This document shows, one piece after another, positions 1 to 64,000 of a stretch of 64,000 bases of DNA; the stretch's first letter is position 1, and each line of letters starts with the position of its first letter. The position numbers were made by a program, and so were the translations under genes. Under the pieces are notes generated by a model. That model had not been told where the DNA came from. It ran no database searches and saw only the letters and a list, made by a program, of their open reading frames with translations. This DNA comes from Thamnaconus septentrionalis (lineage: Eukaryota; Chordata; Actinopteri; Tetraodontiformes; Monacanthidae), in assembly GCA_009823395.1 (NCBI GenBank), contig CM020516.1, positions 8,573,001 through 8,637,000 on the forward strand, read 5' to 3'.

Positions 1-640
1 ATTATTTCACACCTTTTTTTTTTTTATAACTCAAGTAAGACTACATCATGTGTCCAGCACAAACTTAATGCAGTTAACCCAGTTGGTGTCAATGTGCCAA
101 CTCTAGGGGGCACAAGAGGAAAACCTGTAGGATTAAACTCAAAAGAGTCAAATGATTCTCATTGTTCCATCACTTTAAACCCATATCTGTATATTTAATT
201 TTCTTAATAATAACAACATAATAATAAGTAAAACATAAATAAAATAGCACAATGATTATGTATTAATAACTTAAAATATAAAAATACATATGTATAAAAA
301 TAAATAGGAGTGCAACTTCTACATTTATTTAGCATCTAATGTTCACTGTGACGGCTTTGCACCAAAGCAAGTCCTGAACTCTTAAATCCTGTGCAGTGAA
401 AGATGTTTTTTGGAAAAGTTGTACGTCACAAGTCACCTTCAGCAGGTGTTGCAAACACATGATCTGGTCATTTTTAAGTGACTAAAATTGCTGACAATTA
501 AACAGCCTTTGGCAATCACTTTGTGTTGACTTTATAACAGTTTAACAGGTGCGTGTTTCTCAGCAATTTATCAGTCAATGTCACACATGGGGTCATCATA
601 TAATTTAATGGCTTCATAAAATTGTCTATCCGCTGCAGGC
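1..640 (+). promoter_or_regulatory. upstream/promoter region of CUB-SMB-ZP gene 1
   Basis: AT-rich sequence with no coding potential. Homologous sequence occurs upstream of the pseudogene (reverse orientation, about 23.8-24.48 kb) and upstream of gene 2 (about 27.37-27.94 kb). Within it, 354-368 reads GCTTTGCACCAAAGC, a perfect 6+3+6 palindrome kept in all three promoter copies. The 500-600 stretch, just before the TATA box, is also conserved in all three. Homology seems to continue past the left window edge, so the full 5' extent is unknown. Confidence 0.6.
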
Positions 641-649
641 TTTATATAC
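641..649 (+). promoter_or_regulatory. TATA box of gene 1
   Basis: TTTATATAC lies 62 bp upstream of the signal-peptide ATG. The same element at the same spacing occurs in gene 2 (27944-27952) and in the inverted pseudogene promoter (23847-23855, minus strand). Transcription would be expected to start about 25-30 bp downstream, giving a short 5' UTR. Confidence 0.7.
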
Positions 650-702
650 AGCAAGCAAGCGTTGGTGTTCAGCATCTGAGGCGGGAGGAGAACAAATTCA
701 CA

Positions 703-3700
703 ATGTGGACGCTCTTCTTCTGCGCTGTGATCGCCTCTTATGGAGTGCAAGGTAAGTCCACTAATGTCTTATTGTGTTACTGTGTCTGTTGAGTGTGTGC
801 AAAGGCCCAGCGTGTAGGATTTTGCAACAGCTAATGGTATTGTGAACTGTGTAAAAGTGAATATCTGTTTCCAGATCTCCCCCTTGATGTCACATCTGTC
901 TGTCAGTGTAAAATAAGAAAGCAGATCAATGTTCTGGGCGACTGTACAGCAGATGCATGGTGGCACAAAATTTCAATGTAATAATATATAACAATGTGCT
1001 TTTTTGTATTTTCTTTTTCATTATGGTAGAAAGTCTTTGGCATAAGCATCATTGTTAGTTACTGTAGACAAATTTATTTGGCCTGATTAATTGCTTTATC
1101 TTAAAGTGTGTGCTGTAGCTGAACCAATCAAGTTGTGTCTCAAACTCAATATTTCTTTTGTCTCTGTCACCACCCATCAGCCACCAATGGCTACTGGACA
1201 ACTCCAGGTACATCCAACATCCTCAAATATGTTGGTGTTTGATGGACACAGTCTGTGTTTGAAGGATCAATTAATGTATTGTGACCTGTGATAATGACCT
1301 GCTTTTCTAATGTGTTTATGGTTTATGTGTATGTTAATGTGTTTATGGTAGGGTTTATGGTGGTGTGTGTTAAAAAGTTACTGATGGGGTTCCATCCATC
1401 ACCTTCTTCTCTGTAATGTTGCGACGTTACCTCTCTTTCATACATCATCTCATTTGTTCTATTGTTTTTGCTTTACATCACACATGAACTCCAGAGTCAA
1501 CCTCCATGCCTCCAAGCACAGGTACTGAATTAAACAACGGCCAAAATATCTACCATTGATTAAGCTTTTTTTTTTTTTAACACGTTCAACCTGCTCCTCT
1601 TTCATTTCTTTCTATTAACCATCACATCACATCACATTTATCAAGATAAACTTCAAACAAAATCTCATTTGTTCTATTGTACTATAATAGCTGATTATAA
1701 CCTCAGGAAATGAACTATGCAACACGCAAAATCTCTGTGTTTGATCTTGATGTCAGAATGTGTGAACGCTTTGTTGCTCTGGTTGCACTTTGTTGCAGAT
1801 GTTGCACATCTCAGTGTTCATCAAAGTAAACACGAAAGCAAAACTAGAAGCCTTTTAAATGACTGTTTACTGGAAGGACACTTGTGTTATCTTGTCCATC
1901 TGAAGCTAGTCTGACTTGTAAACACTGCTCAACTTCAATCCCTCCACATCTCACAGGTTATGGCTCATGCCGCTACAACTGTGCCTACAACTTTGGAAGC
2001 TGCTCCTGCTACAGCTCTTGCATTTACAATGGCAACTGCTGTTCTGACTACCACTGTAAGTGTCCTTGGTGCATACTCTCAACCAATAGCATTGACAAGG
2101 CTACAGTTCCCAGGAAGCAACTATTTTTTTTTTCTTCCAGTGAAAAAGTTCTTTAGAGACTCTCAGAATCTAAGTTTGCTTTTTTAATTGTCTAAAATCA
2201 TATAGTAAAACATTGTGAATATTACAATGCACAAATTTATCAAAATGTTATTTTCTGAGAAAAGATGTAAAATGCTAAATATGATTTTGCTCGTCATTTA
2301 GATTACTGCTCAAGCTCAACTACTGCCACTGGTACCACAGGTAAAATCTGCTTTCTAATGTTTTTAATGTGTCTCTGTAAATAACTTTGTGAGTCTAAAA
2401 TGATGTGTGTTCAGTCTTGGTATCAGAATGTGTAGCAGTTCTCTTGTGTCTTGAGCTTTTAGATGCTCTTTTTAATGTAATTAAAGTCACTCTCATGTCA
2501 ACTGATGAGGTTCAATCCATCACCTTCTCCTCTGTAATGTTGTGATGTTATCTCTCCTCCATACATCATCTCATTTGTTCTATTGTTTTTGCTTTACATC
2601 ACACATGAACTCCAGAGTCAACCTCCATGCCTCCAACCATAGGTACTGAATTAAACAACGGCCAAAATATCTACCATTGATGAAGCAGTTTTTTAACATG
2701 TTCAACCTGCTCCTCTTTCATTTCTTTCTATTAACCATCCTGAATCACAATTTATCAAGATAAACTTCATACATAATCTTGTTTGTTCTACTGTTCGATA
2801 ATCGCTGATTATAACCTCAGGAAATTAACGATGCAACACTCAAAATCTCGATGTTTGATCTTTGTTGCAGATGTTGCACATCTCAGTGTTCATCAAAGTA
2901 AACACTGGGCAAAACTAAAAGCTTTTTAAATGACTGTTTAGTGGAAGGACACTTGTGTTATCTTGTCCATCTGAAGCTAATCTGACGTTTAAGCACTCTG
3001 CTGAACTTCAATCCCTCCACATCTCACAGGTCTTTACTCATGCCGCTACAACTGTGGCTACAACTTTGGAAGCTGCTCCTGCTCCAGCTCGTGCATTTAC
3101 TACGGCAACTGCTGTTATGACTACCAATGTAAGTGTCCTTGGTGCATCTTTTCAACCAATAGCATTGACAAGGCTTCAATTTATCCCAGGAAGCAACTAT
3201 TGTTGAAACATTGTAAATATTACAATGCACAAGTTTATCAGAATGTTATTTTCTGAGAAAAGATGTAAAATGCTAAATATGATTTTGCTCATCATTTAGA
3301 TTACTGCTCAAGCTCAACTACTGCCACTGGTACCACAGGTATAATCTGCTTTCTAATGTTTTTAATGTGTGTCTGTAAATAACTTTGTGAGTCTAAAATG
3401 ATGTGTGTTCAGTCTTGGTATCGGAATGTGTAGCAGTTCTCTGGTGTCTTGACCTTTTAGATGCTCTTTTTTAATGTAATTAAAGTCACTCTCATGTCAA
3501 CTGATGAGGTTCCATCCATCACCTTCTCCTCTGTAATGTTGTGATGTTACCTCTCCTTTATACATCATCTCATTTGTTCTATTGTTTTTGCTTTACATCA
3601 CACATCAGGTCCATCAACAACCCAGGCTACAACCTATGATTATGGTAATGAACTACGCAACACTCACAATCTCTGTGTTTGATCTTGATGTAGGAATGTG

Positions 3701-6700
3701 TGGACTCTTGCATTGTTGCTTTGTTGCTGACATGTTTGTGATGCATTTCTAGCTTGTTCCTTTTTTACTTTTTACAGCCCAAAAGACCCAGAAGTACTTC
3801 AGTGTCCTAATTGTTCTTTTTTGTCTCCACCTCTTCATTTCCCCCCCAATAAATCACCTCAATTTCATTATTTTATAAACCACCCTAAATAATAATTCAT
3901 CAAGACAAACTATTGTTCACTGTGACATAGGTCTTCATTTTATTTTTTTAAATTTTTTACGTGTCTCACATATCAGTGGTAAACACTGGACAAAACAAGA
4001 ACCTTTTAAAATTACTGTTTAGTGGAGACAACCACTTCAATCTGACTTGTAAACAGTCTGCTATACTTTTATCCTTGCACATCCTGCTGGTATTCACTTC
4101 CGTCTTTCTTTCTTATTAAAATCAGGAGCGCCCTGTGGAGGCTACCTGTACGGCAGCAGTGGCACATTTTACAGCCCCAACTATCCATCCAACTACGGAA
4201 ACAATGCAAACTGTTACTGGTACATCAGGCCAGGCCGTCAAATCATACAGCTGGAGTTCCCCTCTGTGGAGTGAGTAACTGTGCGCCAAATCGTGTTGGC
4301 CTTTCTTTGATGACTGCTTAATGTAGCTAGATGGTCTCAAGCACTCATTGAAACCCCTGTTCTTCTTTCACAGCGTTGAGAGCCACCCATATTGTAGTTA
4401 TGATGCCATTTATGTGTACGATGGCTACAATAGCAACTCCAGACTCTTGGACACATTGTGTGGCAGGAACACATCCACCTTCTACTCCACTGGTTCCTAT
4501 TTGACTGTCCGCTTTAAGGCTAATGGATATGGAACGCGACAAGGATTCCGTGCCCAGTACAGAGTTGTGTGTAAGTTTACACACTTGGCTGTGAGCTGTG
4601 CTTCTGCTAGAGCGAGTTATTGCAAGGTGGTGCTTGATTAAAACTGGGCAACACTGTTACATTAACATTGGAACAATTAACAGGCACTTCAGGTCCTCAG
4701 TGGAAAATAATGTCTGTTTATACCAAAGTGGCTTTGGGCAGAGTTCACTTGAGCATCACACTGCTTGATGGCCCTCGTGCCATTAGTATGAAGGACTGTG
4801 ACAGTTCCAATGGATCTGCTTGAATGTGATTGGTCGAAGTTTTGCCCAGTTCAGGTGTTTTGTCCCCTCCCATTCCCAAAATGCTTTCCCTGTTAACAAC
4901 CCACTGCTTTCCACAGGAAACCAAGTTCTCATTTTAATCATGAGTGGGTTTTGGCCGTGATGAAACCCAGCGAGTCTCACCAGAACTTGTGAGTCTTGAG
5001 ATTATTTGTCCCGCTGTGTCCGCAGCTCAAGGCTCCTGCAGGTACAACTGTGGCTACCAGGTTGGAAACTGCTCTTGTTCCAGCAGCTGTCAATGGAACG
5101 GGAACTGCTGCTTTGACTACACAAGTAGGTCTCCTGAACGGCTGGAGCTGTGGTGGCTGTTTCCACTCTAAAAGCACACACTACTCCAGCTAAAGACGGC
5201 TGGACTTTTAAGTTTGAACTGCCAATGTCTTCAGCTGATCACTGCACAAACACAGAGCATTGTAGACATCATGCCAACGAGCGACAAATAACTTTAGGTG
5301 TTGTCAAATAGTTCTGGAGTCTTAGGCTGGACCCCCCAGAATCGCTGCTGCCTTGCTGGTTTGCAGGAGGAAAATGGCCATAAAAATTTAGTGGAATTTC
5401 TTGATGTGGAGAAAATGACGACAACGACAACAACATGAGAACATTTCATTATAGCAATTCCTGTGCTTATCGTCATAAATATGACAGGCATTTTCTATGT
5501 ATTTCAGCAAAAATGAACATACGTGAATGTTTAATCTTTCTTTCAGATTACTGTCAATATTCAACAGTGCCACCATCCACAGCAGGTATTGTATGCTCAA
5601 TCTGATTCAGGTTAACCTGACTTGTAAAGAGTTTGATAATTTGTTATTTCTCTAAACACAACTGTATTTTTGAACCCACAGTTGTTTACGGCATTGATGC
5701 AGTCAATAAAAATAACGCTGGCACACAAAATTCAGTGTGTTGTCATTCAGCAGAATGTTTGATGACTGTGATTTATTTTTCACTGTTTCTCTGCTCTCTG
5801 TCCTCCTTTCCTCTGCTTTGGGAAAATGTAACAACAGAAACAGCCACGTTACCATCAACAACAGGTAGGGAAAAGCTCCTTTAACTCAATTATTATGACT
5901 TTATAAGTATTCTTTGTGATTATTCTTGAATCACAGGAATGAGAAACATTGGAAAGCCTTTGTGAAAACTGGAAAAAATAAGTAAATAAATAAATTCCTG
6001 CTAGTCTCACTTGATTAACTTTTTTATTGTGTTCAACCTGCTTCTCTCTCATTTCTTTTTTTAAACATCCTAAATCATAGTTCTTCAAGACAAACTATTG
6101 CTCACTCTGACATAATTCTCAATTTGTTTATGATGTCAGTGCTCATCAAGACAAACACTGGACAAAACTAGAACCTTTTTAAATGACTGTTTAGTGGAAG
6201 AACACTTGTGTTATCTTGTCCATCTGAAGCTAGTGTGATGTGTAAACACTCTGCTAAACTTCAATCCCTCCACATCTCACAGGTTATGGCTCATGCCGCT
6301 ACAACTGTGGCTACAACTTGGGAAGCTGCTCCTGCTCCAGCTCCTGTTCCTACTACGGCAACTGCTGTTCTGACTACCAATGTAAGTGTCCTTGGTGCAT
6401 ATTCTCAACCGATAGCATTGACAAGGCTTCAATTGATCCCAGGAAGCAACTATTGTTTTCCAGTAAAAGTTCTTTGGAGCCTCTCAGAGTCTGAGTTCTC
6501 CTTTTTAATGGTCTAAAATCATATTCTCAAACATTGTAAATATTCAAGTAAATTCATCCTTGTTTTGCTGTGAGTGCACATGAAGTGAAGCCCTGGACTG
6601 CTGGTCTCAGACGTATTTTATTTTGTAGAGTTTAAAGGACGCACAGGTTTATCAGAATGTTATTTTTCTTAAAATAGATGTAAAATGCTAAATATGAGTT

Positions 6701-9700
6701 TTATTTGTTCATCATTTAGATTACTGCTCAAGCTCAACTACTGCCACTGGTACCACAGGTATAATCTGCTTTCTAATGTTTTTAATGTGTCTCTGTAAAT
6801 AACTTTGTGTGTCTAAAATGATGTGTGTTCAGTCTTGGTATCAGAATTTGTAGCAGTTCTCTCACTGTGACCTAGGTCTTAATAATCTTTCACGTTTGAC
6901 ATCTCAAAGTTTGTCAAGGCAAACACTGGGCAAAACTAGAACACTTTGAAATGGCTGTTTAGTGGAAGGACACTCATGTTATCTTGTCCACCTGAAGTAA
7001 ATCTGACTTGTAAACACATCCTGCTGGTATTAACTTCATTCTTTCTTTCTTATTAAAACAGGAGCGCCCTGTGGAGGCTACCTGTACGGCAGCAGTGGCA
7101 CATTTTACAGCCCCAACTATCCATCCAACTACGGAAACAATGCAAACTGTTACTGGTACATCAGACCAGGCCATCAAATCATACAGCTGGAGTTCCCCTC
7201 TGTGGAGTGAGTAACTGTGCGCCAAATCGTGTTGGCCTTTCTTTGATGACTGCTTAATGTAGCTAGATGGTCTCAAGCACTCATTGAAACCCCTGTTCTT
7301 CTTTCACAGCGTTGAGAGCCACTCAACTTGTGGTTATGATGCCATTTATGTGTACGATGGCTACAATAGCAACTCCAGACTCTTGGACACATTGTGTGGC
7401 AGGAACACATCCACCTTCTACTCCACTGGTTCCTATTTGACTGTCCGCTTTAAGGCTAATGGATATGGAACGCGACAAGGATTCCGTGCCCAGTACAGAG
7501 TTGTGTGTAAGTTTACACACTTGGCTGTGAGCTGTGCTTCTGCTAGAGCGAGTTATTGCAAGGTGGTGCTTGATTAAAACTGGGCAACACTGTTACATTA
7601 ACATTGGAACAATTAACAGGCACTTCAGGTCCTCAGTGGAAAATAATGTCTGTTTATACCAAAGTGGCTTTGGGCAGAGTTCACTTGAGCATCACACTGC
7701 TTGATGGCCCTCGTGCCATTAATATGAAGGACTGTGACAGTTCCAATGAATCTGCTTGAATGTGATTGGTCGAAGTTTTGCCCAGTTCAGGTGTTTTGTC
7801 CCCTCCCATTCCCAAAATGCTTTCCCTGTTAACAACCCACTGCTTTCCACAGGAAACCAAGTTCTCATTTTAATCATGAGTGGGTTTTGGCCGTGATGAA
7901 ACCAGCGAGTCTCACCAGAACTTGTGAGTCTTGAGATTATTTTTCCCGCTGTGTCCGCAGCTCAAGGCTCCTGCAGGTACAACTGTGGCTACCAGGTTGG
8001 AAACTGCTCTTGTTCCAGCAGCTGTCAATGGAACGGGAACTGCTGCTTTGACTACACAAGTAGGTCTCCTGAACGGCTGGAGCTGTGGTGGCTGTTTCCA
8101 CTCTAAAAGCACACACTACTCCAGCTAAAGACGGCTGGACTTTTTAAGTTTGAACTGCCAATGTCTTCAGCTGATCACTGCACAAACACAGAGCATTGTA
8201 GACATCATGCCAACGAGCGACAAATAACTTTAGGTGTTGTCAAATAGTTCTGGAGTCTTAGGCTGGACCCCCCAGAATCGCTGCTGCCTTGCTGGTTTGC
8301 AGGAGGAAAATGGCCATAAAAATTTAGTGGAATTTCTTGATGTGGAGAAAATGACGACAACGACAACAACATGAGAACATTTCATTATAGCAATTCCTGT
8401 GCTTATCGTCATAAATATGACAGGCATTTTCTATGTATTTCAGCAAAAATGAACATACGTGAATGTTTAATCTTTCTTTCAGATTACTGTCAATATTCAA
8501 CAGTGCCACCATCCACAGCAGGTATTGTATGCTCAATCTGATTCAGGTTAACCTGACTTGTAAAGAGTTTGATAATTTGTTATTTCTCTAAACACAACTG
8601 TATTTTTGAACCCACAGTTGTTTACGGCATTGATGCAGTCAATAAAATAACGCTGGCACACAAAATTCAGTGTGTTGTCATTCAGCAGAATGTTTGATGA
8701 CTGTGATTTGTTTTTCACTGTTTCTCTGCTCTCTGTCCTCCTTTCCTCTGCTTTGGGAAAATGTAACAACAGAAACAGCCACGTTACCATCAACAACAGG
8801 TAGGGAAAAGCTCCTTTAACTCAATTATTATGACTTTATAAGTATTCTTTGTGATTATTCTTGAATCACAGGAATGAGAAACATTGGAAAGCCTTTGTGA
8901 AAACTGGAAAAAATAAGTAAATAAATAAATTCCTGCTAGTCTCACTTGATTAACTTTTTTATTGTGTTCAACCTGCTTCTCTCTCATTTCTTTTTTTAAA
9001 CATCCTAAATCATAGTTCTTCAAGACAAACTATTGCTCACTCTGACATAATTCTCAATTTGTTTATGATGTCAGTGCTCATCAAGACAAACACTGGACAA
9101 AACTAGAACCTTTTTAAATGACTGTTTAGTGGAAGAACACTTGTGTTATCTTGTCCATCTGAAGCTAGTGTGATGTGTAAACACTCTGCTAAACTTCAAT
9201 CCCTCCACATCTCACAGGTTATGGCTCATGCCGCTACAACTGTGGCTACAACTTGGGAAGCTGCTCCTGCTCCAGCTCCTGTTCCTACTACGGCAACTGC
9301 TGTTCTGACTACCAATGTAAGTGTCCTTGGTGCATATTCTCAACCGATAGCATTGACAAGGCTTCAATTGATCCCAGGAAGCAACTATTGTTTTCCAGTA
9401 AAAAAGTTCTTTGGAGCCTCTCAGAGTCTGAGTTCTCCTTTTTAATGGTCTAAAATCATATTGTCAAACATTGTAAATATTCAAGTAAATTCATCCTTGT
9501 TTTGCTGTGAGTGCACATGAAGTGAAGCCCTGCACTGCTGGTCTCAGACGTATTTTATTTTGTAGAGTTTAAAGGACGCACAGGTTTATCAGAATGTTAT
9601 TTTTCTTAAAATAGATGTAAAATGCTAAATATGAGTTTTATTTGTTCATCATTTAGATTACTGCTCAAGCTCAACTACTGCCACTGGTACCACAGGTATA

Positions 9701-12700
9701 ATCTGCTTTCTAATGTTTTTAATGTGTCTCTGTAAATAACTTTGTGTGTCTAAAATGATGTGTGTTCAGTCTTGGTATCAGAATGTGTAGCAGTTCTCTC
9801 ACTGTGACCTAGGTCTTAATAATCTTTCACGTTTGACATCTCAAAGTTTGTCAAGGCAAACACTGGGCAAAACTAGAACACTTTGAAATGGCTGTTTAGT
9901 GGAAGGACACTCATGTTATCTTGTCCACCTGAAGTAAATCTGACTTGTAAACACATCCTGCTGGTATTCACTTCCGTCTTTCTTTCTTATTAAAATCAGG
10001 AGCGCCCTGTGGAGGCTACCTGTACGGCAGCAGTGGCACATTTTACAGCCCCAACTATCCATCCAACTACGGAAACAATGCAAACTGTTACTGGTACATC
10101 AGACCAGGCCATCAAATCATACAGCTGGAGTTCCCTCTGTGGAGTGAGTAACTCAGCGCCAAATCGTGTTGGCCTTTCTTTGATGACTGCTTAATGTAGC
10201 TAGATGGTCTCAAGCACTCATTGAAACCCTGTTCTTCTTTCACAGCGTTGAGAGCCACTCAACTTGTGGTTATGATGCCATTTATGTGTACGATGGCTCC
10301 AATAGCAACTCCAGACTCTTGGACACATTGTGTGGCAGGAACACATCCACCTTCTACTCCACTGGTTCCTATTTGACTGTCCGCTTTAAGGCTAATGGAT
10401 ATGGAACGCGACAAGGATTCCGTGCCCAGTACAGAGTTGTGTGTAAGTTTACACACTTGGCTGTGAGCTGTGCTTCTGCTAGAGCGAGTTATTGCAAGGT
10501 GGTGCTTGATTAAAACTGGGCAACACTGTTACATTAACATTGGAACAATTAATTGGCACTTCAGGTCCTCAGTGGAAAATAATGTCTGTTTATACCAAAG
10601 TGGCTTTGGGCAGAGTTCACTTGAGCATCACACTGCTTGATGGCCCTCGTGCCATTAGTATGAAGGACTGTGACAGTTCCAATGAATCTGCTTGAATGTG
10701 ATTGGTCGAAGTTTTGCCCAGTTCAGGTGTTTTGTCCCCTCCCATTCCCAAAATGCTTTCCCTGTTAACAACCCACTGCTTTCCACAGGAAACCAAGTTC
10801 TCATTTTAATCATGAGTGGGTTTTGGCCGTGATGAAACCAGCGAGTCTCACCAGAACTTGTGAGTCTTGAGATTATTTTTCCCGCTGTGTCCGCAGCTCA
10901 AGGCTCCTGCAGGTACAACTGTGGCTACCAGGTTGGAAACTGCTCTTGTTCCAGCAGCTGTCAATGGAACGGGAACTGCTGCTTTGACTACACAAGTAGG
11001 TCTCCTGAACGGCTGGAGCTGTGGTGGCTGTTTCCACTCTAAAAGCACACACTACTCCAGCTAAAGACGGCTGGACTTTTAAGTTTGAACTGCCAATGTC
11101 TTCAGCTGATCACTGCACAAACACAGAGCATTGTAGACATCATGCCAACGAGCGACAAATAACTTTAGGTGTTGTCAAATAGTTCTGGAGTCTTAGGCTG
11201 GACCCCCCAGAATCGCTGCTGCCTTGCTGGTTTGCAGGAGGAAAATGGCCATAAAAATTTAGTGGAATTTCTTGATGTGGAGAAAATGACGACAACGACA
11301 ACAACATGAGAACATTTCATTATAGCAATTCCTGTGCTTATCGTAATAAATATGACAGGCATTTTCTATGTATTTCAGCAAAATGAACATACGTGAATGT
11401 TTAATCTTTCTTTCAGATTACTGTCAATATTCAACAGTGCCACCATCCACAGCAGGTATTGTATGCTCAATCTGATTCAGGTTAACCTGACTTGTAAAGA
11501 GTTTGATAATTTGTTATTTCTCTAAACACAACTGTATTTTTGAACCCACAGTTGTTTACGGCATTGATGCAGTCAATAAAAATAACGCTGGCACACAAAA
11601 TTCAGTGTGTTGTCATTCAGCAGAATGTTTGATGACTGTGATTTATTTTTCACTGTTTCTCTGCTCTCTGTCCTCCTTTCCTCTGCTTTGGGAAAATGTA
11701 ACAACAGAAACAGCCACGTTACCATCAACAACAGGTAGGGAAAAGCTCCTTTAACTCAATTATTATGACTTTATAAGTATTCTTTGTGATTATTCTTGAA
11801 TCACAGGAATGAGAAACATTGGAAAGCCTTTGTGAAAACTGGAAAAATAAGTAAATAAATAAATTCCTGCTAGTCTCACTTGATTAACTTTTTATTGTGT
11901 TCAACCTGCTTCTCTCTCATTTCTTTTTTTAAACATCCTAAATCATAGTTCTTCAAGACAAACTATTGCTCACTCTGACATAATTCTCAATTTGTTTATG
12001 ATGTCAGTGCTCATCAAGACAAACACTGGACAAAACTAGAACCTTTTTAAATGACTGTTTAGTGGAAGAACACTTGTGTTATCTTGTCCATCTGAAGCTA
12101 GTGTGATGTAAACACTCTGCTAAACTTCAATCCCTCCACATCTCACAGGTTATGGCTCATGCCGCTACAACTGTGGCTACAACTTGGGAAGCTGCTCCTG
12201 CTCCAGCTCCTGTTCCTACTACGGCAACTGCTGTTCTGACTACCAATGTAAGTGTCCTTGGTGCATATTCTCAACCGATAGCATTGACAAGGCTTCAATT
12301 GATCCCAGGAAGCAACTATTGTTTTCCAGTAAAAAAAGTTCTTTGGAGCCTCTCAGAGTCTGAGTTCTCCTTTTTAATGGTCTAAAATCATATTGTCAAA
12401 CATTGTAAATATTCAAGTAAATTCATCCTTGTTTTGCTGTGAGTGCACATGAAGTGAAGCCCTGCACTGCTGGTCTCAGACGTATTTTATTTTGTAGAGT
12501 TTAAAGGACGCACAGGTTTATCAGAATGTTATTTTTCTTAAAATAGATGTAAAATGCTAAATATGAGTTTTATTTGTTCATCATTTAGATTACTGCTCAA
12601 GCTCAACTACTGCCACTGGTACCACAGGTATAATCTGCTTTCTAATGTTTTTAATGTGTCTCTGTAAATAACTTTGTGTGTCTAAAATGATGTGTGTTCA

Positions 12701-15700
12701 GTCTTGGTATCAGAATGTGTAGCAGTTCTCTCACTGTGACCTAGGTCTTAATAATCTTTCACGTTTGACATCTCAAAGTTTGTCAAGGCAAACACTGGGC
12801 AAAACTAGAACACTTTGAAATGGCTGTTTAGTGGAAGGACACTCATGTTATCTTGTCCACCTGAAGTAAATCTGACTTGTAAACACATCCTGCTGGTATT
12901 CACTTCCGTCTTTCTTTCTTATTAAAATCAGGAGCGCCCTGTGGAGGCTACCTGTACGGCAGCAGTGGCACATTTTACAGCCCCAACTATCCATCCAACT
13001 ACGGAAACAATGCAAACTGTTACTGGTACATCAGACCAGGCCATCAAATCATACAGCTGGAGTTCCCCTCTGTGGAGTGAGTAACTGTGCGCCAAATCGT
13101 GTTGGCCTTTCTTTGATGACTGCTTAATGTAGCTAGATGGTCTCCAGCACTCATTGAAACCCCTGTTCTTCTTTCACAGCGTTGAGAGCCACTCAACTTG
13201 TGGTTATGATGCCATTTATGTGTATGATGGCTCCAATAGCAACTCCAGACTCTTGGACACATTGTGTGGCAGGAACACATCCACCTTCTACTCCACTGGT
13301 TCCTATTTGACTGTCCGCTTTAAGGCTAATGGATATGGAACGCGACAAGGATTCCGTGCCCAGTACAGAGTTGTGTGTAAGTTTACACTCTTGGCTGTGA
13401 GCTGTGCTGCTGCTAAGGAGATTTGTTGCAAGGTGGCGCTCGATTAAAACTGGGCAACACTGTTACATTAACATTGGAACAATTAATTGGCACTTCAGGT
13501 CCTCAGTGGAAAATAATGTCTGTTTATACCAAAGTGGCTTTGGGCAGAGTTCACTTGAGCATCACACTGCTTGATGGCCCTCGTGCCATTAATATGAAGG
13601 ACTGTGACAGTTCCAATGAATCTGCTTGAATGTGATTGGTCGAAGTTTTGCCCAGTTCAGGTGTTTTGTCCCCTCCCATTCCCAAAATGCTTTCCCTGTT
13701 AACAACCCACTGCTTTCCACAGGAAACCAAGTTCTCATTTTAATCATGAGTGGGTTTTGGCCGTGATGAAACCAGCGAGTCTCACCAGAACTTGTGAGTC
13801 TTGAGATTATTTTTCCCGCTGTGTCCGCAGCTCAAGGCTCCTGCAGGTACAACTGTGGCTACCAGGTTGGAAACTGCTCTTGTTCCAGCAGCTGTCAATG
13901 GAACGGGAACTGCTGCTTTGACTACACAAGTAGGTCTCCTGAACGGCTGGAGCTGTGGTGGCTGTTTCCACTCTAAAAGCACACACTACTCCAGCTAAAG
14001 ACGGCTGGACTTTTAAGTTTGAACTGCCAATGTCTTCAGCTGATCACTGCACAAACACAGAGCATTGTAGACATCATGCCAACGAGCGACAAATAACTTT
14101 AGGTGTTGTCAAATAGTTCTGGAGTCTTAGGCTGGACCCCCCAGAATCGCTGCTGCCTTGCTGATTTGCAGGAGGAAAATGGCCATAAAAATTTAGTGGA
14201 ATTTCTTGATGTGGAGAAAATGACGACAACGACAACAACATGAGAACATTTCATTATAGCAATTCCTGTGCTTATCGTAATAAATATGACAGGCATTTTC
14301 TATGTATTTCAGCAAAAATGAACATACGTGAATGTTTAATCTTTCTTTCAGATTACTGTCAATATTCAACAGTGCCACCATCCACAGCAGGTATTGTATG
14401 CTCAATCTGATTCAGGTTAACCTGACTTGTAAAGAGTTTGATAATTTGTTATTTCTCTAAACACAACTGTATTTTTGAACCCACAGTTGTTTACGGCATT
14501 GATGCAGTCAATAAAAATAACGCTGGCACACAAAATTCAGTGTGTTGTCATTCAGCAGAATGTTTGATGACTGTGATTTATTTTTCACTGTTTCTCTGCT
14601 CTCTGTCCTCCTCTTTCCTCTGCTTTGGGAAAATGTAACAACAGAAACAGCCACGTTACCATCAACAACAGGTAGGGAAAAGCTCCTTTAACTCAATTAT
14701 TATGACTTTATAAGTATTCTTTGTGATTATTCTTGAATCACAGGAATGAGAAACATTGGAAAGCCTTTGTGAAAACTGGAAAAAATAAGTAAATAAATAA
14801 ATTCCTGCTAGTCTCACTTGATTAACTTTTTTATTGTGTTCAACCTGCTTCTCTCTCATTTCTTTTTTTTAAACATCCTAAATCATAGTTCTTCAAGACA
14901 AACTATTGCTCACTCTGACATAATTCTCAATTTGTTTATGATGTCAGTGCTCATCAAGACAAACACTGGACAAAACTAGAACCTTTTTAAATGACTGTTT
15001 AGTGGAAGAACACTTGTGTTATCTTGTCCATCTGAAGCTAGTGTGATGTGTAAACACTCTGCTAAACTTCAATCCTCCACATCTCACAGGTTATGGCTCA
15101 TGCCGCTACAACTGTGGCTACAACTTGGGAAGCTGCTCCTGCTCCAGCTCCTGTTCCTACTACGGCAACTGCTGTTCTGACTACCAATGTAAGTGTCCTT
15201 GGTGCATATTCTCAACCGATAGCATTGACAAGGCTTCAATTGATCCCAGGAAGCAACTATTGTTTTCCAGTAAAAAAGTTCTTTGGAGCCTCTCAGAGTC
15301 TGAGTTCTCCTTTTTAATGGTCTAAAATCATATTGTCAAACATTGTAAATATTCAAGTAAATTCATCCTTGTTTTGCTGTGAGTGCACATGAAGTGAAGC
15401 CCTGGACTGCTGGTCTCAGACGTATTTTATTTTGTAGAGTTTAAAGGACGCACAGGTTTATCAGAATGTTATTTTTCTTAAAATAGATGTAAAATGCTAA
15501 ATATGAGTTTTATTTGTTCATCATTTAGATTACTGCTCAAGCTCAACTACTGCCACTGGTACCACAGGTATAATCTGCTTTCTAATGTTTTTAATGTGTC
15601 TCTGTAAATAACTTTGTGTGTCTAAAATGATGTGTGTTCAGTCTTGGTATCAGAATTTGTAGCAGTTCTCTCACTGTGACCTAGGTCTTAATAATCTTTC

Positions 15701-18700
15701 ACGTTTGACATCTCAAAGTTTGTCATGGCAAACACTGGGCAAAACTAGAACACTTTGAAATGGCTGTTTAGTGGAAGGACACTCATGTTATCTTGTCCAC
15801 CTGAAGTAAATCTGACTTGTAAACACATCCTGCTGGTATTAACTTCATTCTTTCTTTCTTATTAAATCAGGAGCGCCCTGTGGAGGCTACCTGTACGGCA
15901 GCAGTGGCACATTTTACAGCCCCAACTATCCATCCAACTACGGAAACAATGCAAACTGTTACTGGTACATCAGGCCAGGCCGTCAAATCATACAGCTGGA
16001 GTTCCCCTCTGTGGAGTGAGTAACTGTGCGGCAAATCGTGTTGGCCTTTCTTTGATGACTGCTTAATGTAGCTAGATGGTCTCAAGCACTCATTGAAACC
16101 CCTGTTCTTCTTTCACAGCGTTGAGAGCCACTCAACTTGTGGTTATGATGCCATTTATGTGTACGATGGCTCCAATAGCAACTCCAGACTCTTGGACACA
16201 TTGTGTGGCAGGAACACATCCACCTTCTACTCCACTGGTTCCTATTTGACTGTCCGCTTTAAGGCTAATGGATATGGAACGCGACAAGGATTCCGTGCCC
16301 AGTACAGAGTTGTGTGTAAGTTTACACTCTTGGCTGTGAGCTGTGCTTCTGCTAGAGCGAGTTATTGCAAGGTGGCGCTCGATTAAAACTGGGCAACACT
16401 GTTACATTAACATTGGAAAAACTAACAGGCACTTCAGGTCCTCAGTGGAAAATAATGTCTGTTTATACCAAAGTGGCTTTGGGCAGAGTTCACTTGAGCA
16501 TCACACTGCTTGATGGCCCTCGTGCCATTAATATGAAGGACTGTGACAGTTCCAATGAATCTGCTTGAATGGGATTGGTCGAAGTTTTGCCCAGTTCAGG
16601 TGTTTTGTCCCCTCCCATTCCCAAAATGCTTTCCCTGTTAACAACCCACTGCTTTCCACAGGAAACCAAGTTCTCATTTTAATCATGAGTGGGTTTTGGC
16701 CGTGATGAAAACCAGCGAGTCTCACCAGAACTTGTGAGTCTTGAGATTATTTGTCCCGCTGTGTCCGCAGCTCAAGGCTCCTGCAGGTACAACTGTGGCT
16801 ACCAGGTTGGAAACTGCTCTTGTTCCAGCAGCTGTCAATGGAACGGGAACTGCTGCTTTGACTACAGAGGTAGGTCTCCTGAACGGCTGGAGCTGTGGTG
16901 GCTGTTTCCACTCTAAAAGCACACACTACTCCAGCTAAAGACGGCTGGACTTTTAAGTGTGGCGTAATGTCCACAACGGTGTGGACATTACGCCAACGAG
17001 TGACAAACAATTTTAGGTGTTGTCAAATAGTTCTGGAGTCTTAAGATGGACCCATCAGAATCGCTGCAGTCCTGCTGGTTTACAGGAGAAAAATGTCCGC
17101 AACAATGAGGTGGAATTTCTCGAGTTGGAAAAATGACGATGACAACGTGAAAACATGTGATTGTAGCAATTCCTGTGTTTATCATAATAAATACGACAGG
17201 GATTTTCTATGTATTTCAGCAAAAATTAGCATACATTAATGTTTAATCTTTCTTTCAGATTACTGTCAAGTTTCAACATCCCCACCCATCACAGAAGGTA
17301 TTATAAGATTTCACTGATTCAGGTTAATCTGACTTGTAAAGTTTGTCAATTTATTTCTCTAAACAACTGTATTTTTAAATCTCTGTGTTTGAATGCTGAA
17401 CAGCTTCCCAATCACAGCTGCAGTTGCTACACTGTACACCGTTGTTTACAGCGCAGTAGTTAAATAACGCTGCCACACAAAATTCAGTGTGTCGTTACTC
17501 AGCAGAATGTTTGGTGACTGATTTTTTTTTTTTCACTCTGTGTGCTCTCTGTCCTACTTTCCTCTGCTTTGGAAAAACGTCTGTAACAACACCAACAACC
17601 ACGTCGTCATCAACAACAGGAAGCACTCCATGTAGGAAAAGCTCTTGCAACTCAGTTATTAATTACTTCATGAGTATTTTTTGCGTTTATTCTTGAATCG
17701 CAGGAATGAGAAACAATAGAAAGCCTCTGTGAAAAATGAATGAATAAATAAATATCTGCTAGTCTCACTTGATCTACCAATCCAGCATCTTCACCTCTGG
17801 AATTTGACTTCTCTCATCATTACATTGAAAAATGATTATAATAGTCATCTGGAACTCATGTGGCAGCTATATCACCATCCCACCATTAACACTAATTTTA
17901 TCTTGTCCATGTGAAGCTAATTTGACTTGTGAACACTCTGCTAAACTTGAATCCTTCAATACCTCACAGCTCATCGCTCATGCCGCTATAACTGTGGCTA
18001 CAACTTGGGAAGCTGCTCCTGCTCCAGCTCTTGTACCTACTACGGCAACTGCTGTCATGACTACTACTGTAAGTACCCTTGGTGCATATATAGCCTTGTT
18101 TTACTGTGAACACACATGAAGTGAAGCCCTGGACAGCTGGACTAAATCTTACTTTCTTTAGTAGAGTTTAACAAAGACTTATATTGAACTTGTTTCTTTT
18201 AAATGAATGAAAAAAAAACATGTTTCTCTTTCCTTCATCATTCAGATTACTGCCCAAGTTCAACCCCTGGTACCAGTCCGTCACCAGGTAAAAAAAAAAA
18301 CAACAACAACAACAAAAAAAATACATTATGATTCATCAAGGCCAACTGTTGCTTGCTGTGAAATATGTCTTCATAGAATGTTTTGGCTTTGACCGTTCAG
18401 TGCTTGTCAAGATGAACACTGAGCAAAACCAAAGCGCTTTTAAGGCATTCAATGGAAGGACACTAGTGTTACCTTGTCTGTCTGCAGCTCCTGGCTGTGG
18501 TGGCTACCTGTCCGGCTCTGGAACCTTCACCAGCCCGAACCACCCCAACTACTATTATGACAACACCTATTGTGTCTGGCAGCTCAAAGTTGACTACGAC
18601 CAAAGGGTCTACTTGTCCATATCGTACCTGCAGTGAGTGGACTTTTTTTTCTTTTTAAATAATCTTGTTCCAGTCACTACAAATATATAGATATTCTTAT

Positions 18701-20576
18701 TTTTAATTTGTTTTCTAAATATGTGTTTTGTTCCTTTCTGAAGTGTTGCCTGGGGATACGGCAAAAAAGAAATCACAATTTTTTTAAACTGTTCTTACTT
18801 ACAGTTAGATTTTTTTTTTTTAAATAAATAAAAATAAAAAAAATAGAAAATTTAACTATGCTATTTGCTTCATGCATCTGATAGTTGAATCACTAATATT
18901 ATAATTATATAAAAAAAGAAGTCTTAAAAATTTGGAGCGGGAAGAATTAGCCAGTTGAATAACATCCCCACTTACAGTCTACACAACCATTTCTGAATGA
19001 AACAGATTGGAGAACTGCTGCAGCTGTGACTACATTAAAGTCTATGACGGGCCAAGTGTTGGCTCAAGACTGCTGGGGACAGTGTGCAACAACAGTCTGG
19101 ATTCCTTTTATTCATCCTCCAAATACTTAACCGTCGTCTTCCGAACTGATGGATCAGTTGTTGGCAGAGGATTCAGCGCTGACTTCATAAGCACTTTACC
19201 AACAAGCTCAGGTGTGCGCCTTTTTGGACCTTATATTGGTTAAAAACAATAAAGAAGGAATGAATGATTGAATGAATGTTTTCCCACGGCAGGTCAAGTG
19301 AACTGTTCTTCAGACAACATGAGGATTGTGATTGAAAAGAGTTACCTGGACTCTCTGGGCTACTCTGCCGACCGCCTGTATCTGGACGACCCAAACTGCA
19401 GACCCTCGGTCACCAGATATCAAGTCATCTTCAGTTTCCCCATCACCGCTTGTGGCAACGTTCAAAAGGTGGGAAAATGAAGGCGTACTTTCCCGGTACT
19501 TTTGCCCCCAAACTACTGCAAAGTGTGAATTTTTTTTCCTCCACTAATCAAACAGACTGAAAATGGCAAGGTGGTGTACTCCAACACTCTCCGAGCCTAC
19601 GCCTCAAACAGCGGGGAGATCTCGCGCCAGTCCAACCTGAAGCTCAACGTCACCTGTCGAATGGAGCAGGAGTCTTTGTCGCACATCATGTACCTCGTCC
19701 ATCACCGCGGAAACAGCAGCATCGCCGGAACAGGCCGATTCAACACCAGCATGCAGTTCTACACATCCAGCAGCTACTACTACCCGGTGAGCTCTGCCAG
19801 GTCAACGGGTAGGAGGTTGACGGGACAGTGCTGACGCTGCTCTCCCTCTTCCAGGTGACTCAAGTCCCGTATGAGGTGTCGCTCAACCAGAACATGTACG
19901 TCCAAGTGGATGTGAGTGGGCCCAACAGGGCGCTGGTCCTCGCTCTGGACACCTGCGTGGCCTCGCCATCGCCTGACGATTTCCACACCCGAGCATACTA
20001 CCTGGTCCGCAACGGGTGAGACGAGTGCCCCTTTGCGTACCCACTTTACTTCATCTGTTTGACCACTCTGTGGCAAAAAAAACTAACAGATGAAGATCTT
20101 ATGAAATTCATGTCTCGGTAGACGTGGGGAACTGTTTTGGTAACTCTGTCCATCATTTTCCCTACCAGGTGCCAAATGGACAGCACCTACCACTCCACTG
20201 TCAGTGGCACCACAAACTTAGCACGTTTCAGTTTCAAGGCCTTTCAGTTCCTGCGAGCCAAAGAGTCGGTTTACATCCAGTGCAAGGTCCTGATCTGCCC
20301 GTCCAGTAACCCTTCCCGCTGCCAGCAAGGCTGTAGGAGGCGTGTGGCCAGAGACCTGGGCTCCAAACATTACACCAGAACTCTGGTCCTAGGACCCATT
20401 CAGCTTAAAGGTCAGTTTCCTCGTTTCTGTGTGCCAACAAAAGGGCAATCAATCAATCAATTAAGGAAGTTATGGCGTCATTGAAAATTTTAAAAATAAT
20501 AATAACATTTTAATATTGATTTTCGGCAGAACCAAAGCTGGCAGAGGAGAAGGCCCAAGAGAAGAAGGAGGCTTGA
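703..20576 (+). CDS. secreted multi-CUB / somatomedin-B / ZP-domain protein (gene 1; DMBT1/CUZD1-like)
   Basis: Predicted extracellular ZP-module protein of about 1,600 residues, encoded by about 50 small exons. Exon 1 (703-751) is a signal peptide ([16 protein letters not shown]). In order follow linker exons, two SMBs, four repeats of [CUB-SMB-linkers-SMB], CUB, SMB, SMB, a divergent CUB (18488-18632, 19006-19211) and a ZP domain (19293-20576). SMB modules match the PROSITE-type spacing C-x-C-x3-C-x5-CC-x-D-Y-x3-C. CUBs carry the CGG..L....G.F.SPNYP start and YDAIYVYDG. Almost every exon is phase 1-1, so modules can be added or lost without frameshift. There is no transmembrane helix or GPI signal after the ZP domain, so secretion is likely. 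The position next to IKZF5 matches human CUZD1/DMBT1, but no SRCR domain is seen. One CUB exon (copy 3) has a frameshift. The exon chain is inferred, not transcript-supported. Confidence 0.8.
752..1956 (+). other. intron 1 with two candidate 27-nt linker exons
   Basis: Candidate micro-exons lie at 1181-1207 (encoding [10 protein letters not shown] when joined) and 1495-1521 ([10 protein letters not shown]). Each is flanked by AG and GT and is phase 1-1, so it is in frame with exon 1 and the first SMB. They are short Thr/Pro/Ser linkers and could be optional. The rest is intronic. The 1180-1207 segment is degenerate in gene 2 and is fused to another intron in the pseudogene. Confidence 0.45.
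1957..3644 (+). other. gene 1 N-terminal module: two SMB domains and linkers
   Basis: Exons: SMB 1957-2055; linker 2302-2340, which supplies the last SMB cysteine (YYC) and then STTATGTT; linker 2616-2642; SMB 3030-3128; linker 3300-3338; linker 3609-3644 ([13 protein letters not shown]). The two SMB-linker blocks are themselves a tandem duplication of about 1.1 kb (roughly 1500-2600 and 2600-3600), recognisable in both exons and introns. Each SMB has the first seven of eight cysteines in the 99-nt exon and the eighth in the following exon. Confidence 0.7.
4126..7061 (+). repeat. tandem unit 1 of gene 1 (CUB-SMB-linker-SMB), about 2.94 kb
   Basis: Exons: CUB first half 4126-4270 (145 nt) and second half 4374-4570 (197 nt); SMB-A 5026-5124; linker 5547-5585 ([12 protein letters not shown]); micro-exon 5838-5864 ([10 protein letters not shown]); SMB-B 6283-6381; linker 6720-6758 ([13 protein letters not shown]). 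Together the unit adds about 215 in-frame residues. The CUB here reads YNSNSR and has a serine in CSYDAIY where other copies have glycine. Introns are nearly identical to the next units. Confidence 0.8.
7062..9999 (+). repeat. tandem unit 2 of gene 1
   Basis: Exons: CUB 7062-7206 and 7310-7506; SMB-A 7961-8059; linker 8483-8521; micro-exon 8773-8799; SMB-B 9218-9316; linker 9657-9695. All exon lengths equal those of unit 1. The sequence before the CUB acceptor is the 'taacttcattc' type shared with unit 5 rather than the 'tcacttccgtc' type of units 1, 3 and 4, so copies are mosaic. Confidence 0.8.
10000..12931 (+). repeat. tandem unit 3 of gene 1 (first CUB exon frameshifted)
   Basis: Exons: CUB 10000-10143 (144 nt, not 145) and 10246-10442; SMB-A 10897-10995; linker 11417-11455; micro-exon 11708-11734; SMB-B 12149-12247; linker 12589-12627. 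One C is missing in the run near 10133 (TTCCCTCTG against TTCCCCTCTG elsewhere), which shifts the frame at the end of the first CUB exon. The following intron also lacks one C in a homopolymer near 10228, so a consensus error in the assembly is a real alternative. Confidence 0.75.
12932..15870 (+). repeat. tandem unit 4 of gene 1
   Basis: Exons: CUB 12932-13076 and 13180-13376; SMB-A 13831-13929; linker 14352-14390; micro-exon 14645-14671; SMB-B 15090-15188; linker 15529-15567. The intron after the CUB contains the 'gctgctaaggagatttgttgc' variant also found in gene 2 (32152-32176) but in no other gene 1 unit. This again shows exchange between copies. Confidence 0.8.
15871..18287 (+). repeat. 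partial unit 5 of gene 1, diverging 3' half
   Basis: Exons: CUB 15871-16015 and 16119-16315; SMB-A 16771-16869; linker 17259-17297 ([12 protein letters not shown]); SMB-C 17970-18068 (divergent, CCHDYYYYC when joined); linker 18246-18287 ([12 protein letters not shown]). The micro-exon present in units 1-4 has lost its AG acceptor here (gtaacaacAC near 17590) and is probably skipped. From about 16950 rightwards the introns diverge from units 1-4 and resemble gene 2. Confidence 0.75.
18488..19211 (+). other. gene 1 membrane-proximal-type CUB domain (CUB-C)
   Basis: Two exons, 18488-18632 (145 nt) and 19006-19211 (206 nt), joined in phase 2 inside YLQLENC. The domain starts [13 protein letters not shown] and contains CDYIKVYDG and FRTDGS. 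It is distinct in sequence from the five amplified CUBs but keeps the same intron position, so it probably represents an older CUB that was not drawn into the amplification. Gene 2 carries a near-identical counterpart. Confidence 0.85.
19293..20576 (+). other. gene 1 ZP domain and C-terminus
   Basis: Five exons: 19293-19468, 19556-19786, 19855-20015, 20169-20410 and 20530-20576 (stop TGA 20574-20576). They encode about 285 residues. The ZP-N half has four cysteines (VNC, PNC, TAC, VTC). The ZP-C half has DTCVASP, NGCQMDST, the CKVLIC motif and a CQQGCRRR basic stretch typical of the processing region. The C-terminal tail is short and charged ([10 protein letters not shown]) with no membrane anchor. 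ZP modules polymerise extracellular proteins into filaments or matrices, the likely role here. Confidence 0.9.
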
Positions 20577-20691
20577 TGACCAATAAGCCTCTTCTGTTAT
20601 CTTGACAAATCAACATTGTGTCTTTCATCTCTGGTTTAATGGGAAAATGTAATTCTGTCTTTTATTTTTCTTCTACTTTTGTCACAACCTG

Positions 20692-20697
20692 ATTAAA
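20692..20697 (+). promoter_or_regulatory. poly(A) signal of gene 1
   Basis: ATTAAA lies 116 bp after the stop codon. The same signal in the same context follows gene 2 (37229-37234). Confidence 0.55.
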
Positions 20698-20849
20698 TGC
20701 AAGCATCTCTGAAAGACAACCAACTAGTGTTTGGTTTCTTCATTGTCATTCAGTTTTTGGTCCCTGTACATAAATGCAAAGATGGACATAACACATAAAA
20801 CACTTTACTAATAAATGTAAATAATTCAAGTCACAACAGAATGATTTGC

Positions 20850-21140
20850 CTTTCAAGAGGGGAAAGAGTGAGCACCTAAGGGCTTCACTAGAGCCCTATG
20901 ACATATTTGCAGAACAGCATTGGTGATGAGGAGGTGGTCCTCGAAACGGTTACTATGTTCTTCAAGCATGTTGCTACACAACAGACAACAGTACCCGAGA
21001 CAAAGAGCGGTCAGGCTGTAGCAGCAGTCTCACTACAGCGTGGTTCTGCGTTTTGACACTGAACATCTATCCATCACTCTAAATACAATACTTCAAACAT
21101 TCAGGAGGGCACTGGGACCCACGGAATAAAACTGGTCAGA
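20850..21140 (+). repeat. dispersed repeat copy 1, directly 3' of gene 1
   Basis: About 290 bp that recur 3' of gene 2 (about 37390-37710, same strand) and, reversed, in the palindrome spacer (about 25950-26230). The copy 3' of gene 1 runs straight into L1-like reverse transcriptase sequence, so it is probably part of the same retroelement. Which portion of the element it represents is not clear. Confidence 0.6.
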
Positions 21141-21260
21141 AAAATGCAAATCAGACTCCAGAACTCTACAACGAAGAGATTGACCTCAAAACCAGATATA
21201 ACCTGTCAACTCAAACACAAAATATCCTATTAAAAAAATCAACAGTCTACTATATGAACA

Positions 21261-22335
21261 TTGCGGAGAAAATCAGGGAAGCTACCTGCTAACTTACTGA
21301 AAGGACGCAGAGCCAAACAACTTCTAGTTGGAATTCGGTCTGATAATGGCAAAATCACTTCCAACCCTACTGAGATCAATCATGCTTTCAGGAACTTTTA
21401 CTCCTGCTTCTATTCCTCTGAATTTGATGGGGACGAATCAAGGATTAGCACTTTTCTCAACTCACTACCTAATCCTTCTATTCCACCAGACCTGATTAAG
21501 AAACTAGAGGCCCCTACAACCCAAGCAGAAATAACCCAAGCTATTTCTTCAATGCAGTCAGGGAAGACACCGGGGCCAGACGGATTTCCCACAGAATTTT
21601 TCAAAACCTTTTTTTTTGAAGCCCCTCTCTTCACCTCTCTTTCAGCTGCTCTACTTGAATCATACCAGCGTGGCTCACTTCCACCGTCGTTGACAGTGAT
21701 GTGACAGAAATATTTGTTCTCAGCTCTGAATAAGTTTGGCTTTGGCCTTATGATCATAGGATGGATCAAATTGCTTTACGCTGCCCCCACTGCAATGGTT
21801 CAGATGAATGGCATAACTTCTCAACCTTTCATGCGAGGCCGTGGAACACGTCAAGGCTGCCCACTGAGCCTGATTCTTTTTGAGATAGCTATAGAACCAC
21901 TTGCAATTGCAATCAGGGATAACACCGGCATTGTGGGCATCCAAAGGGGTGGCGTAGATCATAAAGTCTCGCTCTATGCTGACAATCTCTTGCTGTATGT
22001 CTCGGACCCAACAAAATCACCAACTGCAGTACTGTCTCTGTTTAGTTTACTTGGGCCACTGATGGGCTACAAAATTAACCTACATAAGACAAAGCTATTC
22101 CCAGTAAATGCGGAGGCACTAGACGCAGACTGTAGTGACTTACCATTTAAGGTCGAGACCCGACAGTTCACTTATTTAGGAATAGAAATCACTCGTAAGT
22201 TTAAGAACCTTTTCAAAGAAAACTTCCTACCTCTGCAATCTCAGTTTAGAGCCTCTTTACAACAGTGGTCACTCCTCGCACTGACCCTTGCGGGCTGTAT
22301 TCGTTCGGTGAGTCTTGACTTTTTGGATAAAGTAG
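21261..22335 (+). mobile_element. defective L1-like LINE ORF2 fragment (reverse transcriptase)
   Basis: Two open segments, 21261-21704 and 21714-22330, encode parts of a non-LTR reverse transcriptase. The first ends in the linker with SGKTPGPDGFPTEFF. The second has GTRQGCPLS and YADNLLLY, then YLGIEI. The copy is dead: the catalytic YADD box reads YADN, a stop separates the segments, and roughly 100 codons around the first RT motifs appear to be missing between them. Its 3' end abuts the inverted CUB/ZP pseudogene at about 22335-22355. Motifs resemble the L1/Tx1 group of fish LINEs. Confidence 0.8.
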
Positions 22336-22349
22336 CCTTGAAGAGGAAC

Positions 22350-23793
22350 AACAATACAGGTGGTCGGCAGAGTAGCCCAGTAAGTCCGGGTAACTCTTTT
22401 CAATCTCAATCTCAAACACTTCACTTGACCTGCCACGGAAAAACATATTAAGCATTTATCCTGTTTTCTTTCGTTCTTCCTTTATTATTTTGAACCAATA
22501 TAAGGTAAAAATAAATAAATAAATAATAATTAAAAAAATAAAAATCCAGGCGCATGCCTGAGCTTGTTGGTAAAATGCTTGTGAAGTCAGCAATTGATCC
22601 ATCAGTCCAGAAGACGACGGTTACGTAACTGGAGGATGAATAAAAGGCTTTCCTATGTTTCTCATTCCTGTGATTCAAGAATAACACAAAGAATTAATTC
22701 TAGATGGCAGCGTTATTTAACTACTGTATCTGTGCCATAAACAGCTGTGGATTCCAAAATACTGTTGTGTTTAGAGAAATAATAAATTATCAAACTCTTT
22801 ACCAGAACCCACAGTGAACCAGATGGAGCAGTTACAAATCCACAGTTGTAGGAGCAACTGGTGGCTGGTATGAGTCTGGCATAGCATGCACAGCAGAGGG
22901 GGGCAAAACAATCAGGGGGCAAAGCAGCCAGAGGCAAACACAGCAGCGTTTCTGCACGTGCTATTGTTAGCAACCACCGCTCCTCGTAGCATTACACAAA
23001 TACACACTTTACTGACTGATTATTCGAACAGGGCAGGAAGGGAAAGCGTTGTGTGGATCCACCTACCGATCAAGTAGACAATGCGGCGACCGCCACCATA
23101 CCTGCAGCCAATGCAAACGGGACGGCAGGAAGCGAAACAACCAGGAAGTGGCCGTGTCTCGGTCCTCGGAGTCAAAGACCGTCCCTCTGCCTGCCATCTG
23201 CCTTTATGGCAGACTCCTGGCAGTGATTGGCTGCCGAGAGCCAGGTAATTAAGGGGAAGGCCACTGCAGCAGAAGACCATCTTGCTACACATTTGTGTAT
23301 GTTCATTTTTGCTGAAATACATAGAAAATCATTGTCATACTTATTCCGATTAACACAGAAATTGCTACAATCAGTGGTGGCTGATGAGTGGTGACAGAGA
23401 AAAAAAAAATCAGTTTGAGACACAACTTGATTGGTTCAGCTACAGCACACAGTGACAGTGACACACAAACAGAAAAAAGCACATGGTTATTCATTGAAAT
23501 TTTGTGCAGGCATGCATCTTCAGTACAGTCGCCCAGAACATTGATCTACTTTCTTATTTTACACTGACATCATAGCTGTTATGAGAAAGATGTGACATCA
23601 AGGGAGAGATCGGAAACAGTCGGTTCACAATACCATTAGCTGTTGCCAAACCCTACACTGCGGGCCATTAAGATGAAAAAATTAATTAATAAAGAGCACA
23701 AACTCAACAGACACGGTAACACAATAAGACATTAGTGGACTTACCTTGCACTCCATAAGAGGCGATCACAGCGCAGAAGAAGAGCGTCCACAT
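22350..23793 (-). pseudogene. inverted, scrambled CUB/SMB/ZP pseudogene
   Basis: Read on the minus strand: an intact-looking signal-peptide exon (23793-23745, followed by GTAA), then intron sequence, an SMB remnant near 22870-22815 (SCSYNCGF), part of the CUB-C second exon (about 22655-22548, FYSSSSYVTVVFWTDGS with an internal deletion), and the beginning of the first ZP exon (about 22430-22355, IEKSYPDLLGYSAD), where LINE sequence takes over. Between these lie intron pieces that are adjacent here but far apart in gene 1, for example the 1180 region fused directly to the intron downstream of SMB-A near 23375. It cannot encode a working protein. Confidence 0.8.
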
Positions 23794-25132
23794 TGTGAAT
23801 TTGTTCTCCTCCTGCCTCAGATGCTGAACACCAACGCTTGCTTGCTGTATATAAAGCCTGCAGCAGATAGACAATTTTATGGAGCGCTAATAAATTCTAT
23901 GACATTGACTGATAAATTGCTGAGAAACACGCACCTGTTAAACTGTCAGAAAGTCGACACAAAGTGATTGCCAAAGGCCGTTTAATTGTCAGCACTTTTG
24001 GCCACTTAAAAATGAGCAGATCTTGTGTTTGCAACACCTGCTGAAGGTGACTTGTGACGTACAACTCAAAAAAAAAGTTCAGGACTTGCTTTGGTGCAAA
24101 GCCGTCACAGTGAACATTAGACGCTGAATAAATGTAGACGTGAGTTGCACTCATATTTAATTTTATTCATACATATTTTTATATTTTAAGTTATTAATAT
24201 ATAATCATTGTCCTATTTTATTTATTCTTATTTTACTTATTATTTGAATAAAGAAAATTGAATACATTTCTGTGGATATCATTTTATATTGTAGTTTAAC
24301 AGATATGGGTTTAAGGTGATGAAACAATGAGAATCAATTGACTCCTTTGAGTTTAATCCTACAGGTTTTCCCCTTGTGCCCCCTAGAGTTAATACCAACT
24401 GGGTTAACTGCATTAACTCTGTGCTTGACACATAATGTAGCATTACATGAGTTCAGTTATTAAAAAGGGTTAAATAATGTATAATAAAATTCACATTTAC
24501 TGCACATTTAAATGTTTTCCACACATATTACCTTTTCCACAAATGTGTTTTCATCATTTTCTTAAAGTGTTACATCACTTATTGTCATCATTATTGTTGT
24601 TAAAAAAAGAAATGTTATCAAATGTATATATGTTTTTCTTTTATTAGTTAGCAAATACATGTATCAAATAACAGGCTACAAAGTTACTTTATTAACCCTC
24701 TAAAAGAGGCTTTGACATTGTTGATGAAAAATTAACGTGTGGAACCAATACGTTGCAATGTGTTCAAAACTGGAAAAAAAAAAGAAAAAAAAAAAAGTAA
24801 GGGCTCCTTCATAAATGCCTTTTTTCTAGTACTCTGTATTTCCTGTAATGGACTAATCCAACAACGTTTATAGAAGATCAGTCAGGGCATGTTGTGAAAC
24901 ACACAATGTGACACTATGTGTCTTGTGCCTCTGAGAAAAAACAATGTACTCTGCCCTGTTGAATCAGGTGTTCATGTAGGATTTTGCTCTTTGTGTTCAC
25001 GGATGTCGGATGTTGACTTACCTGCAAGTACAGAACATCTGAGAAAAACTTGCTTTTACAATGAGGCGCACGCTGTTGACCAGCCCTTAAGTATGTTGTG
25101 TTTCTCATGACATTCATTTTGTGTCTTCTCCT
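23430..25132 (-). repeat. left arm of large inverted repeat (promoter + exon 1 + upstream)
   Basis: Reverse-complement counterpart of 26800-28490. It contains intron 1, the signal-peptide exon, the promoter and about 650 bp of further upstream sequence. The outer boundary is sharp at the shared 11-mer GTGTCTTCTCC (25121-25131, mirrored at 26800-26810). The arms have diverged by substitutions and by differing A/T-rich insertions near 24480-24780, so the inversion is not brand new. Confidence 0.75.
23847..23855 (-). promoter_or_regulatory. TATA box of the pseudogene promoter
   Basis: On the minus strand this reads TTTATATAC at the same distance from the ATG as in genes 1 and 2. The promoter copy extends to about 24480 and includes the palindromic 15-mer at 24088-24102. 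It could still start transcription toward the pseudogene. Confidence 0.5.
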
Positions 25133-25139
25133 CGACATA

Positions 25140-26280
25140 TAACATTACAAGCCTTAATTGTCTTAAGGCTGGACCCAAGCATTCGAGCTACCAGAATCTA
25201 ATAACATCTGGGCATCCCCAATATACATGCACATATGTCCCCAGTGAGTCGGATGAACATAGGGCACAATTGGGAGATGTAATGATCCTCATTAAATGAT
25301 GCGTTCTGGGAGTGAGATACATTCTATGGGCAAACTTGTAGTGTATAAATTGGTAGTTGGGATTTTTAGAAGTGTTAGACAAATTTGCCCACACTGTGTC
25401 CCAATTTATCTATTCTCCATTGCTTAAATTAGGTCTCGATGCCATCAAGCTCCTGCTGGTAATGTATTATTGGGATTAAATATATATTTATAGAGTTTAG
25501 AAACTAAACCTCGTGTGGGACCTAGTGGGACAAATAAATTATGAAGAGGGTGAGTAAAAGGTGCCAAACCCCATGCGACACTGCAAGCCTTCATGGCTGA
25601 TCTTAACTGTAGATAGAAAAAATGGGATAAATGTGGTAAATCATGACAGATTTGCAGATTGTTAATAGTTCTTAGACCACTATTACTATAGATGTCTTTT
25701 AAGATATAAACTCCCTATCTCTGCCAACTTGGAAATGAGAAAGGTAAGTTACCAGTTAGAAGTGAAAAGTTATCAAATACCGGTGAATGGTTGTGCCATT
25801 TAGCATCAACATGTCTATGCCTCATTACTGTGCGAAAGGTGGCAAGCAAGAACGTATTTAGGGAGCCCAGGCGTAATTTGGCTTTTTTCAAAGGTATATT
25901 ACAGTACACTGGGTACACTGAGTACACTGATAAACACTGAGATCCCCGTTCATTACGGGTTCCAGTGCCCTCCTGAATGTTTACTGAGTGTTGTATTTAG
26001 AGTGGTTGGATAGATGTTCAGTGTCAAAACGCAGTAAGACTGTCGCTTTGGCCAGATCGCTCTTTGTCTTGGGTGCTGTTGTCTGTTGCATAGCAACATG
26101 ATTGAAGAACAGAGTAACATAGTAATCGTTTCTTGGACCACCTCCTCGTCACCAATGCTAACTGCCCTATGTTCTGTCAGTGTGTTTCTTCCCACCGGGG
26201 AGCCACTGTCGCACCTTGCTTGCTCTGGGTGCCCCAGTTGGTTTTTTCTCTTTGAGACGCCTGTGGGTGTAATTTAGCGC
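25140..26280 (-). mobile_element. L1-like LINE fragment in the palindrome spacer
   Basis: The minus-strand open segment 25394-25188 resembles the ORF2 C-terminal region of fish L1-like elements (KNPNYQFIHYKFAHRMYLTP, then a C..C..D.LGTYVH-type cysteine segment and WGCPD). The segment 25927-25715 is compatible with an interior portion of the same ORF, and 26230-25950 is a reversed copy of the dispersed repeat found 3' of both genes. The order is consistent with a single decayed minus-strand LINE insertion. Confidence 0.6.
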
Positions 26281-26799
26281 TGCACAGATAAAATTTGATT
26301 GGTTGTGTTCGACATAAACATTTGAAAACAAAGCTTTCGTGCCGTATGAACCAGTGACTAAGAACTTGCTACGTATACTTGGCAAATAATTCTTGCAAAC
26401 TACTGAAGCAAAACGAGAAACTGTGGCGCGTTCAGTCTTAACTCCTGTTGTGTTGTTTCTGTTGAAGCTTCTCAACTCATGTTACAGCATTTGTGTGAGC
26501 TACGGGGCAAATATTAAAAACATATTTTCAAAAGAGATGCGAATAAAGAAAGAAATCCAGTTTGAAAGTTAGAATTTAAAACACCCAGAAATTGTTTCAG
26601 TGAACCCTTTCCTGTCAGAAATTGTAGATGTGGGTAACAATGATATATAATTGTCAGTTGTTTTAATGTTATATCTGGCAAGTTCAAAAATGAAGAAAAC
26701 TAATAAAAATAGTTCGCCTCTTTGCATCAGAGAGCTGATTTCATTATTTATGTTTTAAAGTGTCCCAGTGGAACTTAGATTAGGTTTATTATCTTTGAA
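26281..26799. other. spacer, no gene; contains a dispersed repeat
   Basis: No coding sequence recognised. Positions 26471-26575 are clearly similar, on the same strand, to 40531-40627 inside IKZF5 intron 1; both share GGGGCAAATATTAAAA and AATAAAGAAAGAAATCC. This marks a short interspersed repeat of unknown class. Confidence 0.5.
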
Positions 26800-28490
26800 G
26801 GAGAAGACACAAAATGAATGTCATGAGAAACACAACATACTTTAAGGCTGGTCAACAGCGTGCGCCTCATTGTAAAAGCAAGTTTTTCTCAGGTGTTCTG
26901 TACTTGCAGGTAAGTCAACATCCGACATCCGTGAACACACAGATGTTGGATGTTCAATGAGCAAAATCCTACATGAACACCTGATTCAACAGGGCAGAGT
27001 ACATTGTTTTTTCTCAGAGGCACAAGACACATAGTATCACATTGTGTGTTTCACAACATCCCCTGACAGATCTTCTATAAACATTGTTGGATCAGTCCAT
27101 TACAGGAAATAAAGGGAAATAGAAAAAAGGCATTTATGAAGGAGACCACAGTCACGGTCCTTAATTATTATTATTATCATTATTATTATTATTGCTATTG
27201 CAACATATTGATTTCAATAAATAAAAACAACATCAAAGCCTCTCTGACCAATTAAATAAAAAATACATTCAATCAGATTTCTTTTCTTTTTTTTAACAAT
27301 AATAATGATGACAATAAGTGATATAACACTTTAAGAAAATGACCAAAAGTTATTTGTGGAAAACATCTAAATGTGTAGTCAATGTGCCAACTCAAGGGGC
27401 AAAAGAGCACAAGAGGAAAACCTGTAGGATTAAACTCAAAAGGGTCAAATGATTCTCATTGTTCCATCACTTTGTAAACCCATATCTGTTTAACTACAAT
27501 ATAAAGTCATATTCACAGAAATAATATTTTATATTCTTTTCAAATAAGTAAAAGAAGAATAATTACAATTGCACAATGATTATATATTAATAATTTAAAA
27601 TATAAAAATATGTATGAATAAAATTAAATATGAGTGCAACTCACATCTACATTTATTCAGCGTCTAATGTTCACTGTGACGGCTTTGCACCAAAGCAAGT
27701 CCTGAACTCTCCTGTGCAGCGAAAGACTTTTTGAGTTGTACGTCACAAGTTACCTTCAGCAGGTGTTGCAAACACAAGATATGGTCATTTTTAAGTGGCC
27801 AAAGTGCTGACAATTAAACAGCCTTTGGCAATCACTTTGTGTCGACTTTCTAACAGTTTAACAGGTGCGTGTTTCTCAGCAATTTATCAGTCAATGTCAT
27901 AGAATTTATTAGCGCTCCATAAAATTGTCTATCTGCTGCAGGCTTTATATACAGCAAGCGTTGGTGTTCAGCATCTGAGGCAGGAGGAGAACAAATTCAC
28001 AATGTGGACGCTCTTCTTCTGCGCTGTGATCGCCTCTTATGGAGTGCAAGGTAAGTCCACTAATGTCTTATTGTGTTACCGTGTCTGTTGAGTTTGTGCT
28101 CTTTTTCGCTTACTTAAGGCCCGGCGTGTAGGACTTGGCAACAGCTAATGGTATTGTGAACTGAGTAAAAGTGAATCCCTGTTTCCAGATCTCCCCCTTG
28201 ATGTCACATCTTTCTCATAACAGCTATGATGTCGGTGTAAAATAAGAAAGTAGATCAATGTTCTGGGCGACTGTACTGAAGATGCATGCCTGCACAAAAT
28301 TTCAATGAATAACAATGTGCTTTTTTCGGTTTTTTTCATCATGGTAGAAAGTCTTGGGCATAAGCATCATTGTTAGTTACTGTAGACAGATTTATTTGCC
28401 CTGATTAAGTGCTTTATCTTTAGACTGTGTGCTGTAGCTGAACCAATCAAGTAGTGTCTCAAACTGAATTTTTTTTTTTTCTCTGTCAGC
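26800..28490 (+). repeat. right arm of large inverted repeat (promoter + exon 1 of gene 2)
   Basis: Mirror of 23430-25132. It supplies the functional-looking promoter of gene 2. It includes an (ATT)n-rich stretch near 27160-27195 absent from the left arm, the palindromic 15-mer at 27682-27696, the TATA box and the signal-peptide exon. Confidence 0.75.
27944..27952 (+). promoter_or_regulatory. TATA box of gene 2
   Basis: TTTATATAC, 58 bp upstream of the ATG at 28002. The region is nearly identical to the gene 1 promoter except for a 4-bp difference in a short CAAG/GCAAG repeat just downstream. Confidence 0.7.
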
Positions 28491-31400
28491 ACCCATCAGC
28501 CAAATGGTTACAATGGCCTCCATACATAATCTCATTTGTTCTCTCTATTTGTTTTACATCACAATCAAACGACAACTCCAGGGTCAAACCAGGCTTCAAC
28601 TCCAGGTACTGAATTGTGCGACACCCAACAAATCTGTGTTTGATCTTGCCAGTACAATGTGTGGACGCTTGCTTTGAACTGCCTCTGACAAGTGTGATAT
28701 CAGTCTCTATCCTCCTTTATTCCCCGCTTTAAGTTGTTTTTCTTTTAACATGTTCAACTTGCTTTTTTCTCATTTCCTTCTATTAACCATCCTAAATGAC
28801 AATTCATCAAGACAAACTTCACATATTATCTCATTTGCTCTGTTATTTTTGTTTTACATCTCACGTCGACACCAGCGTCAATGACGATTATAACCTCCTA
28901 AGGAAATGAACTATGCAACAGTCAAAATCTGTGTTTGATCTTGATGTCAGAATGTGTGAACACTTTGTTCCTGGCATGTCTTTGATGCATTTCAAGCTTG
29001 TCCATTCTTTACTTTTTACAGCCCAAAAGACTCAGACGTACTTCAGTGTCCTAATTGTTGTCTTTAGTCCCCCCCAATAAATCACCATCAATATGCAGCT
29101 ACAACAGAATTCACAGGTTCTGAACTATAAAACACCCAAAATCTCTGTGTTTGATTTTGACAAAACAATATGTGGTCACTTGCTTTAGACTGTTTTAAAT
29201 GTGTTAAACCTGCTTCTCTCTCATTTCCTTTACTCAACCATCAGAAATCAAAATCCATCAGGACAAACTACTGCTCACTCTGCTGGATGTCTTCATATTT
29301 TTTGTGTCTGACATCTCAGTGCTTGTCAAGAGACAAACACTGGACAAAACTAGAATATTTTTTAAATGACTGTTTAGTGGAAGAACGCTTGTGTTATCTT
29401 GTCCATCTGAAGCTAGTGTGATGTGTAAACACTCTGCTAAACTTCAATCCCTCCACATCTCACAGGTTATGGCTCATGCCGCTACAACTGTGGCTACACC
29501 TTGGGCAGCTGCTCCTGCTACAGCTCTTGCATTTACAACGGAAACTGCTGTTCTGACTACCACTGTAAGTGTCCTTGGTGCATATTCTCAACCAATAACA
29601 TTGACAAGGCTTCAATTGATCCCAGGATGCAACTATTACTTACTATTACTATTACTAACTACTCCAGTAAAAAAGGTTCCTGAGAGCCTCTCAGAGTCTG
29701 TTTTTTTTTTTTTTTAAATGTTTAAAAACCTTTTGTATCGTAAATATTCCAGTAAATTTAGAGGATGCACAGGGTTTACAAATCAGAATGTTATTTTCTT
29801 AGAATAGATGTCAAAGGCTAAATAAGATTTTTATTTGTTCATCATTTAGATTACTGCTCAACTGTTGTCACCGATGTGATCGATGCCACCGATGTGATCG
29901 ATGCCACTGATGTGACCGATGCCACTGATGTGACCGATGCCACTGATGTGACCGATGCCACTGATATCACCGATGCCACTGATGTGACCGATGCCACTGA
30001 TGTGACCGATGCCACTGCTGTCACCGATGCCACCGATGTGACCGATGCCACCGATGTGACCGATGCCACCGATGTGACCGATGCCACTGCTGTCACCGAT
30101 GCCACTGATGTGACCGATGCCACTGATGTGACCGATGCCACTGATATCACCGATGCCACTGATGTGACTGATTCCACTGATGTGACTGATTCCACTGATG
30201 TGACCGATGCCACTGATATCACCGATGCCACTGATGTGACTGATTCCACTGATGTGACCGATGCCACTGCTGTCACTGATTCCACTGATGTGACCGATGC
30301 CACCGATGTGACCGATGCCACTGATGTGACCGATGCCACTGATATCACCGATGCCACTGATGTGACCGATGCCACCGATGTGACCGATGCCACTGATGTG
30401 ACCGATGCCACTGCTGTCACCGATGCCACCGATGTGACTGATTCCACTGATGTGACTGATTCCACTGATGTGACCGATGCCACTGATATCACCGATGCCA
30501 CTGATGTGACTGATTCCACTGATGTGACCGATGCCACTGATGTGACCGATGCCACTGCTGTCACTGATTCCACTGATGTGACCGATGCCACCGATGTGAC
30601 CGATGCCACTGATGTGACCGATGCCACTGATGTGACCGATGCCACTGATATCACCGATGCCACTGCTGTCACTGATTCCACTGATGTGACCGATGTGACC
30701 GATGTGACCGATGCCACTGATGTGACCGATGCCACTGATGTGACCGATGCCACTGCTGTCACCGATGCCACCGATGTGACCGATGTGACCGATGCCACTG
30801 ATGTGACTGATGCCACTGATGTGACCGATGCCACTGCTGTCACTGATTCCACTGATGTGACCGATGTGACCGATGTGACCGATGCCACTGATGTGACTGA
30901 TGCCACTGATGTGACCGATGCCACTGCTGTCACTGATTCCACTGATGTGACCGATGCCACCGATGTGACCGATGCCACTGATATCACCGATGCCACTGCT
31001 GTCACCGATGCCACCGATGTGACCGATGTGACCGATGTGACCGATGCCACTGATGTGACTGATGCCACTGATGTGACTGATGCCACTGATGTGACCGATG
31101 CCACTGCTGTCACTGATTCCACTGATGTGACCGATGCCACCGATGTGACCGATGCCACTGATATCACCGATGTGACCGATGTGACCGATGTGACCGATGC
31201 CACTGATGTGACTGATGCCACTGATGTGACCGATGCCACTGCTGTCACTGATTCCACTGATGTGACCGATGCCACTGATGTGACCGATGCCACTGCTGTC
31301 ACTGATTCCACTGATATGACCGATGCCACTGATGTGACCGATGCCACCGATGTGACCGATGCCACCGATGTGACCGATGCCACTGATGTGACCGATGCCA

Positions 31401-34321
31401 CCGATGTGACCGATGCCACTGCTGTCACCGATGCCACCGATGTGACCGATGCCACCGATGTGACCGATGCCACTGATGTAACAGGTAAAAATTGCTCCCT
31501 CAGGCTTGTCTTCACATTTTTTTGTTTCACATCTCACTGCTCATCAAGACAACCACAAGTACCCTTGGGTGCATATTCTCACCAATAGCACTCTGTTATA
31601 CTTGCATCCTTCCACATAAATCTGACTTGTAAACACATCCTGCTGGTATTAACTTCATTCTTTCTTTCTTATTAAAACAGGAGCGCCCTGTGGAGGCTAC
31701 CTGTACGGCAGCAGTGGCACATTTTACAGCCCCAACTATCCATCCAACTACGGAAACAATGCAAACTGTTACTGGTACATCAGACCAGGCCGTCAAATCA
31801 TACAGCTGGAGTTCCCCTTTGTGGAGTGAGTAACTGTGCGCCAAATCGTGTTGGCCTTTCTTTGATGACTGCTTAATGTAGCTAGATGGTCTCAAGCACT
31901 CATTGAAACCCCTGTTCTTCTTTCACAGCGTTGAGAACCACCCATCTTGTGGTTATGATGCCATTTATGTGTACGATGGCTACACTAGCAGCTCTAGACG
32001 CGTGGGCACATTGTGTGGCAGGAACACATCCACCTTCTACTCCACTGGTTCCTATTTGACTGTCCGCTTTAAGACTGATGGATCTGTAACGCCACAAGGA
32101 TTCCGTGCCCAGTACAGAGTTGTGTGTAAGTTTACACACTTGATTGTGAGCTGTGCTGCTGCTAAGGAGATTTGTTGCAAGGTGGTGCTCGATTAAAACT
32201 GGGCCTTTGTGCCATTAATATCAAGGACTGTGACAGTTCCAATGAATCTGCTTGAATGTGATTGGTCGAAGTTTTGCCCAGTTCAGGTGTTTTGTCCCCT
32301 CCCATTCCCAAAATACTTTGCCTGTTAACAACCCACTGCTTTCCACAGGAAACCAAGTTCTCATTTTAATCATGAGTGGGTTTTGGCCGTGATGAAAACC
32401 AGCGAGTCTCACCAGAACTTGTGAGTCTTGAGATTATTTGTCCCGCTGTGTCCGCAGCTCAAGGCTCCTGCAGGTACAACTGTGGCTACCAGGTTGGAAA
32501 CTGCTCTTGTTCCAGCAGCTGTCAAAGGAACGGGAACTGCTGCTTTGACTACAGAGGTAGGTCTCCTGAACGGCTGGAGCTGTGGTGGCTGTTTCCACTC
32601 TAAAAGCACACACTACTCCAGCTAAAGACGGCTGGACTTTTTGAGTTTAAACTGCCAATGTCTTTAGCTGATCACTGGACAAACACAGAGCATTGTAGAC
32701 ATCATGCCAACGAGCGACAAACTTTAGGTGTTGTCAAATAGTTCTGGATTCATAGGCATTTGCAGGAAGAAAATGTCCATAAAAATTAGGTGGAATTTCT
32801 CGAGTTGGAAAAAACGATGACAACGACAACAACATGAAAAAATATGATTGTATGATTACTGTAGGGCTGCAGCGATCAAATATTTTGGTAATCGATTATT
32901 CTATCTCATATTCCATCGATTCATTGAGTAATTGGATAAAATATACGTTTGCTTAATTAAGGCCCACTCTGCAGCAGAACGCGGCCATTAATGTCAGTGT
33001 GCAAATTCACACCAGACGTGGCGCAGGTGCATTCCAGATGTGTCTCAGAAGTGTGAAACCGCTCCGCCCTGGTACCATTGCCAAAAGATTGATTCCGTCT
33101 TCTCCCGATTTGCATTGGCCGCATGTCCTGTGACGGAAGCATGTTGCGTCACACTAAAAAGAGTCCGTGCAAAACGTGACCTTTAAATTTAATTAAACGA
33201 CGCCATGAGGCAGATGAAATTCCTCAATTATTTTTGGGAATTGCTACTCGAATTACTCGAGGATTCGTTGCAACTCTAAATTCCTGTGCTTATCGTAATA
33301 AAAATGAAGTATTTTCCACGTATTTCAACAAAAATGAACATACATGAATGTTTAATCTTTCTTTCAGATTACTGTCAATATTCAACAGTGCCACCATCCA
33401 CAGCAGGTATTGTATGCTCAATCTGATTCAGGTTAACCTGACTTGTAAAGAGTTTGATAATTTGTTATTTCTCTAAACACAACTGTATTTTTGAACCCAC
33501 AGTTGTTTACGGCATTGATGCAGTATATAATGCTGCCACACAAAATTCAGTGTGTTGTCATTCACAATACACTGAATGACATCACAGTTTGATGACTGTG
33601 ATTTGTTTTTCACTGTTTCTCCGCTCTCTGTCCTCCTTTCCTCTGCTTTGGAAAAATGTAACAATGGAAACAGCCACGTCACCATCAACAACAGGAGCCA
33701 CCACAGGTAGGGAAAAGCTCCTTCAACTCAATTATTAACAACTTTATGAGTTTTTATTGTTTGTGTTTATTCTTGAATCACAGGAATGAGAAACAATGGA
33801 AAGCCTTTGTAAGAAATGAATGAACAAATAAATATCTGCTAGTCTCACTTGATTAACTGATCCAGCATCCTCACCTCTGGAATGTGTCTTAACTGATCAT
33901 TACACTGAAAAATGATTAAATAGCTGTCTGGAAATCACGTGGCAGCTATATCACCATCCCACCATTAACACTCATTTTATCTTGTCCATGTGAAGCTAAT
34001 CTGACTTGTAAACACTCTGCTAAACTTGAATTCTTCCACATCTCGCAGACTATGATCTCTCATGCTTTGACCGTTCAGTGCTTGTCAAGATGAACACTTG
34101 GCAAAACCAAAGCGCTTTTAAGGCATTCAATGGAAGGACACTAGTGTTACCTTGTCTGTCTGCAGCTCCTGGCTGTGGTGGCTACCTGTCCGGCTCTGGG
34201 ACCTTCACCAGCCCGAACCACCCCAACTACTATTATGACAACACCTATTGTGCCTGGCAGCTAAGGGCTGATTACGACCAAAGGGTCTACTTGTCCATAT
34301 CGTACCTGCAGTGAGTGGACA

Positions 34322-34352
<31 letters not shown>

Positions 34353-37113
34353 ATCTTTAAGTGTAAATAAGCAGCTCTATCAACTACAAATTGATACATA
34401 TTGAAAAATATAGATATTCTTATTTTTAATTTGTTTTCTAAATATGTGTTTTGCCTGGGGATCCGGCAAAAAAGTCACAATTTTAAAACTGTTCTTACTT
34501 AGTTAGCTTATTTTTAAAAAAAATAAAATAAAAATTAAAAAAAAATAATAGAAAATTAACTATGCCATTTGCTTCATGCATCTGATAGTCAAATAGGTTG
34601 AATATTCTAATTATTAAAAAAAAAAAAAGAAGTCTCAAAAATTTGGAGCGGGAAGAATTAGCCAGTTGAATAACATCCCCACTTACAGTCTACACAACCA
34701 TTTCTGAATGAAACAGATTGGAGAACTGCTGCAGCTGTGACTACATTAAAGTCTATGACGGGCCAAGTGTTGGCTCAAGACTGCTGGGGACAGTGTGCAA
34801 CAACAGTCTGGATTCCTTTTATTCATCCTCCAATTACTTAACCGTCGTCTTCCGAACTGATGGATCAGTTGTTGGCAGAGGATTCAGCGCTGACTTCATA
34901 AGCACTTTACCAACAAGCTCAGGTGTGCGCCTTTTTGGACCTTATATTGGTTAAAAACAATAAAGAAGGAATGAATGATTGAATGAATGTTTTCCCACGG
35001 CAGGTCAAGTGAACTGTTCTTCAGACAACATGAGGATTGTGATTGAAAAGAGTTACCTGGACTCTCTGGGCTACTCTGCCGACCGCCTGTATCTGGACGA
35101 CCCAAACTGCAGACCCTCGGTCACCAGATATCAAGTCATCTTCAGTTTCCCCATCACCGCTTGTGGCAACGTTCAAAAGGTGGGAAAATGAAGGCGTACT
35201 TTCCCGGTACTTTTGCCCCCAAACTACTGCAAAGTGTGAATTTTTTTTTCCTCCACTAATCAAACAGACTGAAAATGGCAAGGTGGTGTACTCCAACACT
35301 CTCCGAGCCTACGCCTCAAGCGGCGGGGAGATCTCGCGCCAGTCCAACCTGAAGCTCAACGTCACCTGTCGAATGGAGCAGGACTCTTTGTCGCACATCA
35401 TGTACCTCGTCCATCACCGCGGAAACAGCAGCATCGCCGGAACAGGCCGATTCAACACCAGCATGCAGTTCTACACATCCAGCAGCTACTACTACCCGGT
35501 GAGCTCTGCACGCGAACGCTAGATCAACGGGTAGTACAGGGGTCGGCAACCTTCGCGATCAAAAGAGCCATCTGGCCCCATCTGCCGTCAAATAACATTC
35601 ACCTCTAGTCAGGGGGCGTTATATTGCCTCTTTAAGAGGGTGATGGAGACCTGAGGCTGTGGGGACTTTTGCAACTGTCTCTTAATTAGCGTGACTTTGA
35701 GTTCTGCATATTATTTGACAGCAATAAAAATATTGTGTTGGAAATTAAACGTCCGGTGATTGACGTTTGCATCAACGTTACAATATCTGACGATCTAGGT
35801 CGCAAAATGCTGAAGGGTTACTAGAGCGCAATTTGCACTTCTGACTCATCAGGTGTCGCGTTTCTGGGCGTTATTTGCGCCTACATATCATTAGCGCACA
35901 AACCTTTGTGAATACGACGCAAAGAAGCCAGAGATAGTGAGTAACTCGAAGCAGAAGTTCAACTTTGTCATCTATCCACAGTCTTTTTGTGAGCGTTGTT
36001 AGTTAGCGAGCTGCTACAATACCGGGTTCTAGGTCTTCGTCTTGGTCCTTTAGGAAGTAAAACCACAGCGCCACATGAGGCCTGACGTAGGTACTTCCCA
36101 GCGTTTCCGTGTACACGGGGATATTATTTTTGGAGATGGCTTCGTTTAATCTTTTTTTTTTTTCCCCAAATGCTTTTCTTAACACGCTTGGTTTAAAAAA
36201 TGTCCTCTCCATGTAAACGGGGCCATAAAAATGGCTAAAATGTATTTCCATGTTATTAAGTGAGCCACTGCAGAGGCGCAGAACAGCCACATGAGACTCT
36301 TGAGCCGCAGGTTGCCGACCGCTTAGGTAGGAGGTTGACGGGACAGTGCTGACGCTGCTCTCCCTCTTCCAGGTGACTCAAGTCCCGTACGAGGTGTCGC
36401 TCAACCAGAACATGTACGTCCAAGTGGATGTGAGTGGGCCCAACAGGGCGCTGGTCCTCGCTCTGGACACCTGCGTGGCCTCGCCATCGCCTGACGATTT
36501 CCACACCCGAGCATACTACCTGGTCCGCAACGGGTGAGACGAGTGCCCCTTTGCGTACCCACTTTACTTCATCTGTTTGACCACTCTGTGGCAAAAAACT
36601 TTGATTTTCTCACCATCCTAACAGATGAAGATGTTGTGAGATTCATGTCTCGGTAGACGTGGGGAACTGTTTTGGTAACTCTGTCCATCATTTTCCCTAC
36701 CAGGTGCCAAATGGACAGCACCTACCACTCCACTGTCAGTGGCACCACAAACTTAGGACGTTTCAGTTTCAAGGCCTTTCAGTTCCTGCGAGCCAAAGAG
36801 TCGGTTTACATCCAGTGCAAGGTCCTGATCTGCCCGTCCAGTAACCCTTCCCGCTGCCAGCAAGGCTGTAGGAGGCGTGTGGCCAGAGACCTGGGCTCCA
36901 AACATTACACCAGAACTCTGGTCCTAGGACCCATTCAGCTTAAAGGTCAGTTTCCTCATTTCTGTGTGCCAACAAAAGGGCAATCAATCAACCAATTAAG
37001 GAAGTTATGGCGTCATTGAAAAATTAAAAAATAATAATAAAACATATTAATATTGATTTTCAGCAGAACCAAAGCTGGCAGAGGAGAAGGCCCAAGAGAA
37101 GAAGGAGGCTTGA
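28002..37113 (+). CDS. secreted CUB / SMB / ZP protein with giant Thr-Asp repeat exon (gene 2)
   Basis: Paralogue of gene 1, about 1,170 residues predicted. Exons: signal peptide 28002-28050; linker 28582-28605 (GSNQASTP); SMB 29466-29564; repeat exon 29850-31484; CUB 31681-31825 and 31929-32125; SMB-A 32458-32556; linker 33368-33406; linker 33674-33706; CUB-C 34166-34310 and 34717-34922; ZP 35004-35179, 35268-35498, 36373-36533, 36704-36945 and 37067-37113. Frames join throughout in phase 1 up to the ZP exons. The ZP domain differs from gene 1 by only about four residues. The second SMB-C of gene 1 is deleted here. Two introns carry hAT-like insertions. No membrane anchor follows the ZP domain. 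The small linker exons are the least certain part. Confidence 0.8.
28051..29465 (+). other. gene 2 intron region with decayed linker exons
   Basis: One plausible linker exon, 28582-28605, is flanked by CAG and GTACTG and is in frame. Counterparts of other gene 1 linkers have decayed: near 28500 the ATNGYW exon lost its donor, and near 28880 the counterpart of 3609-3644 has AAGGAAAT in place of a GT donor. A weak 18-nt candidate lies near 29089-29106. Confidence 0.4.
29850..31484 (+). repeat. 1,635-nt in-frame minisatellite exon encoding (Thr-Asp-X)n
   Basis: The exon starts exactly like the 39-nt SMB linker exons of gene 1 (YYCS, supplying the last SMB cysteine). It then runs about 535 residues of Thr-Asp-Ala/Thr-Asp-Val, with variants TDS, TDI and TAV, and ends in GATGTAACAG before GTAAAA. 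The DNA unit is 18 bp (ACCGATGCCACTGATGTG) with 9-bp half-units. There are no stops or frame slips, and the length is divisible by 3. The product would be strongly acidic and rich in possible O-glycosylation threonines. Comparison with the gene 1 linker (ACTGCCACTGGTACCACAG) suggests the array grew from the A-T-G-T segment of that exon in the same frame. Copy number is probably polymorphic. Confidence 0.85.
31681..32125 (+). other. gene 2 CUB domain (amplified type)
   Basis: Exons 31681-31825 and 31929-32125. The first half is almost identical to the gene 1 amplified CUBs. The second half carries distinct substitutions ([24 protein letters not shown]), so it was not fully homogenised. It is present once here against five copies in gene 1. 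Confidence 0.85.
32872..33278. mobile_element. non-autonomous hAT-like element in gene 2 intron
   Basis: 407 bp bounded by imperfect terminal inverted repeats (TAGGGCTGCAGCGAT at the left, ATTCGTTGCAACTCTA at the right). These are typical of a common fish hAT MITE type. Flanking 8-bp direct repeats are GATTACTG (32864-32871) and AATTCCTG (33279-33286), 6 of 8 matching. The equivalent gene 1 introns read continuously through CAATTCCTGTG, the empty site. There is no transposase ORF inside. Confidence 0.75.
34321..34348. repeat. poly-T tract in CUB-C intron of gene 2
   Basis: Run of about 28 T right after the donor of the first CUB-C exon. Gene 1 has a much shorter interrupted T-run at the same place. 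Confidence 0.8.
35537..36324. mobile_element. non-autonomous hAT-like element in ZP intron of gene 2
   Basis: 788 bp with terminal inverted repeats CAGGGGTCGGCAACC (left) and GGTTGCCGACC plus degenerate GCTT (right). Target duplications are GGGTAGTA (35529-35536) and AGGTAGGA (36325-36332). The empty site in gene 1 reads GGGTAGGA once, one mismatch from each. The subterminal sequence about gagccatctggcc / gagccgcaggttgcc is typical of this vertebrate hAT family. No transposase is encoded. Confidence 0.85.
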
Positions 37114-37228
37114 TGACCAATAAGCCTCTTCTGTTATCTAGACTAATCAACACTGTGTCTTTCATCTTTGGGTTAATGGCAAAATGGAATTCTGTCTTTT
37201 ATTTTTCTTCTACTTTTGTCACAACATG

Positions 37229-37234
37229 ATTAAA
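37229..37234 (+). promoter_or_regulatory. poly(A) signal of gene 2
   Basis: ATTAAA, 115 bp after the stop codon, same context as gene 1. Confidence 0.55.
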
Positions 37235-37389
37235 TGCAAGCATCTCTGAAAGACAACAAACTAGTGTTCGTTTCTTCATTTTCATTCAGTTTTTTGTTCC
37301 TCTACATAAATGCAAAGACGGACAAATACAAGTGAGAGTTTTGCTCAGTTATAAAACACTTTACTAATAAATTTAAATAATTCAAGTCA

Positions 37390-37710
37390 CAACAGAATGA
37401 TTTGCCTCTCAAGAGGGGAAAGAGTGAGCACCTAAGGGCTTCACTGGAGACCTATGACACACTGACAGAACATAAGGCAGTTAGCATTGGTGACAAGGAG
37501 GTGGTCCTCGAAACGGTTACTATGTTCTTCAAGCATGTTGCTACGCAACAGACAACAGTACCCAAGACAAAGAGCAGTCTGGCTGAAGCAGCAGTCTTAC
37601 TGCAGCGTGGTTCTGCGTTTTGACACTGAACATCTATCCAACCACTCTAAATACAATACTCAGTAAACATTCAGGAGGGCACTGGGACCCATGGAATAAA
37701 TGGGGAATCT
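37390..37710 (+). repeat. dispersed repeat copy 2, directly 3' of gene 2
   Basis: Matches 20850-21140 over most of its length, including the start (CAAGAGGGGAAAGAGTGAGC) and the end (CATTCAGGAGGGCACTGGGACCC). It shares the same distance and orientation relative to the upstream gene, so it was probably included in the duplicated block. Confidence 0.65.
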
Positions 37711-38933
37711 CAGTGTTTAACACAAAGGTTTGTGGGTTTTTGTTGTTGTTGTTGTTGTGGTTTTCCCACTGCTACGTGGCAACTCTGGGAACTACCCAAC
37801 AACACTAGACCAGGAACAATTGCCCTTAACATACAGACACTGGATATTAAAGTGACTTTGTACTATATCAGAACATCAGAATACCAAGATGAAAAAAAAA
37901 AAAAAACAGAACCTAAAGCATTTGGGCAAAGAAAAGTTGCCACTCAATGGTCCACCAAGGGGCACTACGTGGTGGAACTGAGAACCAACACCGCTTCTCT
38001 AAGATCTTTCTTAATCAAAACCCATAGATGAAAAGTTCAGTGAACCTTTTACTGCAGCTGTCACCGAAATGGTACTCCTCAGCTGCATGAATGGGCTGGC
38101 ATTTTGGCAAGGAAAGTACATTTTTATATCTCCACAGAGATCGAAAATGGCCAAAACATTTGCCTACAGTTATGAGTATTTCCACTGCAGTGACAGGACA
38201 GAGAAACGTGAACATCTCAGGCACCAAAAAGAAAGAAATATCTGTAATGCGCACAGCATGGAAGTAATTTCAAGAAGGCTAATCTGGCTCTGTGGGTTAA
38301 ATAAAGTTCCACTGCATCATTGCTGTGGGGAAACATAGGATTTTGTCTCTAGATTGGTAATACATTTTTTAAAAAAGAAAAAAGAAAAATTGGTCGGAAA
38401 ATTGCACGTGTACGATCTCTGAGTGTCTTGCTGAATTGCTGCTAGAAAAGTGGATACATTATTACAACAGCGAACCGTCGCAATGAGGCCACACGACTGG
38501 TATAAAACGGTCACTTTCTAAAAAGGGATCAGATTGTCAGAATAACTGATCTGTAACAACTTTCAGCAGTCAGTTAAGATCATTCAGGCGATTGAAACTT
38601 GGATGTTCGCTGTTTCAGGTCCATTATAATTGTAATACTCATAAAACAGACCAATTTGTTTGTACAGGTCCTGTCTGTGCCGGACTGATAGTAAATGGGG
38701 AACTTCTTCACTTTTTAAAACACTGATTATCCTGTTGTAATACACACACAACAGACATGATACAAAACAAAGCCATGTGGATATTTGCTATTTTTCCTGC
38801 AAAAGTACAACTTTCAAAGGCTAGGCTACATAAAGGCCGAGTATAAGACCAATAAATTACTGTGGCATTGCCAAAACAAAGCCGTCTTGATATAAAAATC
38901 CTTTTCAGAAGACGCCCTGAAACTCCGCCGCCG
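37711..38933 (-). other. probable IKZF5 3' UTR and intergenic sequence
   Basis: No recognisable protein. Lying immediately 3' of the IKZF5 stop on the minus strand, much of it is likely 3' UTR. The 3' end could not be placed confidently. A short (GTT)n run lies at about 37740-37757 and an A-run at about 37891-37905. Confidence 0.4.
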
Positions 38934-40776
38934 TCACTTGTGCTGCCCTCGGGCGAAGTGGCACGCAAAGTCGTACTTGCTCTTGCACTTGTGGCCGCAG
39001 ATGTTGCACTGGAATGGGTTTTCGTAGCCGTGGCAGCCCATGTGGATGGTGTAGAGGATGTTGTCGGGGAAGTAGATGTCACAGTGCTGGCAGTGGTGCA
39101 GAGCGTGCGGCTCCTGCAGCGGCGCCGACAGGCCCGCCGCCGGCGTGCTGGGCCGACTGTTGGAGATGCTCGGGGTGCTGGTGCGCCCGCTGTGCTCGCT
39201 GCAGGGCCCGGCGCCAGGGCTGCAACTGCTGTGAGGAGGCGCACGCGGTTCGGGCGTGATGGGGGAGGAGGAGGAGGCGTGGGCCATGCTGGCCACGGGG
39301 GCCGTGGCGGGGTGCGGCTGCTGGATGAGGAAGGGCTTCTCGTCCACCATGGACTCCGCCCCCGGAGACACGGGGGGCTGAGAGTGGGACTGGGACTCGG
39401 ACGGGAGACTGGCCAGCTGGCCTGCCAGGGTGGACAGCTGGTTCAGAGGGTTGTCCATGACCACGTCGTGGCGACGGTGATTTTGCTCCGACTGGTGGCC
39501 CTCGGCGACGCCGGCGGCCCGACTCGGCCCGTCGTAGGTCTCCTGCCGCAGGTGGGGCAGCTCGTGCGAGAAGTCGCTCACGTCGTCGCCCTTGTGCACC
39601 ACCATGGACGGGGGGCTGAAGTTGATGAGGAGTCGGCGGCCGTAGCCGAAGGACGTGGCCTTCTTCTGCAGGACGCTCAGCATCTTTTTGTGCGAGAGCG
39701 AGCGAGCGCCCTTCATGGGCAGCAGTTTGTGGCGCCGGCGGCGGTGGTGCGACAAGTTGCTGCGGTCGCTGCAGCGGAAGGAGCACAGCTCGCACTTGTA
39801 CGGCTTCTCGCCGGTGTGCGAGCGCATGTGGGCTTCCAGGTGGCGCTCGTACGCCGACGCGAAAGGGCACAGGTGGCAGCGGTGAGGTTTCTCTCCTGCG
39901 GGTGGAGGAGAGCAGCGTCAGTGGTCAAGCTCGGGCCGCCAGTATTTCCCGAGCAACAGACGGTGGACACTTACCCGTGTGGATGCGGATGTGTTCGATG
40001 AGTCTTGCCGTTCCCCTGGTGGCGTAGTTACAGTAGCGACACTTGAGTTTCCCATCGTAGGTCCTCTCAAAACCGTCCACCAGTATGCCTGAGCTGTCCT
40101 CCAGGGTCACGTCCACTGACGGGTGGTCCAGGCCGTTTTGACTACAGTCTGCAGACAAGATTTTTAATTATGACCCAAAAATATACAATGATGGAAATGT
40201 TTTGATTGTATCTTTGGCTGACTTTTTGGATGAAGTAGCCTCTTCTCTGTGACCAACAATACATTACCACGACACAAAGTGAGTGCATCTGGAATATCCA
40301 TTAAAAAAAAAAAAAAAAAGTTGTTCTTATTGTAATTTCATGTATAACTACACAATAACATCTAGCTATATAAAACTACATGTTTATATTTATACATATC
40401 ACTAATGCATGTCCTTCTGTATTTCTATATTCTATAAGAGCTTTGCCGTTCACCCTGCAACTCTCTCTCTCTCTCTCTCTCTCTCCATTTCTTTGTATTT
40501 CCTTTTCACCTCAACTGGTCAACGCAGATGATCAACTCATGTTACAACATTACAGCGGGGGCAAATATTAAAAGCATATTTTCACAGTAGATGCAAATAA
40601 AGAAAGAAATCCGGTTTGAAAGTGCAAATAGTGAAGTCATCACCTGGTGGCAGCTCATCCGCTTCTTTGACGCCGCTGACGGAGCCTGATATCATGTTGA
40701 CATGTTGAGTTTGTTGGCTCAGATACTCTTGGAAATCCTTCACAAAGTCCAGCGTGTCCGGCTTTTCCTCACCCAT
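38934..40776 (-). CDS. ikzf5: zinc finger protein Pegasus (Ikaros family zinc finger 5)
   Basis: Nuclear C2H2 zinc-finger transcription factor of the Ikaros family; 422 residues predicted, close to the human length. Coding exons on the minus strand: 40776-40644, 40148-39975, 39895-38934 (stop TGA at 38936-38934); all junctions are phase 1. The start MGEEKPDTLDFVKDFQEYL matches the family's N-terminus. Three N-terminal DNA-binding fingers lie at about residues 81-101, 109-129 and 137-158. Two C-terminal dimerisation fingers lie at about 371-391 and 399-421 (HHCQHCDIYFPDN, FQCNICGHKCKSKYDFACHF). The middle is Ser/Pro-rich and disordered, with the conserved VDNPLNQLSTLAGQL. The last exon is GC-rich, which creates long antisense open frames. 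Confidence 0.95.
40531..40627. repeat. dispersed repeat in IKZF5 intron 1
   Basis: Similar to 26471-26575. It ends only about 16 bp from the splice donor of the first coding exon (minus-strand GT at 40643-40642). A (CT)n microsatellite at 40461-40487 lies beside it. Confidence 0.5.
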
Positions 40777-40812
40777 TGAAAGAAATGGGTGTAGATTTTA
40801 AGCCAAGTAGAT

Positions 40813-41160
40813 GCTGAGGAAAATGCGCGATCGACATAAAAGTTAGTGGAATAATCATACAGCAAAATGACGGAAGGTGGGATAAAGTCAAAGGGGCAAA
40901 CGTCAAACCAACATCACAGGAAGCGCTGAGCTAAAGTGATCAGTGTTCGCTAGCAAAATGATATCCGCTGACACATACCTAGATTTATAGTGTAGAGCGC
41001 GTCGTGTCACAAATTCGGTTTTCTTCCTTTCCTGTGATGTCGCGGATAAAGTGGACAAACTATGAAAAATCCAGCGGATCCGTGGATGAAAAGGGAAAAC
41101 AAAACGCAAATATCGTAGTCGCACCTATGCGCCGCTCCGTATCGTCGTCATGTTGTTGTT
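40813..41160 (-). promoter_or_regulatory. ikzf5: ikzf5 5' UTR intron, first exon and promoter region
   Basis: On the minus strand a good donor (AG/GTATGT, exon end 40979) and an acceptor (TTTCCTCAG, exon start 40813) define a likely 5' UTR intron of about 165 bp. The sequence up to about 41160 contains several CpGs and no obvious TATA box, as usual for housekeeping-type promoters. The exact start site is unknown. Confidence 0.45.
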
Positions 41161-43590
41161 ACTAGAGCTACGTCCGCTCTGGTAGCACGGCTGCTAACCT
41201 TAGCTTATCTCGGAGAAAGGATATTTATCTTTTTTCGCGACGCGTTTATTAATGACATGGCTTGTAAGCAGCTGTGTTAACCAAGTACAAATCTGACCAG
41301 TTCGCAATGTGTTTCCGTCCCCCTACTTGCTCCAAGTCACCGGAAAACATCCTTTGCTTAATCAAAACAATAAAGCCGTCGGTGGGGGTGAAAGTTCATG
41401 GTGTGTGCACCAGCAAAATGGTCCGGCAATACGATTGTTGTCAGTAGTTCCTACCACTGAGATACTAAAAACTTTCTCCAAAATATCTCTTAGATATTAC
41501 ACGTCTGAACATGTGGTGTTGTTTTTCATAATGTCCACTGTTGAGCTCGTGAAAAAGAAATGTTCAAGATTATATGGATGTGAAGTAGTAGTGGTGCCAG
41601 GTTATCTTCGAATGTTTTGTTAAAAAAAGAAAATAGACAACAAACACAGAATCTGTGGTTGATATGAACTCCATTGTAAAACATACATAGTATAAACTCA
41701 TTAATGTCATTTAAAGCTTATTACAAAAACAAATATGACATTTTGAAAAATACAAATAATTACACTATTAATTTAAATTCGATCCTTCACTGGGGTGGCT
41801 GAGGCCCCTTAAAGATACGGTCACACCCATGGGAACAATGAGGCGCAACAATTGCATTACTTTCAGAAGCGATCGGCTCATTCATGTTTAATCACAATCA
41901 ATAATTTACCGGCAAGCGCCTGGTGGAGATCACGTTGCCCCATTTGTGTCAAAGTTGTTTGAAAACCGCTGAGGAGAAGATGACAAATGAGTAGGTTGAA
42001 CGAGACAGCTGTATCCTTTTACCACATCACACTGCCAGGGCAAGTGAGTTATGACAGTAAAGCGAGCCTGCTTCCAGATTGTCCCTCATACTGCAACACA
42101 GTTAAGACTCATTTGGTTCTGAAAATGTATGTATGCATTATTAGCGTTGTATTTTTGCAAACAATATATTGCAACGGACCCTTTTCAACCACATCAGCGA
42201 TACCGTTCCCTTGAAAAGAGGACAATTCTGATTATGGGCACTAGATGGCACACGTGTTCATAAAATAGATTATCTGGCACGCTATGTGAGTCACCACCAC
42301 TGTTGTATATGAGGCAAGAGGAAGAGCTGAGGTTAGAGCTGCGAACCACCCCCTTAAAATACAGAATTATTCCGTATTTGACAATGAAATAATGCGTCCC
42401 GTTTTAAACCAATACGGGACGGGATTTCCCCGGTATTCCTGAGTTGTCTTGAACGTTAATTTATTCTTGATGCAACCTTTTTTTGATTTTTTTTTCTGAT
42501 TGAAAGTTGGCAACATTAGCTGAGGTCAGTTTAATATTGTTTGTTAGTATGAACCTGACTCCACGGGTTTACACTCACATCGTGGATTTCAATGTGAAGA
42601 CGAAAGCTCAGCGCACAGAAAGCATGACAGGACTGATGCTGACCGCTGACCGCTGACTGTTGACTGTCAGCCTCATCAGTTGCAGCATGACCAGCAGGAG
42701 CAGCAAATTACATCCTCTCCTAACAGCCTGCACACACTAATGTTATTTTATTGCAATTTAATTACGCTCAGGTTTCCACCGGGGCCAGGTCCTGCTGAAT
42801 AATTTACACGCAGTCACAATGATTTGTCGGCAAGAAAAGACAAAGTGCACACCTCTCCCGATTTGTCTTCAACTGTTTTGTTGATATGAGCTACACATGA
42901 TCCAATGGTGTGTTTCTGACTCAGCATTTTACCGCCGTTACAACCAACAAGTTCTTTGTTTTGAAGACATCACTCATAATGGCTGAACATATTAACAGGG
43001 AATAATTGCTCAAGCTTGATTTTGCATTAGGGACATGTCCGCTTAACAATATATTAAGCTTTACTTTAAAAGGGCAGTGGACATAATGAGGCAGAGAGCA
43101 GGTAGTACTGTATTATAGCTTAACAGGCTTGGCATTTACACCAAATAACACTGCGCTCGCACTGATGGAGACTTGGATCGAAACAACTTCCTAAAGAACA
43201 TGCAAGTTAAATTGTGCTGGATGTGAAATGGGCCCATTTAGCTGAAATTAATAGAACACAATACTCAAGGTGAAGTCCAACAAAGTAATTCTATTGCAAA
43301 ATGTTGTTGTATTTGGATTAGGTAGTATGTTACTCATTCACTCAACTCTTTGTATAGGCTTAGGCCTGATTTGAACTTGAATTATTACAAGAATAATCCA
43401 AGTGACATGTGCCAGTCTGAATAGGCACGCTGCCACTTGCAGAATGGGCTCGGGGGCAACACCTGTCTTTGAGAAGGTAGCAGTGTTATCCACTTGCCCT
43501 GATCCATGTTTAAAAGAGCAGAAAGAAAGGGCTCCCTCCTCCTCTTAACCGCTTGATTTACAGGCTGTTTGTGGTTTAACGCCACACAAG
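41161..43590. other. intergenic, no gene recognised
   Basis: AT-rich DNA with small spurious open frames. A short hairpin CGTCCCGT...ACGGGACG near 42396-42422, in a stretch resembling a decayed transposon, is the only notable structure. No ACADSB exon, which sits here in human, was recognised. Confidence 0.5.
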
Positions 43591-43599
43591 ACAATTGAT

Positions 43600-44280
43600 T
43601 CGCTCCTCCTTCTCGTGAAAGAAATTGGAATTTAATTTAGAGCCCAGTCTTAAGCAGTTTTTAAAGACTTGGTGTCATTTGTTGGGCTTGTGTAAAAGCT
43701 GCATTGGAGATTACCCTCCTGGAGAAAGCCTTTTTAATCCGAGACAAGAGCAGCCATAGTAACGGTGGGCAGGAGCCTCTCGGAGGCAGAAAGGTGAAGG
43801 GGGACTTTGACAAGATTTATTCTTCTCTCAGTGCGACAGTTTCTTTCTTGAGGTCTCCCCGCTCCACGAGGAGCGTTTGAAAAAGAGCTGAGAGATGGGG
43901 TGGATAGGATAAAGGAGGTATATATTAAGCTTTTCTTTCCTCTCGCCACTTAATTTCCTTGCAGGCGCGCCCCGCGCCGTTGTAATGAATGTAATTGCCG
44001 CCTTTGATGAGAAGGCTATTATCTGGATCACACTTTACATGGGCAAACAAGACTGCCCCTCCGTCTGCCCCCACCCTCCCATTTAACTCGGCAGTGAGAC
44101 CCCCAATTATGCAGGGAACAAGTGGCTTTTCATAAAGCCAGCGTGTTGCTCTTGATTGGTGAGGCTTGGAGCTGGTTACATATGGACAAAGGATAGATTA
44201 GACGTGATATAGGCACACCAAAAACCCCATTTCCTTGATTAATTTCCTGGACCGTCCACAGAAACGACCCACGATACCCT
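43600..44280. promoter_or_regulatory. candidate conserved non-coding element A
   Basis: Complex, low-repeat DNA with homeobox-type ATTA motifs (TAATGAATGTAATTG near 43982) and AGATTA/GGATTA-like sites, embedded in otherwise AT-rich DNA upstream of a developmental homeobox gene. Called by composition only; conservation was not tested. Confidence 0.3.
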
Positions 44281-46550
44281 CACCGATTTTTTTTTTTTAA
44301 TCTTTCCTTTAAACACAAAAGCTCACCTTTTGACGGATTTGGCCGCTTGCTGCATTGAGTGGCATTTATTTATTTTTTAGCAGATGCTGGCTGTCGACAG
44401 ATTTTCTGTCTTTCACACACACAGGTGTCCATTTGGTGTACAGTGTAAACACTGCAGGCTTAAATTGGATAAATAGTTGATATCTTTTAAAATTGAAACC
44501 CTTAAAACCATTAAATTATGCTCAAACAAATACTTCTTTGTTTAAAAACAAATGACATATATCAAAATAACATTTAGTAGCATGACCAAACATAAAATAA
44601 CTAGGCATGCATTCAATTTTAGTATACTTTAACATGTGTTACCACCACTATTATTATTTTATGACGATAATAGTGATTATTTTTTTGCTTTGTAACTGTA
44701 CCTCCGACACTGGTGTGTTCCTCTGCTTTGTTGGTTGGAGCTGAATATCAGAACAATCAAACAGACTGTCACAAATGACAAATTATACTATTACCTCTCA
44801 GAGATTGTCATCCTTGAAACATATTCATAGCCCTCCCATCTTTATTGGTCAGAAACTATTCCTCTAAGCGTGCACTTCCCCAGCCATAAATTGGTAATCA
44901 ATTCATTTGACTTTCACATCCTGAGAGTAACTCTATTGGACTGGCAGTATTCTCTCATTCACTCAAAAAATAAATAAATAATAATTTAAAGTCTAACTCA
45001 TGGCGCTCCTGGGACTAATGAATGCCCTGCTGCCCAACCACCTGACTCTCAAAGGCTCCCACGCCATCAGGCACAGGTTGCCATCCGCACCCGCTCATGA
45101 CAGAGAAAGGATTGGCCAATATTTTTGAGTAAAGTGGCATTTTAGCTGTATTTATTTGATGGTCCCACTAGCAAAACCATGGGCCACAAATAAAGAAGAT
45201 GCTATAATAGCTTCTGACTGGCTGGTGAGCTCCTGACTTGAAATGAAGTGTCCAGTTGTGAGTTATCGTGGCCAAACGTCATTTGTACAGCCTGAAAAGT
45301 GGGGACATTTTTCTGGCTTGTCACCGCGGCTATAGCTCATTGTGCTGAATGATGCCTCTAAATGCACAGTTGCCCTAATACGAGTATTTCACCGCACCGT
45401 AAGAGGGCCGGTAATGGATTGGCCTGTCCGTGGGAGATAATATAGTACATCCACAGGAATCTTTAAACAGCATCGGGTCACAGGTAGAGAATCAACTCTC
45501 CACATGACTGCCAGAGTGCTGACACTTAGCACACTGATGCTTGTGGGTCGTCACGGCTGTTGTTCTGACTGGAAATGATACAAGGTTCTGTTGTTAAGGC
45601 TGCAAATTAAGAGAACTTGTACCCTTGCATTTTTATTTGTCTTTTATCTCATCAGCTAATTAAACAACTATGTAGGCCATGAAATTCTGTAATTTTTAAA
45701 TCCGTTTTATGATATTTTGTGGATATTACAGTTAAAAGGGAAGAATATTTTTACCTGTACAATTCTAGGGCATTTTAAATGAATTGAAATTACAGTAGCT
45801 GCTAGGACTTAAAGACAAGTAGTTGGACTGATACTTTGGTTTACATCCTAGTCTCCATTGTCAGAATTTTTTGTGGGCTACATGTTATTGCATCAGCTCT
45901 CATTAAAGTATAAACATAGATATGTTTGTCTTTTTCAAAGAATTAGTTGTGAATATTCAACATAAATGATTTTAGAGTGTATTTAGGTTGTATTTAAAAT
46001 TGTGACTTAAAATTTTTAATGTATCACCATAATCACTGTTTTTTTTTCTTCTGAAAGCTACCATCCAATAAAATTTCAATTATTGATTGAAGTATCAACA
46101 GTTTCCTATGGTGCTTTGCTTTGCTTTCGTGATTGAAATGCTGCAGGTGTCGTGTGGTTGTTAAGTCATCTCCCTGTATCTCTTCTCTTTAAGCTGATGA
46201 GAGAAACACTTTCAATGGATGCAGTTTCTGAACGATAAGGAGGGAAAATGAAAGAGGCATATAGCGGCCCGTCCACCTTGGCACAGCACACCCTGCTGGG
46301 CAGACACAAAGGACTAAAAGACTTTGGTTGCCTGCCTATTGTCCTTGTACTAGTCTAATAGTTTAGTATTAATCAATTGATAAAATTACTTAAAAACAAT
46401 AAACTGTCATTTAAGGTATAAATGCCACGACAGTAGTGCTGAAAACTACATATTTGTTCACAGGTGACATCCAAACTACTGCACACAATGTTAATCTGTC
46501 CCAATCTGTCCCAAACAAACTGATTAAAATGAAGGTGACTGCACGTGATG
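44281..46550. other. intergenic, with candidate conserved element B (about 45000-45560)
   Basis: No coding exon seen. The 45000-45560 part is balanced in base composition and free of simple repeats, unlike its flanks, and could be regulatory. The remainder is AT-rich. Confidence 0.3.
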
Positions 46551-46559
46551 TAGGATGTT

Positions 46560-46920
46560 TTGCATCTTATTTCGATTCGGCAGGCTTTCCGTGCTTTGAC
46601 ACCGGAAACCTCCACAGTCTCGCTTCCCTGCTGCGCGTCCTTCCCCGGCATCATTAGCCAGCCACTGATGGGAGCTACCCATTCTATAATGGGAGGGTTG
46701 ACTGACCCTTGACCCCGTATCGATCCGCTGGCTGTGTCCAGCTGGGCCTTCCCAAACGCAGTCAGCTGGAGAGGTGTTTAAGAGCCAGCGCGGCGGCTCC
46801 CATCCACTCAGCTACGTAGTCATTAATTACATCATTTACCTGTGACAGTGACAAACATGCCCGGCCACGCCGCAGTTTATTAGGGTCACTGTATAAAGCC
46901 CAGGCCAAACCTAGATCAAA
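46560..46920. promoter_or_regulatory. candidate conserved non-coding element C
   Basis: Contains GTCATTAATTACATCATTTA (from about 46818), a dense cluster of homeodomain core sites, next to E-box-like CAGCTGG copies near 46739-46767. No ORF of note. Inference from composition and motifs only. Confidence 0.3.
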
Positions 46921-47178
46921 ACTGTGTGCGTGTGTGTGCGTGGGTGCGTGTGTAATGGTCAGTGAAAGCTCTCCCCATCTCATACAGTATGGGTTTATGA
47001 GTATAGATGCATGAGTGTGTCCTTACCGCGGGAGTTTATTTTGATTTATTTGATGTGTTGAAAAACAAAGATTGCCAATTTTCCTGTACAGACGCGAATA
47101 TGAGTATGGATTCCAGAGGCACAGAGTAGAGGCTGACATTTTTTCGGGAATCCCACGGGTCACGGGATTCCCACGGGA

Positions 47179-47201
47179 TGTGGTGGTGGTGGTGGTGGTG
47201 G
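47179..47201. repeat. (TGG)n microsatellite
   Basis: Seven perfect TGG repeats. Confidence 0.9.
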
Positions 47202-48329
47202 ATGGTAGCGGTTGGGGTATCGCCAACAAAGTTTGACATTGTTTTCCTTGTAAAACACCTCGCAAGCACTGGCATTTGACATGTTTTGAAATAAAAAATC
47301 TTGCAGATTTAAGGTCACTTCCTTTTGCTCTCTCTTTATGTCTTCCCTGTATTTACTTTCTTTGCCAGATTGCTGACTCAGTTCTTGGCAACTTCTGGTC
47401 CTGCTCTGTGGATCCTGGACATTTATTCTTCAGCCTTTTTTGCCACGACAGTTATTCTGGCCACGCCGTACATTTACCTAAAATTCTGCCCGTTTCTCCT
47501 GCCGCCACCTCTCTGTCGTTTCTCTTTTCCTCGGCACCGAGCCCCTCCTTTCCTCCTTTCTCTAGTGCCCGACACAGTAAAAGATCATTGGGTTTCCTCT
47601 CGCTGCACCTTTCCCACTACACACCGGTATTTCAATCTCGACTCAATTGAGAAAGGCTGACCCGCGCACATAAAGAATTGGCGTTAAGGCCTCGCGAAAT
47701 GAAACTGAATCTGCTGCAGGTCACACTGGGGGAAAATAAGCAGCAAATGTAAGTAAGCATGAAATAGTTTTTCATAAATAATCCAAATGACAGCAGGCTT
47801 TCTAATGGTGCCAGGGGGCTGTAAAAGAATATGTTGCCAATTTCTCCCCTATTAAAGTAAAATAGAGAGCCAAATACACACCAGTGCTGACGGAAAAGTT
47901 GCATACCTGCGTCTCGTTGGAGGGGAGATTGAGAACATGGCCGGGTGTTAGAGGTAGATTTAGTGTGAGGTGAGGTGCTGGAGGGATTGCCGAACTTACA
48001 GTCCAGGCATTTCCACTGCGAGAGGAGAAAAAGCTCCTCCTTTAAATCATATCAATTGTTCAATGTGGCCCCTGTATGATGCTGATTTGACTGCCGCACT
48101 GACTCAGAATGTGTTGGTGAAGAGGGATACTGCTCTTCATGACCTGGGGGCGCTGCAGTACTCACTAGCACATATATTGCAATTCAAAAATAAAAGGATG
48201 CATAGTATATATAAGATAAAATATTATTTAAAATTCACTTCATTTACTAGTCATGTCATGTCAGTGAACTTTACCATCTTGTACTTCTTTTGTGGCTCTA
48301 CTTTAGTTATGGGGTTATTATTATTATTA

Positions 48330-48364
<35 letters not shown>

Positions 48365-49570
48365 GAAAAAAGAATGTGCAATATCAAACCTAAAACCAGG
48401 ACAACAAAACAAGAAGTGTCACATGGCAAAAGCTGTTTGATTGAGTTAATTGTGTGTGTGCATGCGGCCGCGCACGCCTTGCATGAACGACAGAGTGAGA
48501 CTGGTTTTAAGTCGCCTTGAGTCAGATTCTGTTATTTATTGCTATTAAATGGTTAATTTTCTCGGTGCCCTCAGGACTCGGCGGTGCATTAAGATGTGAG
48601 GAAGATGAAGTTGTCGAGGGTTTGATGTGAATGCTTGATTAATTAGAAAAAAATTGAATAAATAAGTCAGCAATTAGTCCTGATCCTTTTGTTTCCTCCA
48701 TAAAAAGATGATCAAATAAACCACTGCATGTTGTGTGGCTTAGGTCAAAACCAGAGACAGAGAATAAAAACAATCCAAGACTAATATATTTTTTAAAATG
48801 ACAATTTATTTCCAAATTAGGTATGTTTGTATTTTAAAAATTAATGATAGCACTAAGAGTGTTAAAATGATATGACTGATAAAGTTGATAAGATTTCCAT
48901 CCTATTAAAAAAATAAATAAATAAAATAACAACCAAGATTAAAAAAACATGTTGTTGAGCAAAACAGCTAAACGGACGCAGACTCAAGAGTTTAGGGCAT
49001 GGCTAAACTCATGAGGCCATTCTGAGGTTGTGGCATAAAGACCTTTTGAAAGGGCTGCGTCCTCAGACAAAGGCGATCTGTGCTTCTGTGCTAAAATCAA
49101 ATACAAACACGCAGCCGGTGTGTGTGTCGGTGTTGGCGGTGCCTCTCTGGTCCCCAGATTCCCTCTCATTAGGCAGCCCTGACAGCTGCAGCAAGAGGCA
49201 GAGGTGCCGTGCTAATCAGCTGATGCTAATAGCGCTCTTCACCCGGCCCTGCGGCACGAGAGAGAGTTGTGGGGGTGCAGGGGGGAGGGTGTCGAGGGGA
49301 AGCGCAAACAAACACCAATTACCACCGTCCAGTCACGAGGAGGCGGGAGGGGAGTGGGGGTTGCACGCCGTTGCGATCATGTGCTTCTTGCTTCACCTGC
49401 AGACATAAACAGGAGGGTCAGCCAAGTTGTGTCCACAGGGAGGTGTGTGAGTGTTGCCGTGTGAGTTTTTACTCACCGACCTCATGAGTGAGTCTTTATT
49501 GGGTTTAACAGGGAAAAATGAAAAAAAAATAAAAACACCCAAATTGAAGAAAGGAAACCGACTATTACAA
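47202..49570. other. intergenic, no gene recognised
   Basis: Contains the (ATT)n tract at 48315-48364 and A/T-rich DNA. The 49028-49408 open frame (126 aa) has no family features and GC-rich low complexity. No splice-supported exon seen. Confidence 0.5.
48315..48364. repeat. (ATT)n microsatellite
   Basis: About 16 ATT repeats with one interruption (ATC). Confidence 0.9.
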
Positions 49571-49578
49571 CCTGACAT

Positions 49579-50034
49579 AGAGGCGTTTCCATTACTCCTA
49601 GAATTGTGCAAAACCTAAATATCGCAATAAAAAACTGGCAATGGAAACACCTAAACTTCGAAAAAACCTCAGACGTATCGATATAGATGTATATATCAAA
49701 AGTGTCATGTAAACACTTTTTTCGCATTTACTAATCACCGGACGTGACATACGGTGTCACGAGACCAGTTCACTTCAAGAGAAAATGGCGCGTTATGTTT
49801 GGACAGAGGAGGAGACGAAATATTTAAGTCATCAAAGAGAAAAAAATATAACAACCATTCTTGACAGCAAACAAACGTAAACAAACAAAAGCAAACGTAA
49901 TTAGATTTTAGGAGAATTACGACTTATGCGCGTCACACCAATCAGTGGAAACACCAGCAAATTGCAATTGCGCTTTGTCGAAATTTTAGAAATATCGCTT
50001 TTATTTTGCAAAATACTGTAATGGAAACGCAGCT
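49579..50034. mobile_element. MITE-like element, probably PIF/Harbinger-derived
   Basis: About 455 bp with terminal inverted repeats TAGAGGCGTTTCCATTAC (left) and GTAATGGAAACGCAGCTA (right). Inside, an ATG at 49795 opens MARYVWTEEETKYLS, which resembles the start of the Myb/SANT-like protein of Harbinger transposons and soon decays. Repeated GGAAAC/CAATGGAAAC subterminal motifs are present. The TA at each end may be the target duplication or part of it. Confidence 0.6.
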
Positions 50035-50089
50035 ACTGTGGCCTCGTAGCTGTGGGGCTCGTGCAAGGGAGATGGAAACGCGACAATAG

Positions 50090-53000
50090 AAAGACGGCTA
50101 AAGTGCTCAGCAGTAATGGCCTCTTATTCATTAGCCAATGTATCGACTCATCACTAATCAATTCTGTCTCATTATTGACCCATTAGCTTAATCTCAATCC
50201 TTTTCCTTTCCTCCCTTCTGAGACAAAGATTGACCCCCGTCCCTTCCTATACTTGATCCTGACAAGAAAAAAAATAGCTCCACAGTGCCACGGCATGAAC
50301 ACATCCGTCACACGTATGTGTTACGGGTCAGTGGCTTCACAGGCTGCCCGAGACAATAAGATGGAAGGGAAAGTGGCTTCCAGCTCTGGCCTGTCTGCCC
50401 GTGATTCTGTTGTTATTGGTGCCTGCTGCTCTGCTGTGTCTGAAGGGAATTGTGTTCAGAGTTGGTGCATGTTTTTGCAAGGCCAAAGTACAGGAAAGAT
50501 ATTTTTTTATGCAGCTAAACCACTTTAAGCATTCGCTTTTAATTACATTAATCTTTCTATTCATCCACTTGTATGTTTTGGAGAATTTAGGACACAAAAA
50601 GAAGGTTAGAAACAAAAAAGAAGAAGAGAAGAAGAAAACAGCTTGTTATGTTCTTTCTACGTATTAATTCGTGTCCGTTTTATTTTATGTTATTGTGCGA
50701 CAGAAGAGGTTAACCGGAAATTAACGCGACTGATCTCGCCCCCTAGTGTTGGGGAGGACACTTTCCCGTGAAAAATTCGATTTTCTCAGCTGCATGTATA
50801 CTGGGACAAGGAGAGAAGTCTGATTAGACAAGAAAACAGAATTTTGAGCATAGCTCGATTAAGCTGTGCAAATTAAACATAGTCACTAATTGGCTGGTGC
50901 TGATATATAAGTGGGAGGACAACTTATTAAGTCATTAGCCTCTTCTTCCTCTTCCTTACAACTGGAATCCATGTGGAGATGTATTGCTACCCTATGCTTT
51001 TGTCAAGGTGCCCTGGTTTAATTTGTCCACTAGGCTGTCGGGGAGGGAAGGCATTTTTGTTAAGTTTCTCCTATTTTTTTCTGCCAAAGAGGCTAGTTTT
51101 GTTGCCATTTATTTGTTTCCCTTCTCGGATAGGTGAGATCTTCATAAGAACCTTTTAGGTTCATTATATTGGCCAGGCCCTCGCTGACGTCTACACTGAG
51201 GTGGTTGTTGTAAATAAAAATCAATCTTGTCGACTGTAACAAAATGGTGCATAGTCTTCCATTCCATGGAGAGCCTTTGTGTTGTGCTCCATTTCCCCTT
51301 AGACTGGGGCATAAAAAGCTGAAAATAGCAAAAAGCAACTTTAGCTTTGACTTGTTATGATTGGAAACGAACAAAGGGAACCTCATAACTAACCTGGGTC
51401 CTGGAGGGAACTGGATCGTGTGCATTTGTTGCTGCTCAGCAGCAATACATTTAATTTTTTTGGATGACAGATGAGATAAATACTGGTATAAAATTATTAT
51501 AATGTGTTTTGCATTAGTATTTATGTGTATATTGTGTCCCTCTTGACTGTTGCTACTTTCCAGACTCTATCCTCCATGCTAAGCTAGATGCTAAATGACT
51601 TCTTACTCAACCTACATAGAAACAAAAAGCAGTGAATTAACCCCAATGTAACAATCCCCCGCATGTCGCCAAATCAACGACCATGTTATAAAAATGTCCT
51701 GGTGCTGAATTTTCATGAAGTGAATTCTTGCCACTTACGGAATGAAATACAAACTGTCTCTTTAAAAGGAGCAACACACAAACAAATCTGCATTCTTGGC
51801 TGAATGAACTGCCTGCCTGGGTCACATTTAGACATTGTTAAGTGGCACTGAATGGCTTCCTTGATTTCACAGTTTCAAATGACCCACGATAATCAGGCCA
51901 TTAAAATGAGCCCATTCTTCTGACACACTTTCACGACGGTCTCATCTAAATAACAAATCAGCCAAGCAGAGCTTGCTCAAACAGATAGGGGGAGGATGGA
52001 AAGAGGAAACACTGACTTTTCATTTTATTTTCAGGTTACCCTAATCTGTAAATTTAGGAGTAAAGAAGGCGAGTAGGTTAGCGGGGAGAAAAGGTCCTGT
52101 CAAAACCGGCAGTGGCTGTGTGAAAGTACCCAGTTTTCTTAATACATCCCTTAGGACTGAAGTCCATCAATCTATTAAATTGGAAAGCCATTCTGTGCCC
52201 TGGTTTATGACTCTCAAACTGTTAACTACAGCAGTGGTTTTCAAAGAGGGGACGTGGCCCCTTGGGGGGAAGCTAGGGGGCACTAGGACGGTTGCAGAAA
52301 AATGGAAGAAGAAGAAGATAAGAAAAATGTAAACAAATGAATGAATAATAGAATCAAGTTATCTTTTAAATATTATTATCAGATACTTTAATCAGCCCGA
52401 AACGCACCGAATTGACCGTCCACTTGAGCATAAGACGGAGTGGTAGAATGCAAGATCTCAACATTTCCAAAAACACAACAAATTTGACAAATGCAACACA
52501 GGTTTCTGGTTTGTTTTGTTTTTAGAGGTTTGGTTTTGTTTCGATATTCACACAAACACACACATTTTGTATCTCTGGTCGGCACTGAGATTTGATTCTG
52601 CGATCTCAAAGTTGAGAGTCAGTCAGTCAGTCAGTCAACAGGGCGTCTTCAGCACTGACAAGTGAAGAAGTGTGATGGCCTCAGTGTTCCACCTCTTTCT
52701 AGGTGGTTTTGGAGATTGACAAATAAATTGAGAAGGCAGGATCCTTTTCTGGAGTTTCTATTTATATTCATGTTTGGGATAACTGGAATTTACCCAAGAT
52801 TGAAGTACTTATATACCACTGCAGTCCTCAATCAAGAAGAGTGTACAGCCTAACAGACAAAACTGTTGGTTCTGTTGTGGGTGACCTGGGTTCAATTTTT
52901 ATTATATTCTTAATTACAGGCTCTTCCTGTCCGGTCTTTGAAGAGCTGTAAAATGAAAACAGTGTGTTTTTGTGAAATGATGCAAAGGAGACTTTTGTTC

Positions 53001-53650
53001 ATCGAAGTGTTTACTGCCATATTAGACGTTTGAAGAACAGAGAGTAAACGGCTTTGGAGTGGTAGGGGTTTAAATGGAAAAACAAATGGAAATAGCTCCC
53101 TTCCAGTTGAAGTTTGAGTGTGTGAAACGTAGGTCTTGAAGAGAGGAACACGTGTCCCATGTCTTTATGACCTTTCCAGTGGCCAGTAGGGCCAAGTTTA
53201 AGTGTTTTTGGGTGTTCGTAGGTGGACTATAAAATAAAACATTTCAATACCAATTGGGTCTTTCACTCTGGTGATAGCAGATCCAGAGCTGGTCTAATCA
53301 CTGCGGCTCAGTCCCTAATAAATAAAATCAAAGAATAATGAAGGTGTATGTTTATAAAAATGTATTGTTCTCATTGTTTGTTTTTTTTTTAGGTTATATT
53401 CTACTCTATCCTCCTGCAAGCATGATGACATAGATCATCATCTAAAAGGCGAAAATGGATGGCAGTTTAAAATTTATTGGTCTTTGATTCTCAATTATGT
53501 GTGTTTATGACTTCATCCCTCTTCACTGACTTCAACCTTTTTTCCATTATGGCGGAATATTGTTTGTACGGAACCCATTAAACTCACAAGGCAGGGCTCT
53601 AATGGTCGGGGCTGCGGCGGTTTGCAGGGGGGGAAAGTTTTGAAAGGTTA
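50090..53650. other. intergenic with candidate regulatory blocks
   Basis: No gene recognised. Complex blocks near 50090-50240 (several ATTAGC/TAATCA motifs) and 51830-52010 (GGCCATTAAAATGAGCCC) may be regulatory. A fragment at 52234-52330 (CAGTGGTTTTCAAAGAGGGG) looks like one end of an old hAT-type element. A (TCAG)n-like run lies at about 52619-52636. Confidence 0.35.
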
Positions 53651-56600
53651 GCTTTAGGAAAAGCACGGCTGTTATGACACAAGAAATTGTTTTATTGATG
53701 GTCTCCCCTGTTGCCTGTGCATTTGGCCATTTGTTACCTGGGCCATATCTATATCTCAGGCTGACGCTGATGAGAACTTTTTTGTTGCCCTCTCCAGATT
53801 ATCGAGTGGTAATGACATATAGTGGCAGTGTGTGTAAAATCTGCCAATAGGAGGAGAAGAGTTTTTGGAGGAACAGAGAGTGGATATTGAGCTCGGCGCA
53901 TGGAGGCCTTTGACTGAAGCTTGTGGTAATAGAGAAAAAGAGCTACATCATTCCCCTGACTGTTTCCATCCAAAGCTTACAGAGGTCATCATTTCTGCCA
54001 AAAAAAAAGGAATGGAGGGGAAGGAGTGATAAAATGCAGATAAAACGACAGCAGCGGATGATGTGTCACCGTCTGGATGTCCATCCACTCATAAGATAAT
54101 GCCAAGACATTATGTAGTTGTAAAGGGGGGGGGGGGTGGGGCTGCAGAAGTGATTGATGCAATTGCCTTTGCCAAAAAAAAAAAAGTCATATCCCTCCTT
54201 TTTTCAACATTTCCTGATTTTGCAAGAAGGATAAAGACTCCCCTCCAGTCACGTGGTGACTAAGATATTCAGAGCTGGATGACATTGAGCTTCTTCGACT
54301 CAGGGGCTGAGTAACACCTAACCAGGCTGTAATTCACGATTTTCCAGGCCACTTGCAATCAATACTCGCACAATCCCAATTAAAGCTTGCTGGGTCAGTG
54401 GAGGGCCACCAATTCCTTTTCAAGTTAAAAGCAATACTTAAATCCGAGCAGTCTCGGCGTGGCCTTCAGCGGTTTAATGGTTCATTGCAACAGGATGGTC
54501 CAGTTAAAATAGGAGGTTTGCTCGCTAGAGAGGTTACAACGATAAGTACCGCATTCTGTTCAGCTACACTGTGACTATACCAAAATGTATGCATTTAATC
54601 TTGCCACACTGGCTTCCCAGTTCTGGATGTATCTTTTAACGCTGTGCGGTATACCGGCCAATACCGAATGTGTTTTGAGGGTTTTTTTTTGTAATCATTT
54701 GGATATTTCATGTACACAACCTGAGTATGCCAAGCGGAATGGGATAGTGTGAAAACCAGGACCGGCATTTCCAAGCAGAGCCCTCAAAGGAAAAATACAT
54801 GTATGTATGTTTAAACACCTACCTTTTCTTTGCCAAGTTAACGCCAACTGTTAACAGTTGCCTTTTGCAAGTGAAGAAGTTGGAGGAGACACATAGGAAG
54901 CCAATAGTTGCTGAGGTATGTCTGCACACAAATTGCAATTTTTAATGACTTTTTTTTGAAAAACCAAAGAACTAACCTGACCCACCGTTCCCTTCATAAA
55001 CATACTCGCATCACATATGAGTCAGGGATTGCATTCCTTCACTGCGTGGTTAGCAAGACTAAATCCACCCCAGCCAATCACAGCCATATATCTTGAGTCT
55101 TTCAAAATGTGCTGTCGTATTACCCACCTCAAAAAGACACTGTAGCGTTCCAATGCTGCAAGGTCACAAACTCCTCCCTCACTGAGAACATCTCGCACCA
55201 GCCTGTTTTTTCCACCCATTTGCCTCCAGTCCCCTTCCCCCTCTTTACACTTTTTCCCCCTCATTGCATCCATGTCTTTTATCACAATTTTGATCCACAG
55301 AAAGGAATTCTCACAAGATATCAAAACAAAAATCTATATTTAATATGGGAGCAATTACACAGTGAAGTTGGCTGCGCAGGGCTGTTGTCACCCGAGCGCG
55401 TGTTTTTCATCAAACAGGTCATTAGACGATGATGGATGTAAACCTATAAAGTATCTAAACTGGCCCTTTTAACAAACCACGAGCAACACTATCATTTCTC
55501 TAATAGAACCTGCTGACCGTGTCATTCCCTGCTGCCATTTGTCATTTTTCTTGTGAAATAATCAATACCTCTGTGCTTTGAAATAAATAATATAAAAGTC
55601 ATGGTAACCTACCCGAGAAGCAACAAAAATAGACTTATGGAACATTCAAATGGGCCTGTATGGCCTCAGGGCAGTTTCTGCTGTGTTTCTAATGAATTCA
55701 TTACAAACAAACATTGATTTGTATTATTTGTTATGGTGATTTTTTTTTTTTTTTTTCAAACACCGGATCTGAATGTGTATTATTTATTTTCATGGTTGTT
55801 GTGTTAGAGTTAACAGACGTTAACTCCAACATATTCAAGCAATACCAGTATATTATTTGCAAACAGTTGTGTTATTATTTGTGGTGTCCACCCTTGTGTC
55901 CAGAACCACCACAGACTCCAAGAGGTCACCAGAGAAGAAAAAAACAAAAAACACTGTAAGTTATATTCAATGATTATGATCATAAGATGAATGAACGTAT
56001 GATTGATTAATTTACTTGTGGAGGTAATACGGGTTCCATAATGACAATTTTTAAAGAGTCACATTAGAATTAGAGGTGGGGAACCTTAAAATGATTCTAG
56101 GTCAGTTGTCTAATTTGCTTAATTGGGGATGAAAATATGTTTACACAGACTTATTTAATTCTTCCATCAGTCAAATGTAGCACATGGCCACAAAGGTCAT
56201 AACCAATGATGTGAAAAATCATGTTGGTGAGCTCTGAAGTGTGAGAGCATAATTAGTCATTAGGATTTTATGATTTTCAAACCAGGGTATCAAACCAAGC
56301 ACCTTTACTGCTGTAAAGCGATGTATGTAGGGCTTTTTACTTTTCTGTGCTCTGCTACCATGGAACAGTCTGTACTCTCACTGAACAGTCCTGTCTGTGA
56401 TTTTCAAGCAAATCTGAGTCAAATGTCTTTTTTTCCTTGAAAAAATAGAAAACCAGTGACAATGCAACCGGCGGTTATGAGCTGCAGAAACATTTTTCGT
56501 CTATTTTTAGTCTTTAACTAAGCATGTGGAGGAACAGAAAATGTGTCACACCTTGGGCGGTTTGTCGCTGAAATAAGCTGAAAGCTTGTTCCAGATGTGC

Positions 56601-57460
56601 CCCTGTTGCCGCGGACTGTGTGTTAGTAATGACAATCCCACAATCAGAGCTGGTGATTGGTGAATGATCAGTGACTCTTTTTCTCATGAGGTCAAGTGAC
56701 TCATTTGTTCATGTTTATTCAGCCGTCATAAACATGAACTTGTCAGCCGCTTCGCTGACAAGTTGGATCAGTGAAAAAAAAATTGATGGGATGGGCTTTA
56801 TTTTGTTAACTATCACTATTGGATATAGGATTTAGTCTGTTGGTGACTGTAAAACCTATGCCAGCTCATTGTAATTCCTCATTGTTGTACTGTATTTCCT
56901 ACAGTCAAATTCTGGCAATTACAGCTGCCAGAAATGTACTGCAAATGTGAATTATCTGCAATAGAATATACTGTAATATATCTTAAGTGTTGTGTTTATT
57001 ACTGACAATAGTCTGTAACTATCACAGGAAGTTATCGTTAATAGGTTTTTAACTGTTATTTTTAAAGCAGACTACCTTAAACAACTAGCTCTGTCCTGCT
57101 AAATTTACAGTTGCCAAAACAACATACCGAACTATTCTCTACACTGTGACCATCATTTTTAATGGAGAATTTCTGGGTACCATAGCTGCCAGCAATTTGC
57201 CATAAATTACAAACAAACAGTGTGGCAGCTGCAGTTTGCTTAGCAGCTTTCCAGGTAAACAAGCAAACGAGAGCCAAGGAAGCTTCACATCTCCGGGATG
57301 ATTGCAGTGCAGCCTGAGTATGTGACAGGACACCTGAGGATGGCCCTGCGGAAAACTGTGTGAGAATTACATTGCAGTAACAGGATAGCTACACCTGAGC
57401 AGCTGGCTAAATGAACACATGGTAATTACATGGACACAACTGCACAGCATCTTGTTGTGT
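53651..57460. other. intergenic with candidate regulatory blocks
   Basis: No gene recognised. Blocks at about 53660-53990 and 55380-55700 are of even composition, with TTATTGATGG, AATCAATACC and TAATGAATTC motifs, and stand out from AT-rich flanks. A G-run lies at 54126-54135 and T-runs near 55740. A perfect 11-bp-stem hairpin lies at 56737-56764. Confidence 0.35.

Positions 57461-57461
<1 letters not shown>

Positions 57462-57500
<39 letters not shown>
57462..57500. repeat. (AC)n microsatellite
   Basis: About 19 AC repeats. Confidence 0.95.
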
Positions 57501-57503
<3 letters not shown>

Positions 57504-58590
57504 TAGTGTGTTGAGCTGACCCACTGCACACCTGTGTTTCCAACTCTTGGCCGACAGAGGGCACTATTTCCCCGCTTTTACTCTAGAGGACTGACACCGA
57601 TGGCCTTCTCTTTAATAACAAGTCAATTTAGAGTACACCCGTGAATTAATATACATACATGACCACGTATCTGGCACATTCACTCCCACAAATGCAGACG
57701 TTGTGGAAGCGCATCTCTGCAAATCGCTGACATAGAAATGTCGTGCTAATTGCCCTGTTCTGGTATAACACTGACAATGTCAGCAAACTGTAACATTTTT
57801 GTTTAGTTTTTGAATTATTAGAGAGGATAATCACCTCCAATATAGACTAAACAACGGCGTTGCCTTTGCTGGGTTTTTTGTTGTTGAAATATCAGTGTTA
57901 CAGAGAAAGCTGCTTTTACATTTTTACAAAATTAAAATATAGAACTGGTGAAAATGTGTGCAGCTTTCCATATTATTACATTAGGAAGAGATGTTGGAAA
58001 AAAAAGAGTTGTGCATACAAGGAACAATAAAGTCTTAACCTGTAATAGTGAATAACCTGAGGACTGGTTGATTTTTTTTTCTATTACAACAAAAAATATG
58101 CCGGGCAGATTATGGGACAAAAATAATCATTGCGTACAATAAAAAAAAAACAAAAGTTTTCCCCCCTTTTCTAAAAATATTTTTTCTCAGTTGATTGAGT
58201 GGCGTGGAGGACAGACGTGAACAGTCTGCTTGTATGGATTGTAGTGGATTAATCTTTCACGAATCCACATATGTAAAAGCACTTCATTTGGACCTTGGCT
58301 AACCAGTGTCAGCTCTAAATGGCAATTACTCTTTAAAAAAAAAATGCCGCAAATTAAAAGTGCTTGAGAAATGCCTCACTGTATATATTTACCGTGCATG
58401 GAACTCGAGCTCTGGCCGAAGCCGAGGCGCGTTAAGTGACTGATGTTTGCGGTGGGGGCGCTTGTGTGCGGACGGCACTTCCTTTTTTGGCGCTAACAGC
58501 CTCGTGCTCATTTGCTGCCTAATTGGACTGTATGAGACCAATAACAGTCGAGCACACACACCGCCTGCAGCCAGAGCTCGCGGAGAGGGG

Positions 58591-59168
<578 letters not shown>

Positions 59169-60699
59169 ATGCCAGAGACGACGCAAGAAACGTGCACCTC
59201 CTCGGCCAAGGAGTCTCCGTTCTTCATCAAAAACCTGCTCAACTGCGACAGCAAGCCGGCAGCCAGAGCCAAGCCGGTGCTGGCCGCCACCAAGGCTGCC
59301 CCGGATGGAGGATTTCCGCTCGCTCACGTCGGGGATTTCAACTTTCCGCGCTTCGAGCTGCCCACGCAAAGGTTCAGCCTGCCGGCTCACTACCTGGAGC
59401 GCACCTCGGCGTGGTGGTACCCCTACGCCCTCAGCTCATCCTCGAACATACACAGGAGTGAAGGTGAGGCCAGGGCACGGGGACAAGGAGAGACATTTTC
59501 CCCACATTCTCTGCTTTATTAAAGCAATATTTTTTTTAAACGGGGGAGTTGCTGTGGAGAGTTTGAAAACAGCTGTGTTTTCCATTGTAGGACACCTGCA
59601 CTACATTTTCAAAGTTGCATTCACACGAGTTAGGTGTATTTCTGGGCCTGTTTTCTTTTAAAAGGAAATGGCTAGAGATGCCTTTGCGCACCAGGCTGTA
59701 GCGCCATACGAATATAACACACTGCTGATTTTGTTATTGCATGAGAGACACAGGGCCCAATAGATGAAGAAAGTGACACTGGGTATGACCAGGCTCAGCG
59801 TACATTTTGTATTCTAATCAGGCATGGGTGACAGTTAAAATAGGATTTTAATTTTGTCAGAAGAAATGTGTGAAATTTGTGTAGTGCTACTGCAATTCCG
59901 TGTTTTATAGACCATGTATTTAAAATGGACTAGATTTAGAAGTTACAACTAGCAAGTGTTACAACCTCCCGTCACGGTGACCCAGATCAACAGGCTGCAA
60001 TAAAAGCCCAAATTGTAAACAGGCATCACTTCCTCTCTAAACGAGCGCATGTCTCTGCTTCCTCCCCGACAGTCGCCCTGAAAGCGGGACTCAGAGAATC
60101 TTCCCCGACTTCCGGCACGGACCGGGACTCTCCGGACCTGGTGCTCAAATCCGAGCCGGAGGCGAAGGACGACGAGGACGAGGACGAGCACAACAACAGC
60201 AAGAGCGGCGACGAGATCATCCTGGAGGAGAGCGACGCGGAGGAGGCCAAGAGGGAGGAGCAGGACGAGTGGAAGAAGCGGGACGACGACAAGAAGCCGT
60301 GCCGCAAGAAGAAGACGCGCACGGTGTTCTCGCGCAGCCAGGTGTTCCAGCTGGAGTCCACCTTCGACATGAAGCGCTACCTGAGCAGCTCGGAGCGCGC
60401 CGGCCTGGCGGCGTCGCTGCACCTGACGGAGACGCAGGTGAAGATCTGGTTCCAGAACCGCAGGAACAAGTGGAAGAGGCAGCTGGCCGCCGAGCTGGAG
60501 GCGGCCAACCTGAGCCACGCCGCGGCGCAGAGGATAGTGCGGGTGCCCATCCTCTACCACGAGAACTCGGTGACGGAGAGCGGCGGCGGCGCCACGGGGG
60601 CCAGCGTGCCCGCCAGCCAGCCCCTGCTCACCTTCCCGCACCCGGGGGTCTACTACTCCCACCCCATCGTCACGTCCGTGCCGCTGCTCAGACCGGTCT

Positions 60700-60701
<2 letters not shown>
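59169..60701 (+). CDS. hmx3: homeobox protein HMX3 (NKX5-1 type)
   Basis: Nuclear homeodomain transcription factor needed for inner-ear and nervous-system patterning in vertebrates (family knowledge). 307 residues in two exons, 59169-59463 and 60073-60701, joined in phase 1 across a 609-bp GT-AG intron. The N-terminus [20 protein letters not shown] is the HMX3 engrailed-like repressor region, and AWWYPYALS follows near residue 85. Exon 2 carries the acidic stretch ([20 protein letters not shown]) and then the homeodomain at about residues 176-236 ([17 protein letters not shown]; helix 3 [14 protein letters not shown]). It ends in the typical HMX3 tail QPLLTFPHP...YYSHP...VPLLRPV. HMX2 lacks this N-terminal arrangement. 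Fish may have two co-orthologues; this is probably hmx3a. Confidence 0.95.
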
Positions 60702-60736
<35 letters not shown>

Positions 60737-60967
60737 AGAAGAAATATGAAGAGTCCTGCTGGGTATATTTTTTTTAAGAAAAGGCAAAACAATGCATCAT
60801 AAAAGTGACACAAAAACTGAATATTTTTTTACAAGTGACTAAATGAAGAGGAAAAACAAAAGAAAAAAGTAAGGACACGGGGACACACTAGTAGGCCTAC
60901 GGTCTTACTTTGTCAAATACTGTATATTCTGTCATTGTTTCCCCATAAAGTCACCGATTACACGTGC

Positions 60968-61024
<57 letters not shown>

Positions 61025-61530
61025 GGTCACCTCTTTTATCGGCAGTTCTATTTGCTTTTTCATTTCACCAACTGCTTGCACTGGTCAACGCGAGCCGCAA
61101 GACAAGGATCTGCAATAAATCGATGGTGTGCTGTGAATGAATACATCCGCAAGAAAAAAAAAAAAAAAAAAATCAATTGATTACATATTGATGGCCTTTC
61201 AATGCAGGCGAATCCCTCCTTTTTTAACGGTGGACAATCAAGACGCTCTCAACTGTAAGATAACCATTTTTTATTTATTTTTTTTTACCCGCCACACCTC
61301 ACACGCACGTCCGGCGAGCAGTCTGTTTTGGATTTCATTTGTGTTCTTTGACACGGAGCAGGGGGGAAAGAAAAGAAAAACAAGACAACACTGGTGTAAA
61401 ATGAAAGATAAATGTAAATGTATGTATTTAACGAGGCACGTGGCGAGAAGCCTCTCACGGCGTCTCTTTTGTACAGCTGAAAACCAACGTTTTTTGATAT
61501 TGTATTGCTGAATCATGTTGTGAAATAAAT
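60702..61530 (+). other. hmx3: hmx3 3' UTR with simple repeats
   Basis: Starts with (AGC)n directly after the stop (about 60702-60731), then (ATT)n at 60970-61024 and an A-run at about 61151-61171. Candidate poly(A) signals AATAAA lie at 61114-61119 and 61524-61529. Confidence 0.55.
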
Positions 61531-61698
61531 GGAGGACATTCCTTACGCATTTGTATACATTTTTATGTGGCTTGCTGTGGTTTTGAACAATTCGGTCGAT
61601 GTTGTTTTGTCTCTCGCCTGAAGAATATTGAATTCCTATTATTTACGCACCAAAAGTGTGTAAGAATATTTCCCAAATTAAAGCGCATCCTCATGAAA

Positions 61699-61703
<5 letters not shown>

Positions 61704-61773
<70 letters not shown>
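61704..61773. repeat. (AC)n microsatellite
   Basis: About 35 AC repeats. Confidence 0.95.
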
Positions 61774-61776
<3 letters not shown>

Positions 61777-61980
61777 TGCACAGCTCGGGCAGGTGGTTTC
61801 CTGCAATCATCTTAATGTTATGCACTTTAAATACGTTATTTTACATAAAAAGTGGCTCGGTCAATTAGATACGTAATTGCCACCATCTTGCCAAAATTAC
61901 GGGTAATGTATTCAGAAGAGGGCATTACTCTTAAGAGCTGCTGTCTTTTAGCATTTTTCTCTCGCGTGCGTGCGTGTGCG

Positions 61981-61987
<7 letters not shown>

Positions 61988-62034
<47 letters not shown>
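61988..62034. repeat. (GA)n microsatellite
   Basis: About 23 GA repeats following a (GT)n run. Confidence 0.95.
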
Positions 62035-62036
<2 letters not shown>

Positions 62037-62073
62037 GGGGTGAGTGAGTTCTTCAAGTAATGTTAGCACTATG

Positions 62074-62074
<1 letters not shown>

Positions 62075-62133
<59 letters not shown>
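62075..62133. repeat. (ATT)n microsatellite
   Basis: About 19 ATT repeats, 40 bp after the (GA)n tract. Confidence 0.95.
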
Positions 62134-62631
62134 GTATTACTATCATTATCCATTTATTTGTTATTTTCATTTTAGGGGCTTAATGTGTAAATTATTATTT
62201 TTTAACCGTAATTGCATTTTAACACCGTATTCTGAGAGACTTGTTAAGAAACGACTTCCAGTTACGTTGCCTCAGGACACTTTTTTTTTTTTTAAATCTT
62301 TGGTTTTATTATTTCACCCCGTGTATCTCACGAACACAACCCGATTTGTTAACAGTTTAATGTGCTGCCAGAATTTGGGAGAAAAAAAAAAAAGCTGCTC
62401 CATATTGGAACCAAAAAACATATTGAATGGCAGGTGCAGGTGCCACCTGACACTTGATGCCGGATAACTCAATGGACGCAGAGTCTGGCCTATTACACAA
62501 GCATGCAGTTGCACTATTCAAAACACTTTTAAAGAACACAGTTATACATCTTTACATCTTTAAAATTTAGAATCAAAACATTGAGAGGATACAGAAGAAC
62601 AAGACGGACTAAATCACAACTTCTTCTTTAA

Positions 62632-62705
<74 letters not shown>
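62632..62705. repeat. (AAT)n microsatellite
   Basis: About 24 AAT repeats. Confidence 0.95.
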
Positions 62706-62707
<2 letters not shown>

Positions 62708-63049
62708 CAACGTTTGTCTGACTAACTAAAAACACACAAACATGTCTCGGATAAAAATTCAACTGCCTATATTCATATGGCAATTTTCTTGGATAATTTT
62801 TTTGGAGTTTGTTGTCAAATCAACAGCTATTCTTGCAGGTGCACTGGACATAAGTAAACTTGATCACTGAAAAAAAAAGTTATAAAAAATATAAAAGATC
62901 TATATAATATTTTCACAATTGAAATCAAGAATGCATGGTTCCCATTTAGTAAATCCGAAGGGACGTGCTTTTACTCTATGAAAATAACTGATTATGTTTT
63001 CACCTGGTTTGCCCAAAACATGAAGAATGTTACCCTTGAGGAGAAAAAT

Positions 63050-63530
63050 AAAAATAAAACATATTAATTTGAATTTTACTTGATAATATTATCTTTGAAT
63101 TAAATGAACCACGCCGTCCATTTGACCAAAGGTCAGGATCAAATTTCGAATGTGTAGCAACTGCGGAGATGAATCAGTCAGCAATAGGCTGCATGACCTC
63201 ATCAAGAGACAAAAAGAGTCCATGCGAACATCGTTAGATCACACAAATATTGACGCGCACCTAGCGCGCACACTCAACCCATTACTGCAAAAATTAATAG
63301 ATTGGTGTGGCATTATTCCTCTGGCACGTATCGATCCGCAAACGTCTGCATCATATTGCGTCAAGTAAAGAGCAACGTTTTTCGCGCCCGCTACGGGGCT
63401 CGGCGCAATGACCTTGATTCGCGCGCATAAATTGAAAAAATTACCACTCGATAATTTCCATTTGTGCGACATCTTTATGTAAAAGAGAGCGGGCGGCAGG
63501 GGCCAAAATCAGATAAAGTACATTTGCGGG
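63050..63530. promoter_or_regulatory. candidate conserved non-coding element downstream of hmx3
   Basis: Sharp change to balanced, non-repetitive sequence with GACCAAAGGTCAGGATCA (nuclear-receptor-like half-sites, from about 63123), AAATTAATAGATTGG and several CpGs. It contains a 72-codon open frame (63150-63368) with no recognisable family. Its position, probably between hmx3 and hmx2, makes an enhancer more likely than a gene. Confidence 0.3.
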
Positions 63531-63859
63531 GAAACCGGGCCAAACGGACGCGACCGCGGAGCACTGCATTAAAATGTGGGCGCGGAATGGGGGGGGGTAA
63601 TTTTGAGCCCTATCGCGGCTTTTTAGTGGCAGTTTGTAAACACAAGTGGCCCCCACCGCCTTGCATAATGCCTATGGTTACAGTCTGAAGCCACCGACTC
63701 CTACATATATCAGTGGTGGGCTGTTTCAGATTAGTCAAAAGCAACCAGAGGTGTGGGCTCGGTGTCAGAAAATCAAAACATTAAGGTTCTGTTGCACAGG
63801 TTTTGATTTTCATATATGCATGGGCCCAATGAACTCAATGAATATTTCAAGAGAGACGA

Positions 63860-63861
63860 CG

Positions 63862-63904
<43 letters not shown>
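63860..63904. repeat. (ACA)n microsatellite
   Basis: About 15 ACA/CAA repeats. Confidence 0.9.
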
Positions 63905-64000
63905 AAGGACGTTTTGTAGCAAAACAAAGCATTTTATTTTGGAGGCCGAATGGTAACAAAGTTCATCTCAAAAGTTCCACTTCCTCTCGCGGAACAAAAC

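What the first reader, a model, noticed from the sequence alone, without database searches (positions are those of the whole stretch)
29850..31484. A 39-nt linker exon has become a 1,635-nt exon coding about 180 Thr-Asp-X tripeptides
The exon has the same start (YYCS, finishing the SMB domain) and the same phase-1 borders as the short linker exons of gene 1. Inside it is an 18-bp minisatellite kept in frame with no stop over about 535 residues. The peptide is a strict tripeptide repeat, T-D-A/T-D-V. This is architecturally reminiscent of the Thr-Ala-Ala repeats of fish antifreeze glycoproteins, but acidic. It could be a heavily O-glycosylated, calcium- or mineral-binding stalk on a ZP-polymerising secreted protein. 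I know of no described (TDX)n domain of this size; function is inference.
Basis: partly seen in the sequence, partly recalled or inferred. Interest (0 to 1): 0.88.

Follow-up and report, generated by a model that had tools for sequence, protein, structure and literature searches.

The report
Linker exon grown into acidic stalk
In a fish gene predicted to make a secreted mucus-type protein, a linker exon that is 39 bases long in its neighbour copy has likely grown into a 1,635-base exon coding 179 near-identical Thr-Asp-X triplets, which would give the protein a long, strongly negative spacer that likely holds water and calcium.

Summary
Observation confirmed. Window 29850-31484 is an open 1,635-nt, phase 1/1 exon with GT-AG borders coding 179 tripeptides, 163 exactly Thr-Asp-X. 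It sits in an intact 15-exon gene model of 1,168 aa: signal peptide, SMB, (TDX)179, CUB, SMB, CUB, ZP, of the teleost 'DMBT1-like/CUZD1' family. The 12 exons of the same type in the paralog next door are 39 nt (11) or 42 nt (1). The array's tail is in register with the 39-nt linker (15/22; 30 of 20,000 shuffles), so it likely grew from it. 416 post-SMB linkers in 109 of 120 listed homologs have median 14 and maximum 51 aa, against 545 here. Skipping the exon would create a TGA.

O-glycosylation is doubtful (no Pro, Asp after nearly every Thr). Best reading: a polyanionic, extended spacer born by coding-minisatellite expansion. A tolerated neutral VNTR is a serious rival. Expression is untested.

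The parts
28002..28050 (+). Exon 1: start codon and likely signal peptide
   Evidence: 100% identical to gene 1 exon 703-751; signal peptide judged by eye
29466..29564 (+). Exon 2: first SMB domain, 7 of 8 Cys
   Evidence: PF01033 E 2.7e-05
29850..31484 (+). Exon 3: expanded linker exon; last SMB Cys, then (TDX)179
29870..31483 (+). The coding minisatellite itself (18-bp unit ACY GAT GCC ACY GAT GTG)
31681..31825 (+). Exon 4: CUB 1, first half
31929..32125 (+). Exon 5: CUB 1, second half
32458..32556 (+). Exon 6: second SMB
   Evidence: PF01033 E 0.0011, 19.6 bits, under the curated cutoff 23.1
33368..33406 (+). Exon 7: unexpanded 39-nt linker exon of the same type
33674..33706 (+). Exon 8: short Ser/Thr linker exon; 33 nt here, 21 nt in gene 1
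   Evidence: weak polypyrimidine tract, may be optional
34166..34310 (+). Exon 9: CUB 2, first half
34717..34922 (+). Exon 10: CUB 2, second half
35004..35179 (+). Exon 11: ZP module, N-terminal part
   Evidence: Pfam matched only the ZP-C half, ZP-N assigned by eye
35268..35498 (+). Exon 12: ZP module
36373..36533 (+). Exon 13: ZP-C
   Evidence: PF00100 E 2.4e-31
36704..36945 (+). Exon 14: ZP-C end and a basic stretch
37064..37113 (+). Exon 15: C-terminus and stop; no membrane anchor seen by eye
2302..2340 (+). Gene 1: 39-nt linker exon of the same type, unexpanded state
6720..6758 (+). Gene 1: 39-nt linker exon, one of four whose upstream intron matches that of exon 3 best (86.8% over 106 columns)

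Best explanation
Exon 3 of this predicted fish DMBT1/CUZD1-like gene is a short linker exon that probably grew by in-frame duplication of an 18-bp unit into 1,635 nt coding 179 Thr-Asp-X tripeptides, and the resulting 54-kDa polyanionic chain likely works as a long, hydrated, calcium-attracting spacer. Shown by the sequence: the open exon, its splice borders, the intact gene model, the short homologous exons in the sister gene, the register of the unit with the short linker, and a calculated charge of about -165 over 538 residues with no Lys, Arg, Pro, Cys or aromatic residue. Inferred: expression, disorder and function. Proposed mechanism: the CUB and ZP part would polymerise into secreted filaments, as other ZP proteins do (recalled), and the chain would hold the first SMB domain away from the filament (roughly 0.2 um at full stretch, by arithmetic with a recalled rise per residue). 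There it would form an anionic brush that binds water and Ca2+ and keeps a mucus-like matrix swollen. Its length could change by 9- or 18-bp steps without harming the frame.
For: Open exon, 15 exons with GT-AG borders, one 1,168-aa ORF. Pfam SMB, two CUBs, ZP-C. 187 homologs; the 120 listed bear fish names, most of them DMBT1-like or CUZD1 by eye. 12 gene-1 exons and one further gene-2 exon of the same kind are short. Upstream intron homology 86.8% over 106 columns, 12 of them exonic. Array tail versus linker tail 15/22, reached by 30 of 20,000 shuffles that kept the last 4 nt; this register is one of the two equal best. Exact internal repeats up to 112 bp. 416 linkers in 109 of 120 homologs: median 14 aa, maximum 51, 4% Asp; here 545 aa, with 165 Asp in the 538-residue array. 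Exon skipping joins T|GA into a stop; scans that recovered 12-13 of 13 known short linkers found no substitute exon in the E3-E4 intron. The array has no AG dinucleotide (about 90 expected by base composition), so no internal acceptor. 12 of 15 exons compared with gene 1 have equal length (0 indels in 1,797 nt) against 37 gaps in 2,649 aligned intron nt.
Against: No transcript, protein or population data. Ka/Ks between genes 1 and 2 over 12 of 15 exons is 0.85 (26 nonsyn, 10 syn), not clear purifying selection. Frame integrity of the array is not significant by itself: intron indel rates predict 0.5-2.4 frame breaks for 8-40 substitutions (P of zero 0.62-0.09). Linker exon 8 does differ in length between the genes, by 12 nt in frame, so linker length alone drifts. 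No relative with a long TDX array was listed. Part of the literature on fish cuzd1 points to gill development and not mucus (PMC8129531 passages). Ca2+ binding was not tested.
Confidence: 0.5

Rival explanations
1. Neutral passenger: a coding VNTR tolerated in a non-essential linker of a young, relaxed duplicate; the repeat has no selected job and its length drifts.
For: Ka/Ks 0.85 between paralogs over 12 exons; absence of stops and frameshifts in the array is expected without selection; linker exon 8 also varies in length; none of the 13 hits at E<=0.001 is a named fish protein; human DPP has in-frame length indels without apparent effect on function (PMC9141616 passages).
Against: A 54-kDa chain of charge -165 in a secreted protein is unlikely to be without effect (inference). 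The motif stays T-D-X in 163 of 179 units although D->A, A->S, V->I and T->I variants exist. The compared exons keep length where introns do not.
Confidence: 0.32
2. Mucin-like, heavily O-glycosylated stalk, with sugar and not acid as the active surface.
For: 178 Thr and 14 Ser in 538 residues; other linkers of the family are T/P/S-rich; a Drosophila transferase variant glycosylates a Glu-containing Thr repeat (PMC6115407 passages).
Against: 0 Pro in the array; Asp is at +1 of nearly every Thr, and acid next to the acceptor is generally disfavoured (recalled). GalNAc-T1 has a pocket favouring Pro at +3 (PMC10901373 passage), which never occurs here.
Confidence: 0.1
3. Assembly or annotation artefact: array length wrong, or exon never used in mRNA.
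For: No reads or RNA were seen; tandem arrays are prone to assembly error (general knowledge).
Against: No N in the window; irregular mix of unit variants; GT-AG borders; skipping gives TGA.
Confidence: 0.06
4. Folded acidic beta-solenoid (hexapeptide left-handed helix) that could bind Ca2+ or ice in ladders.
For: AlphaFold2 on 183 aa gives one three-residue strand every six residues; the top Foldseek matches are mostly enzymes known for left-handed hexapeptide helices (fold recalled), but none reaches E<=0.001; weak PDB sequence match to a thermal hysteresis protein, 1ezg, E 0.0015.
Against: pLDDT only 54. An antisense frame of the same DNA, part of no gene model here, folds as beta structure with higher pLDDT, 74, so the call is likely a repeat bias of the method. 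Stacked Asp would repel (inference); 10 V-V breaks spoil the six-residue period.
Confidence: 0.02

Closest known systems
Teleost DMBT1-like / CUZD1 proteins (SMB-CUB-ZP)
   Same: Same domains; identity of the 120 listed homologs to the CUB-ZP part 33-71%; short linkers after each SMB. Cod cuzd1-like transcripts rise in larvae under one rearing-water regime and are suggested to act in host-pathogen contact (PMC5938384 passages).
   Different: Of 416 counted linkers in 109 homologs none exceeds 51 aa, and they are T/P/S-rich; here 545 aa, acidic, Pro-free. The count misses one 232-aa Cys-free T/E-rich stretch in catfish P0005, which lies behind an SMB-like motif but after one more Cys, and a sole protein (P0069) has a 9-residue T/P/E repeat at its N-terminus and short T/P/E linkers.
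Dentin phosphoprotein (DPP part of DSPP, Asp/Ser-rich repeats)
   Same: Long acidic, short-period coding repeat in a secreted protein; all 32 indels known there are divisible by 3 (PMC4707025 passages).
   Different: Thr-Asp-X, not Asp/Ser; only 14 Ser of 538, so dense phosphorylation is unlikely; other gene and domains. In DPP the -1 frame is open and pathogenic; here the two other forward frames run at most 17 and 35 codons without a stop.
Antifreeze glycoproteins (Thr-Ala/Pro-Ala)n of cod and notothenioids
   Same: Thr tripeptide coded by 9-nt units grown by internal duplication; one tomcod gene has over 200 tripeptides (PMC8622921 passages).
   Different: No Asp in the unit; polyproteins with periodic Arg/Lys; born from a trypsinogen intron-exon junction or from non-coding DNA, not from a linker exon; no Arg or Lys in this array.
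Human DMBT1 SRCR-interspersed domains and SRCR/SID copy-number alleles
   Same: Linkers between Cys-rich domains of a mucosal CUB-ZP protein; tandem copy number changes the protein, and polymorphism is linked to bacterial and hydroxyapatite binding (PMC5435793 passages).
   Different: There whole SRCR+SID blocks vary; here an 18-bp unit inside one linker exon. No SRCR match here.
Bacterial and unnamed metagenomic proteins with (T/S)DX runs
   Same: The same tripeptide run, in P0126 just behind an N-terminal signal-like stretch.
   Different: 7-16 consecutive tripeptides in nine of 75 hits, unrelated proteins; convergent (inference). Many other hits of that search were mammalian GARIN2/FAM71D with a shorter TDI/TDV run.

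Membership tests
Teleost DMBT1-like/CUZD1 (SMB-CUB-ZP) family | SMB, CUB and ZP domains in one secreted protein | tested here: met
   Pfam PF01033, PF00431 x2, PF00100; 187 homologs, 120 listed, all with fish names. Signal peptide and lack of anchor by eye only.
Teleost DMBT1-like/CUZD1 (SMB-CUB-ZP) family | Short T/S/P linker after each SMB (a usual, not a formal, feature) | tested here: not met
   First linker 545 aa, second 24 aa; counted family linkers median 14, maximum 51. Treated as a variant within the family because domains, intron phases and homology fit.
DMBT1 in the strict (mammalian) sense | SRCR domains | tested here: not met
   No SRCR in the Pfam scan of gene 2
Antifreeze glycoprotein | (Thr-Ala/Pro-Ala)n | tested here: not met
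   0 TAA/TPA of 179 tripeptides; 14 TAV only
Dentin phosphoprotein / SIBLING | Dense phosphorylated Ser in Asp/Ser repeats | tested here: not met
   14 Ser in 538 residues; phosphorylation itself untested
Dentin phosphoprotein / SIBLING | Binds Ca2+ and guides mineral | not testable with these tools
   Charge -165 calculated only
Mucin PTS domain | Pro/Thr/Ser-rich sequence | tested here: not met
   Pro 0, Thr+Ser 192 of 538
Mucin PTS domain | O-glycosylated | not testable with these tools
   No protein data
Plasmodium HRP (PF05403) | His-rich repeats | tested here: not met
   Pfam score above cutoff (50.4 against 45.8, E 3.4e-13) but 0 His in the array: taken as a composition artefact
Left-handed beta-helix (hexapeptide) | Six-residue strand/turn solenoid | tested here: inconclusive
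   Model pLDDT 54, exceeded by the antisense control at 74

The most novel reading that the evidence does not exclude
A new secreted polyanion domain, functionally a Thr-based counterpart of dentin phosphoprotein, has been born inside a fish mucosal ZP protein from a 39-nt linker exon. Its 18-bp unit is inherently safe for coding: no codon is one step from a stop, there is no AG acceptor, and shifted frames soon stop. It could therefore grow about 40-fold without passing through a broken intermediate, and it now sets calcium and water binding of a ZP matrix.
Probability: 0.2. Interest if true: 0.75.

Novelty: new variant of a known kind. Interest (0 to 1): 0.5.

Why it matters
It may catch a protein domain near its birth. 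The unexpanded exon is present 12 times in the sister gene next door and once more in the same gene, so before and after states can be compared in one locus. Beside dentin phosphoprotein and antifreeze glycoproteins it would be another vertebrate case of a short-unit coding minisatellite making a large secreted repeat. It also suggests testable rules (stop-proof codons, acceptor-free unit, self-terminating other frames) for which minisatellites can expand inside exons.

Tried and rejected
Beta-solenoid: suggested by AlphaFold2 but rejected as evidence, because the antisense frame used as a control folded with higher confidence; Foldseek had 64 matches at E<=10 and none at E<=0.001. Plasmodium HRP and MgtE_N Pfam matches of the array: low-complexity artefacts. 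PDB match 9e5c (E 1.3e-66): another T/E/A-rich repeat, composition only. Frame conservation of the array as proof of selection: rejected after the indel estimate. Array as an inserted foreign satellite: rejected, since it lies in register with the short linker. Downstream intron of exon 3 as further homology: its first part did not match the intron after the gene-1 linkers, so the 3' side rests on the exon tail and on homology nearer to the CUB exon only.

Papers: ten searches, read as listings with titles and abstract starts; the search for the motif as words listed 12 papers, none about such a repeat by its listing. Passages only, from find calls, were seen of eight papers; no paper was read whole. 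The DMBT1-zebrafish search gave nothing used.

Homologs include isoforms of the same species, so counts of linkers are not independent; 11 of 120 proteins did not match the SMB motif and 67 of 187 were not listed. In one search I entered 38 intron gaps; sums to 37; the conclusion is the same. The exon comparison took 12 of 15 exons (not 3, 7, 8), ungapped, with the first gene-1 copy for exons 4-6 and 96 of 99 nt of exon 6; exon 8 differs by 12 nt in frame. Gene 1 was located exon by exon, not assembled into a full model. A possible extra 24-nt linker exon at 28582-28605 appears only under loose rules.
Full report
OBSERVATION. The stated exon exists as described. It is 1,635 nt, begins after the acceptor atttag|ATTACT, ends at TAACAG|gtaaaa, and is phase 1 on both sides. 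Tandem Repeats Finder reports 90.5 copies of an 18-bp unit at 29869-31479, score 2333, against 232 for the next array in the 64-kb window. In the coding frame there are 0 stops in 544 codons; the other forward frames hold 73 and 72. The repeat is 179 tripeptides: 72 TDV, 68 TDA, 14 TAV, 14 TDS, 8 TDI, 2 IDA, 1 TDM. Thr and Asp make up 64% of the array (178 T and 165 D in 538 residues), with calculated charge -165 at pH 7 and mass 54 kDa.

GENE. Fifteen exons from 28002 to 37113, with GT-AG borders, join into one open frame of 1,168 aa: likely signal peptide, SMB, (TDX)179, CUB, SMB, short Ser/Thr linkers, CUB, ZP. Pfam confirms two CUBs and ZP-C and finds SMB twice, the first above and the second below the curated cutoff. 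A protein search with residues 596-1168 gave 187 hits; [quoted passage not shown] No membrane anchor is seen at the C-terminus by eye; the basic stretch and the patch behind it resemble the cleavage site and hydrophobic patch of other ZP proteins (recalled, not tested). I place it in the teleost SMB-CUB-ZP family and not in DMBT1 in the strict sense, because no SRCR domain was found.

ORIGIN. Gene 1 (exons from 703 to 20576, located by homology, not assembled) is a tandem paralog with 12 SMB exons, 6 CUBs and one ZP; its ZP exons are 98.7-100% identical to those of gene 2. Each SMB exon is followed by an exon starting ATTACTG that supplies the last Cys: 12 in gene 1 (11 of 39 nt, one of 42), two in gene 2. 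Only one of these 14 is expanded. The intron end before exon 3 is homologous to that before the gene-1 linkers (86.8% over 106 columns, 12 of them exonic), the first 12 nt of the exon match, and the last 22 nt match the 39-nt linker at 15 positions, a value reached by 30 of 20,000 shuffles that kept the last four bases; the register is one of the two equal best anywhere in the array, nine bases apart. The first part of the downstream intron did not match. The six-codon unit TDATDV thus sits on the linker's TTATGT. Exact internal repeats up to 112 bp at offsets of 5 to 22.5 units show later block duplication. Among 416 linkers after SMB motifs in 109 of 120 homologs the median is 14 aa and the longest 51, T/P/S-rich with 4% Asp; the linker here is 545 aa. 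This count depends on a Cys-to-Cys rule: a catfish homolog (P0005) has a 232-aa Cys-free T/E-rich stretch close behind an SMB-like motif that the rule does not count, and a sole homolog (P0069) has a 9-residue T/P/E repeat at its N-terminus. So linkers of this family do grow elsewhere, but none listed is a TDX array.

IS THE EXON OBLIGATE? Joining exon 2 to exon 4 would make the codon T|GA, a stop. A scan for replacement phase-1 exons in the E3-E4 intron found none; as a control the same scan recovered 12 of 13 known short linkers, and all 13 with a looser setting, which still found none there. The array contains no AG dinucleotide (about 90 expected from base composition; the only AG of the exon is its last two bases), so no usual splice acceptor lies inside. 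Exon 3 therefore cannot be skipped alone without truncating the protein. This is a sequence argument; no transcript was seen.

SELECTION. It is not strong: none of the array's codons is one substitution from a stop (3 of 544 codons are, all in the SMB part; 18 of 61 sense codons are in general). Only indels count. In nine introns compared between genes 1 and 2 there are 28 indels not divisible by 3 per 470 substitutions; with 8-40 substitution events in the array one expects 0.5-2.4 frame breaks, so zero is unremarkable (P 0.62-0.09). For the gene, 12 of 15 exons compared have equal length (0 indels in 1,797 nt) against 37 gaps in 2,649 aligned intron nt (Fisher P about 3e-9, where I entered 38); linker exon 8 differs by 12 nt in frame. 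Ka/Ks is 0.85 (26 nonsyn, 10 syn), with exon 5 alone giving 13 nonsyn and 1 syn (P 0.054 against the rest). So the gene model is intact, but strong purifying selection is not shown, and a neutral VNTR remains a serious rival.

STRUCTURE AND CHEMISTRY. AlphaFold2 drew a six-residue solenoid with pLDDT 54. As a control I folded an antisense frame of the same DNA, which is part of no gene model here, and obtained beta structure with pLDDT 74; the solenoid is thus not evidence. Foldseek gave no match at E<=0.001. With no Pro, and Asp after nearly every Thr, mucin-type glycosylation is less favoured than in sister linkers (inference); but a Drosophila transferase variant accepts an acidic Thr repeat (PMC6115407, passages), so it stays open. 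With only 14 Ser, dense DPP-like phosphorylation is unlikely.

COMPARISON. Functionally the nearest known thing is dentin phosphoprotein: an acidic, short-period coding repeat whose 32 known length indels are all divisible by 3 (PMC4707025, passages) and have no apparent effect on function (PMC9141616, passages). [quoted passage not shown] here the two other forward frames run at most 17 and 35 codons without a stop, so frameshifts would truncate. Antifreeze glycoproteins share Thr tripeptides and growth by duplication only (PMC8622921, passages). A search for long TDX proteins of about 642-2,044 aa gave 13 hits, none named as fish; nine of 75 hits in the exon-only search have 7-16 consecutive (T/S)DX units, so the tripeptide run has arisen elsewhere on a small scale.

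MECHANISM. Most likely the chain is an unfolded, polyanionic spacer between the first SMB and the CUB-ZP part of a filament-forming secreted protein, swelling the matrix and attracting Ca2+. The sequence facts above are shown; expression, disorder, Ca2+ binding and benefit are inferred. Two cod cuzd1-like genes are higher in larvae under one rearing-water regime (PMC5938384, passages), which fits a mucosal role for the family; salmon Cuzd1, in contrast, is discussed in gill development (PMC8129531, passages). Neither says anything about this exon.

Noticed in passing
22354-23793 (- strand): Remnant of a third, inverted gene copy between genes 1 and 2: exon 1 at 23793-23745 (100%) and fragments of CUB 2 and ZP exons at 22647-22558 and 22411-22354.
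   Followed up: partly
23467-25142 and 26789-28332: Large inverted repeat (pieces 91-97% complementary) around the 5' end of gene 2, with the inverted remnant's start exon on the other arm.
   Followed up: no
4126-16869: Gene 1 carries near-identical tandem blocks of about 2.93 kb with CUB, SMB and SMB exons (CUB starts 4126, 7062, 10000, 12932, 15871); copy number may vary, like human DMBT1 SRCR/SID blocks.
   Followed up: partly
31929-32125 against 4374-4570: CUB 1 second-half exon differs by 13 nonsynonymous and 1 synonymous changes between paralogs, while the adjacent 103-nt intron is identical: possible diversifying selection, not significant on its own.
   Followed up: partly
38937-39917 (-) and 59940-60698 (+): C2H2 zinc-finger and homeodomain ORFs, which look like IKZF5 and HMX3; that is the neighbourhood of CUZD1/DMBT1 in human 10q26 (recalled).
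   Followed up: partly
21705-22448 (+): Reverse-transcriptase fragment of a retroelement (PF00078, E 1.3e-14) downstream of gene 1.
   Followed up: no
P0060, P0109 (homologs): Two fish homologs carry 16- and 10-residue charged tandem repeats near their C-terminus: a different part of the same family also expands.
   Followed up: no
28582-28605 (+): Possible extra 24-nt linker exon of gene 2 between exons 1 and 2, seen only under loose splice rules.
   Followed up: no
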